Positions 1 through 64,000 of a stretch of DNA of 64,000 bases are shown here, piece after piece. Both the position numbers and the translations under genes were made by a program. Under the pieces are notes generated by a model, which was not told the origin of the DNA, searched no databases, and saw only the letters and a list, made by a program, of their open reading frames with translations. Each line of letters starts with the position of its first letter. Within the stretch, counting starts at the first letter, position 1. Source of the DNA: Lachnospiraceae bacterium (lineage in GTDB: Bacteria > Bacillota > Clostridia > Lachnospirales > Lachnospiraceae); NCBI GenBank assembly GCA_017431515.1, contig JAFRKV010000037.1:41965-105964 (forward strand). Direction: 5' to 3'.

Positions 1-608
1 CAGATCCGCACTCTGACGAGCCGTTTCACACGGCAGCCAAGTTCCTGACACATCCTGCGGATCTGCCGGTTCAGTCCCTGGGTCAGAATGATGGAAAAGG
101 TGTCTGACTTGATCTTTCTGACCTTGCAGGGTCTTGTGGTCCGATCCAGTTCCGAAAGATAGACCCCTTCCGAAAGCTTCCGGATCAGTTCCGCTGTCAC
201 CGGGCGGTCGATCTGCACCTCGTATTCCTTTTCATGATATGCGCCGGGCCGCATCAACTGCTGGTTCAGCGCGCCGTCATTGGATAACAGCAGCAGCCCT
301 TCCGAATTTTTATCCAGTCTGCCGAGATAAGTTACCCGTTCCTGCAGCAAAATCGCACGGAAAAGGTTGTTCTTTTCCCGTTTTTCCTCCGTACAGACGA
401 CGCCGGCGGGCTTGTAGTAAAGGTACACTTTCTTCTCCGTTTTCACGGAAATGACCTCACCTTTATACTCTACCACATCTGTTTCAAAAACGGTATCCCC
501 AAGGCCTGCTCTCTGTCCGTTGATCCTTACATTGCCGGCTGCGATCTCTTCATCCGCGCGGCGTCTGGAGCAGATACCGGCTTCGCTCAAAAACTTATTG
601 ATCCTCAT
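1..608 (-). CDS. rluF: 23S rRNA pseudouridine synthase, RluF type (3' end cut by window edge)
   Basis: This enzyme isomerises a uridine of 23S rRNA to pseudouridine in the cytoplasm. The ATG at 608 follows AGGAGGAACAC. The first ~60 residues are an S4 RNA-binding domain beginning MRINKFLSEAGICSRRRADE. The catalytic domain carries GRLDKNSEGLLLLSNDG, whose Asp is the expected nucleophile, and then GLNRQIRRMCQELG, a box typical of RluF. About 202 codons are visible and the C-terminus lies left of the window. RluB or RluE would be the alternatives; the GLNRQIRRM box favours RluF. A terminator separates the gene from the upstream SH3 gene, so it probably has its own promoter, which I could not place confidently. 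Confidence 0.85.
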   Translation of the reverse strand, partial: MRINKFLSEAGICSRRRADEEIAAGNVRINGQRAGLGDTVFETDVVEYKGEVISVKTEKKVYLYYKPAGVVCTEEKREKNNLFRAILLQERVTYLGRLDKNSEGLLLLSNDGALNQQLMRPGAYHEKEYEVQIDRPVTAELIRKLSEGVYLSELDRTTRPCKVRKIKSDTFSIILTQGLNRQIRRMCQELGCRVKRLVRVRI

Positions 609-622
609 GTGTTCCTCCTGAT

Positions 623-653
623 AAAGAAAAGCGGAGACAAAGCTGCCTCCGCT
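623..653 (-). terminator. Intrinsic terminator after the SH3-protein gene
   Basis: On the minus strand a 7-bp stem (AGCGGAG at 653-647 with CTCCGCT at 636-630) is followed by TTTCTTT. It lies between the stop of the SH3 gene (689) and the start of rluF (608) and should end the SH3 transcript. Confidence 0.8.
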
Positions 654-688
654 GTGTTTTGTGATTGCTCATCGGAAAGGATCCGGCC

Positions 689-2002
689 TTAGCTCAGCAG
701 ATCCGTCCGGATGTATCCGGTCTTTCCGTTAAATTCCACCTTGGACCACCCGGAGCTTTCGTTGGAAAGCACCTTGATCTTGTCGCCGGTGTAAGCGGTT
801 CCGATCTTTTCGGAATCACTGCTGGCGGACGAACGGATGGTTACCACATCATGCTGTGACAAGGTCACCGTTCCGGAGGGACCGTCTGTGGTGGTCTGGG
901 TATCATTCGTATCCGTCTGTTCCTGAGTTTCCTCCGCTGCAGCCGCCTGTGTTTCTCCCGCGGTATCCTGCCCGTCCTTCTTCTTCAGATAATCCCCGAT
1001 GATGTAACCGTTGGTCCCGTTATAAGCCACCGCATACCAGCCGTTGCCGACATCGGATACCATGGCGACCTCCGTGCCTTCATCCAGCGTGGAAAGGACT
1101 TGTCCGTCCTGGGAAGAATCATCGCGCAGATTGACGCGGTTAGTGGTCACCAGGATCACCGGTGCATCCGCCGTCGGCGTCTCCGCTGCAGGCTGCTCTT
1201 CTTCCGGGGTCTCTTCCGCAGGCTGCTCCGTCTCCGTGGTCTCTTCCGCTGCAGCGGTTTCCGTCGGATTCAGGCTCTTTGCCCAGGTGGCATACGCATC
1301 CGCAATGGTGGTGTTGATCAGAGTGTCCAGATTCGGATCAGAACTGATCGCTGTTTCATACTGCATCTGCACATCGCTCTGAAGCGCAAGCACATCCTCC
1401 TGCGTCTCAAAGGACTGGATCAGCGCATCGATCGCGGGATCCGTGGGCTGCTCCTTGGTCAGGGAGTTATACTGGCTGTAGAGATTGTTGATGCAATAAT
1501 TGCCGTCGGCGTTTTTCTCAACATAGAAGAAATCCAGTCCCGGCGCCGGTGTCTCCACGCCGTTAAACTTGATCTCCAGATAAACGCTGACCAGATAAGC
1601 GTCTTCGGAAAGGCCGCTCTTGGTATAGCAGGCCAGATTATCGTAACTGTCCACATAGTTGGAATACATCTGGATGAAGCTCTTCTCCCCGTCGCTGATG
1701 GGTGTCGCCACGGTTTCCAGATTGGTGATGTCGCCGTTGGCATAATAGGTATAATAATTGCGGATCAGCTCGTTGATCTGCTCATCCACATCCACCTGAT
1801 ACGCTTCCGCCGTCTCGTCACTGAGCTCATGCACCGCCGGCGCATTCCCGTTTCCGGCATTGCCCGCAGCTGCGTCAGATGGTTTTGTAAACTTCACCAC
1901 AAGCACCGCCAGCAATACAAACAGCGCGCCTGCGCCTACATAACGTCCATATTTCTGAAAAAACACGGCAATGACCGCGAGGATTTTTTTAAGCTTTTCC
2001 AT
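689..2002 (-). CDS. Membrane-anchored protein with two bacterial SH3 domains
   Basis: A 437-aa protein of unknown exact role, probably facing the cell wall. A short cytoplasmic N-terminus is followed by one membrane segment at about residues 21-37 (YVGAGALFVLLAVLVVK). Next comes a ~200-aa alpha/beta region rich in Tyr and acidic residues, then an acidic Glu/Pro/Thr linker, and two SH3b-like repeats at about 280-340 and 377-437 (ending GKTGYIRTDLLS) joined by a Gln/Thr/Glu linker. Bacterial SH3 domains usually bind cell-wall peptides. I chose the ATG at 2002 (CATAGGAGAACAAACATCT upstream). The frame stays open further upstream, but that stretch is a palindromic element and a tRNA gene. The SH3 pair is clear; the middle region is not recognised. 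Confidence 0.75.
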   Translation of the reverse strand: MEKLKKILAVIAVFFQKYGRYVGAGALFVLLAVLVVKFTKPSDAAAGNAGNGNAPAVHELSDETAEAYQVDVDEQINELIRNYYTYYANGDITNLETVATPISDGEKSFIQMYSNYVDSYDNLACYTKSGLSEDAYLVSVYLEIKFNGVETPAPGLDFFYVEKNADGNYCINNLYSQYNSLTKEQPTDPAIDALIQSFETQEDVLALQSDVQMQYETAISSDPNLDTLINTTIADAYATWAKSLNPTETAAAEETTETEQPAEETPEEEQPAAETPTADAPVILVTTNRVNLRDDSSQDGQVLSTLDEGTEVAMVSDVGNGWYAVAYNGTNGYIIGDYLKKKDGQDTAGETQAAAAEETQEQTDTNDTQTTTDGPSGTVTLSQHDVVTIRSSASSDSEKIGTAYTGDKIKVLSNESSGWSKVEFNGKTGYIRTDLLS

Positions 2003-2028
2003 AGATGTTTGTTCTCCTATGTATAAGA

Positions 2029-2159
2029 ACGCCAAAAGTGCCCTGCATGGAACACGCATGTGCACTTTGCGTGGTAAGGCGTCTCGACACGCCAGCGTGT
2101 CAGAACGCCTCGCCACGCAAAGGTCACAATGTCGCTTCGCGACATGTGACTTTTGGCGT
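2029..2159. repeat. 131-bp nested-palindrome (MITE- or REP-like) element
   Basis: The ends are an 11-bp perfect inverted repeat (acgccaaaagt at 2029-2039, acttttggcgt at 2149-2159). Inside are three further hairpins. One is imperfect, around 2044-2063. One is long, at about 2067-2122, with stems of 9, 6 and 7 bp separated by small internal loops (TTTGCGTGG paired with CCACGCAAA at its base, GACACGC with GCGTGTC at its tip). One is compact, at 2125-2148 (ATGTCGC/GCGACAT plus CAC/GTG). The element fills the gap between tRNA-Arg and the SH3 gene and has no coding potential of its own. I saw no second copy in the window. Confidence 0.7.
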
Positions 2160-2193
2160 TTGCTAACTCTCCTGCTTCTACTCCAGTCAGTAC

Positions 2194-2265
2194 TGCAACC
2201 GGCGGGAATCGAACCCACATTACAGGAGTCGGAGTCCTGCGTTCTATCCGTTAGACTACGGTTGC
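2194..2265 (-). tRNA. tRNA-Arg(CCG)
   Basis: On the minus strand the gene folds as a cloverleaf: acceptor GCAACCG/CGGTTGC, D arm with GTCTAACGGATAGAAC, anticodon stem CAGGA/TCCTG around the loop CTCCGAC, and T arm with GGTTCGATTCC. The anticodon CCG reads CGG (Arg). The discriminator is A (position 2194) and no CCA is encoded. Confidence 0.93.
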
Positions 2266-2293
2266 AAAAATGCCGAACAAACGGCACTATGCT

Positions 2294-2322
2294 ATGTTAA
2301 CAAAAAAACAGCAAAAATGCAA
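2294..2322 (-). promoter_or_regulatory. Candidate sigma-A promoter for tRNA-Arg
   Basis: Minus strand: -35 TTGCAT (2322-2317), 17-nt spacer, -10 TAACAT (2299-2294), with TGT just before the -10 as in extended -10 promoters. A small hairpin (TGCCG/CGGCA plus TTTTT, 2286-2266) lies between the promoter and the tRNA. It could be leader structure or a weak terminator for the upstream gene. Confidence 0.5.
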
Positions 2323-2343
2323 GGAAATTAAAAGAAAATTTCA

Positions 2344-2988
2344 TTAAGATCCGGAGAGGATGTTGCGTGCTTCCGAAAGATCCGAAAAGATGTAGTCTGC
2401 AAGGGAGCGGATTTCTTCATCCGGCTCCATCAGGTCGATCACCATTACCGCCACACAGCCCGCCGCATGGGCGGCGCGGATCCCGTTAAAACTGTCCTCA
2501 AATACATAACAGTCCTGCGGGGAAAGAGAAAGCTTTTCCGCGGCTTTCAAAAAGATCTCCGGATCGGGTTTTGCTTTTGTCACTTCGTCTCCGCAGATCA
2601 CGGTATCGAAGTATGACGCCAATCCGTTGTGTTCCAGATTGTCCTTTACCTGCTCGTGGAAGGTGCTGCTGGCCACCGCGGTTTTGATCTTCTGTTCTTT
2701 GAAATACTGCAGGATCTCCGTGACGCCGGGCTTGATCGGAAGCGGCTTCTGCTGCTTCACATGCATCCGCTCATAAACTTCTGTGGTAATGCGCAGCGGA
2801 TCATCCGTATGATAAAACCTTCTGACTGCTTCATACACGCCGTCCTTGGAAGCCCCGGACACATAATACGTAAACTCCGGCGGAAGCGTAATCCCCATCT
2901 CCGATGCCACTTCGCGCCAGGTCTCCTGATACATGCGCTCCGTGTCAAAGAGCACGCCGTCCATGTCAAAAATCGCACCCTGCTTCAT
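2344..2988 (-). CDS. HAD-family phosphatase / beta-phosphoglucomutase-like hydrolase
   Basis: A 214-aa cytoplasmic HAD hydrolase of subfamily IA. Motif I is FDMDGVLFDTE with the nucleophile Asp8 and Asp10. Motif II is the Ser in AVASST, Lys follows in VTKAKPDPEIFLKAA, and motif IV is YVFEDSFNGIRAAHAAG. The helical cap lies at about residues 15-85. Relatives act on sugar phosphates (beta-phosphoglucomutase) or on phosphoglycolate; the substrate cannot be told from sequence. It starts 5 nt after the lactonase stop, so the two are almost certainly co-transcribed, which would suit a sugar-phosphate substrate. It is the last gene of the long minus-strand block before the tRNA-Arg promoter. Confidence 0.8.
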   Translation of the reverse strand: MKQGAIFDMDGVLFDTERMYQETWREVASEMGITLPPEFTYYVSGASKDGVYEAVRRFYHTDDPLRITTEVYERMHVKQQKPLPIKPGVTEILQYFKEQKIKTAVASSTFHEQVKDNLEHNGLASYFDTVICGDEVTKAKPDPEIFLKAAEKLSLSPQDCYVFEDSFNGIRAAHAAGCVAVMVIDLMEPDEEIRSLADYIFSDLSEARNILSGS

Positions 2989-2993
2989 CCGTG

Positions 2994-4055
2994 TTACCCT
3001 TCGTACTTATGAATGTAAACGCAGTTGGGTTTGTTGATCGGCACAGGCTTGCTCTCCATGAGCATGTAGCCTTCTTTGAGATTGAGCTGCATGGTTGTGA
3101 TCTCATCGGTATCGTTGTTGAGACACATAAAGAATTTGTTGTTCGGATAGATGGATAGCACCTTCGGATAATCGCCGCTGATCTTGTTTTCAAAGAAGTA
3201 AGTCAGTTTTCCGCCTCTGGCGGCAATCTTGAAGATGGTCGCGGTATTCACGCCGGCGTCCGTCACAATGAGGAACTTTCCGTCACGGGAGACTTCAATC
3301 CCCGATGCGGAACAGACTCCTTCTCCGTCCTTTTCCTGACTGGTCTTGATCGACTGTATTTTTTCAAATTCCGGTGCTTTTTCATCCGCCTTATAGGAAT
3401 AGACCTCCACCGTATTGGTCAGTTCGCAGAGGATGTAGGCGCACTTTCCGTCTCTGCTGAAGCGGATCATGCGCGGTCCCGATTCCATATCCAGCCGCAA
3501 GATATCCGTGAGAATCATCTTTTCTTTTTCATAATCCGGCGTATAGATCTTGACCTGATCCAATCCGCTGTCCACCGCGCAGAGAAACCGCTGGTCCGGC
3601 GTCATCTTGACACAGGTGACATGGGGCACAAAGTTCCGCGCCGCGACACTTCTGCCCATGCCCTTATGGAAGACGCCGTCCGCAATCCCGACGATGCTGC
3701 CGTCTTCGGGATTCAGCTTCATCATGGTCACGCGCCCGTCATGAAAGCCCCCCACAAAGAGAAACTGATCCTTCGCGTCCAGCTCCACATAACAGCCTCT
3801 CATCCCGCCGATCCATGCCTTATTCAGCGGTTCCAGATCTCCGTCCTTCAAGATGCGGAAAGCCTCAACCCCTTCGTCTGCAATGGAATAGAGATACTTT
3901 TTATTGTTGGAGACAATGAGATCCGAAGGGTTATTGATGGGAACCACCTTGCGTTCCTTCATGAGCCCTTTCTCTATATCCAAATCGTAAAGATGGATCC
4001 CGATGCTGTTTTCATGGGTGTAGGTGCCTACATAGGCGATATACTTTTCAGCCAT
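2994..4055 (-). CDS. Lactonase-family seven-bladed beta-propeller (6-phosphogluconolactonase-like)
   Basis: A 353-aa protein of the YbhE/Pgl lactonase fold. It opens with IAYVGTYTHENSIGIHLYDL, and propeller-type repeats recur through the chain, for example PSDLIVSNNKKYLYSIADEG, HVTCVKMTPDQRFLCAVDSG and ASGIEVSRDGKFLIVTDAG. Family members hydrolyse 6-phosphogluconolactone in the pentose phosphate pathway, but many Firmicute homologues are untested. No signal peptide is present, so it should be cytoplasmic. It sits 24 nt after the U32 gene and 5 nt before the HAD gene. Length is close to the family norm of about 330-350. Confidence 0.75.
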   Translation of the reverse strand: MAEKYIAYVGTYTHENSIGIHLYDLDIEKGLMKERKVVPINNPSDLIVSNNKKYLYSIADEGVEAFRILKDGDLEPLNKAWIGGMRGCYVELDAKDQFLFVGGFHDGRVTMMKLNPEDGSIVGIADGVFHKGMGRSVAARNFVPHVTCVKMTPDQRFLCAVDSGLDQVKIYTPDYEKEKMILTDILRLDMESGPRMIRFSRDGKCAYILCELTNTVEVYSYKADEKAPEFEKIQSIKTSQEKDGEGVCSASGIEVSRDGKFLIVTDAGVNTATIFKIAARGGKLTYFFENKISGDYPKVLSIYPNNKFFMCLNNDTDEITTMQLNLKEGYMLMESKPVPINKPNCVYIHKYEG

Positions 4056-4079
4056 CTTTCTCTTCCCTCCTCCAAATGT

Positions 4080-5324
4080 TTACGATTCCTCTCTTCTGCG
4101 AAGCACATCCCAGGGTTCCGCTTCCTGATCCAGCGTCACAAGAAGCCTCTGTTTCGCATGGGGCGCCGATGTCATCTCCGTTCCGTCCTCCGCGCGAATG
4201 CGTTTAACCTCGGCAAACAGATTCCGCCCGTCGGGCTTTAGGATCTCCAGGGTCTCGCCCACGGAAAACTTATTTTTCTGTTCCATCAGAAAGGAGCCGT
4301 CATCCCTGCGTTCCCCCGCCGTCCCGAGATACGTCGCGCCTTTTTCATAGGTGCTCTCTGTATAGATCTGCGAAGACGCATCCGGTTTCCCGAAGAAAAA
4401 TCCGGTGCCGTAGGGTCTGTGGGTGCAGGCGCAGAGCTCCTTTTCATATTCCGGAAGCTTTTGCCTGTACTGCGATTCCGAGGTCAGGTAATCCGTGATC
4501 GCATTGCGGTAAGCCCTCGCCACCGTCGCGACATACAGGGCTGTTTTCATTCTACCCTCTATTTTGAAACTGTCAATCCCCGCAGCAAGAAGCGCCGGCA
4601 CGTGTCCGATCATGTTGAGATCTCTGGAATTAAAAAGAAAGGTGCCCCGCTCGTTTTCAAAAACCGGCAGATACTCCCCGGGTCTGGACTCCTCCATGAC
4701 GGCGTAATTCCACCGGCAGGGATGGGTGCACTCTCCGTGATTGCTGTCCCGCCCGGTGAAATAATTGCTGAGGAGGCATCTGCCGGAATAGGAAATGCAC
4801 ATTGCCCCGTGGACAAAGGTCTCGATTTCAAGTTCCGGCGGAATGTTCGCGCGCAGCGTTTTGATTTCCTCCAGTGACAGTTCCCGCGCAGTTACCACCC
4901 GTTTCGCGCCCAGCGCATGCCAGAAACGAAAGGTCTCGTAATTGGTGTTGTTTGCCTGTGTGCTGATATGCAGATCGATCTCCGGGCAATGGGTTTTCGC
5001 CAGAGAAAAAATACCGGGATCAGCGATGATGAGGCCGTCCGGCTCCATGGTGCGCAGTTCTTTAAGATAAAGTTTGACGCCCTCGAGATCCGCGTTATGC
5101 GCCAGGATATTGACGGTGACATAGACTTTTTTCCCGCGTTCATGACAGAAGGAAATCCCCTCCGCCATTTCCTCCGGCGAAAAATTCTTCGCTTTTGCAC
5201 GCAGTCCGAATTCGTTGCCGCCGATGTAGACCGCATCCGCGCCGTAATGCACGGCCACTTTCAGCACCTCGAGACAGCTGGCCGGCAGCAGAAGCTCCGG
5301 CGTTTTCCGTTTGGGTTCAGGCAT
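4080..5324 (-). CDS. trhP: Peptidase U32 family protein (TrhP/YegQ-type tRNA hydroxylation)
   Basis: A 414-aa protein. Despite the U32 peptidase name, the best-studied relatives (YegQ/TrhP) take part in prephenate-dependent 5-hydroxyuridine formation in tRNA. The N-terminal half is a TIM-barrel-like domain (ELLLPASCLEVLKVAVHYGA). The signature is ETFVHGAMCISYSGRCLLSN followed by HPCRW, giving the Cys cluster of the family. The C-terminus is a short beta domain. I chose the ATG at 5324, which lies 8 nt inside the upstream methyltransferase gene and has AAGGAAAGAAG before it, so translation is probably coupled. The assignment within the U32 family is by length and motif only. Confidence 0.8.
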   Translation of the reverse strand: MPEPKRKTPELLLPASCLEVLKVAVHYGADAVYIGGNEFGLRAKAKNFSPEEMAEGISFCHERGKKVYVTVNILAHNADLEGVKLYLKELRTMEPDGLIIADPGIFSLAKTHCPEIDLHISTQANNTNYETFRFWHALGAKRVVTARELSLEEIKTLRANIPPELEIETFVHGAMCISYSGRCLLSNYFTGRDSNHGECTHPCRWNYAVMEESRPGEYLPVFENERGTFLFNSRDLNMIGHVPALLAAGIDSFKIEGRMKTALYVATVARAYRNAITDYLTSESQYRQKLPEYEKELCACTHRPYGTGFFFGKPDASSQIYTESTYEKGATYLGTAGERRDDGSFLMEQKNKFSVGETLEILKPDGRNLFAEVKRIRAEDGTEMTSAPHAKQRLLVTLDQEAEPWDVLRRREES

Positions 5325-5985
5325 TCTTCTTTCCTTCTTTTTTCTCTCCGGAATACACGCTGATGGCAACCCCGTCTTCCACGGGAAGGATCGTCGTCGT
5401 AAAATCAGGATCCCGCATCAAGGTCAAAAGATATTCCCGCATTCTCTCATGGATCGTCCGATCCCGCCGCGTCACGGCAAACCGGGACTCCAGCACATCC
5501 CCGTCCTGCAGGACATTGTCGGAAAACAACACGCCTCCTTCGGCCATGCACCGCTTCACCTCGGGCAGGAGCATCGGATACTGCCCCTTCGCAGCATCCA
5601 TGAGTACAAAATCAAACCGTCCATCCGGCAGCGTCGGAAGGAGGTCTTTTGCATCGCCTTCCAGCAAACGAATGGGGGCTGTCGACTTTGCAAACAACGC
5701 TTTTGCTTTTTCAATCCGCGGGGGAAAATTTTCGATCGTGACCAGATCTTTGAGACTGCTGACATGCTCCGCAAAAAACATAGCGGAAAACCCCACGCCG
5801 GTTCCGATTTCCAGAATCCGTCCGGGATTTTTCATGGAAAGCACCACCTGTAGAAGCCGCTGTGTCTCCTTGCGGAGGATGGGAATCCCGAGCGACCGCG
5901 CTTCCTCTTCCAGTGCCAGAAGCGCATCACTGCAGGGATTCTCCATGGAAGAAAGAAACACCGAAAACCGCTGCGCATCTATCAT
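5317..5985 (-). CDS. SAM-dependent O-methyltransferase (YrrM/caffeoyl-CoA type)
   Basis: A 222-aa class I methyltransferase. Motif I is ILEIGTGVGFSAMFFAE, the acidic post-I residue is in LVTIENF, and the metal/catalytic region is FDFVLMDAAKGQYP with DNVLQDGDVL downstream. Bacillus YrrM relatives include TrmR, which methylates 5-hydroxyuridine in tRNA to 5-methoxyuridine. That gives a striking fit with the overlapping U32/TrhP-like gene immediately downstream: together they could make mo5U at the tRNA wobble position. It overlaps the MltG-like gene by 4 nt at its start (5982-5985) and the U32 gene at its end. The function is inferred from family and neighbour. Confidence 0.8.
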   Translation of the reverse strand: MIDAQRFSVFLSSMENPCSDALLALEEEARSLGIPILRKETQRLLQVVLSMKNPGRILEIGTGVGFSAMFFAEHVSSLKDLVTIENFPPRIEKAKALFAKSTAPIRLLEGDAKDLLPTLPDGRFDFVLMDAAKGQYPMLLPEVKRCMAEGGVLFSDNVLQDGDVLESRFAVTRRDRTIHERMREYLLTLMRDPDFTTTILPVEDGVAISVYSGEKKEGKKNA

Positions 5986-6392
5986 GGGGTCTCTCCCAAT
6001 TCACCCGTTTCATCAATGGTTTCCGTGTCTCCCTCCATGGGGGACATGGCCGATGCCATATCATGCACCGTCATGGAAGTATTCAGCGTATAAGTGCCGG
6101 GGGCAATCTCGTCGTAATCCGTAAGCTTGTACTGGATCAGAAACAGCGTTGCGTCATTCACAAGGCCTTTCTGCTCCAGCATTTCCGCCACCTCTTTTTT
6201 GCTCATGTCGGAGCGCACGAGTACCACCACGTCTTTCCCGGGAGCCTCATCCACGGCGGTTTCCGTAAAAATGCGATAGCCGAATTCATAAGCCTTCTTC
6301 CCGATGGAAAGAAACAGCATCAGGATCAGTATGGTGATCAGCACCGCAATGCCGATCCGGATTATGCGAAAAATGATCTTTCTGGTCTTCAT
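5982..6392 (-). CDS. Short MltG/YceG-like membrane protein without catalytic domain
   Basis: A 136-aa protein with a basic N-terminus, one membrane segment at about residues 10-30 and an external region resembling the LysM-like/N-terminal part of endolytic transglycosylase MltG (VVLVRSDMSKKEVAEMLEQK, then APGTYTLNTSMTV). Full MltG is about 340-380 aa and carries its catalytic Glu in a C-terminal domain absent here, so this is unlikely to cut glycan strands. The reading frame is intact and sits in a tight operon (11 nt after RNase J, 4-nt overlap with the methyltransferase), so it looks like a conserved short form rather than a broken gene. Confidence 0.7.
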   Translation of the reverse strand: MKTRKIIFRIIRIGIAVLITILILMLFLSIGKKAYEFGYRIFTETAVDEAPGKDVVVLVRSDMSKKEVAEMLEQKGLVNDATLFLIQYKLTDYDEIAPGTYTLNTSMTVHDMASAMSPMEGDTETIDETGELGETP

Positions 6393-6403
6393 CGTCAGTC
6401 AAC

Positions 6404-8083
6404 TCATACTTCCATAATGATCGGGATGATCATCGGCTTCCGTTTGGTCTCTCTCCAGACAAATTCGCCCATGGCATCCTTGATCTCGGATTTGATCTTC
6501 CCCCAGTCCGTAATATTTTTGCTCTGGATTTTATCCATGGTCTCATTCATGGTCTTTCGCGCTTCTTCCAGCAGATCTCCGGATTCACGGACATAGACGA
6601 AGCCCCTTGAGATGATATCCGGACCCGCCAAAAGCCTTCCGCTCATGCTCTCCAGCGTCATCACGATGATGATCACGCCTTCTTCAGCCAGATGCTGCCG
6701 GTCCTTCAGCACTACATTTCCCACATCTCCCACGCCGAGACCGTCCACAAATACTTCCTGACAGGACACATGATCCACCACCTTGGCATGATCCTCGTCA
6801 ATCTCCAGCACATCTCCCGTTTTCAGCAGAATGATATGATCCTTCGGTACGCCCATATCCTCTGCGATGGCTGCCTGCGCCTTTAAATGCCGGTATTCGC
6901 CGTGTATGGGAATGGAGTACTTCGGGCGGACAAGGGAATAGATCAGCTTGATATCCTCCCGGCAGGCATGTCCGGAAACATGCACATCCTGGAAGATCAC
7001 CTCCGCGCCCTTGATAAACAGCTCGTTGATGATATTGTTCACTGCCTTCTCATTTCCCGGGATGGGATGGGAACTGAAAACAATCAGATCCGACGGCTTG
7101 ATCTGGACGCGCTTATGCGTGCCGTTTGCCATCCGCGACAGCGCTGCCATGGATTCGCCCTGGCTTCCTGTGGTGATCAGCACGGTCCGCGCCTCCGGAA
7201 TGTCTTTGATATTGTCCATGTCCCCCAGGGTATTGTCCGGGATCTTGATATAGCCGAGTTCGGACGCGGTCTTGATGATATTGACCATGCTGCGTCCCTC
7301 GACAAACACCTTGCGGCCGTACTTATGCGCCGTGTTGATGATCTGCTGCACGCGGTCCACGTTGGACGCAAAGGTGGCGATAATGATCCGCTTCTTTTTA
7401 TGATCGGCGAAAATATCCTCCAGCGCCCTGCCGACGGATCGCTCGGATTGGGTGAAGCCCTCCCGCTCCGCATTGGTGCTGTCGCACATCAGAGCCAGCA
7501 CGCCTTTTTTGCCGATCTCGCCGAACCGCTGCAGATCAATGGGATCCCCGAATACCGGTGTATAATCAATCTTGAAATCGCCGGTATGCACCACGGTTCC
7601 CACCGGCGAATAGATCGCCAGCGCCGCCGCGTCCTGGATGCTGTGATTCGTGCGGATGAATTCCACCCGAAAGCATCCGGAATTGATATGCTGCCCGTAG
7701 GTCACGACTTTCCGCTTCACATCGGAGAGCATCCTGTGCTCCTCCAGTTTGTGCTCGATGATGCCCATCGTGAGCTTTGTCGCATAGATCGGCACATTAA
7801 TCTCCCGCAGCACATACGGAATGGCGCCGATATGGTCCTCATGGCCGTGGGTGATGAAAAAGCCCTTCACCCGATCCAGATTGTCCCTGAGATAACTGAT
7901 GTCCGGCATCACAAGATCAATGCCGTACATGTCGTCCTCGGGAAACGACAGCCCACAGTCCACGACGATAATACTGTCTTCATATTCAAAGGCAGTGATA
8001 TTCATGCCGATCTCTTCCAGACCACCCAGCGGGATGATCTTCAGTCCCGGCTTCTGCTGCCCCTGATTCTTTTTTTTACGCAA
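6404..8083 (-). CDS. rnj: Ribonuclease J
   Basis: A 559-aa RNase J, a metallo-beta-lactamase/beta-CASP nuclease with endo- and 5'-3' exonuclease activity, central to Firmicute mRNA decay and rRNA maturation. The zinc motif is FFITHGHEDHIGAIPYVL. Further ligands lie in VVHTGDFKID and VSGHACREDI, and the beta-CASP motifs are at about 200-380 (VFSSHPIPGNEK). The start is a TTG at 8083 with GGAGG seven bases upstream; there is no better ATG near it. A non-ATG start on an essential-type gene is worth noting. It is transcribed with the small downstream genes. Confidence 0.95.
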   Translation of the reverse strand: MRKKKNQGQQKPGLKIIPLGGLEEIGMNITAFEYEDSIIVVDCGLSFPEDDMYGIDLVMPDISYLRDNLDRVKGFFITHGHEDHIGAIPYVLREINVPIYATKLTMGIIEHKLEEHRMLSDVKRKVVTYGQHINSGCFRVEFIRTNHSIQDAAALAIYSPVGTVVHTGDFKIDYTPVFGDPIDLQRFGEIGKKGVLALMCDSTNAEREGFTQSERSVGRALEDIFADHKKKRIIIATFASNVDRVQQIINTAHKYGRKVFVEGRSMVNIIKTASELGYIKIPDNTLGDMDNIKDIPEARTVLITTGSQGESMAALSRMANGTHKRVQIKPSDLIVFSSHPIPGNEKAVNNIINELFIKGAEVIFQDVHVSGHACREDIKLIYSLVRPKYSIPIHGEYRHLKAQAAIAEDMGVPKDHIILLKTGDVLEIDEDHAKVVDHVSCQEVFVDGLGVGDVGNVVLKDRQHLAEEGVIIIVMTLESMSGRLLAGPDIISRGFVYVRESGDLLEEARKTMNETMDKIQSKNITDWGKIKSEIKDAMGEFVWRETKRKPMIIPIIMEV

Positions 8084-8158
8084 CGATAAACCTCCGTTTC
8101 TTCTCTTTCACATGCCCATAACTGCAAAGAAGCGCTTCTTCCCGTTCCAAAAGAGCGC

Positions 8159-8175
8159 GAAAAAGCCGCTTTTTC
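8159..8175. other. Intergenic hairpin before the RNase J gene
   Basis: A near-perfect palindrome (GAAAAAGC, one base, GCTTTTTC) lies in the 110-bp gap between the DUF1292 gene and RNase J. It could act as a weak intrinsic terminator in either direction or as an RNA processing or stability element, which would let RNase J levels differ from the upstream genes. Confidence 0.4.
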
Positions 8176-8193
8176 CAGCATGGTCTATATGTA

Positions 8194-8454
8194 CTAAAAT
8201 ACAATATCCGTGTCTTCCATCAGCTCCGCAAACACCTTCCCGATGCTTGCAAGCTCCTCTTCGTCCTCCACAAAAGCATATCCTGCCTCCTCTGCGGAAA
8301 CATCCGAGATCTTGCGCAGAAGATAGGCTTCTGCTTCTTCCTCTTCGGATTCCACGGCAAGGATATATTCTCTTCCGGAAACGACAGTCTGCTCCAGGAC
8401 ATAGAAAGAAAGCGTCTCTCCGGTCTCAGGCGCGGTAAAAGTGATCTTATCCAT
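8194..8454 (-). CDS. DUF1292 domain protein
   Basis: An 86-aa acidic cytoplasmic protein of the DUF1292 family (YrzB-like), function unknown. It starts MDKITFTAPETGETLSFYVL and has the family pattern of a short beta sheet (ITF, YILAVE, EAYLLRKI) and an acidic C-terminus ending EDTDIVF. I chose the ATG at 8454, four bases after the ruvX stop; the frame extends further upstream only into ruvX. The ireB-ruvX-DUF1292 order is widespread in Firmicutes, which supports both the identity and co-transcription. Confidence 0.85.
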   Translation of the reverse strand: MDKITFTAPETGETLSFYVLEQTVVSGREYILAVESEEEEAEAYLLRKISDVSAEEAGYAFVEDEEELASIGKVFAELMEDTDIVF

Positions 8455-8458
8455 AACT

Positions 8459-8887
8459 TCAGTTCTTTGCGGCACGCGCATCCAGATATCCCCGCAGAAT
8501 CAACTCTGCCGCGATCCGGTCCACATGCTCCTTTTTTTCATCCCAGCGCAGTCCTGCTTCATCCATGGCACGATCCGCTGCCACCGTGGTCAGACGCTCG
8601 TCCCAGAGTATCACCGGAATCCCCGTCCGTTTCTCGACAAGAGATTGAAACTCCCGCGTTTTTGCGCATCGGTCTCCTTCGCTCCCGTCCATGTTTTTGG
8701 GGTATCCGAGGACAATTTCCGTGACATCTTGCTCCGACACAATCTGCGCGATTTCCGCAAGCGTTTTCCGTAGCTTCTTCTCGGAGTCACGCCTGATAAT
8801 GGAATATCCCTGCGCCGTCAAAAGCAGCTCGTCTGAAAGCGCCACGCCTACGGTTTTGGATCCGTAGTCAAGTCCCATGATCCGCAT
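8459..8887 (-). CDS. ruvX: RuvX/YqgF: Holliday-junction resolvase-like / pre-16S rRNA nuclease
   Basis: A 142-aa RNase H-fold nuclease. The first acidic residue is in MRIMGLDYGSKTVGVALSD, the second in TEIVLGYPKNMDGSEG, and the family hallmark is VILWDERLTTVAADRAM. YqgF proteins process the 5' end of 16S rRNA and have been linked to Holliday-junction cleavage. Length is normal. It lies 7 nt after ireB and 4 nt before the DUF1292 gene, so the three form one transcription unit. Confidence 0.93.
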   Translation of the reverse strand: MRIMGLDYGSKTVGVALSDELLLTAQGYSIIRRDSEKKLRKTLAEIAQIVSEQDVTEIVLGYPKNMDGSEGDRCAKTREFQSLVEKRTGIPVILWDERLTTVAADRAMDEAGLRWDEKKEHVDRIAAELILRGYLDARAAKN

Positions 8888-8894
8888 CGGGTAA

Positions 8895-9161
8895 TTACTC
8901 TTCCCAGCCGCTGGTATGAATGTATTCTCTCAGGACCTCCTCCACGAGTTCCTCGCGCTCCACCTTCATAATGAGGCTTCTGGCGTTGTTATGACTCGTG
9001 ATATAGGTCGGATCTCCGGACATCACATAACCGACAATCTGGTTGACGGGATTGTATCCCTTTTCCGTCAACGCCTTATACACCAGCTCCAGCACTTCGC
9101 TGACCTGAATCTCCGGCTCACGCTCCACTTTGAAATACTGGGTGTTACTTAAGTCCGCCAT
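8895..9161 (-). CDS. ireB: IreB family regulatory phosphoprotein (UPF0297)
   Basis: An 88-aa cytoplasmic protein. In Enterococcus, IreB is a substrate of the PASTA Ser/Thr kinase IreK and tunes cephalosporin tolerance; elsewhere it is a conserved marker next to ruvX. The sequence MADLSNTQYFKVEREPEIQV matches the family, whose N-terminal Thr residues (here Thr7) are the phosphorylation region, and YIHTSGWEE closes the protein. I chose the ATG at 9161, preceded by GGATGGAGAAAAGAA; the frame continues upstream without support. Confidence 0.92.
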   Translation of the reverse strand: MADLSNTQYFKVEREPEIQVSEVLELVYKALTEKGYNPVNQIVGYVMSGDPTYITSHNNARSLIMKVEREELVEEVLREYIHTSGWEE

Positions 9162-9196
9162 TTCTTTTCTCCATCCTTTTACGTTGATGACTCCTG

Positions 9197-9251
9197 TCTG
9201 TTCGTAAAAACCGTTCTGAACAGATACCATTGCCCCCCATGTTCATGGGCA
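9197..9251 (-). other. Structured 5' leader of the ireB operon (two hairpins)
   Basis: Between the predicted transcription start (~9264) and ireB (9161) the RNA can form two hairpins: CCCATG/CATGGG with a 2-nt loop (9231-9251 overall) and TCTGTTC/GAACAGA (9197-9224). The leader is about 100 nt. I do not recognise a known riboswitch or protein-binding leader. Confidence 0.4.
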
Positions 9252-9270
9252 TTCCGAAAAATGTAACAAT

Positions 9271-9299
9271 ATCGTAACATATGCAAAAAAGATTTTCAA
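9271..9299 (-). promoter_or_regulatory. Sigma-A promoter of the ireB-ruvX operon
   Basis: Minus strand: -35 TTGAAA (9299-9294), 17-nt spacer, -10 TACGAT (9276-9271), preceded by TGT as in an extended -10. The -35 lies at the very end of the fructokinase gene, which implies that ireB and downstream genes can be transcribed independently of alaS and the fructokinase. Confidence 0.65.
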
Positions 9300-10249
9300 C
9301 CCATTTCCGCTTTTGTGGGATAAGACGCGATCGCGCCTTCTTTTTGCACGCTTTTGCCGCAGTAGGTATTGGAAAAAGCCAGCATGCTTTTCAGAGTCTC
9401 CTCCGTCAGCTGTCCAATCGTTTCTGCCGTCACACCCTCTTCCGCAAGTTTATACAAAAAAGATCCGATAAAGGCATCACCTGCACCGGTGGTATCCACG
9501 GCCTTTACTTTTTCGGAGGCCGCCGATGCCTTTGCATGTTTGGTATAAGCGCGCGCCCCGGCAGCGCCTTCCGTATAGACCACAAGTTTGACCTCGCCGG
9601 CGAAAAGAAGCGGCAGCGCTTCCTCAATGGTTTCTTTCCCGGTAATAAACGCGATCTCTTCGTCCGAGACTTTCAGAACATCCGCTGTCGGCAAAAATGC
9701 CAGCACCGCATTTCTCAGTGCTTCCTCCGATGCCCAGAGGTTTTTACGCAGATTCGGATCAAAGCTGATGAGAAGCCCCGCTTCCCTTGCATACTTTACC
9801 GCCTGTTGATGGGCTTCCTTCATGGGGAAATCCCCCAGGGACACCGAGCAGAAATGCAGTGCGAAGCCCTCTGTAAAAAAGTCCTTTTTCACATCCTCCG
9901 GGTTATAAAGCATATCCGCGCCGGGCTTGCGGTAAAAACTGAACTCCCGGTTGCCGTCCTGCTTTAAGGCCACAAATGCCAGGGACGTATTTGCCTTCTC
10001 CGTGCGTTTGACGAGGGAGGTGTCGATCCCGTAATGCTTCAGTTCGTTTTCAATCTTGTCTCCGAAAGGATCCGCGCCCAGCTGCGTAATCATCGCAGAA
10101 GGCCCGCCCAGCTTCGTATAGGCGCCGCATACATTGGCGGGAGCACCGCCGACTTTTGGCATAAAGGCATCCACTTCCGCAATGCCGACTCCGGTCTGCT
10201 GCGGGATAAAATCAATCAATGCTTCACCGATGGCATAGAGCTTCTTCAT
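9296..10249 (-). CDS. scrK: PfkB-family carbohydrate kinase, probable fructokinase
   Basis: A 317-aa ribokinase-fold sugar kinase, most like bacterial fructokinases. The N-terminal signature is GEALIDFIPQQ, the substrate lid region VGGAPANVCGAYTKLGG, and the C-terminal PfkB signature VDTTGAGDAFIGSFLYK holds the anion hole and the catalytic Asp. It would phosphorylate fructose to fructose 6-phosphate, which suits the GH32 sucrase 11 kb away. Its position between alaS and ireB is unusual; it begins 16 nt after alaS. The exact substrate (fructose or another ketose) is inferred. Confidence 0.8.
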   Translation of the reverse strand: MKKLYAIGEALIDFIPQQTGVGIAEVDAFMPKVGGAPANVCGAYTKLGGPSAMITQLGADPFGDKIENELKHYGIDTSLVKRTEKANTSLAFVALKQDGNREFSFYRKPGADMLYNPEDVKKDFFTEGFALHFCSVSLGDFPMKEAHQQAVKYAREAGLLISFDPNLRKNLWASEEALRNAVLAFLPTADVLKVSDEEIAFITGKETIEEALPLLFAGEVKLVVYTEGAAGARAYTKHAKASAASEKVKAVDTTGAGDAFIGSFLYKLAEEGVTAETIGQLTEETLKSMLAFSNTYCGKSVQKEGAIASYPTKAEMG

Positions 10250-10265
10250 GCGTGTGTTCTCCTCT

Positions 10266-12923
10266 TTAGGGAATCTGCGTCTCCAATACCTTCACTGCTT
10301 CCGCAAGCGCCTCGTCGATCCCTGCCGGATTCTTGCCGCCGGCCTGCGCCATGTTCGGTCTGCCGCCGCCACCACCTCCGACTTTTCCGGCAATGGCTTT
10401 GATGAGGTTTCCTGCGTGGGCGCCTTTCTTCTGCGCGCCGTCAGATGCTTTCACCACAAGACTGACTTTGCCGTCTTTTGCGGAAGCAAGGACCACAACC
10501 CCGTCCGCAAGCTTGTCGGAAAGCTGATCGGAAAGATCTCTGAGGCCGTTCATTTCCACATTCGGTACGGAAACCGCAAGGAGCTTCACGCCCTTGACTT
10601 CCTGTACCTGATCCATTACGTCCGCCACGGCTTCTTTTGCAGCCTGGCTCTTGACCGCGTCAAGTTCGGAGGACAGCTGTTTGATCTCCGCGTTCAAATG
10701 TTCGATCTTTTTCACCAGATCCTGCGGTGTGGTCTTCGCAGCCCGCGCGGCTTCATTCAAGGTCTCCTCCACCTGTTCATAGTAACGATAGACGTTTCTT
10801 CCTGTCAGTGCCTCGATCCGTCGCACTCCGGCCGCGATACCGCTTTCGGAAACGATCTTGAAGTTGCGGATATCCGCCGTATTTTTCACATGGGTTCCGC
10901 CGCAAAGCTCCTTGCTGTAGTCTCCCATGGAAACAACGCGCACGGTATCTCCGTATTTTTCATTGAAGAGCGCCATTGCACCGGTTTTCCTCGCATCCTC
11001 CATGGACATCTCCGCCGTCTCCACCGGCAGCGCATCCCGGATCCGGTCATTGACCGCCTCCTCCACCTGACGGATCTCCACATCCGTCATTGCCTGGAAG
11101 TGGGAAAAATCAAACCGCGTCCGTTCCGCGTCCTGATAGGAACCGGCCTGCTCCACATGAGTTCCCAGCACATCCCGCAGGGCTTTCTGCAGCAGATGCG
11201 TCGCAGAGTGGTTACGGCAGATATCGCGCCGGCGAATTTCATCCACCCGCAGCACAACACGATCCCCGGTTCTGATGGCACCGGTCTTCACGACACCCAC
11301 ATGCCCCACTTTCTGACCCACCAGCTTGATGGTATCCGTCACTTCAAAAGTACCGTTGGGGCCTTCGATGAAGCCGGCATCTCCCTGTTGTCCGCCCATG
11401 GTGGCATAAAACACGGTCTCGTCGGTTACGATCGTACCGCTTTCGCCTTGTTTCAGCACGTTCACCACCTTCGTGTCCGTCGTCATCGCCTTTACCTCGG
11501 ACTGATTTCTCGTGCTCTCATAGCCGATAAAAGTCGTGGTAAGAGACGGATCCAACTGTTCATAAACGGTAGCGTCCGCGCCCATGTAATTGGTGGTCTT
11601 CCTTGCGGAACGGGCCATGGCTTTCTGTTCCTGCATGCGCTTTTGAAAGCCCTCCGCGTCATACGTAAGCCCCCGTTCGGCAAGAATCTCCTCGGTCAGT
11701 TCCACCGGGAAGCCATAGGTATCATAAAGTTTGAAGATGTCGTCACCGGAGAGCACCTTTTCTCCTTTTGCCGCCATCTTTTCCTGCATCTCAGCAAGGA
11801 TCGCAAGCCCCTGGCCGATAATGGTTTTCCCGAATTTCTCTTCCTCCTGGGAAAGCACCTTCAGGATAAACTCTCTCTTTTCCTCTAATTCCGGATAACC
11901 GTCCTTGCTTTCCGCGATCACGGTTTTACTGAGGGTGGAGAGAAACGCCCCGTCAATCCCCAGCAGCATGCCGTGGCGTGAGGCCCGCCGGATGATCCGT
12001 CGCAATACATAACCGCGGCCTTCATTGCTGGGCAGAATCCCGTCGCTGATCATAAAAGTCGCGGAGCGGATATGGTCTGTGATCAGCCGGATTGAAATAT
12101 CATGCAGAGGATCGGTCTGATAGGTCTTGTGCGAAAGTGCACAGACTTTGTCCCGAATCGCCTTCATGGTATCAATGTCGAAGACGGAGTCCACATCCTG
12201 CATCACCACCGCAAGACGCTCCAGCCCCATCCCGGTATCGATATTTTTCTGGGAAAGTTCTGTATAATTGCCCTTGCCGTCGCCTTCGAACTGTGTAAAG
12301 ACATTGTTCCAGACTTCCATATAGCGGTCACAGTCACAGCCCACCTTGCAGTCCGGTTTGCCGCATCCGTACTTCTCGCCTCTGTCATAATAGATCTCAG
12401 AGCAGGGACCGCAGGGTCCCGCGCCATGCTCCCAGAAATTATCGCAGGCGCCGGTTTCCGGATCGCGGTAAAACCTGGTGATCTTCTCTGCCGGAATCCC
12501 GATCTCGTCCTTCCAGATGGCGAAGGCTTCTTCATCCTCGCCGTAAATGGACGGATACAGGCGCTCCGGATCAAGCCCCAGCACGTCGGTCAAAAATTCC
12601 CAAGACCAGTGGATCGCTTCCTTCTTGAAATAATCCCCGAAGGAAAAATTTCCCAGCATCTCAAAAAAGGTAAGATGCCTTGCGGTCTTACCTACGTTAT
12701 CGATATCACCTGTGCGGATACATTTCTGGCAGGTCGCCACGCGCTTTTTCGGCGGGATCTCCTGCCCGGTAAAATATGGTTTCAGAGGCGCCATGCCCGC
12801 ATTGATCAGCAAAAGACTCTGATCATTATGCGGGATCAGCGAAAAGCTTTTCATCACAAGATGTTCCTTGCTTTCAAAAAAATCAAGGTATTTCCTGCGC
12901 AATTCATTCACACCGTGTTTCAT
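10266..12923 (-). CDS. alaS: Alanine-tRNA ligase
   Basis: An 885-aa class II aminoacyl-tRNA synthetase that charges tRNA-Ala and edits Ser/Gly mischarging. The catalytic domain opens with ELRRKYLDFFESKEHLVMKS. The editing domain carries the zinc motif HSATH (in NHSATHLLQKALRDVLGTH) and CGGTHVKNTADI. The C-terminal DHHA1/C-Ala region ends with a Gly-rich stretch followed by RPNMAQAGG. Length is normal (870-880). Its start overlaps the upstream small membrane-protein gene by 4 nt (ATGA), so translation is coupled. A strong promoter lies upstream at 13165-13193 and there is no room for a T-box. Confidence 0.97.
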   Translation of the reverse strand: MKHGVNELRRKYLDFFESKEHLVMKSFSLIPHNDQSLLLINAGMAPLKPYFTGQEIPPKKRVATCQKCIRTGDIDNVGKTARHLTFFEMLGNFSFGDYFKKEAIHWSWEFLTDVLGLDPERLYPSIYGEDEEAFAIWKDEIGIPAEKITRFYRDPETGACDNFWEHGAGPCGPCSEIYYDRGEKYGCGKPDCKVGCDCDRYMEVWNNVFTQFEGDGKGNYTELSQKNIDTGMGLERLAVVMQDVDSVFDIDTMKAIRDKVCALSHKTYQTDPLHDISIRLITDHIRSATFMISDGILPSNEGRGYVLRRIIRRASRHGMLLGIDGAFLSTLSKTVIAESKDGYPELEEKREFILKVLSQEEEKFGKTIIGQGLAILAEMQEKMAAKGEKVLSGDDIFKLYDTYGFPVELTEEILAERGLTYDAEGFQKRMQEQKAMARSARKTTNYMGADATVYEQLDPSLTTTFIGYESTRNQSEVKAMTTDTKVVNVLKQGESGTIVTDETVFYATMGGQQGDAGFIEGPNGTFEVTDTIKLVGQKVGHVGVVKTGAIRTGDRVVLRVDEIRRRDICRNHSATHLLQKALRDVLGTHVEQAGSYQDAERTRFDFSHFQAMTDVEIRQVEEAVNDRIRDALPVETAEMSMEDARKTGAMALFNEKYGDTVRVVSMGDYSKELCGGTHVKNTADIRNFKIVSESGIAAGVRRIEALTGRNVYRYYEQVEETLNEAARAAKTTPQDLVKKIEHLNAEIKQLSSELDAVKSQAAKEAVADVMDQVQEVKGVKLLAVSVPNVEMNGLRDLSDQLSDKLADGVVVLASAKDGKVSLVVKASDGAQKKGAHAGNLIKAIAGKVGGGGGGRPNMAQAGGKNPAGIDEALAEAVKVLETQIP

Positions 12924-13123
12924 TTTTCAGTTTTCCCCGATTCTTCTATGCTTTCTGCCGCAGCTGCTTCTGCTGCTGCCAGCTTTTGATTCTTACGGGC
13001 GCGCGCCTTCTTCCCGACGATGATCCCGAGAAAAGCCACTCCCGCAAGGATCAGCGCTTCGATAAGATACTGCAGAAAACTCCCGAAGAACGCTGCGACA
13101 CTTCCTTCTAATACTGCTATCAT
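12920..13123 (-). CDS. Small single-pass membrane protein upstream of alaS
   Basis: A 67-aa protein with one membrane segment at about residues 14-40 (YLIEALILAGVAFLGIIVGK), followed by a basic RKNQK stretch and an Ala/Glu-rich cytoplasmic tail ending GKTEK. The ATG at 13123 has TTAAGGAGGACATCGCT before it, so it is surely translated. It overlaps alaS by 4 nt. Similar short membrane proteins occur before alaS in related Clostridia; I know of no function. It may serve mainly to couple translation of alaS. Confidence 0.75.
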   Translation of the reverse strand: MIAVLEGSVAAFFGSFLQYLIEALILAGVAFLGIIVGKKARARKNQKLAAAEAAAAESIEESGKTEK

Positions 13124-13164
13124 AGCGATGTCCTCCTTAATAGGATTTGTCCATAATCCTTGTT

Positions 13165-13193
13165 ATTATACCCGAAACGCCAAGTCATTTCAA
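13165..13193 (-). promoter_or_regulatory. Strong sigma-A promoter of the alaS operon
   Basis: Minus strand: -35 TTGAAA (13193-13188), exactly 17 nt, -10 TATAAT (13170-13165). The start codon of the small membrane protein is about 40 nt downstream. It lies just after the rnhA gene. Confidence 0.8.
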
Positions 13194-13217
13194 CTGGCAG
13201 GATTTTGGCTTTGATGC

Positions 13218-13691
13218 TCACTTCACTTCATCCACCAGCAGGTTGTCGCCGTCGGCGGCGGTGGTGGCGAGGGTATCGCAGCGTTCATTTAAGGGGTTGC
13301 CGTCATGGCCTTTCACCCACTCAAAGGTGACCTGATGCGGCTCCATCAGGGCAAGCAGTTTTTTCCATAGGTCCACGTTTCTGACCGGTTTTTTGTCGGA
13401 TTTTTTCCAGCCGGCTTTTTGCCAGTTGGTGATCCACCCCTGTCGGAAGGCGTCCACCACATATTTGGAATCCGAAAAGATCACGACCTCGCAGGGACGG
13501 TTCAATTCGGACAGGCCTGCGATCACAGCCATCAGTTCCATCCGGTTGTTGGTGGTTTTTTGATACCCCGCGGACACTTCCTTTTCATGAAGCTGTCCTT
13601 TCGGATCCGTATATTGCAATACGGCACCGTATCCTCCCGGTCCCTCCGGATTTCCCCGCGCCGCGCCGTCTGTGTAGATGATCACTTTCAT
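13218..13691 (-). CDS. rnhA: Ribonuclease HI
   Basis: A 157-aa RNase HI that cuts RNA in RNA-DNA hybrids. The four catalytic acids are visible: Asp in [17 protein letters not shown], Glu in [12 protein letters not shown], Asp in [13 protein letters not shown] and Asp in [15 protein letters not shown]. The first motif has one extra residue (GNPEGPGG instead of GNPGPGG), a common variant. I chose the ATG at 13691 over a GTG five codons upstream because AGGGGAG abuts the GTG but is spaced about 14 nt from the ATG. A possible extended -10 promoter (TGATATGAT, 13776-13784) precedes it. It is separate from the alaS operon. Confidence 0.93.
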
Positions 13692-13775
13692 AATATCAAA
13701 ACTCACTCCCCTATTGATCTTGAAAATGCAAATAAGTTCAAAAGCGGCCTGCGATGAAATCGCATCACCCTCTTC

Positions 13776-13784
13776 ATCATATCA
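13776..13784 (-). promoter_or_regulatory. Possible extended -10 promoter for rnhA
   Basis: Minus strand TGATATGAT, a TGn-TATGAT extended -10, about 85 nt upstream of rnhA. No good -35 is visible. A small hairpin (TGCGAT/ATCGCA, 13750-13764) lies in the leader. Confidence 0.35.
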
Positions 13785-13829
13785 CAACCGGCATGGACAG
13801 GAGACACATGATTTAAAAAAATAGGATGA

Positions 13830-15017
13830 CTAATGGCGTACAGCATTTTGCTCCCGTCTTTTTTCGTTGTATAACGATATGGTTTTCCCGTTTTGAAATT
13901 CATTTAAAAAGCTGACTTTTTTTTCATGACCTCCTACGATCACACCCACCTTGTTTTCAGGAATATTATGGCTAAGATATAATTCCCTTACCTCTTCCGG
14001 AGACGGCAAAAGATCTGTTTTTATGGTGTTCTTGTCTTTTACCTTTTTGAGCATCTTTTCTTCTGAGCTGTAAAAACTTGTGATCTCCAACTCCAACAAT
14101 TCTCTGCGGGAGAATGGTCTTTCTCTGGTTTCCTCCCTGAAAAACATGCTATTTCCCGAGTCATAGATCGGCGCAACCCCTATAAGCCTTCTATCGTCTG
14201 CATTTCTTATTACTCCCATGTTTAAAAGATGCTCATCTGTATTTGTTATGGCAAAATCCGTCAATGTCTGATAATCCATATATCTTTGCATTTCATCTGC
14301 ATCTACCCCGTTTTTGACGGATAGATTGATATAAGCGTCGTACATGGATATGCGATTGTCTTGTTTTTGGGAACTTACAATTTCGTATGCCGAAACCAAC
14401 TCTATCGTTTCTGACGTAAAGGCATCGCATTGGCTTTGCAAGTTGCCGTCCTCTGTATGCGACACGCTGTATTTTACGTATGGTACTCCAGAATCCTGCC
14501 GTTCATGGATCATGGTTGCCAACAACTCATTTACAGCCTGCTGTCCATAATGCTCACTTGCCTTTTTAGTTAACATTGGTGTGTCGTGATTGAGATCCCA
14601 ATACTTTTCCATTTGACCTCCCAAGGCCGCATTTGGATCATAGGAAGTAAAATTGTGATAGGGGATTTTCCCTTCATTAAACTGTTTTTGCCTATGCAAT
14701 GAAACATTGCCCCAGCCCAGTTCGCAATCCACCGGACAGATCCAGTAAGTATCCGTGATGCTTAAGCCGAGGTTCTTTACCATGTAGTCCATATTCCCAT
14801 TGCTTCCGGATTTTTTTACCGCCTCCTCAATCATTCTTCGCGAGCCCGGAACCGCGCGCTGCATCCACCAGATTTTCATATTCTCAACCGTGGAATTGCC
14901 GAGAAAGGGATCCATTCCGGTATGAAAGCTTTTCCAGTTCATTACCTTTCCATCCGTTTCATCGATTTTTATCAGCCCGCAGACTTCATCTTTATGCTTG
15001 AGAAAATAGTTTGCCAT
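13830..15017 (-). CDS. HipA-like Ser/Thr kinase (candidate toxin)
   Basis: A 395-aa protein of the HipA kinase superfamily. The N-terminal part contains QRAVPGSRRMIEEAVKK, resembling the HipA N-terminal domain before the kinase core. The kinase motifs are TNTDEHLLNMGVI (catalytic Asp and Asn) and APIYDSGNSMF (the DFG-equivalent Asp). Known HipA toxins phosphorylate glutamyl-tRNA synthetase, and HipT a tryptophanyl-tRNA synthetase, to cause growth arrest. It overlaps the XRE gene by 26 nt. I chose the ATG at 15017 (AGAGGAGG 12 nt upstream) over one 30 nt earlier. Codon use here is visibly more AT-rich than in the flanking genes, which suggests transfer. Toxicity is inferred. Confidence 0.7.
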   Translation of the reverse strand: MANYFLKHKDEVCGLIKIDETDGKVMNWKSFHTGMDPFLGNSTVENMKIWWMQRAVPGSRRMIEEAVKKSGSNGNMDYMVKNLGLSITDTYWICPVDCELGWGNVSLHRQKQFNEGKIPYHNFTSYDPNAALGGQMEKYWDLNHDTPMLTKKASEHYGQQAVNELLATMIHERQDSGVPYVKYSVSHTEDGNLQSQCDAFTSETIELVSAYEIVSSQKQDNRISMYDAYINLSVKNGVDADEMQRYMDYQTLTDFAITNTDEHLLNMGVIRNADDRRLIGVAPIYDSGNSMFFREETRERPFSRRELLELEITSFYSSEEKMLKKVKDKNTIKTDLLPSPEEVRELYLSHNIPENKVGVIVGGHEKKVSFLNEFQNGKTISLYNEKRREQNAVRH

Positions 15018-15444
15018 AATAAGCGCCTGCCTCCTCTTCGAATTCAAAATTGCTTAAGAATTCATCAATTTCCATTTCTGCTACGAACCGGTACGCATCG
15101 ATCTTATCCGGAAAATGAAGTTTGTTTTTTGTATCGAGCGTGACATCTTCGCCATGATAGCGGAATGACACTTCCATTGTCTTTCCATTCCAGTTCCAAT
15201 GGTAGTGTATATTTCTATATTCTCCTGCCATTCTATCCATGACAGGATATGGATCCAGCAATTCCCCTATTTCTACTCCTGTCGCCTTTGCAATCTTTAG
15301 GAGTGTAGATGCGCCGCATTTATTAACCTCATGCTTTTTTTTCATGAGACCGTTAATTGTCGAATAAGGCACTCCTGATCTTTGTGCAAGTTCGTATTGG
15401 GATTTTGCTTTATTTTTTATGATTGTGATAAACCGTTCGTTCAT
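14992..15444 (-). CDS. XRE-family regulator, candidate HipB-like antitoxin with extra C-terminal domain
   Basis: A 150-aa protein. Residues ~1-65 are an XRE helix-turn-helix (SQYELAQRSGVPYSTINGLM). Residues ~70-150 form an aromatic-rich domain (HYHWNWNGKTMEVSFRYHGE) that I do not recognise, ending FEEEAGAYYGKLF. Classical HipB is about 88 aa, so this one carries an additional module. The ATG at 15444 lies where the predicted promoter would start transcription, and there is no Shine-Dalgarno, so the first gene may be read from a leaderless mRNA. Together with the overlapping kinase gene it forms a likely autoregulated toxin-antitoxin-type operon. Confidence 0.7.
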   Translation of the reverse strand: MNERFITIIKNKAKSQYELAQRSGVPYSTINGLMKKKHEVNKCGASTLLKIAKATGVEIGELLDPYPVMDRMAGEYRNIHYHWNWNGKTMEVSFRYHGEDVTLDTKNKLHFPDKIDAYRFVAEMEIDEFLSNFEFEEEAGAYYGKLFSQA

Positions 15445-15450
15445 GATTGA

Positions 15451-15491
15451 ATTATAACGAACTTTCGTTATATATGCAATGATTATTGCAT
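15451..15491 (-). promoter_or_regulatory. Promoter with two palindromic operators for the HipBA-like operon
   Basis: Minus strand: -35 TTGCAT (15479-15474), 17-nt spacer, -10 TATAAT (15456-15451). A perfect 9-2-9 palindrome (half-site TATAACGAA, 15453-15472) fills the spacer and overlaps the -10. A second, 7-4-7 palindrome (half-site ATGCAAT, 15474-15491) covers the -35. The ATG at 15444 is 7 nt from the -10, at the expected +1. Confidence 0.7.
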
Positions 15492-15544
15492 GATGTCTGG
15501 GGCAAAAGTCACCTGCCGCTTTTGATCTTAACACCAATTGGAAG

Positions 15545-15581
15545 CAAAAAAATAGCCGCCCTGCCACGGGATCGGCTATTT
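15545..15581 (-). terminator. Intrinsic terminator after the decayed lipoprotein gene
   Basis: Minus strand: 9-bp stem AAATAGCCG (15581-15573) with CGGCTATTT (15558-15550), an inner CCC/GGG hairpin, then a run of T. It insulates the HipBA-like operon from the upstream sequence. Confidence 0.8.
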
Positions 15582-15612
15582 CTTGATCTGGTATTTTAGT
15601 CTAACTGATTGT

Positions 15613-15980
15613 TCAGTTTCCGCTATTCTGTTCTTCCTTGAGGAACTCTTCGAATTTCTGTTTTTGCTCCTCTTCAACCTTTTTGATCTCCTCCATGATG
15701 ACCTGCGGCTTGCCCTCGAAGTTGCGCATTGCTTCTTTGATGCAGACATAATCGCCGATACCGTTTACAACCGTGTTCTCCCTGGAGCCAAGGTTTCTTC
15801 GGTTGATGCAGCAATTTCTTCGTCCTCTGAGGGCGGTATCGTAACCGTATCATTCTGAGTATCCATTTGGACATCCGATGCAGAGACCGGTTCAATGTCG
15901 GTATTGGGTTATGAACACCCAACAAGTACAGCAGCCACTGTTGCTGAAAGGACGACTCTTAACAGTTCGCTTCCTTTCAC
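15613..15980 (-). pseudogene. Decayed lipoprotein gene (in-frame stop plus frameshift)
   Basis: A GTG start at 15980 with GGAG eight bases upstream begins a clear lipoprotein signal peptide (VKGSELLRVVLSATVAAVLV, then GCS). An in-frame TAA at 15911-15909 follows directly after the lipobox. The same frame then continues with an acidic Ser/Thr/Asp-rich linker (starting PNTDIEPVSASDVQMDTQ) up to about 15788. A shift of frame restores ENTVVNGIGDYVCIKEAMRN and a coiled, Lys/Glu-rich tail ending EEQNSGN and TGA at 15613. At least two lesions are thus needed to explain it. A good terminator still stands downstream. I do not recognise the family; the likely ancestor was a secreted lipoprotein of about 120 aa. 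Confidence 0.7.
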
Positions 15981-16011
15981 TTCGTCATCTCCTTTTTTAT
16001 GCATAACCTAA

Positions 16012-16761
16012 TCAAAATTCAAACACCTGGTTTTCCTGCGTAATATCCACAATGCGATCCGTGAAACTCTTGTTGTCGCTCCTCGACTTGTAAAGAGGGA
16101 TCAGTCCCAGTTGCTGCCACATATGCATCGGAAACACATGATCCGCCATCACCTTTTTCATGAAATAATCAAACCCCAGAAACTGGTCCGGTCCGAGTCT
16201 CGGATCCATCACCACAAACGCATAGTTGACAAGTTTCCCTTCCAGATAGCGTAATTGGTGCTTGTATTCTTTTTCCGATCTGCCGTTTACCAGTTCTCCG
16301 ACGCCCTGCATCTGCCACCAGTGGAGATCTCCGGCGTGATAGATCGTCCGTCCTTCCGCCTCCACCACAAAAGCAACTCCTTCATCCGTAGAACGCAAGG
16401 TGTGGATCTTCAGATCGTCCACTTCATAATCCGAGATCGGCGTCACGTACTTCACGCACGCTTTGACCTGCTCAGGCGAAAAGCCGTGTTTTTTCAGGAA
16501 GTTTCCGGACATTTTCGTATCTTTGGAAAGGATATAACGGACATACGGTTCCCTTTCCATCACGTGGAGAATATCCATGTCAAAATGGTCGCGGTGTTTA
16601 TGGCTTGCGAAAAAATAGACCTTCTTTCCCGCAAGATCAGGCAGATGTCCCGTAAACGGATATTCCGGCATCCGCGCAGGATCGAAATAATCGAAGATGA
16701 GGATCTTCTCTTCAAATTCAACCGCAAACGCACTGTGATGAATATAATGTATCCGTATCAT
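16012..16761 (-). CDS. MBL-fold metal-dependent hydrolase, UlaG-like
   Basis: A 249-aa metallo-beta-lactamase-fold hydrolase. The metal motif is FFASHKHRDHFDMDIL, with further ligands probable in YHAGDLHWWQ and VFPMHMW. UlaG is an L-ascorbate 6-phosphate lactonase, but most relatives are of unknown specificity. I chose the ATG at 16761 (AGGGGA nine bases upstream); a TTG two codons earlier is less likely. It lies 31 nt after malQ and is probably the last gene of the sucrose/glucan operon, though I see no terminator after it. Confidence 0.75.
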   Translation of the reverse strand: MIRIHYIHHSAFAVEFEEKILIFDYFDPARMPEYPFTGHLPDLAGKKVYFFASHKHRDHFDMDILHVMEREPYVRYILSKDTKMSGNFLKKHGFSPEQVKACVKYVTPISDYEVDDLKIHTLRSTDEGVAFVVEAEGRTIYHAGDLHWWQMQGVGELVNGRSEKEYKHQLRYLEGKLVNYAFVVMDPRLGPDQFLGFDYFMKKVMADHVFPMHMWQQLGLIPLYKSRSDNKSFTDRIVDITQENQVFEF

Positions 16762-16792
16762 ACGCAAATTCCCCTAAAACAATCACTGCCGT

Positions 16793-18283
16793 TTAGGTAC
16801 CGGAAGATCTCTTCCGTCCGAACAGCTGCATCTGCTTCGCAATCTTCTTCGCCAGCGCCGCATTGCAGCTTCCCTCTTTCGCGCGCCACTTCCAGTTGGT
16901 GCCGAGGGTGGAGGGAACATTCATCCGCGCTTCGCCGCCGAGGCCCAACAGATCCTGCATCGTCACGATCACGGTGTCTCCGACGGAACTCCACGCGCCG
17001 CGCATCATACCCCAATGATACCCCTCTTCCTTTGTCAGATTCAAGTACTCTTTTGCGTTTTTCACGCTCTCCTTCGGCGCGGATTTCATCCAGCCGTTGA
17101 TCGTGTCATTGTCATGGGTGCCGGTATAGACCACGCAGTAAGACGGATAATTATGGGGCAGATAATCGCCGTCCTCTCTTGTGTCAAAGGCAAACTGCAG
17201 CACCTTCATCCCCGGGAATCCGGAATCCTTCACCAGCTGCATCACAGACGGCGTCAGGTATCCTAAGTCTTCCACGATGATGTTCAGTTTCCCCAGTTTC
17301 TTTTCCAATACATGAAACAGTTCAATCCCGGGGCCTTTCATCCATTTTCCGTTTTTCGCGGTCTTTGCTTTTCCGGGAATCGCGTAGAAGGAATCAAAGG
17401 CGCGGAAATGATCGATCCGCACGGTGTCGTATCGTTTGGAAAGTCCCTGCACCCGGCGGATCCACCAGTCATAATCCTGTTTTTTCATCACATCCCACCG
17501 GTAAAGCGGATTCCCCCAGAACTGTCCCGTGGCGGAAAACGCATCCGGCGGGCAGCCCGCCACCTTCGTCATGGCCAGCTTCTCATCCAGCATAAAAAGT
17601 TCCGGCTCCGTCCAGACATCGGCAGAGTCCGCCGCCACATAGATCGGCACATCCCCGATGATTTTGATCCCTTTGCTGTTGGCGTATGCTTTGAGTTTCT
17701 CCCACTGTGCAAAGAACAAAAACTGGATCGCCTTGTAAAACGCGATCTCTTCGGCGTATTGTTTCCTCGCCGCTTTCAACGCTTTCTCCTCCCGGAATTT
17801 CAACGGTTTTTCCCATTCCATCCAGGATTTCCCGTGATGCGCGTCCTTCTCTGCCATAAAAAGCGCATAGTCATCCAGCCACGCCTTCTGCTTCCTGCCG
17901 AATGCCGCCAAAGCCTGGGGCTGTTTTTTCGCGAGACGGTCACAGGCGATCTTCAACACCTGAAAACGGTTTTGATACAGGATGCCGTAATCCACCGCTT
18001 CCGGATCATTCCCCCAGGGATACCGCAGGATCTCCTCTTTTTTCAGAAGACCGTCCTTCACCAGCAGATCCAGATCGATAAAATACGGATTTCCGGCATA
18101 ACCGGAAAAAGACTGATAGGGAGAATCGCCGTAGCTGGTGGGTCCCACCGGAAGCATCTGCCAATACGTCTGCTCCGCCTTTTCCAGAAAATCCACAAAC
18201 CGGTATGCTTCCTTTCCCATCGTGCCGATCCCGTAGGGTGACGGCAGGGACGACAAATGCATCAAAACGCCGCTTGTTCTCAT
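16793..18283 (-). CDS. malQ: 4-alpha-glucanotransferase (amylomaltase, GH77)
   Basis: A 496-aa cytoplasmic GH77 enzyme that transfers maltosyl and longer alpha-1,4-glucan units, releasing glucose. Family landmarks are RTSGVLMHLSSLPSPYGIGT at the N-terminus, IIGDVPIYVAADSADVW, the nucleophile Asp in VRIDHFRAFDSFYAIP, the acid/base Glu in IIVEDLGYLTPSV, and YTGTHDNDTINGW. Length is normal. The start has GAAGGAGGACATGACTT upstream. Lying downstream of amylosucrase, it would recycle the alpha-1,4-glucan that enzyme makes from sucrose. Confidence 0.95.
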   Translation of the reverse strand: MRTSGVLMHLSSLPSPYGIGTMGKEAYRFVDFLEKAEQTYWQMLPVGPTSYGDSPYQSFSGYAGNPYFIDLDLLVKDGLLKKEEILRYPWGNDPEAVDYGILYQNRFQVLKIACDRLAKKQPQALAAFGRKQKAWLDDYALFMAEKDAHHGKSWMEWEKPLKFREEKALKAARKQYAEEIAFYKAIQFLFFAQWEKLKAYANSKGIKIIGDVPIYVAADSADVWTEPELFMLDEKLAMTKVAGCPPDAFSATGQFWGNPLYRWDVMKKQDYDWWIRRVQGLSKRYDTVRIDHFRAFDSFYAIPGKAKTAKNGKWMKGPGIELFHVLEKKLGKLNIIVEDLGYLTPSVMQLVKDSGFPGMKVLQFAFDTREDGDYLPHNYPSYCVVYTGTHDNDTINGWMKSAPKESVKNAKEYLNLTKEEGYHWGMMRGAWSSVGDTVIVTMQDLLGLGGEARMNVPSTLGTNWKWRAKEGSCNAALAKKIAKQMQLFGRKRSSGT

Positions 18284-18298
18284 AAGTCATGTCCTCCT

Positions 18299-18898
18299 TC
18301 ATTCATAACAGTCCGCAAGTCCGCGGTTGGGAAACGCCATCCGTCCCTCCGCGGAGCAAAAAATCCAGAAAAAAAAGTGTTCCGTCGCATCAATGGAGTG
18401 CCGGTCCGCACCGGCATTCAGCGCCACATAGCTGCGATCCGACGATGAGCGATCCGGCAGTCCCGCCGCCTTTCCCTGATAATACAGATACTCGCTGGGG
18501 TACCTTACCTTCTTTCCCAGCATCGTGCCGGAAAGCTCTGCCGTATAATCATCCCAGACATACGCCGTCTTCTGATCCGGCAGGAAAAACGCCGTCGGGA
18601 TCTTCTGCCCCGCCATGACCTGCTGCAGCCGGATCTCATACTCCTCCGGCGCCACATATTCCACCGTCACGGGGATCCCGCTTCTCCTGGAAAACAGTTC
18701 TCCCATCTGCGTCCAGATGGACTGACAGTCACTGTCCGTATGCAGGTAGTAGATATAGGCGTCCTCCGGTTCTCCGGTCTCAATGACAGTCGTTTGCTGC
18801 GCAGCCGAAGTTTCTTCTTCGATTTCGGTTTGGCCGCCGCAGCCGCAGAGCAGCAGAAAGGCTGCCACCAGCGCTGCCGCAATCACTCTTTTATTCAT
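18299..18898 (-). CDS. Short lipoprotein resembling a fragment of a sugar-binding protein
   Basis: A 199-aa predicted lipoprotein. The signal is MNKRVIAAALVAAFLLLCGC, with the lipid-modified Cys most likely Cys20. The mature part (YIYYLHTDSDCQSIWTQMGE, then SGIPVTVEYVAPEEYEIRLQ) resembles the first lobe of family 1 extracellular solute-binding proteins, which are normally 400-450 aa. The C-terminal half is missing. The ATG at 18898 overlaps the amylosucrase stop by 8 nt and malQ begins 15 nt after the stop, so it is held tightly in the operon. It is either a truncated binding protein or a specialised short form; I cannot say which. Confidence 0.65.
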   Translation of the reverse strand: MNKRVIAAALVAAFLLLCGCGGQTEIEEETSAAQQTTVIETGEPEDAYIYYLHTDSDCQSIWTQMGELFSRRSGIPVTVEYVAPEEYEIRLQQVMAGQKIPTAFFLPDQKTAYVWDDYTAELSGTMLGKKVRYPSEYLYYQGKAAGLPDRSSSDRSYVALNAGADRHSIDATEHFFFWIFCSAEGRMAFPNRGLADCYE

Positions 18899-20738
18899 AG
18901 GTCTTCCAAAGCCAGCAGAAGGCGTAAGGCGGCAGTTCGATCCGGTTGGGATCCGCTTTTTTATTTTTGAACAGGTCCTTATAAGGCTCTGACTCCCCTG
19001 TCCAGACGATCTGCGGCAGATAACTGAAGTTGAAAAATGCCAGCAGCTTCTCGCCCTCATAGTAGCGGCCGATCCCCAGCACATGATCATTTCCCAGCGG
19101 AATGATCCAGGTGTCCGCGCCGCTTTCAAAGACCTTCCGTTCTCCGCGCAGCCGGTACAGTTTCTCCAGTGCCATATAGATCCGGCCTTCTCTGGTGTTT
19201 TTCTTCCTGCGGTTTTTCGCCGCATCCCAGTCGAATTTCCCGCGGTGGAGATATCTGCTGTCGCTCCATTTCAGCGGATTCTCGTGATAGGTATAGTCAT
19301 TGAGCTGACCGATCTCATCACCGCTGTAAAGCACAGGAATGCCGGACAGCGTAAAGAGAAACGCATGGAGCATGATGTCAAGATCGATGCCGCGCTTTTC
19401 CTTCTCAATGTTTTTCTCATATTCCGCCGCCTCGATCCCGCAGAGGGACGCCGTCGTCCCGCAGAGTCTGGCATCTCCCAGCCTGGGATCGTCATTATAA
19501 AGTTCTCCTCTGGATTCACTCCCGTAGATATACCCGCGGAAGAAATCGTTCAGGAATTTTTTATGCTCTTTTTCCGTGATACCGAAGCCTTTTAAAAAGC
19601 CGAAATCCAGTCCCCACCCGATATCATCGTGACAGCGCCGATAGTTCAGGAATACATAATCCTTCGGCAGCGCAAACACGGTGCCCAGCTGGTGCTGTAA
19701 GAGCCGCACGTCCTGTGTCGCCACGGTATGCCAGGTGGTCGCCATGGTGGTCACATTGTAAAGCATATGACATTCCGGCTTCTCCACGCTTCCGAAATAC
19801 GGCACCACTTCCTTCGGTTCCATCACCACTTCGCCCAGCAGCAGCGTTCCCGGACAGACGATCTCCGCCGCGATCCGCATCATCCGCACCAGCGAATGCA
19901 CCTCCGGCAGATTACGGCAGGTGGTGCCCAGTGTCTTCCAGATATAGGGCACCGCGTCCAGACGCACGATATCCACGCCGCAGTTGCAAAGATACAGCAT
20001 ATTCGCGGTCATGTCATTAAAGACGGTGGGATTGCGGTAATTGAGATCCCATTGATAGGGATAAAAGGTGGTCATGACCACCTGATTCGCCTCCGGACAC
20101 CAGGTGAAATTCCCCGGCGCCGTCTGCGGAAACACCTGGGGCACCGTCTTTTCATATTCGTTCGGGATATCCCAGTGTTCATAAAAGAAAAAGCGCTCGC
20201 GGTATCCCGGCTCTCCCTTCTTTGCCCGAACCGCCCAGTCATGATCCTCACTGGTATGGTTCATGACAAAATCCAGACAGACGCTGATCCCTTCCTGATG
20301 CAGTTCGTCGGAAAGCGCCGCCAGCTCGTCGATATCCCCCAGTTTCGGATCTACGCTGCGAAAATCGGAAACCGCATAACCGCCGTAACTGCGACCCTCC
20401 GGACTCTTTAAAAGCGGCATCAGATGCAGATAATTCACGCCGGTTTCTTTGATATACGGCAGCTGCTCCCGCACCCCCTCCAGGGTATCCGCAAAGCAGT
20501 CCACATACATGAGCATCCCGAGACGTTTGTTGTCACGATACCACCCCGGATCGGCGGTTCGCTTTTTATCCCAGGCCTTCAGGGTTTTGCTCCGCATTTT
20601 TTCGTACTTTTCCAGCATGGAGCAAAAGTAGGCAAACGCCTGCATATCATTGTGGTACAATTCACAATACAGCCATTTCAGTTCATCGTAATACTGCGCA
20701 AGCCGTTCATTAAAACCGTTTGTTTTTTTCTCCGCCAT
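18891..20738 (-). CDS. Amylosucrase (GH13_4)
   Basis: A 615-aa GH13 enzyme that transfers glucose from sucrose to an alpha-1,4-glucan, releasing fructose. It has the long all-alpha N-terminal domain of amylosucrases and RDNKRLGMLMYVDCFADTLE at the start of the barrel. The nucleophile Asp is in VDIVRLDAVPYIWK, the acid/base Glu in LLLGEVVMEP, and the transition-state Asp in RRCHDDIGWG. These match amylosucrase better than sucrose phosphorylase, which is about 490 aa. No signal peptide is present, so it acts on imported sucrose. The ATG at 20738 follows GAGGTGAACAAG and lies 10 nt after the GH32 stop. Confidence 0.85.
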   Translation of the reverse strand: MAEKKTNGFNERLAQYYDELKWLYCELYHNDMQAFAYFCSMLEKYEKMRSKTLKAWDKKRTADPGWYRDNKRLGMLMYVDCFADTLEGVREQLPYIKETGVNYLHLMPLLKSPEGRSYGGYAVSDFRSVDPKLGDIDELAALSDELHQEGISVCLDFVMNHTSEDHDWAVRAKKGEPGYRERFFFYEHWDIPNEYEKTVPQVFPQTAPGNFTWCPEANQVVMTTFYPYQWDLNYRNPTVFNDMTANMLYLCNCGVDIVRLDAVPYIWKTLGTTCRNLPEVHSLVRMMRIAAEIVCPGTLLLGEVVMEPKEVVPYFGSVEKPECHMLYNVTTMATTWHTVATQDVRLLQHQLGTVFALPKDYVFLNYRRCHDDIGWGLDFGFLKGFGITEKEHKKFLNDFFRGYIYGSESRGELYNDDPRLGDARLCGTTASLCGIEAAEYEKNIEKEKRGIDLDIMLHAFLFTLSGIPVLYSGDEIGQLNDYTYHENPLKWSDSRYLHRGKFDWDAAKNRRKKNTREGRIYMALEKLYRLRGERKVFESGADTWIIPLGNDHVLGIGRYYEGEKLLAFFNFSYLPQIVWTGESEPYKDLFKNKKADPNRIELPPYAFCWLWKTYE

Positions 20739-20748
20739 CTTGTTCACC

Positions 20749-22002
20749 TCAAATAAAAAATCGTTCCATGCGTAACGTCGTTTCTTCTTTCCCGATTCCG
20801 GGCAAAAGCACCGTGATCTCCTCCTGCTCCTGTGCAAAGTTCTCCGAGCGGATCTCACCCGTTGTATCGCAAAACAACTCGCAGCTGTAACGGTCCAAAA
20901 GCAGGGTGTAGCTTTTGGCCTCCCCTTTCAGAAGCACAAGGGAGGCATGCTCCTGCGTCTCTGTACGGATCCTCACTTTTTGATCATGCGCCAAAATCCT
21001 GGTTTCTTCCTGCTTCTTCGCCGATGAAAACAATTCCCTCACCGGACGTTGCAAAAGCCTTCCGTCCTGCAGAAAAAGCTCCCGCGGCAGCGTCATCTGT
21101 CCTGCTGTTTTCCGGCCCTTCGTCTTCTCTTCCACGGTGTCCCAATTCTGCATCCAGCCAATCAGAATGCGGCGTCCGTCTGATGCCTCGGTGGTCTGTG
21201 GCGCATAAAAATCGGGGCCGAGATCGATCTGCTGCATGCTCCTGGGATGAAACCGCCAGGTCTTTTCATTCAGTTCCCCGAGATAGGCGACGCTTTTTCC
21301 TCCCATGGGACTCACAAGCAAAACAGTCATTCCGTCAAGGCGGAAAAGATCCGGACATTCCAGCATCACACCGGCGCCTTTTTCTCCCTGAAACAGCACG
21401 GACGTAAAGATCCACGTTTCGCTGTCATCGGAAGAAAAAAGCAGGAGTTCTCCGTCACCCTCCGCGTTTCTGGCCGATACCAGCATGCGGTAAATCCCGC
21501 TGTCCTCTCTCCATACCTTCGGATCACGAAAATCCTGCAGCGCATATCCGTTCGGCAGCTTCGACGGATCGATCACAGGATTCACCGTAGATTTTTCGTA
21601 ATCCCTGCCATCTCCCCATGCCATGCATTGCACCTGCAGTTCTTCAGCCCGGGTCACGCCGGTATAAAAAAGCTTCTGCCGTCCGTCCTCCATGGTCAGC
21701 GCGGTTCCGGAGAAACAACCGTCTTTGTCATAGTCCTGATCCGGCGCCATGGCGCAGGGCAGATACGCCCAATGCAAAAGATCCGATGAAACCGCATGTC
21801 CCCAGTGCATCAGTCCCCAGGTGGTCTGATAGGGCGTATACTGATAAAAGAGATGATACCGGTCTTGGTAAAAAGAAAAGCCGTTGGGGTCATTCATCCA
21901 GCCGCAGTATGGGGTCAGATGCACATGCGCCCTTTCCTGATCCGTAATCTCCTTCGCCCTTTTTTCTTCGTACGCTCTCGCTTCTTTAAGTGGTCCCGTC
22001 AT
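20749..22002 (-). CDS. scrB: GH32 sucrose(-6-phosphate) hydrolase / fructanase
   Basis: A 417-aa cytoplasmic beta-fructosidase. The GH32 motifs are WMNDPNGFSFYQDRYHLFYQ (nucleophile Asp), DFRDPKVW (transition-state Asp) and MLECPDLF (acid/base Glu). Sucrose, sucrose 6-phosphate or short fructans are possible substrates. Because import here is by ABC transporter and not PTS, unphosphorylated sucrose is the likeliest. I chose the ATG at 22002, with AGAGG at the right distance; a more upstream ATG would add a basic run inside the YesL gene. It overlaps YesL by 17 nt. Confidence 0.88.
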   Translation of the reverse strand: MTGPLKEARAYEEKRAKEITDQERAHVHLTPYCGWMNDPNGFSFYQDRYHLFYQYTPYQTTWGLMHWGHAVSSDLLHWAYLPCAMAPDQDYDKDGCFSGTALTMEDGRQKLFYTGVTRAEELQVQCMAWGDGRDYEKSTVNPVIDPSKLPNGYALQDFRDPKVWREDSGIYRMLVSARNAEGDGELLLFSSDDSETWIFTSVLFQGEKGAGVMLECPDLFRLDGMTVLLVSPMGGKSVAYLGELNEKTWRFHPRSMQQIDLGPDFYAPQTTEASDGRRILIGWMQNWDTVEEKTKGRKTAGQMTLPRELFLQDGRLLQRPVRELFSSAKKQEETRILAHDQKVRIRTETQEHASLVLLKGEAKSYTLLLDRYSCELFCDTTGEIRSENFAQEQEEITVLLPGIGKEETTLRMERFFI

Positions 22003-22702
22003 CTGCTGCATCCTCTTTTGTTTGCGCCGGTTCCTCCGTTTCAACCGTTTCGGCCGGGTCCTGTTCTACTGAAGCTTCGTCATCTTCTTCCTTCCGCGCA
22101 ATCATCTTTTTGATCACCGGATGGTACACCAGCGCCGAAAAATACGCCGGAAGCGACAGCCCGAACAGGAAAAACAGTGGCAGTAATTTCCAGGACTGGG
22201 AAAGCACAAAGGTGGTCACAAACCAGATCGCGGCCATCAAAAGCGTCCGCGGGAAGGATCCCAGTCCAAGCCGGATCGCATTGCGAAACGCACCTGCAAA
22301 GCCGCAGTCAAACCGGGCCAGCACAGGAAAAATCCAAACGAATAACAGGTAACTGATGAATAACAGTACCCAGAGCGGGATCATCAGCATCCGAAGGGGA
22401 CTGTCATTCTGTCCCACCAGGGCGTGATAATCAAACCAAAGAAAGGCTGCGATCAGCAGAAAGACAATCCAGACACCCGTGGAGGTTTTCAGGTTTCCGC
22501 GAAACTGCGCGAAGTACCGTTTCCACAAGTGTCCGTCTTCTCCCTCCATCATCTTCATGATCATATAATGCATGGAAGAAAGCGCTGCACCGATGGTGAT
22601 GACCGGAATGCAGCAGATCGCCGTCATGATATTCAAGAGTAATAAGGTAAGCAGATTACTTAGAGCCCGCATAAGCGGGCCCTCAGCACTAAAGAATTTC
22701 AT
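21986..22702 (-). CDS. YesL/DUF624 membrane protein
   Basis: A 238-aa membrane protein of the DUF624 (YesL) family, commonly found inside sugar ABC-transporter operons and of unknown function. Four to five hydrophobic segments are seen between residues 13 and 190 (LTLLLLNIMTAICCIPVITI, LLFISYLLFVWIFPVLARF). A long acidic cytoplasmic tail (EEDDEASVEQDPAETVET) is dispensable-looking. It lies 7 nt after the inner-membrane permease gene. Its place in the operon suggests a role in assembly or regulation of the transporter, but this is inference. Confidence 0.85.
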   Translation of the reverse strand: MKFFSAEGPLMRALSNLLTLLLLNIMTAICCIPVITIGAALSSMHYMIMKMMEGEDGHLWKRYFAQFRGNLKTSTGVWIVFLLIAAFLWFDYHALVGQNDSPLRMLMIPLWVLLFISYLLFVWIFPVLARFDCGFAGAFRNAIRLGLGSFPRTLLMAAIWFVTTFVLSQSWKLLPLFFLFGLSLPAYFSALVYHPVIKKMIARKEEDDEASVEQDPAETVETEEPAQTKEDAADDGTT

Positions 22703-22709
22703 GTAAATC

Positions 22710-23597
22710 TTATCCCTTTACGGCGCCCTCAATCATACCGCTCATGATCTGTTTCTGCGCGATCAGGAAAATAATGATCATCGGCAGAATCGCCAGCAGC
22801 GCGGCTGTCAGGATCAGATCCCACTGTTTGACATAGGAACCGACGAACGCCTGCACTGCCACCGGAAGGGTTTTCACCTTTCCGTTCTGACCGAGCATCA
22901 AAGACGGCAGAAGGTAATCGTTCCAGATCCACATGCCGTTCAGGATCGTCACCGTGGTAATGACCGGCGTCAGCAGTGGGAAGATCACGCGGAAGAAGGT
23001 TCCTTCCGGAGAGCAACCGTCGATGGAAGCCGCTTCCTCAAGATCATACGGAACACCCTTGATAAAGCCGGCCAGGATAAATACGGTCATAGCCCCGCCG
23101 AAACCGCAGTACGCGAAAACGATGCCCGGGATAGACTGCAGCATGCTGATGCCAATGAATTTGCCGACATCACGGAATGTGGAGATCAGCGGAAGCATGA
23201 CCACCTGGAAAGGAATGATCATGGATGCGATAAATACCATGTAGATCGCTGCCGACCATTTTTTCCGATTGTTGCGGCTGATGACCCATGCCGCCATGGC
23301 GCCGAACAATGCAAGCAGCACCAGCGAGATCACCGTAATCACGGCCGAAGTTCCGAACGCATACCAGAAATTGAAATTGGAGTTCGTGATGACCGCGTTC
23401 AGGTTTGTGATCAACTGTTTAAAAGAGGTTCCTGCAAAACTGATGGGGTTTTCCACGATGGAGCTCTGTGCCTTGAAGGCGTTCAATACCACCAGATAGA
23501 ACGGGAACAATACATACGCCGCCACACCGATGCCAATGACGGTGCAGAGAACCGCACGGACTTTTGCTTCTTTTCCTACCTGTCTTCCTTCACCCAT
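22710..23597 (-). CDS. Sugar ABC transporter permease (MalG type)
   Basis: A 295-aa permease of the carbohydrate uptake transporter-1 family. It has six membrane segments and the EAA loop EAASIDGCSPEGTFFRVI that contacts the ATPase. Its start codon shares one base with the stop of the partner permease gene (TAATG), so both are made in step. No ATPase gene is present in the locus; a shared MsmK-type ATPase encoded elsewhere is the usual solution in Firmicutes. Substrate is inferred as sucrose from the neighbouring sucrase and amylosucrase. Confidence 0.92.
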   Translation of the reverse strand: MGEGRQVGKEAKVRAVLCTVIGIGVAAYVLFPFYLVVLNAFKAQSSIVENPISFAGTSFKQLITNLNAVITNSNFNFWYAFGTSAVITVISLVLLALFGAMAAWVISRNNRKKWSAAIYMVFIASMIIPFQVVMLPLISTFRDVGKFIGISMLQSIPGIVFAYCGFGGAMTVFILAGFIKGVPYDLEEAASIDGCSPEGTFFRVIFPLLTPVITTVTILNGMWIWNDYLLPSLMLGQNGKVKTLPVAVQAFVGSYVKQWDLILTAALLAILPMIIIFLIAQKQIMSGMIEGAVKG

Positions 23598-24643
23598 TAC
23601 AGTTCCACCTCCTTCCGGTTGGAAATACGCACTTGAATCAAAGAGACAACCGCAAGGATAATAAAGAACAAGACTGCTTTTGCCTGTCCCAGCGCGTAAC
23701 TGTTTTTCGAGATAGCCGTATTATAAATATTCAAGGCCAGCATCTGCGTACCGTTGGTCAGATAACTTCCCATGAAGTCGGGAACAGAACCGGTACCGTT
23801 GGTCAACGCCATGTTCACATCGAACTGTTTGAACGCGGACGTCAGTGTCAGGAAGGTGCAGATGGTAAAGGTCGATGCGATCATCGGGATCTTCACCTGG
23901 AAGAGGGTCTGGATCGGCGTAGCGCCGTCGATCTTTGCCGCTTCCAGCACATCTCCCGGGATCTGTGTCAGACCCGTGATATAGATCAACATGATATATC
24001 CCGCATACTGCCAGATATATACGATTACGATCGCGAATAAAGCGGTGTGTGTCTTCACCAGCATGGAAACATTGCCGGTCAGACTGTTCAACACATTGTT
24101 AAATACGAACTGCCAGATATAGCCCAGTACGATACCGCCGATCAGGTTCGGCAGGAAATAGGAAGCACGGAAGAATCCGCCGCCTTTCAGACCGGACGTG
24201 CAAAGCAGCGCCAGAAGAAATGCCACGAGATTCACCAGCACCATATTCAGTGCCACGAAAATAAACGTGATCAGAATGGACCAGATAAAGGACGGATCCT
24301 TAAACATGGCAATATAATTCTGGAATCCGACCACCTGGGTAAACTTGATACCGGTCCAGTCCGTGAACGAATAGCAGATGCCAAGTACCAGCGGAATGAT
24401 CACGGTGACCACAAAGGTAAATAATAACGGAAACAGGAAGATGAAATAAACGATCTTCCGGTGATGCTTCAGGGTCGGGAACAGATAAAGCCCGACAAAA
24501 AAAACAATGATGCCGATCACAAGTAACGGACCGCGCGCTGTAGATTCGCTACCGGTGAAATCCATCGCCAGCGCCGCAATCAGCATTGCAATACCGGCCA
24601 GGAGGATTCCGATCGAGAGCACTTTTTTCCCAACACTTTCCAT
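23597..24643 (-). CDS. Sugar ABC transporter permease (MalF type)
   Basis: A 348-aa permease with two N-terminal hydrophobic segments (ILLAGIAMLIAALAM, LLVIGIIVFFVGLYL) before the usual six-segment core, and the EAA loop EAAKIDGATPIQTLFQV. I chose the ATG at 24643, which has GGAGGGG six bases upstream; a GTG five codons earlier lies on that ribosome site. It partners the MalG-type permease directly downstream. A stable hairpin separates it from the binding-protein gene. Confidence 0.92.
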   Translation of the reverse strand: MESVGKKVLSIGILLAGIAMLIAALAMDFTGSESTARGPLLVIGIIVFFVGLYLFPTLKHHRKIVYFIFLFPLLFTFVVTVIIPLVLGICYSFTDWTGIKFTQVVGFQNYIAMFKDPSFIWSILITFIFVALNMVLVNLVAFLLALLCTSGLKGGGFFRASYFLPNLIGGIVLGYIWQFVFNNVLNSLTGNVSMLVKTHTALFAIVIVYIWQYAGYIMLIYITGLTQIPGDVLEAAKIDGATPIQTLFQVKIPMIASTFTICTFLTLTSAFKQFDVNMALTNGTGSVPDFMGSYLTNGTQMLALNIYNTAISKNSYALGQAKAVLFFIILAVVSLIQVRISNRKEVEL

Positions 24644-24732
24644 AGAGTACCCCTCCACAATCCAAGATGAACATGCATTGAGGCTGCAGCGTTTCCGCCG
24701 AAGCCCGTAACTTTGGTCTGTCTTTTATGATA

Positions 24733-24754
24733 AGGGGCGGCAACTGCCGCCCCT
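24733..24754 (-). terminator. Stable intercistronic hairpin after the binding-protein gene
   Basis: A 10-2-10 perfect hairpin (AGGGGCGGCA/TGCCGCCCCT) lies between the solute-binding-protein stop (24778) and the MalF-type gene. There is no strong U-run after it, so it is more likely a partial terminator or a 3' stabiliser, which raises binding-protein mRNA over permease mRNA. Confidence 0.65.
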
Positions 24755-24777
24755 ATCAAATTCATAATCCGAATGGA

Positions 24778-26163
24778 TTAGTTTGCGTAGTACTCGGAAA
24801 CCTTGCTGGAAATTGCCTTCGTGAAGCCGTCAGCATCCGGAATGACACCAAGCGCATAGTCGGTGTAAAGCTGGCCAAGCGCGTTCTGGTCCAAACCTGC
24901 TTTGTTCTTCAGCCAATGCCAAGCGGAGGTCTTGCCTGCTGCGGTGTAATCCGAGATGGTCTGTGCGAAGGGATCCTCAGCCACAAACGTGCAGGACTTG
25001 AACGGGCTTACGAAGCCGGCCTTCATCACCAGGATCTCCTGTCCTTCGTCCTCACTCAGCCACTGCAGGAATGCAAGGGAAGCATCCTTGTTGTCATTGT
25101 CGAAAACTGCCCACCAGGACGGGGAGTTGGTCAGGATCGTGTCAATCCCTTCTTCGAATGCATAGGGGATCATGCCGCACTTGAAGTTGCCTGCTGCTGC
25201 ATAGTCATCCTTGTACTGATCTGTCATGGAAGCGCCAATCCAGGAACCCTGGGTGACGAACGCATACTTGCCGGATGCGAAGCCCTGCACCTGGTTATCA
25301 TAAGTGCCGGATACGCCGTTGGGATCGGTGTACTGGTTGAACAGCGCAATCATCTCTGCATAATCTTTGAAGCGGTTCTCGTCGATCTTGCCTTCTGCAA
25401 GCTGATCGGAGTAAGTCGTGTCATCTCTCTTCAGACCTGCGTCCAGATAGTTTGCGAAGCTGTGGGAACCGGTGGACCAATACAGATCTTTCGGCTCGGT
25501 GTACCAACCGATGACTGCGGTCAGTCCCAGCTCATCCTTCTTGGAATCGATGGTCTCGAATGCTTTCTTCATGGATTCCGGACCGGTGATGGACTTCGGA
25601 TCAACGCCAGCCTTCTCCAGAATGTCTGCATTGTATGCAAGACCGATTGCTTCTGTGGTGTACGGGAAACCGATGGTGCCGTAATCTTTGCTTACATAAG
25701 CAGCATCCGTGTCGCTTGCCCACTTCTCTCCGCTCATGTCAACCAGCATGCCGTCCCAGTTGCCAAAGTCATCGTCGCTGCCGCAAACGAAGATGTCGGG
25801 CATGTTGTCTGCCTGATAATAGCCCTTCAGGGTATCCTGGATGTTGACACCGCCACCCATGGACTCGATCACAACCGGAACACCGGTCTCTTCCTCATAC
25901 TTTGCTGCTGCTTCCTTCAGCATCGAGTCAACCTCGATCTTTCCGTTGACAAGACGGATCCCCCCTTCGGGAGTGGTCGCCGCTGCTGTGTCAGCTGCTG
26001 TGTCAGCTGCTGTGTCAGCGCTTGCATCTGCTGCCGGTGCTGCTTCCGTCGCTGCTGCATCTGCGCTTGCATCTGCCGCCGGCGCTGCTGCGGTCTCGCC
26101 GCAGGCTGCCAGAGAAGCTGCCATGATGCCTGTCATCAGTAATGCCAAAACTCTCTTTTTCAT
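24778..26163 (-). CDS. Sugar ABC transporter solute-binding lipoprotein
   Basis: A 461-aa family 1 extracellular solute-binding protein. The signal peptide ends in a lipobox LAAC (Cys21). Residues ~22-65 are a low-complexity Ala/Asp/Thr/Ser linker encoded by tandem repeats. The binding domain has typical elements (VPVVIESMGGG, YAFVTQGSWIGASM, SPSWWAVFDNDNKDASLAFL). It delivers sugar, probably sucrose or short glucosides, to the two permeases downstream. Being first in the operon and followed by a stable hairpin suits the usual molar excess of binding proteins. Confidence 0.93.
   Translation of the reverse strand: MKKRVLALLMTGIMAASLAACGETAAAPAADASADAAATEAAPAADASADTAADTAADTAAATTPEGGIRLVNGKIEVDSMLKEAAAKYEEETGVPVVIESMGGGVNIQDTLKGYYQADNMPDIFVCGSDDDFGNWDGMLVDMSGEKWASDTDAAYVSKDYGTIGFPYTTEAIGLAYNADILEKAGVDPKSITGPESMKKAFETIDSKKDELGLTAVIGWYTEPKDLYWSTGSHSFANYLDAGLKRDDTTYSDQLAEGKIDENRFKDYAEMIALFNQYTDPNGVSGTYDNQVQGFASGKYAFVTQGSWIGASMTDQYKDDYAAAGNFKCGMIPYAFEEGIDTILTNSPSWWAVFDNDNKDASLAFLQWLSEDEGQEILVMKAGFVSPFKSCTFVAEDPFAQTISDYTAAGKTSAWHWLKNKAGLDQNALGQLYTDYALGVIPDADGFTKAISSKVSEYYAN
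25982..26017. repeat. Three tandem 12-bp repeats within the binding-protein linker
   Basis: The unit gctgctgtgtca occurs three times head to tail (25982-25993, 25994-26005, 26006-26017). It encodes part of the Ala-Asp-Thr linker after the lipidated Cys. Two further imperfect copies of a gcttgcatctgc-type unit follow up to ~26090. Units are multiples of three, so copy-number change would alter linker length without a frameshift. Confidence 0.75.
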
Positions 26164-26239
26164 CTTTTTCCTCCTTCGTAAATGTTGTGTACCTTTTCCG
26201 CAAAAGGAAGATTACCTTTTGCGTTTAAGTTCACCTATT

Positions 26240-26267
26240 ATGATAAACCGATCATCAAAAAAAGCAA
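26240..26267 (-). promoter_or_regulatory. Candidate promoter of the sucrose ABC-transporter operon
   Basis: Minus strand: -35 TTGCTT (26267-26262), 16-nt spacer, -10 TATCAT (26245-26240). It lies about 75 nt upstream of the binding-protein start. An inverted repeat (TTTGTGA, 11 nt, TCACAAA; 26275-26299) lies just upstream of the -35. Confidence 0.45.
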
Positions 26268-26332
26268 GTCTTTTTTTGTGATTCGTCGTTTCTCACAAAT
26301 AAGACTCGCTTCTTTTGTGCTTTTTGCTGTCT

Positions 26333-26346
26333 CGAAATCGTTTTCG
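26333..26346. promoter_or_regulatory. Candidate LacI-family operator
   Basis: The sequence cgaaatcgttttcg is an almost perfect palindrome (one mismatch) around a central CG, the usual layout of LacI-family operators. It lies in the 219-bp gap between lacI-type gene and transporter operon, upstream of the candidate promoter. Binding by the neighbouring regulator is inferred. Confidence 0.45.
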
Positions 26347-26382
26347 CGGAAACATCGGCCAGGATCCGCTGTTTCCGGTTCG

Positions 26383-27423
26383 TCAGAATTCCTCTTTCAG
26401 GTTCTTGACGCTGCTGCGGATCAACAGCTCCGCCGGCATGATCACCTCATTCTCAGCCGGACTGTTTCCATGAAGAAGATCGATCAGCGTTGTGGCTGCA
26501 AGCTCCCCCTTCTCGATGATATCCTGATGCACCGTCGTCAGCGGCGGCCGGCAGAGCTTTCCGCTCCGGCTGTCATCAAATCCCACCACAGAGAGCTGCT
26601 CCGGCACCCGCAGCCCTCTGGCAAAGCAGGCATTGACCAGCATCGTTGCATAGGTGTCCGAACAGCAGAATACCGCGGTAAACCGCTCGGCCTTCTCCGC
26701 CAGTTTTTGAAAGGACTGGTCGATCTCGTCTTTCCCGGAACGCAGCTGCAGCACGTTTTTGTCGCTGTACTCGATCCCGGCTTCCTCCAGCGCTCTCCGA
26801 TATCCACGGAAGCGCTCCAGATCGACGCCCGAGATCTTATCCGACAGGAACGCGATCCGTTCATGTCCCATCGTGATCAGATAATGCACCGCCTCGTAAG
26901 CGCCCTTTTCATCCTCTAGTCCGATATTCACAAAGGAGTTTTCAAACTGCTCGATCGTCTCTTTCTTAATATAGGTATCCACGCAGACCACAGGCTTCCG
27001 GTATTTCTTATAGATGCGGAGCGCATCGTCGTCCTGCATCCAGAACAACACCAGCCCGTCGGCATTCCACGTGGTCACATACTTGATGATCTCGGCAATA
27101 TCATCGGAGATATAGAGCATCATAAAATAACCGGCCTCCCGGATCACCTGCTCAATGCCGCCGAGCAGCTCCGACACAAACGCATCCGCCAGAATATGCT
27201 CAAACCGGTCTTCCACGGTCTTTAAGACCACGCCGATGATCTTGGACCGGCTCTGCGCCAGGTTTCGCGCACTGATATTCGGGACGTACTCCACTTCCTC
27301 CAGAAACTTCTGCACCCGGGCAATCGTCTCCGGCGAAACTTCCCCTGTCTTTCCGCGAATCACATTGCTCACTGTCGTCGGGCTCATCCCAAGACGGTTG
27401 GCGATCTCCTTGATTGTGATCAT
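26383..27423 (-). CDS. LacI-family transcriptional regulator
   Basis: A 346-aa regulator. Residues 1-25 hold the LacI helix-turn-helix (TIKEIANRLGMSPTTVSNVI), followed by the hinge helix (NISARNLAQSRS) and a periplasmic-binding-protein-like sugar domain (IIGVVLKTVEDRFEHILADA, ERIAFLSDKISGVDLERFRG, LSVVGFDDSRSGKL). It probably controls the sucrose operon directly downstream. It starts 24 nt after the glycosyltransferase-like gene of the NRPS-like cluster, on the same strand, so it may also be reached by transcription from that cluster. Confidence 0.9.
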   Translation of the reverse strand: MITIKEIANRLGMSPTTVSNVIRGKTGEVSPETIARVQKFLEEVEYVPNISARNLAQSRSKIIGVVLKTVEDRFEHILADAFVSELLGGIEQVIREAGYFMMLYISDDIAEIIKYVTTWNADGLVLFWMQDDDALRIYKKYRKPVVCVDTYIKKETIEQFENSFVNIGLEDEKGAYEAVHYLITMGHERIAFLSDKISGVDLERFRGYRRALEEAGIEYSDKNVLQLRSGKDEIDQSFQKLAEKAERFTAVFCCSDTYATMLVNACFARGLRVPEQLSVVGFDDSRSGKLCRPPLTTVHQDIIEKGELAATTLIDLLHGNSPAENEVIMPAELLIRSSVKNLKEEF

Positions 27424-27447
27424 ATCTTTTTACTCCCTTAATGATTG

Positions 27448-28929
27448 TTACGAAATACCCGGGACATCCATGTAGTCAAATCCGTTTTCGCTGAGCCCCC
27501 AGGCGATCTTCGCGGCGCCGCAGAGCGTCGTGGACAGCAGCGCTGCCGAGCGGGACAGGATGTAGATGATACTGATATAGCGAAGGTTCTCCGCATAACC
27601 GTCCCGGTTTTTTTCTTCTTTGTAGATATCTGCAAGGAACCGCTTGGAGGTGTCTGTGGGATCATAGTTGATCCGCTCCTGCTCCACGTAAAAGATCCTG
27701 TCTTTGAGATCCGATCGCATGAAGATGTCAAAGACCTTGTCGTCTTCCGTGGCCAGGAAGATCCCGTCGTAGCCGCCCTTTTGGAATAACGCGCTTGTTT
27801 TCTCCAGAATCTCTTCACCGGACAGCGGACGCATCAGATAGTTCGCAAGCTTTCCGGAAAGCTGCATATTATAATCCGATCCTCTCCCGACGACGCCGAT
27901 GTAGTTCTTCACGCCCTGCGGAACGACCTTTGCCGCCTGCTTTTCGCAGAAGTCTATCACATCCGGCTTGATATGAAGGTATTTTTTGATGAGTCCCGGG
28001 TAGTCGGCCAGAATGTCCTGCTCGTAAAGATACGGATTCTTGGTCTTCATCCCGTCATACGCCAGCAGAACGTTCTTGCTGTTATAGACATCCTCCACAG
28101 AGAATTCGGAAACAGGTTCGAAATACATGTCCCAGACATTTCTGCCGTCACCGTTTGCAAACTGATTGACCTCGCCGTAGATCCCGAGATCCACCACCGG
28201 ATACAGCTCCTGCCCGGTTTTTTTGATGACCTCCAGTTTGTTTAACACATATCGGAGCACGCCGGCGATGCCTTCATGACCGATATGGGATTTGATCAGG
28301 ATCAGCTTTTTATCCGGATTTTCCTCGCCATAGCTTGCGGTCTCCGTCAGCCAGAGCATGCCGTTCATCATCTGCAGGGAATTGTAAGTCATGTCCCGGA
28401 TGGAATCCTTGGAGATCAGAAAATCCCCGTCCTTCACCACCGTCATGACGTCTCCGGGGTGATCCGCACGGATCTGTTCCGCTTCCTTCTCCTCCACGAT
28501 GGAAACCTGAGATTCCCCTTTGAAAAAGAGCGCCGCCTTTTCATCCGTAAAGAACAGCTTCTTTTCCGGGAAACGCTGTCTGATGATCCGCGTGATGGCA
28601 TAGGTATATTCATCGATCTCATCAAAAATGAAGTGGTTCGCTCTCTTCAGCATCGTGTCATCGATAGGCTCTATGTCATAGGTGTAATGCCAGAATCCGC
28701 TGCTGGGCCCCATCTTGGACTTCACCACGATCTCTCCGCCGCAGTGGTTCGTGGCAAACATCAGCTGGTAAAGCGGTTTGTTTTCCGCGTCCACCACCGT
28801 CACCGGATCCTCCAGCATCTCCGGATGCGCAAAATAAAAGTCTCTTGCGTCCAGAAACACATGGTCACTTTCTTTGATCTTCTTTTTTACAAAGGATGCG
28901 CCCTCTGCGAGTGTCAATACCTTTACCAT
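27448..28929 (-). CDS. NodZ/fucosyltransferase-like protein (putative glycosyltransferase)
   Basis: A 493-aa protein without signal or membrane segments. The C-terminal half shows features of the NodZ/FUT8/O-fucosyltransferase GT-B fold: IGVVGRGSDYN corresponds to the donor-binding RGTDY-type motif, then FLATEDDKVFDIFM, and a last-domain segment SRSAALLSTTLCGAAKIAWG. The N-terminal half contains HEGIAGVLRYVLNKLEVIKK, also typical. If active it would transfer a sugar, possibly from a GDP donor, to the product or carrier of the neighbouring biosynthetic genes. It begins 12 nt after the STAS-kinase gene. The fold call is by motif only; the donor, acceptor and even activity are unknown. Confidence 0.6.
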   Translation of the reverse strand: MVKVLTLAEGASFVKKKIKESDHVFLDARDFYFAHPEMLEDPVTVVDAENKPLYQLMFATNHCGGEIVVKSKMGPSSGFWHYTYDIEPIDDTMLKRANHFIFDEIDEYTYAITRIIRQRFPEKKLFFTDEKAALFFKGESQVSIVEEKEAEQIRADHPGDVMTVVKDGDFLISKDSIRDMTYNSLQMMNGMLWLTETASYGEENPDKKLILIKSHIGHEGIAGVLRYVLNKLEVIKKTGQELYPVVDLGIYGEVNQFANGDGRNVWDMYFEPVSEFSVEDVYNSKNVLLAYDGMKTKNPYLYEQDILADYPGLIKKYLHIKPDVIDFCEKQAAKVVPQGVKNYIGVVGRGSDYNMQLSGKLANYLMRPLSGEEILEKTSALFQKGGYDGIFLATEDDKVFDIFMRSDLKDRIFYVEQERINYDPTDTSKRFLADIYKEEKNRDGYAENLRYISIIYILSRSAALLSTTLCGAAKIAWGLSENGFDYMDVPGIS

Positions 28930-28941
28930 GTCTGTACTCCT

Positions 28942-30156
28942 CTATCCTAAGCTCTCTGCAATCATCCCGTCAATCTCCGGAATTCGTTTCATCACTTCTT
29001 CATAGTAGTCAAGGAAGCGTTCCCGCCCCAGCGCTAGCCACCGGTCATGGGTCTCCTTCGGATGGTTCGGATGCAGCTCCGGGAAAAGCAGCAGCTTAAA
29101 GCCCAGCATCCAGTTGATGGTTTCATTGAAGAAGTTCTTCTTTTCCTCATCCGCCCCGGTAAAATACTGGTCCACAACACTGTCCCATAATTTTGCCAGC
29201 TCCGCAACCTCCAGACCGAAAAACTTTTTGGTCACCTCCGGATGCTCTTTTCCGACTGTGGCGCCGGAAAGCACCAGATCATAATAGGACGCGATAAAAT
29301 CAAACAGCGGATTCCCGTAGCCGATCTCTGCCATGTCCAGCAAAATCAACTCCCCGAAGACCTCTCCGATGTTGTTCGGATGAAAATCGCCGTGTACCAC
29401 GTTATCCCGGTCCGGCACAGCATGCAAAAAGGCCGTCATCTTTTCCCGCTCCTCCGCGGGCAGATAGTCCGCCTTCTCGATAAGCGAAAGAAAGGCCTCC
29501 TTCACGCTGTGCAGCTCATGCAGTTCGTCCCGGATCTCATGCATCTCCTTCAGGAGCTGCGCAAATTCTTCCGCATACATGGCGAAATTATCATAATCCG
29601 CATAGACCAGGCTGGCAAGGCTTGTGGTCTCCATGCGTTCAAACATGATCCCCAGCCGTTCTCCGTCTGTCACGACGGAATAGCAGATGGCAGACGGCAC
29701 CCCCAGCGTCAGCGCGATCTTTGCGTTCTGCCATTCTTCCCGGATCTCATCCGCCGTGGTTTTGTTGGAAAACATTTTGACAATGGTATCCTTTTCGATG
29801 GCATAGACTTCCCCGTTGGAGCCTCTTGCAATGGGGTCAGTCGTGATCGGATCAATCTTCATGATCTGCCGTTCGATCCGCATTTTCTTCACAAGTCCCG
29901 TCATATCCAGGACCTCATAGACCTCCGGCCGCACATGGATGAGGGAAAGCTCCGGCCGCTTTTTCGCCAGGGTCAGGATCAGCCGCAGTCCCGAGCTGGA
30001 GAGGTAATTCGTATCTGTCAGATCCGCGACTGCAGCGGTGTCAGCGGGCATCGCGTCCAACTTCCGCGAAAAAATTTCCAGATATTGTGCCGTATTCGTC
30101 GCATCCAGCCGTTCCGGAAAATGAATCATGGTAGTCTGTCCGTTTTGTGTGTCCAT
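28942..30156 (-). CDS. STAS domain fused to an APH/choline-kinase-like phosphotransferase
   Basis: A 404-aa two-domain protein. Residues ~8-95 are a STAS domain like those of anti-sigma-factor antagonists, with TNYLSSSGLRLILTLAK holding the Ser normally phosphorylated in SpoIIAA-type proteins. Residues ~105-400 are an aminoglycoside-phosphotransferase-like kinase: a Gly loop ARGSNGEVYAI, Lys in TIVKMFS, Brenner-type catalytic loop VVHGDFHPNNIG, and LLDMAEIGYGNPLFDF as the metal-binding DxD-like segment. It starts 1 nt after the second adenylation-protein gene. The kinase could phosphorylate a small molecule such as the cluster product; the STAS domain suggests control. Both are inference, the domains are clear. 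Confidence 0.75.
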   Translation of the reverse strand: MDTQNGQTTMIHFPERLDATNTAQYLEIFSRKLDAMPADTAAVADLTDTNYLSSSGLRLILTLAKKRPELSLIHVRPEVYEVLDMTGLVKKMRIERQIMKIDPITTDPIARGSNGEVYAIEKDTIVKMFSNKTTADEIREEWQNAKIALTLGVPSAICYSVVTDGERLGIMFERMETTSLASLVYADYDNFAMYAEEFAQLLKEMHEIRDELHELHSVKEAFLSLIEKADYLPAEEREKMTAFLHAVPDRDNVVHGDFHPNNIGEVFGELILLDMAEIGYGNPLFDFIASYYDLVLSGATVGKEHPEVTKKFFGLEVAELAKLWDSVVDQYFTGADEEKKNFFNETINWMLGFKLLLFPELHPNHPKETHDRWLALGRERFLDYYEEVMKRIPEIDGMIAESLG

Positions 30157-30157
30157 T

Positions 30158-33046
30158 TCAGTGTCCTGCCTTTCCTTCTAAATAGTCCACTGCGCTTGAA
30201 ATCAATCCGATATATCGTTCGATGCTCTCTTTGTCATAATTGCTGACGGAATACCGGACGGAGATCCTGATCTCATCCTCACCGGTATTATCTATGATGC
30301 TGATGCTGACAGATCCCGGCATATTGCTTCTGTCCACCAGATCCAGGTTTTCCTCGATCAGGGGATTCGGCTTCGCTTTCCGGTAAACATCCTTCTGATA
30401 AATATACCGCACCATGTCCGAACTGTCACCGATTTCCTGCTCGATGTAGGAATACTCCGGTGCCGCAATGCCGCGCTGTACCTGTTCTTCCATGGCTGAC
30501 AGCATTTCCTTCGGATCCGCGCCGTCAGGAGCGTGAAGACACATCGTCATGTTGTTCACCAGAAGTCCGAAGGCCGACACGCGTTCATGGTCATCCCTGC
30601 ATCCGTAGATCATCGTGATGAAAGCATGCTCCGTTTCATTGTACCAGGCTTCCGCAAGGGCGCAGGCAGTGAGATAAAAATTACTGTCTCTGTTGGGTCG
30701 GCGTTCAAACTGCCGTTCCATCCGGATCAGGTCCGCCTTCCTTTCCTCCGAATCTCTGTCTTTTTTCAGTCCCAGCGGCGTGCCCGCAGCGCGGACGGCA
30801 TTGAATTTTTCCCGGAAGGCTTTTTCCGACGCCTGATAATCCGTGCCTCCCTTTGCCTGAAACAGGCGCTTGATGACAGCATAGTAATAGTCTTTTTCGA
30901 TTTCATAATCCGATTGGACAAGGGTCTTCATCAGGTCCGTGCTGAAAAGGCGCATGGCGGAACCATCCGTGATCACATGGTGCACCGCGCCGAAAAAGAG
31001 GAGCGAACGTTCTGTCTGATATATCCGGAACCGGTAGAGCCTGCCGTTTTCAATGGGAATGACGGCCCCAATCTCCTTTTCCTTTTCGGGGAGATCCGCC
31101 TCCGTGATCCTTTCGATCTCCACCGGCTCATAGAAAGAGGCGTCATATTTCTGCCGGTAATTGCCCTCCTGATCCCGAAAGATCCGCATCTGAAGGCCCG
31201 GGTGCGCTTCGATCACTTGATTCAGCGCCTCCGCAAATTTCTTGCCATCCACCTTGCTGCTCAGCCGCCAGCCGAAGTATTGATTCAGGAAGCCGCTCTC
31301 CGGCGCATAGGACTGGCAGTAGATATTCTCGAGCTGTCCCGGCAGCAGCGGAAAGGTCTCCGTCATGGCCTCCCGGTTTTCTTTTTCGTTTTCCTCTTCC
31401 GATCGTTTCCGCTTGCAATGCATAGCAAGCGCTGTCGCGGTACGATATTTAAACACCTGCGCGGCGCTGATATCCAGTTCATCGCACAGACTGACAAATT
31501 GGATGCATCGCATGGAGTCGCCGCCGGACTCAAAAAAATCCTCATCCGCCCCCACTTTCTCAAGGTTCAGCGCCTTTGCCATGTTCTCGCATAGGTACCG
31601 TTCTGTTTCGTTTTTGGGTGCAACATAGGGATGATCCGCTCTTGCCGTCGCCGGCGGTTTCAATGCCTTTTTATTGATCTTGCTGCTGGCGTTCAGCGGG
31701 AATGCCTCCAGCGGAACATAATAGGTCGGGATCATGTAGCGGGGAAGGATTTCCTCCAGTTTGTCCTTCTCAAACTGCAGGGTCTCTCCCTTGAGCAGCC
31801 CCTTCTTTTCCGCTTCCTCCCTAAGATAATAAACCGCCACGTAAGCGCGGCTGCTTTCCGCAAAGCCTTTGGCGACCACCTTTTCCAGACCGGTGCATTT
31901 CTCCACGGCAGCCTCGATCTCCGCCGGTTCGATCCGGTTTCCGTTGATCTTAATCATGTCATCCGCGCGGCCCACGATGTAATAAAGCCCGTCCGCGTCT
32001 CTCCTGCAGATATCCGCCGTATGAAAATACCCGCCCCGCTTTGCCCGCGCGGTGAGCTCCGGCTGGTTTAAGTACCCCCGGAAGAAATCATTTTTGATGC
32101 AAAGCTCTCCTGTGCCTTCTCCTTCGATGATCTGATCATCGTCATCCACCAGCACAGCTTCCACTCCCGGCAGGGGCCGTCCGATGGGCGCCACATCATA
32201 AGCCTTTTCCAGGATGCAGTTCATGACCGCAAATCCGGCCTCCGAGCAGCTGTAGGTATTCAAAATCGCAGGCGTCCCTCCCGGATAATAAAGCCCGTTC
32301 GCGGGTTCCGAGCCGGTGCCGATCACCTTCAGATAAGGGCTGGGATCCTTATAGATCCGGATATAGGACGGCGGCAGGTAAAAGGAGGTCAGCTTCTTTT
32401 TCAGAATGAACTCTTTGTAATAGTTGAAATCCCGGAGTTTCTCCTCCGGCTCCAGGAGCGTCGTAATGCCGTCCATGGTGTTGTAGACCAGATTCAGCAG
32501 CGTATGCACAAAGGAAAGGGGTCCCGTCAGCGGCTTTTCATCCGGCAGAGACGCTTTTCTGTTTGCCGGCACGCTGGAGACGCATCGTTCGATGTTGCCG
32601 TATTCATGCATAATGCCCTTCGGCGTCCCCGTGGAGCCGGAGGTGTACACGACGTAGGCCAGCTGATGGGGCTTTGTCTCCTCATAGCCCTCAAGAGGCT
32701 CTGCTGTTTCCATGATGGTATCAAAGAGTGTCTGATCCAGTACCAGAACGCTGTTGGTATCCTCCCGGATAAAATCAATCCGATCCTTCGGATAATTATC
32801 CTGCACCAGCACAAAGGCTGCCCCCGCGCGCCACACCCCCAGCATGCAGCTGAAGAAATGCAGTTCCTTCGGCATCAGAATCTGAACGATCTGTTCCTCC
32901 CCGATGCCCTTTTCTTTCAGATACCGGTAAACCTTTGCGGCTTCCTGATCCACTTCGGAAAATGTGATACTTTCCCCGTCAAAAACGAATGCGGGCTTGT
33001 CTCCCATGGTTCGGATGGTTTCCGTCAAATAATCAAAGTACAACAT
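30158..33046 (-). CDS. NRPS-like protein 2: adenylation - carrier - condensation
   Basis: A 962-aa protein. Residues ~1-480 are an AMP-forming adenylation domain (AYVVYTSGSTGTPKGIMHEY, NTYSCSEAG, GRADDMIKINGNRIEPAEIE, SSKINKKAL). Residues ~490-560 are a carrier domain with DFFESGGDSMRCIQFV, whose Ser takes phosphopantetheine. Residues ~575-960 are a condensation domain with HHVITDGSAM. This A-T-C order differs from the usual C-A-T. By eye, the position of the amine-binding Asp of amino-acid-activating domains is not Asp (PLSFVHTLLNLVYNT), so the substrate may not be an alpha-amino acid. It overlaps the paralogue upstream by 14 nt. It has no thioesterase. Confidence 0.85.
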   Translation of the reverse strand: MLYFDYLTETIRTMGDKPAFVFDGESITFSEVDQEAAKVYRYLKEKGIGEEQIVQILMPKELHFFSCMLGVWRAGAAFVLVQDNYPKDRIDFIREDTNSVLVLDQTLFDTIMETAEPLEGYEETKPHQLAYVVYTSGSTGTPKGIMHEYGNIERCVSSVPANRKASLPDEKPLTGPLSFVHTLLNLVYNTMDGITTLLEPEEKLRDFNYYKEFILKKKLTSFYLPPSYIRIYKDPSPYLKVIGTGSEPANGLYYPGGTPAILNTYSCSEAGFAVMNCILEKAYDVAPIGRPLPGVEAVLVDDDDQIIEGEGTGELCIKNDFFRGYLNQPELTARAKRGGYFHTADICRRDADGLYYIVGRADDMIKINGNRIEPAEIEAAVEKCTGLEKVVAKGFAESSRAYVAVYYLREEAEKKGLLKGETLQFEKDKLEEILPRYMIPTYYVPLEAFPLNASSKINKKALKPPATARADHPYVAPKNETERYLCENMAKALNLEKVGADEDFFESGGDSMRCIQFVSLCDELDISAAQVFKYRTATALAMHCKRKRSEEENEKENREAMTETFPLLPGQLENIYCQSYAPESGFLNQYFGWRLSSKVDGKKFAEALNQVIEAHPGLQMRIFRDQEGNYRQKYDASFYEPVEIERITEADLPEKEKEIGAVIPIENGRLYRFRIYQTERSLLFFGAVHHVITDGSAMRLFSTDLMKTLVQSDYEIEKDYYYAVIKRLFQAKGGTDYQASEKAFREKFNAVRAAGTPLGLKKDRDSEERKADLIRMERQFERRPNRDSNFYLTACALAEAWYNETEHAFITMIYGCRDDHERVSAFGLLVNNMTMCLHAPDGADPKEMLSAMEEQVQRGIAAPEYSYIEQEIGDSSDMVRYIYQKDVYRKAKPNPLIEENLDLVDRSNMPGSVSISIIDNTGEDEIRISVRYSVSNYDKESIERYIGLISSAVDYLEGKAGH

Positions 33047-35921
33047 CTTTTCCCTCCAGATAGTCTACACTCTTGAAAAACAGCTCCGCATAACGCTCCG
33101 CGCTTTCCTTCGCATAACAATCCTTCACATAAGTAATGGCAAATCCGATCTTGTCGTAGGTGCCGTGGTCAAAGAAGGTGACGCCGAAGATTCCCGGCAT
33201 GATCATCGCATTGGGAAGCTTCAGTTTCTCCTCCACAAGGTCTGTGGTATCCTGCCCCCCGTTATCGTCCCTCTGGTAATTGAAGCGGAGCATCCGGGAG
33301 GTATCTCCGATCCTGTCATCCGCATAGGAATACTCCGTATGGGTCATCGCATACTCATTCTGTTCCTTCATCTCCTGCAGCAACTCTGCGGGCGGTTTCT
33401 TCGTGTCGAGTCCCAATGCAAGAAAAGCCGCCAGATATCCTGCCGCAGCAAGCCGCTGGGGATCATCCCGATCGGAATAGATCGTGAGGAGAAACGCAAA
33501 GTCTGTTTGATTGTACCATGCCTCCGCCAGAAGCGCCGCCGTCATATAAAAGACCACGTCCCGGTTCGGCTTTCTTTCAAACGCATCCTTGAAGGCGAGC
33601 AGCGCGGCATTCCTCTCCCTTGCCTCCCGGTCCGGTCGAAGCCCCAGCGGAATGCCTGCTTTCAGATGATCGTCAAACCGTTTTCCGAAATAGGATGCCG
33701 CGGTTTGATAGGCTTCTGTCTCCTTCGCTTCCTCTGCGTCTTTTAAGATCGTAAAATAGTAATCCGGCTTCCCTGCATACCCCTCCTGCTGATAACTGTC
33801 CAGGATCTCTCTGCGCAGCATGTCAACGGAGGCCCCGTCCGAGATCACATGGTGGATGATCAGGTAAAGGTAGAGCGCCTCTTCGGTTCGGATCACACCG
33901 CACCGGTAGAGCTTTCCGCCTTCCACCTGAAACGGTGCCTTCAGCGTCGGCAGCTTCGTCCGGAATTTTTCCTCCGTCATCTCTTCGACGGAGACCTCTG
34001 TCAAAAGGGTTTCGTCATATTTCTGGCGGCAGATGCCGCTCTTAAGATCTTTACACAGCCGGACATGAAGACCCGGGTGGTGTGAGAGCACTTCATTGAC
34101 GGCACGGCAGAGCCGGTCGGCATCCGCTTCTTTTTTCAGTTTCAACGCAACGGGAATATTCAAAAAGTCCGACTCCGGCGCATAGGCCTGAAAACAGAGA
34201 TTCTGCTTCTGCCCCGGCAGCAGCGCCCAGTCTTTCTTTTGCGCTTCCAGATTTTCCGCCGCAAGCTCTGCGTCGGAGCGCTTCTTTTGCACGTGCTTTG
34301 CGATCTCCTTCGGCGTCTTGTATTGAAAAATCAGTTTGGAACTGAGGGCAATCTCCTCGCATTCGCTGACCAGTTCGATGCATTTCATGGAATCGCCGTA
34401 CAGCAGGAAATCATCCTCCGCGCCGACTTTTTCACGTCCCAGGGCCTGCGCCATCTTCTCGCAAAGGTACTTTTCCATATCGTTTTCCGGGGCCACATAG
34501 TCCGAAGCCAATGCTTCCGCGTCCGGCACCGGCAGCTCCTTGCGGCTCTTTTTCCCGCTGGCGGTAAGGGGAAAGGCATCCATGGGCACATAGACAGAAG
34601 GGATCATATACTGGGGAAGCCGCTGTCTGAGGGCATCCTCATCCACCTTCAGATGATTCCCGGCAAGAATCCCCAGCTCCATGGCCTGTTCCCTGATAAA
34701 ATACACCGCAACGAAGCTGCGGCCATCCTGGGAAATGCCTTTTGCCATGACTTCCGGAAGCCCCGTTACCTGTTCCACGCCCGCTTCGATCTCGGCCGGT
34801 TCGATGCGGTTGCCGTTGATTTTGATCATGTCATCCGCACGGCCCACAATATAATAAAGACCGTTCGCATCTCTCCTGCAGACATCCGCCGTATGGAAAT
34901 ACCCGCCGCGTTTTGCATGGGCTGTCAGTTCCGGCTGGTTTAAGTATCCGCGGAAGAAATCATTTTTGATGCAAAGCTCTCCTTCGCCGACACCCTCCAC
35001 GATTCTGTCATCTTCATCCATCAGCACCGCTTCCACTCCCGGCAGCGGACGACCGATGGGTGCCACATCATACGCTTTGTCCAGAATGCAGCTCATGACG
35101 GCAAAGCCTGCCTCCGAGCAGCTGTAGGTATTTTTGATGGCCGGAACGCCTCCCGGATAGTAAAGCCCGTTGGCCGGCTCCGATCCCGTGCCGATCACCT
35201 TGAGATAGGGGCTCGGCTCTTTATAGAGCCTGATATAGGATGGCGGAAGATAAAAGGAGGTCAGCTTCTTCTCCAGAATAAAATTCCGGAAATAATTGAA
35301 ATCCCGCAGTTTCTCCTCCGGCTCCAGCAATGTGGTGATGCCGTCCATGGTATTGTAGACCAGATTCAAAATGGTATGGACAAAGGAAAGGGGACCCGCC
35401 AGCGGCTTTTCTTCCGGGATATCCTCCCGGTCTTCCTTTGCCGGCACACTGGACACACATTTGTCCACGTTCCCGTATTCATGCAAAATGCCCTTCGGCG
35501 TCCCCGTGGAGCCGGAGGTAAACACCACGTAGGCCAGCTGATGCGGATCTGTTTCTTCATATCCGGCAAGAGGCGTCTCTTTCTCCATGATCTCGTCAAA
35601 AAGCTGCTGATCCAATACCAGCACGCAGTTTGCATCCTTCCTGATAAACTCGATCCGATCCTTCGGATAATCATCCTGCACCAGCACAAAAGCAGCCCCC
35701 GCGCGCCAAACTCCCAGCATGCAGCTGAAGAAATGCAGCGCTTTCGGCATCAGGATCTGGACGATCTGCTCCGCGCCGATCCCTTTCTCTTTGAGATAAC
35801 GGTAAACCTTCGCCGCCTCCGTATCCAGTTCGGAAAACGTGATACTTTTCCCCTCCGCGGTAAAAGCCGGCTTATTTGGTTTTTCTTTGATAACCTCATT
35901 CAGGTGGTCAAAATACAGCAT
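33033..35921 (-). CDS. NRPS-like protein 1: adenylation - carrier - condensation
   Basis: A 962-aa paralogue of the downstream protein, with the same A-T-C order and length. The adenylation domains are nearly identical over long stretches (AAKVYRYLKEKGIG, FFSCMLGVWRAGAAFVLVQD), while the condensation domains differ more. Adenylation motifs are FTSGSTGTPKGILHEYGN and GRADDMIKINGNRIEPAEIE. The carrier motif is shortened (DFLLYGDSMKCIELV) but keeps the Ser. The condensation motif HHVISDGAS is intact. I chose the ATG at 35921 (GAGGAG eight bases upstream), matching the paralogue; an ATG two codons earlier is too near the ribosome site. It starts 12 nt after the free-standing condensation gene. 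Confidence 0.85.
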   Translation of the reverse strand: MLYFDHLNEVIKEKPNKPAFTAEGKSITFSELDTEAAKVYRYLKEKGIGAEQIVQILMPKALHFFSCMLGVWRAGAAFVLVQDDYPKDRIEFIRKDANCVLVLDQQLFDEIMEKETPLAGYEETDPHQLAYVVFTSGSTGTPKGILHEYGNVDKCVSSVPAKEDREDIPEEKPLAGPLSFVHTILNLVYNTMDGITTLLEPEEKLRDFNYFRNFILEKKLTSFYLPPSYIRLYKEPSPYLKVIGTGSEPANGLYYPGGVPAIKNTYSCSEAGFAVMSCILDKAYDVAPIGRPLPGVEAVLMDEDDRIVEGVGEGELCIKNDFFRGYLNQPELTAHAKRGGYFHTADVCRRDANGLYYIVGRADDMIKINGNRIEPAEIEAGVEQVTGLPEVMAKGISQDGRSFVAVYFIREQAMELGILAGNHLKVDEDALRQRLPQYMIPSVYVPMDAFPLTASGKKSRKELPVPDAEALASDYVAPENDMEKYLCEKMAQALGREKVGAEDDFLLYGDSMKCIELVSECEEIALSSKLIFQYKTPKEIAKHVQKKRSDAELAAENLEAQKKDWALLPGQKQNLCFQAYAPESDFLNIPVALKLKKEADADRLCRAVNEVLSHHPGLHVRLCKDLKSGICRQKYDETLLTEVSVEEMTEEKFRTKLPTLKAPFQVEGGKLYRCGVIRTEEALYLYLIIHHVISDGASVDMLRREILDSYQQEGYAGKPDYYFTILKDAEEAKETEAYQTAASYFGKRFDDHLKAGIPLGLRPDREARERNAALLAFKDAFERKPNRDVVFYMTAALLAEAWYNQTDFAFLLTIYSDRDDPQRLAAAGYLAAFLALGLDTKKPPAELLQEMKEQNEYAMTHTEYSYADDRIGDTSRMLRFNYQRDDNGGQDTTDLVEEKLKLPNAMIMPGIFGVTFFDHGTYDKIGFAITYVKDCYAKESAERYAELFFKSVDYLEGKDVVL

Positions 35922-35933
35922 GGTCATGTCTCC

Positions 35934-37160
35934 TCAAGATTCCTCAAGATATTTCACAGCGTCATTAAACAGCTCCAGATACCGCTCCATACTCTCCTTC
36001 TCATAGCAGGCCAAGGCGTAGCGCAGGAACAGATGGATTTTACCGGATTGTTGACTATCCACAAAGGACAGCCCCATGACCCCGGGCATCACGGAGGATT
36101 CCGGAAACTTCATGACCTTTTCCGGAAGGTCTGTCTCCCGGATCCAGCCCAGGCCATCCTTCTGATAATTAAACCGCATCATCAGAGAAGCGTCACCGAT
36201 CTTGTCCTGCATATAACTATACTCGGTATGTGCTCTTGCGAACCGGTTCTGCTCCTTGATCTGGGAAAGCAGCGCCTCGGGAGATTCGTCTCCTCCGAGG
36301 ACGAGTCCCAGTGTAAGCATCGCGGCGAAAAAGCCTGCCGAGGCGCTTCGCAGCGGGTCGGGCCGGTCTGCATTGATCGCCTGCAAAAATGCGAACTGGG
36401 TTCCGTTATACCAGGCAGCAGCCAACACCGCCGCAGTCTTCAGGAAATTGACATTCCGGTTTTCCTTTCTTTCGATAGAATGGAGAATCGTTGCCAGCGT
36501 CCTGTCCTTTGACTCATGATCGATGCGGACGCCAAGCGGGACGCTTTTGCTGCGTTCATCAAACAACGCGCCGAAATAGGACCTGGCTTCCTCATAGGAC
36601 TCTGCCTCTTTCCGCTCTGCGTGCTGCTTCAGCAGATAAAAGTAATGATCCTTCTCCCCTGCATAAGCGCCTTTCTGATAACTCTGAAGAAACTGCAGCA
36701 TCATGAGGTTCAGGGCGCTCAGATCCGTAATGGTATGATGCAGAACCATATAAAGATAAAGACCTTCTTCTGTCCTGATGAGTCCGCATCGGTAAAGCCG
36801 TTCCTTTCCCAACGAAAAGGGTGCATTCAGTTCCCTGATCCTTTCCGGCAGCGCCTCCTCACTGAGCTCCTCGGTCCCGGCCTGCACAGCAAAAGACGGC
36901 TCATATTTCTGATAATAAATTCCGGTATCCTCATCCGCATAGATATTCATACAAAGACAGGGATGTTCCTTCAGCACCAGATTCACGGCATCTTCCATGC
37001 GTTTCTGGTCCACACCCGCTTTCAGCTTGATCATGCTGTGGAGATTCAGAAAGCTGTCCCCAGGTGCATAGCTTTGTGCGTAAACGTTCTGCCTTTGCGC
37101 GGGAAGCAGCTCCCATTCCTTTGCCATTGCTTCCCGGTTTTCTTTGTCATAATCAGGCAT
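35934..37160 (-). CDS. Free-standing condensation-domain protein with altered active-site motif
   Basis: A 408-aa protein consisting only of a condensation domain. Its N-terminus (DKENREAMAKEWELLPAQRQ) is the same as the linker that joins carrier and condensation domains in the two A-T-C proteins, so it appears to be a third copy without the A-T part. The catalytic motif is HHTITDLSALN: the second His is present but the Gly of HHxxxDG is Leu. It may still transfer an acyl group, or be a structural partner. RBS GTGAGGAAGG. It overlaps the upstream gene by 8 nt. Confidence 0.75.
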   Translation of the reverse strand: MPDYDKENREAMAKEWELLPAQRQNVYAQSYAPGDSFLNLHSMIKLKAGVDQKRMEDAVNLVLKEHPCLCMNIYADEDTGIYYQKYEPSFAVQAGTEELSEEALPERIRELNAPFSLGKERLYRCGLIRTEEGLYLYMVLHHTITDLSALNLMMLQFLQSYQKGAYAGEKDHYFYLLKQHAERKEAESYEEARSYFGALFDERSKSVPLGVRIDHESKDRTLATILHSIERKENRNVNFLKTAAVLAAAWYNGTQFAFLQAINADRPDPLRSASAGFFAAMLTLGLVLGGDESPEALLSQIKEQNRFARAHTEYSYMQDKIGDASLMMRFNYQKDGLGWIRETDLPEKVMKFPESSVMPGVMGLSFVDSQQSGKIHLFLRYALACYEKESMERYLELFNDAVKYLEES

Positions 37161-38394
37161 CCTTCCTCACCTCCACTCCTGCGCACTGCAGTTCCTCCGA
37201 AAATCCTTTGAAATACGCACCCGTGTCAAAGCTCTGGGAGATCGTGATGATCTGGTCCTCTCCCACGCGGTTTAAATACACCGCAAAGGGATATCCCCCC
37301 GCCGCATACCGATGGTCCTCCAGCACCCTCCCGGGCGACGGCTCATAGTATTCCTTCCCCACATTGGTCACGATCATGGACTGATGGTAAAGCGCCGCCA
37401 CGTCCGGATCCATTACGCCGGTCCGAATCCGCTCTTTCAGGGCCGACAGCTGCCATCCTACGGCATCCACCGTCAGCTGCGCCTCCAGTCCTTGCAGCAT
37501 GGCCTCCACGTCCTCCGCGCGAAGTTCCCGTTTCAACTGTTCCGGTTGCAGCATGAGCGCCGCCTGAGGCAGGCTGAAATTACGAAGTGCCTCCTCTTTC
37601 CCGCAAAGAGATCGGGTATTCACAGGACACCGCAGCGTGACGGGGAGGGTGTTCTCCGGGTGGAGCCTTGCAATCACGCGTCCCAACAGGAAATACACAT
37701 AAACGCATTGCAGTTTTCCCAGGGGCAGTGTCAACCGGTTCGCCTTTTGAAACGCCTCCTCACTGATGGGAAACGCCTTTCGCGTTGCCTCGTAAAACGC
37801 CCTCGCATGTATTTTGATCCGAAAGACCGCTTCTTTTTTCTCCGCGGCAGACTGTTCCGGAAATTGAAAGACCTCTGTCGGGATCAAAGCCTCCGGCTTT
37901 CTGCCGGGGCATGGAAAGATCGGATCCTCCAGCAAATCCGCTTCCGTGTCCCAGACCTGTAATGCGCCCGTTTCGTCGGCATAAGGATGGACATATGGCT
38001 GTTCATCCACCTGTCTGAAATAATGATACAGCAGCAGACAGGTAAACAGTTTTTTCCCGCATTCATCCGTCAGGGCATGGGATACGCCCACCTTGAGCCG
38101 GTCTCCCTGTGCGCAAGTCCAGACCAGATCTCCTCCCAGCGCGGCCGGGTGATTTCCTGCCTCCGTATCGGAAAAGCCTTCGGTATTTCCGGTGCTCTCG
38201 TGGGGGGTAAAGAAAAGCGCGCCGTCCTGCAGCTGTAATCCCTGATCAAAAAATGGACAGTCCTTGAGTGCGGCTTTCCAGGCGTTTTTCAGGCACCGGA
38301 TGTCAATCTCGTGATCGAGGCGCAGCGTGTTCTGGTTAAACAGCCGGTTCTCAAGATGCGAACGAAAAAAATAGCCCGATGTGTTATCTTTCAT
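37153..38394 (-). CDS. Divergent condensation/acyltransferase-superfamily protein
   Basis: A 413-aa protein resembling alcohol-acetyltransferase or condensation-type proteins in outline. The active-site region reads GVSHALTDECGKK, so the first His of HHxxxDG is Ser and the Gly is Glu. Further conserved-looking parts are SMIVTNVGKEYYEPSPG near the C-terminus, similar to the second half of condensation domains, and FRSHLENRLFNQ at the start. I chose the ATG at 38394 with AGGAG five bases upstream. It follows the ABC exporter by 56 nt (a gap with a small hairpin) and overlaps the next gene. It is a candidate initiating or terminating acyltransferase; activity is uncertain. Confidence 0.6.
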   Translation of the reverse strand: MKDNTSGYFFRSHLENRLFNQNTLRLDHEIDIRCLKNAWKAALKDCPFFDQGLQLQDGALFFTPHESTGNTEGFSDTEAGNHPAALGGDLVWTCAQGDRLKVGVSHALTDECGKKLFTCLLLYHYFRQVDEQPYVHPYADETGALQVWDTEADLLEDPIFPCPGRKPEALIPTEVFQFPEQSAAEKKEAVFRIKIHARAFYEATRKAFPISEEAFQKANRLTLPLGKLQCVYVYFLLGRVIARLHPENTLPVTLRCPVNTRSLCGKEEALRNFSLPQAALMLQPEQLKRELRAEDVEAMLQGLEAQLTVDAVGWQLSALKERIRTGVMDPDVAALYHQSMIVTNVGKEYYEPSPGRVLEDHRYAAGGYPFAVYLNRVGEDQIITISQSFDTGAYFKGFSEELQCAGVEVRKDA

Positions 38395-38418
38395 GGTGAC
38401 TCCTGTCCTCTGCGAAAG

Positions 38419-38448
38419 GCAGCGGGGCAATGCCCCTTTTTCTGCTGC
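38419..38448 (-). other. Intercistronic hairpin between exporter and biosynthetic genes
   Basis: GGGGCA/TGCCCC with a one-base centre (38424-38436), flanked by GCAGC/GCTGC, lies in the 56-nt gap. No U-run follows on the minus strand, so it is probably a processing or stability element, not a full terminator. Confidence 0.4.
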
Positions 38449-38450
38449 GG

Positions 38451-40331
38451 TCAGGCCGCGGAGGTCTCAAACTGGCTGTTGTAGAGATCCGCGTAAAACC
38501 CTCCCTGTTTCATCAGTTCTTCGTGATTGCCGCTTTCGAGGATATCTCCGTCCTTCATCACCAGAATCAGATCCGCGTTCTTGATGGTGGAAAGACGGTG
38601 CGCAATGACGAAGGAAGTCCGCCCCTTCATCAGCTCATCCATCGCTTTCTGGATCAGGGCTTCCGTTCTGGTATCCACAGAGCTTGTCGCCTCATCCAGG
38701 ATCAGCATCGGCGCATTTTCCACCATCGCCCGCGCAATGGTGACCAGCTGCCGCTGTCCCGCGGAAAGCCCCGCGTTGTCGGAAAGCACGGTGTCATAAC
38801 CATCGGGCAGGGTCTTGATAAAATGATGCAGGCCCACTGCCTTGCAGGCGCGGATGATCTCTTCATCGCTCCGGTCGGTTTTGGAATAGCGCACGTTTTC
38901 TTTAATCGTTCCTTCAAAAAGCCAGGTATCCTGCAGCACCATGCAGAAGAGATCGTGGAGATTCTCTCTCGTCAGTTCATCGATCGGCACGCCGTCAATA
39001 CGGATCTTCCCGGCATTGAGCTCATAGAAGCGCATGAGCAGATTGACCATGGTGGTCTTTCCGGCGCCGGTTGGCCCGACGATGGCGATCTTCTGTCCGG
39101 CTTTCACCTCTGCGGAGAAATCGTGGATGATGGTCTTTCCCTCGTCATAGCCAAACCGCACATGGTCGAAAGAGACATCTCCTCTCACATCCGTTAATGT
39201 CTTCGTCTTTTTGCTCTCCTCCTCCATCTCCGTTTCCCCCAGGAACCGGAAGACCCTGTCGCTGGCCGCCGCTGCAGATTGCATGCTGTTGGCAGTTTGC
39301 GCGATCTGGGAAAGGGGCTGGCTGAAATAGCGGATATAAAGCATGAAAGCCACGATAACTTCGAAACCGATCACCTTTTGCATGGTCAGCACCGCGCCCA
39401 CCACGCAGACCACCACATAGCCGAGATTGCCAACAAAGTTCATGATCGGCGGCATCATGCCGGAAAAGAACTGGGATTTCCATGCGCTTTGATAAAGCTT
39501 CGTATTCATGGCGGCAAAGGCTCCCTTGGCCTGCTTCTCGCCGTTAAAGGCTTTGATGACGGAATGGCCCGAAAAGGTTTCCTCAATATGCCCGTTCAGC
39601 GCACCCAGACCGTATTGCTGCATCAGGAAATACTTCTGCGACCGTTTCAGGATCAGGGACATCAAGGCGAATCCGATCAGGGTGGACAACACCCCCGCTA
39701 TGGCCATGATCCAGTTGGTGACGAACATCATTACAAGGCTCCCGACGAACAAGGTCAGCGCGGAAACCAGTGATCCCAGGCTCTGATTCATGGCCTGCAC
39801 CAGCGTGTCCACATCATTCGTCACCCGCGACAGCACATCTCCCACCGTGTTATGGTCAAAATACCGGAGGGGGAGCTTGTTGATCTTCACGGAAATATCC
39901 CCGCGAAGACCTTTGGAAGCCTTCTGTGTCACCACTGCCAGGATCTGCCCCTGCAGATAGCTGCACAGAAAGCCGATGGCATACAGGATCAAAAGGGAAA
40001 TGGCGATCTTCACCACGCCTGCCACATCAATGGTGGTTTTCAGGCCGTCCGTGATCAGCTTTGTGATGGCGGAGAGCCTTCCCGGTCCCAGGAGGTTTAA
40101 GATCGTCCCCGCAATGGAAAGGAGCGATGCAAATATGATCAGCGGAAGATACCGTTTCATATAACGGATCAGCTTTCCCATGGCGGATTTGAAATTCATG
40201 GATTTCATTTTCTTCGCCATGTTCTTTTTCATTTCAGGCGTGAGTTTTCCCGGATCGACACCCGCTTCCGTCATCTTTTCCATCATTTTCTTTTTCAGCG
40301 CTTCTTTCTGCGCTTCTGTGAGTTCAGGCAT
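38451..40331 (-). CDS. ABC exporter half-transporter with canonical ATP site
   Basis: A 626-aa exporter with an unusual ~60-aa charged N-terminal extension (Lys/Met/Glu-rich, residues 1-55), six membrane segments at about 65-350 and an ATPase domain. Walker A is GPTGAGKTTMV, signature LSAGQRQ, Walker B ILDEATSSVD with the catalytic Glu, and the H-loop is VIAHRLSTIKNADL. It overlaps its partner gene by 8 nt (40324-40331), and together they form a heterodimer. Type IV exporters of this kind move lipids, peptides or drugs. Sitting at the head of the NRPS-like gene run, it probably exports the product. Confidence 0.9.
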   Translation of the reverse strand: MPELTEAQKEALKKKMMEKMTEAGVDPGKLTPEMKKNMAKKMKSMNFKSAMGKLIRYMKRYLPLIIFASLLSIAGTILNLLGPGRLSAITKLITDGLKTTIDVAGVVKIAISLLILYAIGFLCSYLQGQILAVVTQKASKGLRGDISVKINKLPLRYFDHNTVGDVLSRVTNDVDTLVQAMNQSLGSLVSALTLFVGSLVMMFVTNWIMAIAGVLSTLIGFALMSLILKRSQKYFLMQQYGLGALNGHIEETFSGHSVIKAFNGEKQAKGAFAAMNTKLYQSAWKSQFFSGMMPPIMNFVGNLGYVVVCVVGAVLTMQKVIGFEVIVAFMLYIRYFSQPLSQIAQTANSMQSAAAASDRVFRFLGETEMEEESKKTKTLTDVRGDVSFDHVRFGYDEGKTIIHDFSAEVKAGQKIAIVGPTGAGKTTMVNLLMRFYELNAGKIRIDGVPIDELTRENLHDLFCMVLQDTWLFEGTIKENVRYSKTDRSDEEIIRACKAVGLHHFIKTLPDGYDTVLSDNAGLSAGQRQLVTIARAMVENAPMLILDEATSSVDTRTEALIQKAMDELMKGRTSFVIAHRLSTIKNADLILVMKDGDILESGNHEELMKQGGFYADLYNSQFETSAA

Positions 40332-42114
40332 CTTCAGGTTCCCTCCTTCCCGTCGTTTTGGTCAGTTCTTCTTTGGAAAGCTGGGATTCCGCGATCTCGC
40401 GATACACGGCGCAGGAAGAAAGGAGTTCCTCATGCTTTCCCTGCCCGACGATGAATCCCTCGTTCATCACAAGGATCCGGTCCGCATCCATGATCGTTCC
40501 GATCCGCTGGGCAACGATCAGGATCGTCGCGCCCTTTGTTTTCTCCTTCAATGCTTTCCGCAGCACGCGGTCGGTCTTATAATCCAGCGCAGAAAATGAA
40601 TCATCAAAAATGTAGATCTCAGGATTGCGATAGATGGCTCTGGCGATGGAAAGGCGCTGCCGCGGGCCGCCGGAGACATTGGTGCCGCCCTGGGAGATGG
40701 GCGCGTCAACGGTGCCTTCCATTTTGGAAACGAATTCCGCTGCCTGCGCCGTCTCAATCGCTGCCTGTACCGCCTCTTCCCCGCCGGGGGTGCTGTCACC
40801 GTATGCCACATTGGAACGGATAGTGCCGGAGAACAACGTGGACCGCTGCGGCACATAGCCGATCTTTTTCCGGAGGGCGCTTTGCTGATAGTCTTTCACA
40901 TTGACGCCGTCCACCAGCACTTCCCCGCCGCTCACATCAAAGAACCGCGGAATCAGATTGATCAGAGAGCTCTTGCCGCTTCCGGTGGATCCGATGATCG
41001 CCACGGTCTCTCCCTGATTTGCCTCAAAGGTCAGATGATGCAGGATGTCTCCCTCCGCATCCGGATACCGGAATGACACATCGCGAAACTCCACTTTCCC
41101 TTTGACGCCGGGTGCGCCTTCCGTGGCAGCGCCGTCCTGCATTCTGGTAACGGTCCTCAGCACCTCCTGGATCCGTTTCGCGGAAACACTGGCCCGGGGC
41201 AGAATGATCATCGTGATGGTGATCATCATAAACGCCATGATGACCTGCATCGCATAGGAGGAAAACACCACCATCTCGGAAAAGAGATTGACCCGCTCCT
41301 CCATGCCGGCGGCATCGATCATATAGACCCCCACCCAGTAGATGGAAAGGGTCAGGCAGGACATGATAAACGCCATCCCTGGCTGCATGATGGCCATGGT
41401 CCTTTGTACGAAAAGGTTGTTCCCGGTCAGATCTTCATTGGCTTTCCGGAACTTTTTCTCCTGATATTCTTCTGCATTGTAAGCCCGGACAATCCGGATA
41501 CCGGAGAGATTTTCTCTGGTCACGCGGTTCAGATTGTCCGTCAGGGTCTGGATCTTCATGAATCTGGGAATCACGATCGAAAAGACAATGGAAAGAAGCG
41601 CAAGAATCAGCACGACTGCAATGGCAGTCGCCGTGGTCCATTGCCAGCTTTTGCCGGAGATCTTGACCAGCGCCATCACCGCCATGATGGGCGCCCGCAC
41701 CAACACCTGCATCCCGAGGGCGATGACCAGCATCACCTGGGTCACATCATTGGTGGAACGGGTGATCAGACTTGGGGTGGAAAAGATCCCAATCTCCTCC
41801 ATCGTGAAATCCATGACCTTGTCATACACCGCTTCCCTGAGCCGCATGGAAAGGCCCGCCGCGATCTTTGCCACACAGAAACCGACAATAATGGAAGACG
41901 CAAGGCTGCCAAATGCACATGCAAGCATGAAGCCTCCTGCCTTCAAAACTGATGACAGCGGCGACCCTTCCGTCTGCACCAGTTTTGTGATGGTGGACAT
42001 ATTATCGGGGAGTTTCAGGTCGAACCAGACCTGCGTCAGGATAAAGATCAGGCCGAAGACAATGTAGCCAGCCTCTTTCTTTTTCAGATAGCGAAACAGC
42101 CGGAGTATATTCAT
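40324..42114 (-). CDS. ABC exporter half-transporter with degenerate ATP-site residues
   Basis: A 596-aa exporter, six membrane segments followed by an ATPase domain. Walker A is GSTGSGKSSLI. The Walker B is IFDDSFSALD with Asp in place of the catalytic Glu, the H-loop His is Gln (IVAQRIGTIMDADR), and the signature is VSGGPRQRLS with Pro for Gln. These changes mark the non-hydrolysing site partner of a heterodimeric exporter; its neighbour carries the complementary canonical residues. It is the first gene of the minus-strand run that continues into the NRPS-like genes. Its start lies in the 212-bp gap facing the GH13 operon. Confidence 0.9.
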   Translation of the reverse strand: MNILRLFRYLKKKEAGYIVFGLIFILTQVWFDLKLPDNMSTITKLVQTEGSPLSSVLKAGGFMLACAFGSLASSIIVGFCVAKIAAGLSMRLREAVYDKVMDFTMEEIGIFSTPSLITRSTNDVTQVMLVIALGMQVLVRAPIMAVMALVKISGKSWQWTTATAIAVVLILALLSIVFSIVIPRFMKIQTLTDNLNRVTRENLSGIRIVRAYNAEEYQEKKFRKANEDLTGNNLFVQRTMAIMQPGMAFIMSCLTLSIYWVGVYMIDAAGMEERVNLFSEMVVFSSYAMQVIMAFMMITITMIILPRASVSAKRIQEVLRTVTRMQDGAATEGAPGVKGKVEFRDVSFRYPDAEGDILHHLTFEANQGETVAIIGSTGSGKSSLINLIPRFFDVSGGEVLVDGVNVKDYQQSALRKKIGYVPQRSTLFSGTIRSNVAYGDSTPGGEEAVQAAIETAQAAEFVSKMEGTVDAPISQGGTNVSGGPRQRLSIARAIYRNPEIYIFDDSFSALDYKTDRVLRKALKEKTKGATILIVAQRIGTIMDADRILVMNEGFIVGQGKHEELLSSCAVYREIAESQLSKEELTKTTGRREPEDA

Positions 42115-42229
42115 GCTCTGCCTCTTTGTTCACGTTGCCGTTCTCTCATTTTCATACATTTTTTAATATACCATAATCCGCACTCTACTGCCACTATTTC
42201 ACACCGCTTTCTTTTTTTTTTAAAACGGG

Positions 42230-42257
42230 TTGACTTTTTTGGAAAACGTACTATAAA
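42230..42257 (+). promoter_or_regulatory. Sigma-A promoter of the GH13-GH13-CLC operon
   Basis: -35 TTGACT (42230-42235), 16-nt spacer, -10 TATAAA (42252-42257), about 70 nt before the first start codon. The opposite strand has a TATATT (near 42170) that could serve the ABC exporter operon but without a convincing -35. Confidence 0.7.
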
Positions 42258-42326
42258 TGGAATTATACTTTACCGTTAAAGGAAACGACATTTCTTGTTT
42301 CCCACACTTCACAAGGAGGCACGCGC

Positions 42327-44000
42327 ATGAACGAAAAAAAGGCATGGTGGAAAGAGGCAGTCATTTACCAGATTTATCCCCGCAGCTTTGCGGACAGCAA
42401 CGGCGACGGCATCGGTGATATTCCCGGGATTACGGCGCATCTTCCTTATCTGAAAGACCTCGGCATCGATGTGATCTGGCTCTCTCCTGTCTACAAGAGC
42501 CCCAACGATGACAACGGCTACGACATCAGCGACTACCGCGACATCATGGATGAATTCGGCACCATGGCAGACTTCGACGAGATGCTTGCGAAGGCCCACC
42601 AGCTGGGTCTGAAGATCGTCATGGACCTCGTGGTGAACCACACCTCCGATGAGCATGCGTGGTTTGTGGAAAGCCGGAAAAGCAAGGACAACCCTTACCG
42701 CGATTACTATATTTGGAAAGAAGGCAAAAACGGCGGTGCCCCCAACAATTGGCAGTCCGCTTTCTCCGGCTCCGCATGGGAGCTGGACGATGCCACCGGC
42801 ATGTACTATCTCCACTGTTTCTCGAAAAAGCAGGCGGATCTGAACTGGGAGAACCCGAAGGTGCGGGATGAAGTCTTCGACATGATGACCTGGTGGTGCG
42901 ACAAAGGCATCGACGGGTTCCGCATGGATGTCATCAGCATGATCAGCAAGGATCCGGCTTATCCGGACGGCGAAGTCAAAGACGGCATTTACGGAGATTT
43001 CGGGCCCTATGTCTGCAACGGACCCCATGTCCACGAATATCTGCAGGAAATGAACCGCCGCGTCCTCTCCCGCTACGATATCATGACCGTCGGCGAGGCG
43101 GTCGGCGTCACCATCGATGAGGCGAAAAAATACGCTTCCAACGACGGCAAGGAGCTCAACATGGTCTTCCATTTCGAGCATGTGGATGTGGATGCCACAA
43201 GCACCCCTGTTCTCGGAAAATGGGGTTACGAGCATCCCCACCTTCGCCCCTTCCGCGAGATCCTGAACAAGTGGCAGCTGGAGCTGGAAGGCATTGCCTG
43301 GGGGAGTCTGTATCTGGACAACCATGATCAGCCCCGCGCCGTTTCCCGTTTTGGAAATGACGCGCCTGAATGGCGTGTGCTCTCCGCCAAAATGCTGGGC
43401 ACGCTGATCCACATGATGAAGGGAACGCCTTACGTTTATCAGGGAGAAGAGCTGGGCATGACCAATATGGTCTTCCGGTCCAAGGAAGACTTCCGTGACA
43501 TCGAAGAGATCAACGCTTATCGCCAGTATGTGGAGGAGCATCATATGATCTCTTCCGAAGAAATGCTGCGGTGTTTCTCCGCGGTGGCGCGGGACAACGC
43601 CCGGACGCCCATGCAGTGGGATGACAGCGAGAATGCCGGCTTTACCACCGGAACACCCTGGATTCCGGTGAATCCCAATTACACCACCATCAACGCGAAG
43701 GCGGCTGTGAACGATCCGGATTCTGTTTTCCACTATTACCAGAAGCTGATCCGGCTCCGCCATGAAAACCCGATTATCGTCTATGGCACCTTCCGTCCGC
43801 TGCTTCTGGAGAGCGAGACCGTCTACGCCTACGAGCGGATCCTGGACGACCAAAGGCTGATCGTGGCCTGCAACTGGACCGACCAGCCGCAGCCCTGCCC
43901 CGTCTTTGACGGCACAGACGCTCCCGACCTGATCTCGAACTACGAAACCCACGTCGCCGGTCAGCTCCAGCCCTACGAAGCACGCGTTGTACTTGTTTAA
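42327..44000 (+). CDS. GH13 alpha-glucosidase (oligo-1,6-glucosidase type)
   Basis: A 557-aa cytoplasmic GH13_31-type enzyme that removes glucose from short alpha-glucosides such as isomaltose, maltose or sucrose. Landmarks are YQIYPRSFADSNGDGIGDI, VMDLVVNHTSDEH, nucleophile Asp in GFRMDVISMISK, Glu in MTVGEAVG, and DNHDQPRAVS. RBS AAGGAGG before the ATG. Val after the nucleophile region (FRMDVIS) suggests preference for alpha-1,6 or broad substrates, but this is weak. It is 14 nt before the second GH13 gene. Confidence 0.92.
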   Translation: MNEKKAWWKEAVIYQIYPRSFADSNGDGIGDIPGITAHLPYLKDLGIDVIWLSPVYKSPNDDNGYDISDYRDIMDEFGTMADFDEMLAKAHQLGLKIVMDLVVNHTSDEHAWFVESRKSKDNPYRDYYIWKEGKNGGAPNNWQSAFSGSAWELDDATGMYYLHCFSKKQADLNWENPKVRDEVFDMMTWWCDKGIDGFRMDVISMISKDPAYPDGEVKDGIYGDFGPYVCNGPHVHEYLQEMNRRVLSRYDIMTVGEAVGVTIDEAKKYASNDGKELNMVFHFEHVDVDATSTPVLGKWGYEHPHLRPFREILNKWQLELEGIAWGSLYLDNHDQPRAVSRFGNDAPEWRVLSAKMLGTLIHMMKGTPYVYQGEELGMTNMVFRSKEDFRDIEEINAYRQYVEEHHMISSEEMLRCFSAVARDNARTPMQWDDSENAGFTTGTPWIPVNPNYTTINAKAAVNDPDSVFHYYQKLIRLRHENPIIVYGTFRPLLLESETVYAYERILDDQRLIVACNWTDQPQPCPVFDGTDAPDLISNYETHVAGQLQPYEARVVLV

Positions 44001-44014
44001 ACGGAGGAAAATTC

Positions 44015-45694
44015 ATGAAAAAACAATGGTGGCATGAAATGACAGCCTATCAGATCTACCCGAAAAGCTTCTGCGACAGCAACGGCGACGGCATCGGTGA
44101 TCTGCCCGGCATCATCAGCAAACTCGATTATTTGAAGGATCTCGGGGTGGATATCATCTGGCTTTCCCCGATCTATGTCTCGCCGCTGGCGGACCAGGGG
44201 TATGACATCGCGGACTACCGGCAGATTGATCCCAGGTTTGGCACCATGGAGGACATGGACCGGCTGCTTGCGGAGGCCCACAAGCGCGGGCTGTATATTC
44301 TGATGGATCTGGTGGTCAACCACTGTTCCGATGAGCATGAGTGGTTTCAAAAGGCCTGCGAGGATCCGGACGGAAAATACGGAAAATTCTTTTATCTGGC
44401 CGATGTGAAGGAGGGCGAGCCCCTTCCCTGTAACTGGCGTTCCTACTTTGGCGGTCCGGTCTGGGATAAGCTGCCCGGGCATGATGACAAATACTATCTG
44501 CATGTGTTCCATAAAAAGCAGCCTTATCTCAATTGGGAAAATCCAGAGTTGAGAGAAGAAGTTTATGATATGATAAACTGGTGGCTGGACAAAGGTCTGG
44601 ACGGGTTTCGTCTGGATGCCATCATCAATATCAAGAATGCGCTGCCCTTCAAGGACTATGAGTCGGACCGGGATGATGGTCTCTGCTCCGTCCATCATCA
44701 GCTCCATGAAGCAGTCGGCGTCGGCGACTTCCTGCGGGAGATGCGTGACCGCACCTTCCGTCCCCACAATGCCTTTACCGTGGGAGAAGTTTTCAACGAA
44801 AAGCCGGAGGAGCTGCCGGACTTCATCGGAGATGACGGCTACTTCTCTTCCATGTATGATTTTTCGGAGACGGTCTTCGGCCAGAGCCAGAAGGGATGGC
44901 AGGAGAACCTGGACATCACCCCGGAGGATTATAAACACTGCGTTTTTGAAACACAGCAAAAGGTGGCCGATGTGGGCTTTATCAGCAACATCATCGAAAA
45001 CCATGATGAACCCCGCGGCGTCTCCCGTTATATTCCGGAAGGCGATCAGTCCGTGACCAGCAAAAAATGTCTTGCGACCACCTATTTCTTTTTGAAGGGT
45101 CTGCCCTGGATCTACCAGGGGCAGGAACTGGGGATGGAAAACCTTAAGATCACTTCCATCGATGAGGTGGATGACATCAGCTCCATCGATGCGTATGAGG
45201 TGGCGTTGAATGCCGGATGGAGCCCGAAAGATGCGCTGCATCTGATTGAAAAATACGGCCGTGACAATGCGCGGACGCCCTTCCAGTGGAATGGCAGCGA
45301 GAATGCCGGCTTCACAGACGGCACGCCATGGCTGCGGGTCAATCCCAATTACAAAACCATCAACCTCGAAGCGGAAAAGGAGGATCCTGACTCCGTATTC
45401 ACCCATTACAAGAAACTCTCTGCGCTGCGGAAAAGCGAGGAATATAAGGACGCCCTCGTATACGGCGATCTGATCCCCTATCTTCCGGAGCAGAAAAACC
45501 TGATCGCTTATTACCGGAAGGGAGAAACCCATACCATGCTGATCCTCTCCAACTTCCAGAATGCGCAGCGCTTGGTGCCGCTGCCGAAGCCGGTGAAAAC
45601 GGTCGTGTTGAATAACCTTCCGGATGCGGCGGTCGAAAATAACGCAATCATGCTCGGCGGTTATCAGTCCGTCGTGCTGGAGCTGTCTGAATGA
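44015..45694 (+). CDS. GH13 alpha-glucosidase, second copy
   Basis: A 559-aa paralogue of the preceding enzyme. Landmarks are YQIYPKSFCDSNGDGIGDLP, LMDLVVNHCSDEH, nucleophile Asp in GFRLDAIINIKNA, Glu in FTVGEVFNEKPEE, and IIENHDEPRGVSRY. The active-site surroundings (DAIIN versus DVISM) differ from the first copy, so the two probably split the range of alpha-1,4, alpha-1,6 or sucrose-type linkages. RBS ACGGAGGAAAATTC. Its stop overlaps the CLC start (ATGA), so expression is linked. Confidence 0.92.
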   Translation: MKKQWWHEMTAYQIYPKSFCDSNGDGIGDLPGIISKLDYLKDLGVDIIWLSPIYVSPLADQGYDIADYRQIDPRFGTMEDMDRLLAEAHKRGLYILMDLVVNHCSDEHEWFQKACEDPDGKYGKFFYLADVKEGEPLPCNWRSYFGGPVWDKLPGHDDKYYLHVFHKKQPYLNWENPELREEVYDMINWWLDKGLDGFRLDAIINIKNALPFKDYESDRDDGLCSVHHQLHEAVGVGDFLREMRDRTFRPHNAFTVGEVFNEKPEELPDFIGDDGYFSSMYDFSETVFGQSQKGWQENLDITPEDYKHCVFETQQKVADVGFISNIIENHDEPRGVSRYIPEGDQSVTSKKCLATTYFFLKGLPWIYQGQELGMENLKITSIDEVDDISSIDAYEVALNAGWSPKDALHLIEKYGRDNARTPFQWNGSENAGFTDGTPWLRVNPNYKTINLEAEKEDPDSVFTHYKKLSALRKSEEYKDALVYGDLIPYLPEQKNLIAYYRKGETHTMLILSNFQNAQRLVPLPKPVKTVVLNNLPDAAVENNAIMLGGYQSVVLELSE

Positions 45695-46953
45695 CAAAGG
45701 ATGAGTTCAAAAGCAGAATGAAGCATAACCTTGAACGGATCGGGATTTCCTTCCGGTGGATTCTTTTCGCTGTATTTTCCGGATTGACCATCGGATCCGT
45801 CAGCACGCTCTTCTGCTATTGTCTCAAATATGTCAACGGTGTCCGCGCCTCTTTCCCGTGGCTCATTTTCTTACTGCCGGCAGGCGGCATCCTGATCGTC
45901 TTCCTTTACCGCTTCCTGCATGAAGAAAACGATACCGGCACCAACCTCATCATTTCCGCGATCCACTCCGGAGAGCAGGTGCCGCTCCGGCTGGCGCCTT
46001 CTATTTTCCTGTCCACGCTGATCACACAGTTTGTCGGCGGATCCGCCGGAAGGGAAGGTGCTGCTCTCCAGCTGGGCGGCAGCATCGGCGGGAGCCTGGG
46101 CAAGCTTTTCCGTTTGGATCAAAAGGATCAGCACATCATGATCATGTGCGGCATGAGCGCGGCCTTTTCCTCGATCTTCGGCACGCCGCTGGCCGCCGCT
46201 GTATTTTCCATGGAGGTGGTTGCGGTGGGGATCATGCATTACTCCGCGCTGCTGCCCTCCGTCATCGCTTCCCTGCTCGCCCACGGCGTTTCCGTTTATT
46301 TCGGATTCCCGGGTGAAAAGCTGACGCTGTCCGGTTTTCCCGACTTCTCTGTCAAGACGGCGCTGATCATCGGAGGTCTTGCGATTCTCTGCGCCTTTGT
46401 CAGCATTCTGTTCTGCGTGGCGCTTCATCAGTCTGAAGCGCTCTTCGACCGTTTTTTTAAAAATCCTTATCTTCGCATCGCCGTCGGCGGCGGCATTTTG
46501 ATCGTGCTGACCCTGCTTGTGGGAAACCAGCGCTACAACGGTGCCGGGATCAACCTGATGAGCGATGCCTTAAAGGGACATGCCCTGCCATATGATTTCG
46601 CGTTGAAGATACTCTTTACGGTCATCACCATCGGCGCCGGCTTTAAAGGCGGTGAGATTCTGCCTTCCCTCGCCATCGGCGCCGGCTTCGGCTTTCTGTT
46701 TTCCTATGTCACAGGATTTGATCCCGCGTTATGCGCCGCAATTGGCATGACGTCCCTCTTCTGCGGCGTCACCAACTGCCCCATCACATCCCTCTTCATC
46801 AGCTTTGAACTCTTCGGGTTTGCCCCAATGCCTTACTTCCTCATCGCCGTCGCACTCTCCTACATGCTCTCCGGCTATTACGGGCTGTACCGCAGCCAGA
46901 AGATCATCTATTCCAAATACAAAACGAACTACATCAACAAACACACGCATTAA
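45691..46953 (+). CDS. CLC-family anion transporter, CLC-F-like (possible fluoride exporter)
   Basis: A 420-aa CLC protein with about ten or more membrane helices. The gating Glu lies in GGSAGREGAALQLGG, preceded by VPLRLAPSIFLSTLITQF. The first selectivity loop reads NDTGTNLIISAIH instead of the GSGIP loop of chloride transporters. A third signature is GGEILPSLAIGAGFG. This pattern resembles CLC-F fluoride/proton antiporters as I recall them; a chloride transporter is the alternative. It is translationally coupled to the glucosidases, an odd partnership. No fluoride riboswitch is visible. The plus-strand operon ends at a hairpin 4 nt after the stop codon. Confidence 0.8.
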   Translation: MTKDEFKSRMKHNLERIGISFRWILFAVFSGLTIGSVSTLFCYCLKYVNGVRASFPWLIFLLPAGGILIVFLYRFLHEENDTGTNLIISAIHSGEQVPLRLAPSIFLSTLITQFVGGSAGREGAALQLGGSIGGSLGKLFRLDQKDQHIMIMCGMSAAFSSIFGTPLAAAVFSMEVVAVGIMHYSALLPSVIASLLAHGVSVYFGFPGEKLTLSGFPDFSVKTALIIGGLAILCAFVSILFCVALHQSEALFDRFFKNPYLRIAVGGGILIVLTLLVGNQRYNGAGINLMSDALKGHALPYDFALKILFTVITIGAGFKGGEILPSLAIGAGFGFLFSYVTGFDPALCAAIGMTSLFCGVTNCPITSLFISFELFGFAPMPYFLIAVALSYMLSGYYGLYRSQKIIYSKYKTNYINKHTH

Positions 46954-46957
46954 AAAA

Positions 46958-46983
46958 CAGTCATACCGAAATCGGTATGACTG
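46958..46983. terminator. Two-way intrinsic terminator between CLC gene and tRNA-Val
   Basis: A perfect 11-bp stem (CAGTCATACCG/CGGTATGACTG) with a 4-nt loop. On the minus strand it is followed by six T, ending tRNA-Val transcripts. On the plus strand a poorer pyrimidine run (CTTCTTCTCT) follows, ending the CLC operon. Confidence 0.9.
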
Positions 46984-46992
46984 CTTCTTCTC

Positions 46993-47065
46993 TGGAAAGT
47001 ACAGGGCTCGAACCTGCGACCTTTCACACGTCAAGCGAATGCTCTCCCAGCTGAGCTAACTTTCC
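46993..47065 (-). tRNA. tRNA-Val(GAC)
   Basis: On the minus strand a full cloverleaf: acceptor GGAAAGT/ACTTTCC, D arm GCTCAGCTGGGAGAGC, anticodon stem TTCGC/GTGAA around loop TTGACGT, T arm with GGTTCGAGCC. Anticodon GAC reads GUC/GUU (Val). Discriminator A at 46993; CCA is not encoded. Confidence 0.94.
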
Positions 47066-47076
47066 ATCCGCTCCTT

Positions 47077-47104
47077 ATTTTAACATATTCCACCGAAGAT
47101 GCAA
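47077..47104 (-). promoter_or_regulatory. Promoter of tRNA-Val
   Basis: Minus strand: -35 TTGCAT (47104-47099), 16-nt spacer, -10 TAAAAT (47082-47077) with TGT before it. The tRNA begins 12 nt after the -10. Confidence 0.75.
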
Positions 47105-47144
47105 GCATCAATTCGTACCGTCCGATGACATTTCTCCAGGCCCG

Positions 47145-49490
47145 TTATTTCTCGTTTTTCTCCGCTTCCATGAAATAGATCCGCGACGCGAAATCCGGGA
47201 AGAACCGGACAAACTCGTTGTAGCCTGTGGTCACAAAGGCCTGCAGCAGCGCGACCCCCGCTTCCATCAAAAGGTCCCCCGACACATGATACTCTTCCTT
47301 TTCCCCGTCCATCTTCACAAATTTCGCCACCATGTCCTGCATCAGTGATTCATTCTTAATATGCACCGGCGCCACCATGTTGACCAGATCGCCGAAGGCC
47401 TTGATATTATGCTTCAGCACCCGGTTGTAAAAATGATACAGGGTCTGCGGATCCAGCCCTTTTGCGTAATAGGTATGGCTGGCAAAGTTGGGCGTCATCA
47501 GCTCATGCATCAGGAAGCCCACTGCTTTTGTCTTGTCCTCGGACACGACGGTCCACTCGTGAAGGTTGCCGTTGCGGCCGCGATAAAACGCCCCGAACTG
47601 CATGGTTTTGCGCCATTTCTTATACAGCGCCACCTGCGCCGTAATGGCCTCCAGTTCTTCTTTTTTCATATCGCAGAGGTTGCATTCATAGCCCAGCACA
47701 CCGAATGCCGCCACGTTGAATCTCGTCTCCAGAGGCGTGTTGCGCAGGGTCTGATGATTCGGACAGGTGCTCACATGGGCGGACACCGTACTCATGGGAT
47801 AGCCGTAACTGTAATTTGTCATCATGCGCACGCGGCAGAGCGCATCGGTATTGTCGCTGGCCCAGATCTGCGGAAAGAAGCATAGGATTCCCAGGTCAAA
47901 CCGGCATCCGCCGGAGGCGCAGCCTTCAAACAAAATGTGCGGGAATTTTTTCGTCAGGGTGTCCATGATCCGGTAAAGTCCCATCACATAGCGGTGGAAT
48001 ACTTCCCCCTGCTTTTCATCCGGAAGATAGGGCGAATAGACATCGGACATCAGCCGGTTCATATCCCACTTCACATAAGACACGCCTCTTTCGGAAAAGA
48101 CCTTGCTCATGGCCTCGATCACATAGTCCTGCACCTCAGGATTGCAAAGATCTAAGATCCGCTGGTTACGGCCCTCGGAGTGATCCTTCCCGGGCACCGC
48201 CAGCGCCCAGTCCGGATGGGCGCGGTAAAGATTGCTGTCCGAATTAACCATCTCCGGCTCCACCCAGATGCCGAAATCAAGCCCCAAAGCCTTCACCTTT
48301 TCCGCGAGACCCGCGATCCCGTTCGGCAGCTTCTTCTCATTCACCGTCCAGTCTCCGAGGGACCTCGTATCATTATCCCGCTCGCCAAACCACCCGTCGT
48401 CCATGACGAAAAGTTCCATCCCCATCTTGGCCGCCTCGGAAGCGAGTTTCAGGAGTTTTCTCTCATTGATGTCAAAATAGGTCGCTTCCCAGCTGTTTAA
48501 CAGCACCGGGCGTTCTTTTTTTGCCCACTCGCCGCGCACGATATGGTTCTGGACGAATTTATGCATATGGCGGCTCATGCCGTTAAACCCTTTGCAGGAA
48601 TAGGTCATCACAGCCTCCGGCGTTTCAAACGATTCCTCCTTCTGCAGCGCGAAGCCAAAATGCTGCGGGTTGATGCCGGAGACCACCCTCGTCTGATAGA
48701 ACGCGGACCCTTCACACACGGTATAATGATTGCCGCTGTAGATCAGATTGAATCCATAGCAGCTGCCGTGATCCTCCGTAGTGCCCTTCCGCGACAGCAT
48801 TGTAAAGGGGTTCGCGCGGTTGCTGGAAACACCGGTATAGGTGCTGACCACGATCTTATCCGCCCCGACTTCCCGCGCAACCTTTTCCGTCATGTCGCGG
48901 TTATGGGCGCCGTGGAACGAGGTGAACACATAGTCCGTATCCGAAAAATCCAGCTGCATCGAGAGCAGCCGCTTTACAAGAAGCACCCCATCCTCATGAC
49001 TGATGAGCTCCGCCCGGCGCGTAATCACATCGCATTCCGGGAACACATAGTAATGCAGCCGCAGCTCCGTGTCATAGGAATGATCCTTCAGAAACAGGAT
49101 CAGATGCTCCACCGCTTCCTCCGACCCATAGGACCCCGGCAGGGTCTTCATGGGCTCCTTCCCCTTCCGGATCTCGGAGGATGCAAACCGGAAATCGGAG
49201 GTCACGCTGCCGTCCGGATGGACCAGTTCCAGATAGGGCTCACGGTAATCCCCTTTTCCGTAACCGGAAAACTCCAGCCGCTCGTCCTCCAGGGTCAGAT
49301 GGAGATGCTCCTGATCCAGCACCACCGTATTGCTGGCCGCGAACGCATGCTTCTGCGTCAGAGCCTCCGCGTTCACGTTGATTTTGCGCCCGTAATAAAG
49401 GTGCTCCAGCTGCCCCGTGGGCAGCACCCAGAATGCATAGGTGGTATGCCTCGTATGCAGTTCAAAGAGGTTGTCACTTTTTCGGATCAT
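47145..49490 (-). CDS. Alpha-galactosidase (GH36)
   Basis: A 781-aa cytoplasmic GH36 enzyme that removes terminal alpha-galactose from melibiose, raffinose-series sugars and similar galactosides. The N-terminal beta-supersandwich runs to about residue 330. The catalytic barrel contains the nucleophile Asp in YVKWDMNRLMSD and the acid/base Asp in WASDNTDALCRVRM, with LFEGCASGGCRFDLGILCFF before it. It is longer than typical GH36 proteins (about 730). RBS GGGGAGGCAAGTGAG. It is the last gene of the TetR-GH2-GT-GPH run, 77 nt after the symporter. No signal peptide. Confidence 0.93.
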   Translation of the reverse strand: MIRKSDNLFELHTRHTTYAFWVLPTGQLEHLYYGRKINVNAEALTQKHAFAASNTVVLDQEHLHLTLEDERLEFSGYGKGDYREPYLELVHPDGSVTSDFRFASSEIRKGKEPMKTLPGSYGSEEAVEHLILFLKDHSYDTELRLHYYVFPECDVITRRAELISHEDGVLLVKRLLSMQLDFSDTDYVFTSFHGAHNRDMTEKVAREVGADKIVVSTYTGVSSNRANPFTMLSRKGTTEDHGSCYGFNLIYSGNHYTVCEGSAFYQTRVVSGINPQHFGFALQKEESFETPEAVMTYSCKGFNGMSRHMHKFVQNHIVRGEWAKKERPVLLNSWEATYFDINERKLLKLASEAAKMGMELFVMDDGWFGERDNDTRSLGDWTVNEKKLPNGIAGLAEKVKALGLDFGIWVEPEMVNSDSNLYRAHPDWALAVPGKDHSEGRNQRILDLCNPEVQDYVIEAMSKVFSERGVSYVKWDMNRLMSDVYSPYLPDEKQGEVFHRYVMGLYRIMDTLTKKFPHILFEGCASGGCRFDLGILCFFPQIWASDNTDALCRVRMMTNYSYGYPMSTVSAHVSTCPNHQTLRNTPLETRFNVAAFGVLGYECNLCDMKKEELEAITAQVALYKKWRKTMQFGAFYRGRNGNLHEWTVVSEDKTKAVGFLMHELMTPNFASHTYYAKGLDPQTLYHFYNRVLKHNIKAFGDLVNMVAPVHIKNESLMQDMVAKFVKMDGEKEEYHVSGDLLMEAGVALLQAFVTTGYNEFVRFFPDFASRIYFMEAEKNEK

Positions 49491-49567
49491 CTCACTTGCC
49501 TCCCCTCATCCATTCACCCGGATTTTTGATTTTTATTTCCCGGACCTGTCTCATCCGTTTATCGATC

Positions 49568-50947
49568 TCAGATTTCGTCGGTTCCCTTCAGTTCCTTGAT
49601 GCGGCCGAGGATCTTCTTTTCCCCGAAGGCAAAGAAGATGCATGCGCCGACCATGCAGGTCACAAAGGCAATCCATGCCGTGGTACGGTAGCTCGTCTCC
49701 AGACCGGACACGGTCACACTGGTAAATACCACCATCGCCAGCGCCTGCCCCATCTTGAAAGCGAAGGTGCGCGCCGCAAAGAACATGCCGCTGCGGTCTT
49801 CTCCGGTCTCCAGTCTCGTCAGCTCCGCGATATCCGCAACGCAGGCCTGCGGCAGGATACCGAGGATCGCCATGGGAATCGCCGCCACGATCGCCACGAT
49901 AAAGCCGAAATGCAGCCCTTCTCCGCAAAGGGCGGTGATCAGGAACACCACGCAGTACATAAAGAACCCGGTGATGATGAGTTTCTTCTTGCCGATCTTT
50001 TTCGCGAGAATATTGACCAGCGGATACAGCATGACACTGACGGCGGTCATCGTCGCTGTCAGGACAAAGGTCCAGGTATCCTCGATCTTCATCAGTTTCG
50101 TCTCATAAAACGCAAGCCCTGTCTGGAACAATGTCAGCGCAAAGAAATAGATCACATCGCTGTAAACAAAACGGCGGAACTGCCCGTTCTGGAAGGTCTT
50201 GATCAGAGAGGCAAAGGGCTTGGTCTCACTGGGTTTGCCCTCGATATAATCACGCTCCTTGATGTAGAATGCCGGGAAAAGCATCGCCGCACACGCAATG
50301 GCAGCCATAATGGCCACCGCAAGACGGATGGAATTCTGCTGTCCCACGGAAGGCTCCAGCGCCCCTGCCAGGTTCGGCAGCAGGAAGGAAATGCTCTGTC
50401 CCACGATAAACGTAAAGGAAATAAAAGTGGAAACATTGATTCTGTGCTGCTGGGTATCCCCGAGCTCTGCGATCAGCGCGTTATATGGCGTGCAGAACAT
50501 GGTCATGAACAGGTAAAAGACCATCAGCAGGATAAACAGGATCGTATCATTGACGATAATGCTGCCTGTCTGGGGAAGTGTAAACAGCCCGACCATGCAC
50601 AGTGAAAACGGGATTGCCATCACCCGCATAAAGGGCACGCGGCGTCCGCTCTTATATTTGCTCCGGTCAGACCAGCCTGCGATCAGCGGGTCTGTGATGG
50701 CATCAAAAATGCGTCCCAGCGCAAGTACAAGACCAAACAGGGTCAATTTGAACAGGATCGGATCCTGCGTGATGCCTGATGCGAAAAGCCCGGTATTCGG
50801 ATTCTTGGCATCCGGTGTGCCCGTGTAATAGTACACCATCCAGTTGGATACCACGCCGGACAACAGGCTCCACCCGAACTGTCCCAATGCGAAGATCCAA
50901 AGCAGCTTGTTGGTGATCGGCTTTAACGCCTTGGTTTCTGAACTCAT
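49568..50947 (-). CDS. GPH-family sugar:cation symporter (MelB-like)
   Basis: A 459-aa membrane transporter of the glycoside-pentoside-hexuronide family, 12 membrane segments. The family signature is AITDPLIAGWSDRSKYKSGR in the first half, with RVPFM following, and YPLVNILAKKIGKKKLIITG in the second half. It likely imports galactosides with Na+ or H+ for the GH36 and GH2 enzymes on either side. The N-terminus up to residue 30 includes WIFALGQFGWSLLSGVVSNW. It begins 31 nt after the GT28-like gene. Confidence 0.9.
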   Translation of the reverse strand: MSSETKALKPITNKLLWIFALGQFGWSLLSGVVSNWMVYYYTGTPDAKNPNTGLFASGITQDPILFKLTLFGLVLALGRIFDAITDPLIAGWSDRSKYKSGRRVPFMRVMAIPFSLCMVGLFTLPQTGSIIVNDTILFILLMVFYLFMTMFCTPYNALIAELGDTQQHRINVSTFISFTFIVGQSISFLLPNLAGALEPSVGQQNSIRLAVAIMAAIACAAMLFPAFYIKERDYIEGKPSETKPFASLIKTFQNGQFRRFVYSDVIYFFALTLFQTGLAFYETKLMKIEDTWTFVLTATMTAVSVMLYPLVNILAKKIGKKKLIITGFFMYCVVFLITALCGEGLHFGFIVAIVAAIPMAILGILPQACVADIAELTRLETGEDRSGMFFAARTFAFKMGQALAMVVFTSVTVSGLETSYRTTAWIAFVTCMVGACIFFAFGEKKILGRIKELKGTDEI

Positions 50948-50978
50948 GTTTCTTGTTCTCCTCTCTTCCTCTTCTCTG

Positions 50979-52439
50979 TTATTTTCTCAGCCCCATGGCC
51001 AGTTCCACTACTTTATAAGCCCCGTCATAGATCCCGATGGACTTGTTGGTCAGAATGTTGTCGCACATCCCGTTCAAAAGATCGTCTTCGTTCAAAAACA
51101 GATCGATCATCTGCACCGTATGGGGGATGTCGCGGCACTCCAGCGTCCCGTCTCCGATCTCCGCGGAATGGATCGCGCCCCACATTTCATGCTTACCCAC
51201 GCGGCGGATAAACAGCTTCGGAATCGGATAAAAGGCCAGCTCCGACGGCTTCGTCACCAGCACATCCGCGCTCCGCATAAGGAGGTTGGTGCAATAGACC
51301 GCTTCAAAAATATTGGCATGATAGAAGCCGTGGATCCCGGTCACATCGCCAGTCAAGGCGTTTTCCGCGAAGCTCACCGTGTCCTGCCAAGCGTCAAAAT
51401 GCTCGACAGAAAGCGCTTTCATCTCCGGAATCTCGCTCTGCAGCGCGTCCCAGACATTTTTATAATCTCCCACGTTCACGTAAAGGGCTGCCCGGTTTTC
51501 CTTGATGGCCGGCAGAAGGTGCTTGATGATCGCTGCAAATATTTCCTTCTGGGCGCCCGCGCCACCGATGGTCAGGAGAAAGCGCATGGGCTTTTTGTTC
51601 TCTTTTCGCGCCTTTCTCGCAGCGCAGTCCGCTTCGATATTAGCGGTCAGTTCGTGATCGATATAGTGTCCGGTATAGACAAGCGCATCCTTTGGCATGG
51701 GCCTTAACACCCGGTCCTTTGCCATGCCGTTGCAGATCCGGTAGCCCATGTATGCATTGTGGCACTGGATGGTGTGAACGGAGCCTTCGGAAAAATGCAG
51801 CGCCATGGGCCAGTTGTCCGGGATCGCATTCACGACATAACGCATGCCTGCATGGATCGCTGCCTGCGCCGGCCAGACATGGGTGGCTACCACCGGGATC
51901 TCCTTCGGCACATTTTTATAAACCGGCGCCATGAGCTCCGCGTTTTTCTGGTCGGAGGAATTGTAGGTAAGCGCCCGGAAGCCTTCGTAATTCACCGGTT
52001 CCCAGATCAGCTTGTTAAAGATCGGATTCTTTGACAGCCTGGATCCCAGCGAATACAGGTCGTTTTGCGCGCTGATGACCTTGGTGCAGGTCGTCTGGGG
52101 ATAGCCGTTTAAGTCCATCCAGTAAGGCGTATAGCCGAGATGGTGCGCCGCGCTGGCAATGGCCATGGAGATCCGGTAATGTCCGAAGCCCATGCGGATA
52201 TTGCCGACGATCAGTCCTTTTTCGGTATCAAACCCTTCTCCGCCGTCCGTGTCCTTCAGCTCCACGTTTTTCACGCCCAGCGACGGTCCGATATAAGGGT
52301 TCTCCGTCACATTCGGCCGGTAGTCGGCGTTGCTGTCATCGCCGAATTTTTTTTGAAACTTTGCCTTTGATTTTGCCGCCTTCCGGACGGCGCTTTCCGG
52401 AAGCTTGTTTCCGAAAATCACACTGGATCTGTCCTGCAT
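50979..52439 (-). CDS. GT28/MGDG-synthase-like GT-B protein of unknown role
   Basis: A 486-aa protein without membrane segments. The motif VGNIRMGFGHYRISMAIASA resembles the Gly-rich GxGH loop of MurG/monogalactosyldiacylglycerol-synthase-type glycosyltransferases. FLLTIGGAGAQKEIF and LLMRSADVLVTKPSELAFYP resemble their donor-binding C-terminal half. The N-terminal ~80 residues are basic, then acidic, and unrecognised. An active enzyme might glycosylate a lipid or a sugar, yet the gene sits between a galactoside symporter and a beta-glycosidase, where such an activity is unexpected. Proteins like this in Firmicutes are mostly annotated as domains of unknown function. Fold inference only. Confidence 0.6.
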   Translation of the reverse strand: MQDRSSVIFGNKLPESAVRKAAKSKAKFQKKFGDDSNADYRPNVTENPYIGPSLGVKNVELKDTDGGEGFDTEKGLIVGNIRMGFGHYRISMAIASAAHHLGYTPYWMDLNGYPQTTCTKVISAQNDLYSLGSRLSKNPIFNKLIWEPVNYEGFRALTYNSSDQKNAELMAPVYKNVPKEIPVVATHVWPAQAAIHAGMRYVVNAIPDNWPMALHFSEGSVHTIQCHNAYMGYRICNGMAKDRVLRPMPKDALVYTGHYIDHELTANIEADCAARKARKENKKPMRFLLTIGGAGAQKEIFAAIIKHLLPAIKENRAALYVNVGDYKNVWDALQSEIPEMKALSVEHFDAWQDTVSFAENALTGDVTGIHGFYHANIFEAVYCTNLLMRSADVLVTKPSELAFYPIPKLFIRRVGKHEMWGAIHSAEIGDGTLECRDIPHTVQMIDLFLNEDDLLNGMCDNILTNKSIGIYDGAYKVVELAMGLRK

Positions 52440-52500
52440 CTCTCTCTCCTTCTTTTCTACAGCTCTTTCTGTTTTTCAAGCAGCAAACCGTCCGGCCTCC

Positions 52501-54990
52501 TCATCCTGTCACGCTGCATTTGGATCGTGTCATTCGCTCCTTCACCTTAAATCCGATCACCGTATCTTCCTCGCCGGGGATGCTGATCGTCAGCCTCGCC
52601 GGTCCGCCTGCGCCGATGGTGCGGACATAGGTCCCTGCCATGCCGCCGCGGAAAGCGCTTACCTTCGGTCCGATGATCTCGATGGGTCCCTCCGTGGAAA
52701 AGGTGACAGGCTCTCCGTAGAAAGGCAGCGGCGCGCGGCTCTCATCTGTTGCGGTCAGCCGCACGGAAGCCACATCATAAGTGGTCTTCTCAATCAGCTC
52801 CGTATGGCTGACGGTGGTGCAGATCCGCGCCTTCTCCACCGGCTTCCGGTACAACGTCCGAACCACTCTGCCTTCCCTGATGGCTTCGAATTTGTATTCG
52901 GTCACCTTGCCGCCCCAGTCGCCGATGTATTTCTGGTAAAGATCCACGGCGTCCTCCGGCTTCATGCGGTAAAAGAGCATCATTTTCAGCGCGATCATTT
53001 TAATCTTTAGGGGGAGATTCGATAAACCGTTGATCGCCGCCGTGTTCATGGCCAGTTTGATCTGCTCCGCCTGGGAATCCGTAAAATGCTCTCCCTCCTT
53101 GATCCGATTGCCGATGTAATCATCCAGCAGGATCGGCCCGTGGGCAAGCCTCGTGAAGGGCGAGTCCGATGCCTTAAACTCTTTGATAAAAACGTCGTTC
53201 TTGTACATCCGGACGCTGTCCGCATTTGTGATGATCCAGGTGTCATTGCGGACACAGGCCGGATGCTCCCCAATATCCATGGATGAGCTTACCGCCAGCA
53301 CCGGTTCGTTTTCCTGCTGGCTGTGATAGACCTCCGCCGCCAGCTTCGGATTGCGGAACATATCCATCACGCCGTGATAGCAGATCCGGTCTCCGCTTCC
53401 GAAGTCCTTATGGGTATTGTAGTCAAACATACACCAGCCGAAGGCGCCTGCGATATCGGGATACCCTGCGATGGCATCCAGGACCGTCGCATGTCGGATC
53501 GCATGATTCTTTCGGTGTTCCTCCGCGTCGAAGGCCTTGGTGGGATACATATGCCCGCAATATTCCGTCACCAGATAGGGTTTGGATGTATCACTGGTCA
53601 CCGCGCTCTTCGCTTCGCAGCCCGGTGTTTTCCCGTCATGGGAAAAATCGTTGTAGGTATAGACATCTTCCAGCAGGCTGCTTCGCTTATTCGCCCGGAT
53701 CCCGCCGGTCTGACGGGTGGGATCCAGGTGATGCGCGACCTCATTCGTTTTCCGGTAAAAAGCATCGTCATCCTTGGACTCGTTGATGCGCACACCCCAG
53801 AGCATGATGGACGGGTGGTTGCGATACTGCACGATCATCTCATGCTCGTTTTCCACCGCCTGCGCTTTCCATTCCTCATCACCGATGTACTGCCAGCCGG
53901 GCATCTCCATCAAAACCAGCAACCCGATCTCATCACACTCATTGATGAAGTACTGGGACTGCGGATAGTGGGAGGTGCGCACCGCGTTGACCGCCAGCTC
54001 CCGTTTCAAAATCCTGGCATCCTCACGCTGCATGGACTCCGGCATCGCATAGCCGACATAGGGAAAACTCTGATGGCGGTTTAAGCCGCGGATCTTGAAT
54101 TTCCGACCGTTCAGATAATAGCCGTCGGGCCGGAATACGCTGTGCCGGAACCCGATCCGGACTTTCTTTTCATCGATGGCGGTGCCGTTTCGCAGCAGCT
54201 GATATGTCACCTCGTAAAGCACCGGACTTTCTACATCCCAGACCCTGATCTGCGGCACGGCATAGTCTGTCTGTACCAGACCGTCCGTCGCTTTGATCTC
54301 GGCGAGGAATTCTCTTCTGCCATAGCCTTCATTCTGCAGCACCGGGCAGAGATTGGTGGGGATGCGCAGGATCGACTGCCGTAAAAAGAGATCCTCCGAT
54401 TCCGCATGCACCCGGATCTCCGACGTCAAAGTCCCGTCAACCGGACGTTCCTGCGCCGGGTCATATTTATATTCCTCCGGGATCATGGGCTTTACGAAAA
54501 CATCCTCGATATAATCCCGTTCCTTCAGATCGAGATAGCAGTCCCGGTAAATCCCCCCGAAGGTCATGTAATCCACCACAAGTCCGAAGGGCGGGATGTT
54601 GCGGTCTTCCCTGCTGTCCACCTTCACGATCAGGATATTGTCCGCGTCATGATGCAGCCGCCCTGTCAAGTCGGTCGTAAATGCCGTATACCCGCAGCGA
54701 TGGGTGGCAAGGAGCGTTCCGTTGAGATACACTTCCGCGATATGCGCAACACCCTCCATGGTAAAAAAAAGACGTTTCCCTTCATAGGTTTCTTTCCACG
54801 GGATCACTCTGCGATATGCGCTGACCATCTGATACAGGCTTTCGTCGAAATAATGAAACGGCGTCTCCTTCACCGTATGGGGTATCCGCACTGTCTGCAT
54901 GCCGGACGCATCATAGGAGGCGTTCAGCATCTCCTCTTCAAAGGTCTCTGCGAATTTCCAATCCTCATTCCAATAGATCCGTTCAGCCAT
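52501..54990 (-). CDS. Glycoside hydrolase family 2 (beta-galactosidase/beta-glucuronidase type)
   Basis: An 829-aa cytoplasmic GH2 enzyme. Residues ~1-190 form the sugar-binding domain (MEGVAHIAEVYLNGTLLATH), followed by an immunoglobulin-like domain and the catalytic barrel with RGLNRHQSFPYVGYAMPE, the acid/base Glu in LWGVRINESKDD and the nucleophile Glu in YLVTEYCGHMYP. A C-terminal DUF4982-like domain follows (LTATDESRAPLPFYG). Whether the substrate is a beta-galactoside, glucuronide or other sugar is not determined; the GPH symporter and GH36 neighbours favour galactosides. RBS GGAGGAAAGGC. Confidence 0.88.
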   Translation of the reverse strand: MAERIYWNEDWKFAETFEEEMLNASYDASGMQTVRIPHTVKETPFHYFDESLYQMVSAYRRVIPWKETYEGKRLFFTMEGVAHIAEVYLNGTLLATHRCGYTAFTTDLTGRLHHDADNILIVKVDSREDRNIPPFGLVVDYMTFGGIYRDCYLDLKERDYIEDVFVKPMIPEEYKYDPAQERPVDGTLTSEIRVHAESEDLFLRQSILRIPTNLCPVLQNEGYGRREFLAEIKATDGLVQTDYAVPQIRVWDVESPVLYEVTYQLLRNGTAIDEKKVRIGFRHSVFRPDGYYLNGRKFKIRGLNRHQSFPYVGYAMPESMQREDARILKRELAVNAVRTSHYPQSQYFINECDEIGLLVLMEMPGWQYIGDEEWKAQAVENEHEMIVQYRNHPSIMLWGVRINESKDDDAFYRKTNEVAHHLDPTRQTGGIRANKRSSLLEDVYTYNDFSHDGKTPGCEAKSAVTSDTSKPYLVTEYCGHMYPTKAFDAEEHRKNHAIRHATVLDAIAGYPDIAGAFGWCMFDYNTHKDFGSGDRICYHGVMDMFRNPKLAAEVYHSQQENEPVLAVSSSMDIGEHPACVRNDTWIITNADSVRMYKNDVFIKEFKASDSPFTRLAHGPILLDDYIGNRIKEGEHFTDSQAEQIKLAMNTAAINGLSNLPLKIKMIALKMMLFYRMKPEDAVDLYQKYIGDWGGKVTEYKFEAIREGRVVRTLYRKPVEKARICTTVSHTELIEKTTYDVASVRLTATDESRAPLPFYGEPVTFSTEGPIEIIGPKVSAFRGGMAGTYVRTIGAGGPARLTISIPGEEDTVIGFKVKERMTRSKCSVTG

Positions 54991-55031
54991 TCTGCCTTTC
55001 CTCCCCCCCCAAAAAGACTGTCTGAAAAATC

Positions 55032-55598
55032 TTATTTCACGATTCCCTGCATCAGGATCGAGACCACCTCTTCCAGCGCATCACTGTAAGAAATGCCGTT
55101 ATGGATCAGGATGTCTCTCTGAAAAAACTGCTCCAGCGTCGCTTCAAACATGGTTTTCAGCACCTGAATATGAATCGGCCGGAATACCCCTTCCTGAATC
55201 CCCTGTTCGATCAGGCTGATGGTGGTTTCCCATCCGTTTTCCAGACGCTCCTCCACTTTTTTATAGATCTTCGGATAACGGTCCTTAAGCAGATAAAGCT
55301 GGCGGAAATCGATGTCCTTGTATCCGTCCGGCAGCACGCCAAGCAGCCTTCTCAGCCGTTCCTTGGTGTCCAGTGTTTTATCCTGCAGCACCTGCTTTTC
55401 GCTGTCCTTGATCTTGTCAAAGCAGTAATCCACCATGGCGTAAAACATGGATTCCTTGTCGCGGAAAACCGTGTAGATTGTCTTTTTGCTCATGGATAGT
55501 TCTTTTGCGATATCATCCATCGTGAACTTGAGTCCCTTTTGATTGAAGACCGTAATCGTTGCCTCCAGAATTCTTTCTTTGACGGATAATTGATCCAT
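55032..55598 (-). CDS. TetR-family transcriptional regulator
   Basis: A 188-aa regulator. The helix-turn-helix is FTMDDIAKELSMSKKTIYTV, followed by FRDKESMFYAMVDYCF, the usual TetR pattern. The C-terminal ligand domain contains DFRQLYLLKDRYPKIYKKV. I chose the ATG at 55598 with AGAGGAAAAT before it. It is the first gene of the galactoside locus, 41 nt before GH2. A perfect palindrome just after its predicted transcription start suggests self-repression and, with it, control of the downstream genes. A sugar-responsive TetR would be less common than LacI or AraC here. Confidence 0.88.
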   Translation of the reverse strand: MDQLSVKERILEATITVFNQKGLKFTMDDIAKELSMSKKTIYTVFRDKESMFYAMVDYCFDKIKDSEKQVLQDKTLDTKERLRRLLGVLPDGYKDIDFRQLYLLKDRYPKIYKKVEERLENGWETTISLIEQGIQEGVFRPIHIQVLKTMFEATLEQFFQRDILIHNGISYSDALEEVVSILMQGIVK

Positions 55599-55637
55599 AT
55601 TTTCCTCTGCTCCCTTATTTTCCAGTACTTTCTGGCA

Positions 55638-55657
55638 GGAAACGGTTTTCCGTTTCC
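55638..55657. promoter_or_regulatory. Perfect palindrome, likely TetR operator
   Basis: An 8-4-8 perfect palindrome (GGAAACGG, four T/A, CCGTTTCC) placed 5-24 nt downstream of the predicted +1 and 40 nt before the TetR start, an ideal site for autorepression. Confidence 0.6.
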
Positions 55658-55668
55658 ACGTTTCTATC

Positions 55669-55697
55669 ATCATAACATCAAAAAAAGCGTTCCACAA
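55669..55697 (-). promoter_or_regulatory. Promoter of the TetR-GH2-GT-GPH-GH36 locus
   Basis: Minus strand: -35 TTGTGG (55697-55692), 17-nt spacer, -10 TATGAT (55674-55669), preceded by TGT (extended -10). The -35 lies inside the terminator stem of the preceding operon. Confidence 0.65.
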
Positions 55698-55708
55698 GAA
55701 ACGCTTTT
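55676..55708 (-). terminator. Terminator of the deoD-glgX operon
   Basis: Minus strand: 9-bp stem AAAAGCGTT/AACGCTTTT (55708-55700 with 55691-55683), 8-nt loop, then TTT. A second perfect 9-bp hairpin (CACAAAAAT/ATTTTTGTG, 55709-55733) stands directly before it, so the operon end has two tandem hairpins. Confidence 0.85.
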
Positions 55709-55741
55709 CACAAAAATAGTTTTCATTTTTGTGCACATTGC

Positions 55742-56005
55742 TCAGCCGAACCAGTTTTTGATCTGATTCAACGCCTTCGCATTCTTTTTGATCTCCTCCG
55801 TATGGGTCTTGAGATAAGCCTCCAGCCCTTCCACCTCTTCCTGCGAGAACCCTTCCTGCTTGGTGATCCGTCCTTCCGGGACCACCCCCTCGGCATACTG
55901 AAGCGCCCCGTCCCGTTTCCGTTCAAACCGGACACAGACCGCATTGCGATTCTCTCTTTGCACCACACCGGAATAGGTGAAGGTCAGTTCTTCATTGGGA
56001 TTCAT
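55742..56005 (-). CDS. Small conserved-looking protein after glgX
   Basis: An 87-aa soluble protein. It has a beta-strand-rich first half (LTFTYSGVVQRENRNAVCVR) and a helical second half (EEVEGLEAYLKTHTEEIKKN) ending KNWFG. I do not recognise a family. It follows glgX by 22 nt and precedes two tandem terminator hairpins, so it is the last gene of the operon. The codon use and the ribosome site (GGCGGAGTGGAG) look genuine. Confidence 0.7.
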   Translation of the reverse strand: MNPNEELTFTYSGVVQRENRNAVCVRFERKRDGALQYAEGVVPEGRITKQEGFSQEEVEGLEAYLKTHTEEIKKNAKALNQIKNWFG

Positions 56006-56027
56006 TACGCTGCTCCACTCCGCCTTT

Positions 56028-58154
56028 CTATACGGCAGTCCCTTCCTCCGCTGATGTCACATCCGCAATCTTCACAGCCTCCACCACGACGACGCAGCGG
56101 TTCTTGATCTTGAAAAAACGCCCCTTCTCGATTTCAGTATTGCGGAAGGTTTCCCAGCTCTCATCAAACTCCGCGGACGTGTCCGCGATCACGCGCCACG
56201 CATATCCCTCCGGCGGATCCGGCATCGTGACCTTGAGATCCTCCCAGAAGGTGTTGATGGCGACGTAGATGATATCATCCTCATCCTCATGCTTCTTTTT
56301 CCCGGCATACATGATGCCGATCAGATGTGTCTTATAATCATAGGATTCGTTATAAGGATAATCGTTATGGATACTGATGTCAGGAAACCCGGATAGCGCT
56401 TCTTTCTGACGTTTGCGGATCACGGGATGGTCTTTCCGGATCTTGATCATCAGCTTCGCAAATTCAAAATTCTGCTTGTATTGATCCCGTCTGGTCCAAT
56501 TCAGCCAGGAGATCGGGCTGTCCTGACAGTAGGCATTGTTGTTGCCGGACTGGGTATTGCAAAACTCATCCCCCGAGTAAAACATGGCAGGACCGCGGCT
56601 CACCATCAAGGTCGCAAAGGCATTGCGGCACATCCGCTCTCTCAGCTCATTCACCTTAGGATCGTCGGTTTCCCCTTCCACGCCGCAGTTCCAGCTGCGG
56701 TTGTCATCACTGCCGTCGGTATTGTTCCAGCCGTTGGCATCGTTATGTTTCTGATTGTACGCATACATATCGTACAGTGTAAACCCGTCGTGACAATTCA
56801 GAAAATTGATGGAGGCCGTGTCACCGCGGTGCTCCGGATGATAAAGATCCGTCGACCCTGTGATCCGGTTGATGGCATCTCCCGCTTTCCCGTCATCGCC
56901 TTTTAAGAACTGCCGCACATCGTCACGGTATTTGCCGTTCCATTCCGCCCAGCGCCTGTATGCCGGGAAATTGCCGACCTGATAAAGGCCGCCCGCATCC
57001 CATGCTTCTGCGATCAGCTTCGTCTTGGCAAGGATCGGGTCTCTTGCCAGTTCCTTCAAAAGCGGCGGATCCTCCATCGGGGCGCCGTTCTGATCCCGTC
57101 CCAGGATGGACGCAAGGTCAAAACGGAAGCCGTTCACGCGATACTCCGTCACCCAGTAACGCAGGCACTCCACGATCATCTGCTGTACAATGGGGTGATT
57201 GCAGTTCATCGCGTTGCCGCAGCCGCTGAAATTATAATAATACCCTTCCGGGGTCAGCATGTAATAGATCTTGTTGTCGATTCCCTTGAAGCAGAAGGTG
57301 CGGCCGTGTTCATTTCCCTCCGCGGTATGGTTAAAGACCACATCCAGGATCACTTCGATCCCGTTGGCGTTCAGCTCGCGGATCAGTTTTTTCAGCTCCG
57401 TCCCCTCCCGTCCGTGGGTATCATGGGCGGAATAGGCCGTGTTCGGTGCGAAAAAGCAGACCGTGTTATAGCCCCAGTAATTGTACAGCCGCTTCCCGTC
57501 GTTGTGACGGTTGTCTTCCATCTCGTCAAAGCAGAAAATCGGCATCATTTCGATGGCGTTGATGCCCAGCTCTTTTAAGTAGGGAATCTTTTCCCGAATC
57601 CCGGCAAAGGTGCCCGGATATTTCACATGGGAGGATTCATCTCGCGTAAAGCCTCTCACATGCATCTCATAAATGATCAGATCCTCAAAGGGGATATCCG
57701 ACTGCTTAAAGAGCCCCCAGTCATAGTCGTTTCTGACCACCCGGGCCTTGTAGAAATCACCCTCCACATAGCGCTCGCCCCAGACTCTCTGTCCTACCAC
57801 GGCCTTTGCATAAGGATCCAGAATCATGTTCTTCTTCTGGAAACGATGCCCTTTTTCCGGTTCATAGGGACCGTCAAAGGAATAGCAGTATTCGAACTCC
57901 TCGATGTCCAGATCATACACGATCATGGAATACACATCGCCGATCCGGCAAAAGCTGGGGAACGGAATCCTCGCATAGGGCACCGTCTCGGAATTATGAA
58001 ACAGCACCAGCTCGCAGGAAGTCGCATAGTGGGAATGAATGGTGAAATTCACGCCCTCCGCCACGGGATACGCCCCGTTCTGGGCGAAGTTGCCGGTGCG
58101 TACCCGGAATCCCGCGATGGTCGCTGTCGGTTGTTCTCTGTACAAATGAATCAT
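56028..58154 (-). CDS. glgX: Glycogen debranching enzyme (GlgX/isoamylase type, GH13)
   Basis: A 708-aa cytoplasmic enzyme that hydrolyses alpha-1,6 branches of glycogen. Residues ~10-150 are a CBM48 domain (GVNFTIHSHYATSCELVLFH). The barrel has VILDVVFNHTAEGNEHG, the nucleophile Asp in NGFRFDLASILGRD, the acid/base Glu in KLIAEAWDAGGLYQVG and the transition-state Asp in FLNCHDGFTLYDM. Length fits GlgX/TreX. Together with malQ and amylosucrase elsewhere in the window it supports an alpha-glucan storage metabolism. It begins 16 nt after the amidohydrolase gene, an unexpected partner. Confidence 0.93.
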   Translation of the reverse strand: MIHLYREQPTATIAGFRVRTGNFAQNGAYPVAEGVNFTIHSHYATSCELVLFHNSETVPYARIPFPSFCRIGDVYSMIVYDLDIEEFEYCYSFDGPYEPEKGHRFQKKNMILDPYAKAVVGQRVWGERYVEGDFYKARVVRNDYDWGLFKQSDIPFEDLIIYEMHVRGFTRDESSHVKYPGTFAGIREKIPYLKELGINAIEMMPIFCFDEMEDNRHNDGKRLYNYWGYNTVCFFAPNTAYSAHDTHGREGTELKKLIRELNANGIEVILDVVFNHTAEGNEHGRTFCFKGIDNKIYYMLTPEGYYYNFSGCGNAMNCNHPIVQQMIVECLRYWVTEYRVNGFRFDLASILGRDQNGAPMEDPPLLKELARDPILAKTKLIAEAWDAGGLYQVGNFPAYRRWAEWNGKYRDDVRQFLKGDDGKAGDAINRITGSTDLYHPEHRGDTASINFLNCHDGFTLYDMYAYNQKHNDANGWNNTDGSDDNRSWNCGVEGETDDPKVNELRERMCRNAFATLMVSRGPAMFYSGDEFCNTQSGNNNAYCQDSPISWLNWTRRDQYKQNFEFAKLMIKIRKDHPVIRKRQKEALSGFPDISIHNDYPYNESYDYKTHLIGIMYAGKKKHEDEDDIIYVAINTFWEDLKVTMPDPPEGYAWRVIADTSAEFDESWETFRNTEIEKGRFFKIKNRCVVVVEAVKIADVTSAEEGTAV

Positions 58155-58170
58155 AGCGTCTTCTCAGGAA

Positions 58171-59472
58171 TCAAAGGCTCTCCTGAATCCTATCCATTAT
58201 TTTTCTGGTTTCAAACAAGATCTTCTCTTCGTCCAGCGTCTTCATCTCGCCGTTTTCCATGGTGATCTGCCCGTCGATGATGACCGTCTCCGCTTCCGAC
58301 CCGTTGGCGGAATAGGATAGAGCCGCAACCGGATTGTTCACCGGCCACATGGAGGGACGTTTCAGGGAAAAGATGGCAAGATCCGCTTTCTTTCCAACCT
58401 GGATGGATCCGGTCTCCTTCTCCAGCGACAAAGCCTTTGCCGCGTTGTCCGTTGCGAAATGCAGCGCCTGCTGCGCGCTGATGCACTGCGGCGACGCATG
58501 TGTCCCTTTATGGATCAGGGTCATCAGACTCATTTCATGGATCAGATTGAGGGTATTGTTGCTGGCCGCGCCGTCCGTTCCGATGCAGACATTGATCCCT
58601 GCCTCCACCATTTCCGGCACCGGCGCGAAGCCGTTGCCCAGCTTCATATTGCTGGCCGGACAGCTGACCACGCTGACATGATGGCGGCTTAGGATTTCCC
58701 GATCCTTTTCATCGATCTGGACGCAGTGTGCCGCGATAAACGGATGCTCAAACAGCCCCGTGCGTTCCGCCAGCTCGATGGGCGTGCAGCCGTAATCCTT
58801 GGCGCAGTTCTCGATCTCGGTCTTGCTCTCGGACAGATGCATGTGGATGCCCATGTTTTCTTTTGCGGCTTCTTCTGCGATAATGCGCAAAAATGCCTCG
58901 TCGCAGGTGTAAGGTGCATGGGGTCCGAGACGGAAGGTCAGGCGGTCACAGTCACGGAACGCGTCTCTCTCCTCATAAGCCTGCCGGAGTCTGGACTGTC
59001 CCGCTTCGTCATTTCCCGAGCCCACCAGTCCGCGGCAGATCACGGCGCGCATGCCGGATTCCTTCACTGCCTGCGTCGTCTGCATGATATTCATCTGCAT
59101 ATCGTTGAAGCAGGTGGTGCCGCATTTCATCATCTCGAGAATCGCAAGATTCGCCCCCCAGTAAGCATCCCGGTCAGTCATCTTCTGCTCGATGGGATCC
59201 ACCTTGCCGAACAGCCAGTCCATAAAGGAAAGGTCGTCCGCCACATTGCGCATGAAGCTCATGTAGGAATGGGTATGCGCGTTGATGAGTCCCGGTGTCA
59301 GCAGCCGGTCTGTCCCGTCGATCGTCTTCTCTGCCTGGAATCCTTCCGGCGCTTTGTCGATCCCGGTGATCCGGTTGCCTTCCACATAGACGTCCGTTTG
59401 TCTGACCTCGAAATCTCCTGCCGGATCCGCTCCGGGAAGAACCGCGAGGATGTTTGCAATCTTGATATTCAT
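58171..59472 (-). CDS. mtaD: Amidohydrolase: S-adenosylhomocysteine/5'-methylthioadenosine deaminase type
   Basis: A 433-aa cytoplasmic zinc hydrolase. Metal ligands are in LINAHTHSYMSFMR and the later HMHLSESKTEIE, with the catalytic and metal Asp in CIGTDGAASNNTLNL and LGPHAPYTCDEA as substrate loop. The family deaminates SAH, MTA, adenosine or 5'-deoxyadenosine; mtaD is the closest named type. Lying next to ahcY and deoD, it completes a set acting on SAH and its adenosine moiety. I chose the ATG at 59472 with AGAGAGGG upstream. Confidence 0.82.
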   Translation of the reverse strand: MNIKIANILAVLPGADPAGDFEVRQTDVYVEGNRITGIDKAPEGFQAEKTIDGTDRLLTPGLINAHTHSYMSFMRNVADDLSFMDWLFGKVDPIEQKMTDRDAYWGANLAILEMMKCGTTCFNDMQMNIMQTTQAVKESGMRAVICRGLVGSGNDEAGQSRLRQAYEERDAFRDCDRLTFRLGPHAPYTCDEAFLRIIAEEAAKENMGIHMHLSESKTEIENCAKDYGCTPIELAERTGLFEHPFIAAHCVQIDEKDREILSRHHVSVVSCPASNMKLGNGFAPVPEMVEAGINVCIGTDGAASNNTLNLIHEMSLMTLIHKGTHASPQCISAQQALHFATDNAAKALSLEKETGSIQVGKKADLAIFSLKRPSMWPVNNPVAALSYSANGSEAETVIIDGQITMENGEMKTLDEEKILFETRKIMDRIQESL

Positions 59473-59509
59473 ATTTTTCCCTCTCTTCAAAACCCTTATC
59501 ATGCACAGA

Positions 59510-59538
59510 GGAGCTGCAACATTCCTGTTGGCAGCTCC
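59510..59538 (-). other. Intercistronic hairpin between ahcY and the deaminase gene
   Basis: Minus strand hairpin: GGAGCTGC/GCAGCTCC plus AACA/TGTT with one bulged base and a GGAA loop, 12 bp in all. No U-run. It could be an mRNA end-stabiliser; it does not match the SAH riboswitch as I know it. Confidence 0.45.
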
Positions 59539-59555
59539 CTCCTGTTTTCGGTCTC

Positions 59556-60800
59556 TTACAAAGACTTGTTCAAATACGCTTCCTGTTCCGGCGTGAGTAC
59601 ATCGATCTCCTTGCCGAGGAAGGCGAGCTTCTTCTCTGCCACGTCCCGATCCACTTCTTCCGGTACGTCGATCAGCTTCGTGGTCAGCTCTTTCCCGTGC
59701 TCAATCAGGTATTTCGCGGAAAGCGCCTGAATCGCAAAACTCATATCCATGATCTCCGCCGGATGTCCGTCCGCGCAGGCCAGATTTACCAGGCGTCCTT
59801 CCCCGAGCACCGCAAGGGTCTTGCCGTTCGGGAGCGTATAGCCCATGATGTTATGTCTGAGCTCCGCGGATTTCACGGCCATCTTCCGGAGGCCTGCCAT
59901 ATCGATCTCGCAGTCAAAATGTCCTGCGTTGCAGAGGATCGCGCCGTCCTTCATCTCGTTGAAATCTTCCTCGTCGATGACCTTATCGCAGCCCGTCACG
60001 GTTACAAAGAAATCACCGAGAGCCGCCGCTTTCTTCATGGGCATGACTTCGAACCCGTCCATCACCGCTTCGATGGCTTTCACCGGATCGATCTCCGTCA
60101 CGATGACCTTGGCGCCGAGGCCCTTGGCGCGCATCGCCACGCCTTTTCCGCACCAGCCATAGCCTGCCACCACAACGGTCTTACCGGCAACGATCAGGTT
60201 CGTGGTCCGGTTGATCCCGTCCCAGACAGACTGACCGGTACCATAGCGGTTATCGAAAAAGTGCTTGCACTGAGCGTTATTGACCTTCACCATGGGGAAC
60301 TGCAGCTCCCCGGCACGGTTCATCGCCTCCAGCCTGATAATGCCGGTGGTGGTCTCTTCACACCCGCCGATGACGCCGGGGATCAAATCCCGGTACTCGG
60401 TATGCATCATATGCACCAGATCGCCGCCATCGTCAATGATGATATTCGGACCGACGGAAAGGACGGAACGGATATGCCGCTCATACTCCTCGTCCGTGCA
60501 GTCGTACCATGCATGAACTTCCAGCCCGTCTGCCACCAGCGCGGCCGCCACATCGTCCTGGGTGGACAGGGGATTGGACCCCGTGATATACATTTCCGCG
60601 CCGCCTGCCGCCAGCACCTTGCAAAGATACGCCGTCTTCGCCTCCAGATGGACGGAAAGCGCCACCTTTTTCCCCGCGAAGGGTTTGGTTTCCGAAAACT
60701 CCTTTTCCAGGGTCCGGAGCAGATCGCAGTGGTCTTTCACCCAGGCGATCTTCATCGCGCCGCTTGGCGCCAGATTCAGATTTCTGATTTCACTTGCCAT
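59556..60800 (-). CDS. ahcY: Adenosylhomocysteinase
   Basis: A 414-aa enzyme that splits SAH into homocysteine and adenosine using NAD+, relieving product inhibition of methyltransferases. Landmarks are the substrate region SGAMKIAWVKDHCDLLRTL, the Rossmann loop VVVAGYGWCGKGVAMRAKGL, AHFDCEID-like NAGHFDCEIDMAGL, and the C-terminal YLNKSL. It lacks the 40-aa insertion of some bacterial forms, giving the short type. It follows the chemoreceptor by 44 nt. Together with the deaminase and deoD it forms a methyl-cycle/purine salvage set. Confidence 0.95.
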   Translation of the reverse strand: MASEIRNLNLAPSGAMKIAWVKDHCDLLRTLEKEFSETKPFAGKKVALSVHLEAKTAYLCKVLAAGGAEMYITGSNPLSTQDDVAAALVADGLEVHAWYDCTDEEYERHIRSVLSVGPNIIIDDGGDLVHMMHTEYRDLIPGVIGGCEETTTGIIRLEAMNRAGELQFPMVKVNNAQCKHFFDNRYGTGQSVWDGINRTTNLIVAGKTVVVAGYGWCGKGVAMRAKGLGAKVIVTEIDPVKAIEAVMDGFEVMPMKKAAALGDFFVTVTGCDKVIDEEDFNEMKDGAILCNAGHFDCEIDMAGLRKMAVKSAELRHNIMGYTLPNGKTLAVLGEGRLVNLACADGHPAEIMDMSFAIQALSAKYLIEHGKELTTKLIDVPEEVDRDVAEKKLAFLGKEIDVLTPEQEAYLNKSL

Positions 60801-60844
60801 TTTTATTATCTCTCCTTCAATATCTGCTGTTCTTATCAGGCTTC

Positions 60845-62899
60845 TTAATCTTCCTTAAAGAACTCTACCTGCTGCATCAGGTTGTTGGATACTTCTTTCA
60901 GGTTATCAGCTGCAGTAGACAACGTCGCCACCGTAGCGGAAAGCTCCTGCATGGACGCGGAGGTCTCTTCCGTGGAAGCCGCGTTCTCTTCGGAAATGGC
61001 GGACAGTGAATCCATCGCATCCACCACGACCAGTTTGGAATCGTTGCAGGCATCCGCACTCTGGGTAATGGACTGGATCCCCTGCATGGTCTCGCCGATC
61101 TGGTTGATCAGACCGTCGATGCTCTGTACGGAGCTGTCCAGGATCGCGCGCTGCTCTTCGGTTGCTTTCCGGACTTCTTCCGCTTTCTTCACGGCGCCCT
61201 GAGACTCCTGCAGAAGTACATCCATCTGCTCTTTGATCTCGGATGCGGACTTCGCGGAATCGTCCGCCAGCTGTCCGATCTCTTCGGCTACGACTGCAAA
61301 TCCGCGTCCCGCTTCACCTGCACGAGCCGCCTCGATGGAAGCGTTCAGTGCCAGCAGGTTCGTCTGGGAAGCAATGGAGCTGATGGCATCTACCTTGCTG
61401 TTGATACTTTCCACAGCCTTGCTGGTTGCGCCGATTCTCTCATAAATCTCATCCACCGCATGGCCCATCTCTTCCGAGGAAACCTTCAGCTTGTCAAGCT
61501 GCGCCGCGCTCTCCTTGCTCTCTGCATTCATGGAGTTTGCGGACTCTTCCAATGTCGTGGAGTTGTTGGTCACGTTCTGGATATTGTCGCTGATCTGGTT
61601 GGTATTGGTCGTCGCATTCTGGATCTCTTCCGCCTGCTGCGTAGCGCCGCTTGCGATATCCTGTACTGCATTCGATACATCGTCCGCGGTCTGGGAGATC
61701 TGATCCGTGGTCTCTGCCAGGGCTTCGGAGGAAGTGTTGACAGAAGAAGCGGACTGCTTGATATTCGCCACAATGCCGGACAACCGGTCGATCAGAGAGT
61801 TGGTTGCTGTCACCATCGCACCGAACTCGTCTTTTCTGTTGTGGAATTTCTCGATCTTGCTGAAACGGCCGTTGGAAAGCTTATCCAGGGATTCATTGAT
61901 GGCAAAGATCGGTTCGGTCACGGACTTCGCGATCACAAATGCAACGATGATTGCCACAACCAGGCAGCCCAGACCCAGAAGGATCAGGAGGATTGCGGTC
62001 TTCATGGTCGATGCCATGGTCACGGCCTGTACACGGCAGGATGCGATCACCCAACCCGTTTTGGGCTCCTTTATCCAGGAAATAAACCAGGTCTTACCGT
62101 CCGCTTTGACCCGGAAAGAACCGCTGGCAGCATCTCCCTGGGCATCCGTATAGAACTGCATCGAGGAATCATCTTCTGTCGCCTCTGCCGTGATCTCAGT
62201 CCCGGAATGAGCGATGGCCATACCGGTGCGGTCAACAATGATGATCTCCTGCTGATCTTCGATCACTTCGCCTTCTGCCATCTCCTGGAATACAGTCAGG
62301 TTATAATTTCTCTGTACGATACCGATCACTGCAGAACCGTCTGCGTTGTAAACCGGACAGGAAAAGGTTGCGATCAGGGACCCGTTGGATTTGGAAACCG
62401 TCATATCGGAGACATAGGGGGTACCTGCCATCGCTTTTTGGAAGTACTCGCGTTCGGAAACATCTACCGGATCGCCTTTTGATTTCACAATCTGCATGCC
62501 GTCCGCGCCGGAAATCGCAATCGCATTGCCGTCGCCGATGTTAGCGTCCACCTGCTGGATCTGCGCCAAAACGCCCGCATAAAGCTCCTCATCCGTCGGA
62601 TCCTCGATATAGTCAATCGTCGATGGAGAAGCCGCCACTGTCTGAATCGCCGTCATGTTGGTATCCAGCACATCTGCAAGATCCCGCTCAACCGATCCCA
62701 CCTGAATATCATTCGTGGTCACGATATTCTTCTCACCCTGCTTGACCGTATTGAGGGTACTGATCACAATCGTCAAAGCAAGCGGAATCGCCACCAGCAT
62801 CGTCATGATCAGGATCAGCTTTGTTCTGATGCTGTCCTTCCCTGACACTTTGCCGCCGGTATTCTTGTTTGTGCTTTTCTTGTCTTTCTTGTCTGCCAT
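60845..62899 (-). CDS. Methyl-accepting chemotaxis protein with dCACHE sensor
   Basis: A 684-aa chemoreceptor. A basic cytoplasmic head is followed by membrane segment 1 (about 28-50), a double-CACHE extracellular sensor (about 55-310) containing [20 protein letters not shown] and [13 protein letters not shown], membrane segment 2 (about 312-335, [20 protein letters not shown]), a HAMP domain, and a long coiled coil. The signalling tip contains [20 protein letters not shown] and [20 protein letters not shown]. The ligand is not known. The gene lies between deoD and ahcY, 21 and 44 nt from them, so a purine or related ligand is a reasonable guess. Confidence 0.93.
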
Positions 62900-62920
62900 G
62901 TCAAAAATCCCCCCTTAGGA

Positions 62921-63652
62921 TTATAGTTCCGTACGCACCGCTGTCTCCAGCGCAATTTCCATCATCTCGTGGAACGAATTCTGCCGTTCCTCTGCGGACA
63001 AAGCCTCTCCGGTGAAAATGTGATCCGAGATCGACAGCACCGATAGAGCTTTCTTGCCGTTGTTCATGGCGGTGAGATACAGTCCTGCGGTCTCCATCTC
63101 CACTGCCAGAAGCCCGGCCTTTTTGATTTTTTCATTGATATTGCCTGAGGGGTGATAGAAGTAATCGGATGTATAGATACTGCCCACCGCCGTATGCACC
63201 TTCATCTCCTCCGCTGCCTTCACGGCATTTTGCAACATCTCCCAGTCCGCCGTGGGTGCCAGCACCCCGGGGATGTCATAAGCGGAGCCCGCATCGGAAT
63301 TGGTCGAGGCGCTCATGGCGATCAATACGTCGCGCACCTTGACATTGTCCGCGATGCCGCCGGCGCTGCCGATCCGGATGATCGCCTCCACACCGAAGAA
63401 ATTGAAAAGCTCATACGCATACAGCACCATGGACGGCACGCCCATGCCGCTTCCCATGACGGAGACTTCCTTTCCTTTGTAAGTGCCGGTATAACCGAAC
63501 ATATTCCGAACGGAATTAAAAAGCACCGGGTTCTCCAGATAGTGCTCCGCCACATACTTTGCGCGAAGCGGGTCTCCCGGCATCAAGACACATTTCGCCA
63601 CATGCGTGCCGTCAATCAGCTCGATGCAGGCGGATGGTGAAGACTGCCCCAT
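62921..63652 (-). CDS. deoD: Purine nucleoside phosphorylase (hexameric, DeoD type)
   Basis: A 243-aa cytoplasmic enzyme that phosphorolyses purine nucleosides to base and (deoxy)ribose 1-phosphate. Landmarks are LMPGDPLRAKYVAEHYL, GYTGTYKGKEVSVMGSGMG, RIGSAGGIADNVKVRDVLIA, the nucleoside-binding VEMETAGLY and the catalytic Asp in SISDHIFTGEAL. Length is normal. The start has TATAAGGAGGGAATCGATCT upstream. It is the first gene after a strong promoter and leads the chemoreceptor-ahcY-deaminase run. Confidence 0.95.
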   Translation of the reverse strand: MGQSSPSACIELIDGTHVAKCVLMPGDPLRAKYVAEHYLENPVLFNSVRNMFGYTGTYKGKEVSVMGSGMGVPSMVLYAYELFNFFGVEAIIRIGSAGGIADNVKVRDVLIAMSASTNSDAGSAYDIPGVLAPTADWEMLQNAVKAAEEMKVHTAVGSIYTSDYFYHPSGNINEKIKKAGLLAVEMETAGLYLTAMNNGKKALSVLSISDHIFTGEALSAEERQNSFHEMMEIALETAVRTEL

Positions 63653-63719
63653 AGATCGATTCCCTCCTTATAGAAACATCGTTTGACTGCCCCGAAAAGA
63701 AGAACACGTCAACAAATCT

Positions 63720-63748
63720 ATTTTATTGCTTATCCCCCTTGATGTCAA
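63720..63748 (-). promoter_or_regulatory. Strong sigma-A promoter upstream of deoD
   Basis: Minus strand: -35 TTGACA (63748-63743, consensus), 17-nt spacer, -10 TAAAAT (63725-63720), about 60 nt before the start codon. Confidence 0.8.
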
Positions 63749-63782
63749 TGATTACCCGTCGTATTCAAAGAGTCGCTCCTGC

Positions 63783-63858
63783 GGCGTAGTTTTTCAAAAT
63801 AAACGCAACATTGTGTTGCGTTAAGTCTGGTGGAAAAGGTGTTGCGTTAAATCTGAAA
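63783..63858. repeat. Direct repeats and hairpin between deoD promoter and intron end
   Basis: The unit GTGTTGCGTTAARTCTG occurs twice in direct orientation (about 63813-63829 and 63840-63856). The first copy overlaps a 9-3-9 hairpin (AACGCAACA/TGTTGCGTT, about 63802-63822) that on the minus strand is followed by TATTTT, so it can act as a terminator. Confidence 0.55.
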
Positions 63859-63861
63859 ACA

Positions 63862-64000
63862 ATCGAGTAGGGGGAATTTCATCCCCCTCTCACACCACCG
63901 CACGTGCCGTTCGGCATACGGCGGTTCAACATAACTTCAAAGCGTGACACTCATTGTAATAATCAAGGCAGCTAATGAGCCCCGCTTTCGCTAACACTTC
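63862..64000 (-). mobile_element. Group II intron, 3' end (continues beyond the window)
   Basis: On the minus strand, after the maturase stop, a 34-nt domain V hairpin begins GAACCGCCGTATGCC, with loop GAAC and closing GGCACGTGCGGTGGT. Domain VI follows (GAGAGGGGGA paired with TCCCCCTACTC, containing an unpaired A). The predicted 3' splice end is after CGAT at ~63862. These features are characteristic of bacterial group II introns. Confidence 0.8.
63926..64000 (-). CDS. ltrA: Group II intron reverse transcriptase/maturase, C-terminal 24 residues
   Basis: Only the last 24 codons are inside the window (EVLAKAGLISCLDYYNECHA, then LKLC and TGA at 63928-63926). The ending AKAGLISCLDYY resembles the C-terminus of intron-encoded proteins, and the stop codon is directly followed by domain V, the usual layout for bacterial introns. 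The rest of the gene lies right of the window. Confidence 0.7.
   Translation of the reverse strand, partial: EVLAKAGLISCLDYYNECHALKLC

Follow-up and report, generated by a model that had tools for sequence, protein, structure and literature searches.

What would a run of eight genes joining synthetase, exporter and signalling domains make in a Lachnospiraceae bacterium, and what would turn it on? The question is raised by the window, the whole stretch of 64,000 nucleotides analysed here (G000:C50:41965-105964), which comes from a genome of 2.35 Mb in 62 contigs that is 81.8% complete. An earlier reading of the letters alone (the sequence-only reading) had placed eight open reading frames on the minus strand; all were recovered at the same coordinates, and in the order of transcription they encode ABCa, ABCb, C6, C5, ATC2, ATC1, a STAS-kinase and a NodZ-like protein. 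We give even chances to the view that this single operon would make, probably decorate and export a small conjugate, with a STAS-kinase switch included. Gene order, domains and motifs are read directly from the sequence, and the remaining steps are those that we infer.

Gene arrangement and the exporter pair

The operon begins with ABCa (40324..42114, 596 aa) and ABCb (38451..40331, 626 aa), each with the Pfam domains ABC_membrane and ABC_tran. Read by eye, the catalytic E that follows Walker B is replaced by D in ABCa (IFDDSF) and the switch H by Q (VAQRI), and ABCb is canonical (ILDEAT, IAHRL). With two TMD-NBD subunits by Pfam and one degenerate site by eye, the pair looks heterodimeric, which supports the exporter previously proposed, as well as the joining of biosynthesis and export in one gene run. 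The best NCBIfam match of both subunits was MsbA, below its cut-off.

The genes had been described as mostly overlapping or within 12 nt of each other. This holds for six junctions, namely ABCa/ABCb (-8 nt), C6/C5 (-8), C5/ATC2 (+6), ATC2/ATC1 (-14), ATC1/STAS-kinase (+1) and STAS-kinase/NodZ-like (+12), with ABCb/C6 as the exception. The latter, the sole gap above 12 nt whichever start C6 has, measures 20 nt with a TTG start at 38430 and 56 nt with the ATG at 38394. Since GGACAGGAG directly precedes the ATG and is well placed there, the start at 38394 is more likely than the TTG. The divergent intergenic region (42115..42326, minus strand) holds a candidate operon promoter with consensus matches only; two promoter-like matches, at 42279 and 42194, were found there on that strand, and the scan of positions 26200-42500 gave 17 matches against 10.6 expected from shuffles. 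At the other end, a LacI gene lies 24 nt past the NodZ-like gene on the same strand, and neighbourhood comparison shows it to be part of the flanking sugar locus in relatives.

Synthetases, condensation proteins and the NodZ-like protein

ATC2 (33033..35927, 964 aa) and ATC1 (30158..33046, 962 aa) both matched Pfam AMP-binding, PP-binding and Condensation, in line with the two A-T-C proteins of the sequence-only reading, and the PP-binding match of ATC2 was barely at the Pfam cut-off (20.8 bits). The two are 58% identical overall, their A-T halves are sisters in the tree, and the pocket VHLYITTFAK is identical in both A domains. The gene order C5, A2-T2-C2, A1-T1-C1 forms a two-module line, split after each C and ending in a terminal C domain, with AMP-binding, carrier and condensation domains in the module order of a canonical NRPS; C1 and C2 carry the motif HHxxxDG. 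Two of these points, the shared pocket lacking Asp235 and the colinear split line C5-ATC2-ATC1, were missing from the earlier description.

Pocket positions were mapped by hand through a LgrA alignment to GrsA numbering, using the GrsA motifs. The ten position numbers are given in the available text of PMC11253843. Asp235, the canonical NRPS mark of alpha-amino acids, is replaced by Val in both window proteins and was found in only one of the 86 readable rows; across the 87 aligned A-T(-C) proteins this position is V in 74, I in eight, A in two, M in one, D in one and a gap in one. The A5-motif proline is present in 2/87 rows, L161_4325 (the D235 row) and L136_1 (which ends before position 235). 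As far as the available texts go, four of the five keto-acid codes tabulated in PMC5238615 begin with Val, a keto-acid A domain has Met in place of the A5 proline, and aryl-acid A domains have it replaced too (PMC11253843). Because Val235 is found here, as in keto-acid codes, and the A5 proline is replaced, as in keto- and aryl-acid domains, the best reading is that the monomer of ATC1 and ATC2 would be a carboxylic acid that lacks an alpha-amino group. Val is also found at position 235 of McyG, which is described as Phe-activating (PMC11253843, available text), so the monomer could still be an amino acid. The window A domains share Val235 and the A10 lysine with the keto-acid domains CesA, CesB, PksJ and PyrG (PMC5238615, as above), and the replaced proline with StsA (PMC11253843), but differ at the other pocket positions (VHLYITTFAK against, for example, VGMWNGTSIK); with the aryl-acid domains sharing the proline replacement, the comparison does not fix the monomer class. 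No ketoreductase was found in ATC1 or ATC2 (Pfam, E up to 1).

The carrier serine is present in both proteins (FSGGDSMR in ATC1, LLYGDSMK in ATC2), and T2 may be impaired by the loss of one Gly from LLYGDSM. None of the eight proteins has a thioesterase or reductase domain by Pfam, and PF00975 is absent from the 81.8%-complete genome, which agrees with the lack of a thioesterase pointed out before. As no thioesterase was found, release would most simply be by the terminal C domain, so that what had been listed as one possibility becomes the natural reading. The operon likewise contains no phosphopantetheinyl transferase, as had been noticed, but this does not extend to the genome, whose only ACPS-family match (G000:C8) reads, by eye, like an Sfp-type PPTase.

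Two free condensation-type proteins had been predicted, and they were recognised by Pfam for C5 and by a weak structure model for C6. C5 (35934..37160, 408 aa; PF00668, 5.8e-28) shares 47% identity with the ATC2 C domain and has the motif HHxxxDL, and C6 (37153..38394, 413 aa from the ATG) has SHxxxDE. Both are putative condensation-type enzymes, with departures from HHxxxDG that make activity less certain. C6 had no Pfam or NCBIfam match and no PDB sequence match up to E 1; its model (mean pLDDT 56, built on three sequences) suggests a condensation/acyltransferase fold at the level of fold class, with the condensation domain 6cgo as top PDB match (E 2.1e-7) and PapA and BAHD folds also matched. 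All three PF00668 places of the 81.8%-complete genome are inside the operon, and C6-like proteins escape the PF00668 model.

The NodZ-like protein (27448..28929, 493 aa) also lacked any Pfam or NCBIfam match and any PDB sequence match up to E 1. Its predicted structure has a fucosyltransferase fold of the GT23/NodZ-like type at residues 199-493, as anticipated, the structure models used here being of moderate to weak quality. It differs from the NodZ/FUT8 alpha-1,6-fucosyltransferases and POFUT1/2 by its low identity to them (8-15%) and by about 200 extra N-terminal residues, and it does not have the His that precedes the Arg in the known enzymes. No GDP-mannose dehydratase (gmd) scored over the curated cut-off in the 81.8%-complete genome. 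NodZ-like matches occurred in 40/397 family genomes (E <= 1e-5), many of them partial.

The STAS-kinase and the history of the site

The protein encoded at 28942..30156 (404 aa) matched Pfam STAS (4.7e-7) and APH (1.1e-10), which upholds its description as a STAS-kinase fusion; no PDB match was found by sequence. It carries the STAS serine motif LSSSGL and the kinase motif HGDFHPNN. Relatives were found in 35/299 family genomes, its own counted (E <= 1e-20), and 33 stretches around relatives were taken, 29 of which held a STAS-kinase frame of at least 300 aa, all with the serine motif. Within three genes of these, SpoIIE was found in 8/29 loci, a NodZ-like gene in 2/29 and an A-T-C gene in 0/29. 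Because of this last count, most STAS-kinases appear unconnected with synthetases and would serve something else. The resemblance to a partner switch of the SpoIIAA/SpoIIAB/SpoIIE type lies in the STAS domain with its conserved serine and in the SpoIIE-type phosphatases and HATPase_c_2 proteins that adjoin A-T-C relatives. In contrast to that system, the STAS domain of the operon shares one protein with an APH-type kinase, and no phosphatase, HATPase or sigma factor accompanies it; among the eight proteins Pfam detected neither a HATPase kinase nor a PP2C phosphatase, and the 13 SpoIIE-domain places of the genome all lie outside the operon.

The same-genus genome G301 (L240) retains the flanking genes GH13 (82% identity) and LacI (76%), which enclose an intact STAS-kinase that shows 78% identity to the copy in the window across 404 residues (dN/dS about 0.09, with a dS of 1.57 that is near saturation); the other seven operon genes are absent there. 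A stretch at the end of this STAS-kinase matches the 3' end of the NodZ-like gene in 40/58 bases, about half of it overlapping the STAS-kinase frame, and because of this match we think that operon loss in G301, rather than gain in the window genome, is weakly suggested. In G299 the genes GH13b and LacI are about 120 bases apart with no operon, in a genome that is 8% contaminated and with a stop in the LacI frame. Since sites without the operon exist in G301 and G299, it is accessory, and its STAS-kinase can persist without it. The G300 contig begins 168 bases before LacI and is uninformative on the site. A foreign origin by composition was considered and rejected, the GC content of the cluster (0.533) giving no signal against its flanks (0.516 and 0.536).

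The persistence of the STAS-kinase without the operon speaks for a part in regulation, though perhaps of other targets. Of the two roles, regulator and product kinase, we regard the first as the more likely, and the perhaps phosphorylated product of the sequence-only reading loses ground accordingly. As a tailoring or self-protection kinase it would phosphorylate the product, as APH enzymes do, and both the APH match and the Y_phosphatase3-like proteins of L107 (Pfam) and L134 (BLAST), which could reverse such a phosphorylation, are compatible with that; but we consider it quite improbable, given the intact STAS serine at 29/29 related loci, the association of A-T-C genes with STAS, HATPase and SpoIIE described below, and the intact G301 copy, kept at that dN/dS without biosynthetic genes.

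The A-T-C family and the proposed pathway

Elsewhere in the same genome, contig C48 holds an ABC pair, STAS-kinase, ATP-grasp ligase, NodZ-like, SpoIIE and C6-like genes, with no A-T-C match. The same-genus genome G300 (L107) has, in one run, an ABC pair, STAS-kinase, ATP-grasp, NodZ-like, Y_phosphatase3, C-like and [C-A-T] proteins, and G252 (L102) and G715 (L224) show the order ATC-SpoIIE-STAS-kinase-NodZ. The A-T-C contig scan (tblastn, E <= 1e-3) gave at least 400 stretches with at least 364 relatives, of which the best 80 were kept and 77 had an A-T-C gene called; the family counts rest on these best 80, and the other 284 may include ordinary NRPS. At E <= 1e-120, matches occurred in 13/392 genomes sampled from the order, own genome counted. 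The locus had been said to have no known match: no characterised match was found in the literature covered, but A-T-C relatives are common in rumen and gut Clostridia. The named sources of the nearest ones also point to Lachnospiraceae as the family of the window genome. A rumen survey, in its available text, reports 5,346 NRPS clusters from 8,160 genomes, by far the most of them in Firmicutes (PMC8241843). Viral relatives of ATC2 were discarded, three pattern matches in viral contigs including none, as were plasmid relatives: the ten records (tblastn, E up to 1e-60) had 26.5-28.8% identity with no place covering 80% of the query, and those annotated were ordinary NRPS.

Within three genes of A-T-C in the 77 loci we counted STAS in 30, MATE in 25, SpoIIE in 18, HATPase in 11, carboxylesterase in 41, ABC in eight, and NodZ-like and STAS-kinase genes in six each, numbers that are not independent (58/86 tree rows fall in one clade), being inflated by kinship and lowered by contig ends. 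For 135 control genes (>200 aa, outside the counted classes, at least seven genes from A-T-C in the same loci, with neighbourhoods that overlap each other) the corresponding counts were 0, 0, 2, 0, 1, 14, 0 and 1, so ABC genes are not enriched (8/77 vs 14/135). The run held a single A-T-C gene in 71/77 named loci, contig ends possibly hiding some. The 14 rows with a NodZ-like or STAS-kinase gene in the locus cluster on the tree (six changes against a shuffled mean of 13.2, with 0/500 shuffles as low), a tree that has several long branches. In 11 loci the MATE match reached a C-terminal HATPase part, and Pfam confirmed a MatE + HATPase_c_2 fusion in all three tested (L199, L135 and L206). Titles and abstract beginnings, with incomplete coverage of subscription papers, held nothing on STAS/SpoIIE-linked NRPS genes or MATE-HATPase fusions.

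The A-T-C family thus seems widespread, with small synthetases whose genes often lie beside a signalling switch and an exporter, ABC itself not being enriched. Tentatively, and with the balance somewhat against it, we propose that clostridial pathways of a widespread and undescribed class put single-module non-amino-acid synthetases and their exporters under direct post-translational control, exerted through serine partner-switch modules that would consist of STAS proteins, SpoIIE phosphatases and, in some lineages, MATE exporters carrying a built-in anti-sigma-kinase-like domain. The window operon would be an elaborated form of this class, with two modules, a glycosyltransferase and ABC export, in which a single STAS-kinase takes the place of the whole switch. 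If coherent, such a class would share one enzyme logic, offer a monomer class that can be tested and reveal a mode of control that was not expected, in bacteria that live in host contact; the transporter fusion, if true, would offer a direct route from phospho-switch to small-molecule export.

In the pathway that we propose for the operon, an Sfp-like PPTase encoded elsewhere would prime both carrier domains, and A2 and A1 would load the same carboxylic acid, one that lacks an alpha-amino group and may be a hydroxy, keto, aryl or short acyl acid. C5 would start the chain on T2, and C2 would link the units carried by T2 and T1. Given that the search for a thioesterase found none, the terminal C1 would release the chain onto a soluble acceptor. 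C6 would add a further acyl step or deliver to the acceptor, the NodZ-like protein would add a sugar from a nucleotide sugar, and the heterodimeric ABC protein would export the product. Control would come from a serine partner-switch whose local component is the STAS-kinase; together with a SpoIIE-type phosphatase from another locus, it would switch the pathway on or off.

The closest characterised analogue found is the gut fatty-acid-amide pathway OaaA/OaaACP/OaaC of Coprococcus eutactus, as described in the available text of PMC13142362, from which the comparisons that follow are drawn. Both are small Clostridia gene sets with a free-standing condensation protein, and the adenylation of a non-alpha-amino carboxylate and its transfer to a small acceptor may be shared as well. 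However, A, ACP and C are separate there, whereas here A-T-C is fused, duplicated and colinear, with only C5 and C6 free; the Oaa condensation proteins carry (D/H)HxxxDS, a motif that ends preferentially in S or A, against HHxxxDG in C1 and C2 and HHxxxDL in C5, a tendency rather than a sharp test, as G is last in 17% of that clade; and an ABC pair, a glycosyltransferase-fold protein and a STAS-kinase accompany the operon here. This analogue raises the alternative that ATC1 and ATC2 act independently, each transferring a single acyl unit to a small amine or alcohol without elongation. The identical pockets, the single A-T-C gene in 71/77 named loci (among the best 80 of at least 364) and the transfer to free amines by OaaC-type free condensation proteins (PMC13142362) speak for it, but the colinear module order of C5, ATC2 and ATC1, the HHxxxDG of C1 and C2, found in only that 17% of the Oaa-type clade, and the fusion of A, T and C, which are discrete there, make it doubtful.

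Another alternative, which we find unlikely, is that a cell-surface polymer is modified, the A-T-C acyl group going to a glycan of the NodZ-like enzyme and the ABC pair flipping a lipid- or glycan-linked unit. NodZ-like relatives do occur among genes that look, by eye, like glycan genes (with NeuB-like N-termini in L104 and L106), L060 combines ABC, STAS-kinase, C-like and A-T proteins with proteins that are GT2-like by eye, and MsbA is the best, if sub-threshold, match of both ABC subunits; nevertheless, none of the eight proteins is a polymerase, priming transferase or wall ligase by Pfam, and MATE, which suits a soluble product, lies within three genes of A-T-C in 25/77 loci among the best 80 of at least 364.

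Genes beside the A-T-C genes of related loci

A PF00135-like carboxylesterase gene, assigned to this class by a Pfam run on one locus (L199), was found no more than three genes from the adenylation-carrier-condensation (A-T-C) gene in 41 loci (L139, L143-L146, L148 and others of L127-L206) of the 77 that carry an A-T-C gene among the best 80 of 364 relatives. The carboxylesterase may act in release or product processing in its A-T-C branch; the window operon contains no such gene. In locus L161, an A-T-C-type protein (4325-8206) displayed Asp at pocket position 235 and the A5 proline, and is for this reason probably amino-acid-specific. It shares its gene run with a Val235 A-T-C protein, and it is possible that the pair makes a mixed product.

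MATE transporters carrying an HATPase_c_2 domain

A-T-C genes and genes for STAS or STAS-kinase proteins also adjoined genes encoding MATE transporters whose C-terminal part is an HATPase_c_2 domain of the kind found in anti-sigma kinases (L199:7885-9654, L135:4981-6783 and L206:3911-5668). A literature search for MATE and HATPase_c_2 together found no paper.

Related genes and surroundings of the operon

The source genome harbors a parallel cluster on another contig (L043, G000:C48:35000-54900), containing an ABC pair, a C6-like protein, SpoIIE, a STAS-kinase, a NodZ-like protein and an ATP-grasp ligase, with no A-T-C match. In a same-genus genome, an intact solo STAS-kinase gene (L240:11640-12860) lay between GH13 and LacI genes, the remaining operon genes being absent from that site.

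The operon itself is surrounded by a sugar-use region (window 16793-27423 and 42327-54990). One flank carries GH77 and GH32 together with a sugar-binding protein and a LacI regulator; the opposite one holds two enzymes of family GH13, a CLC channel, GH36 and GH2.
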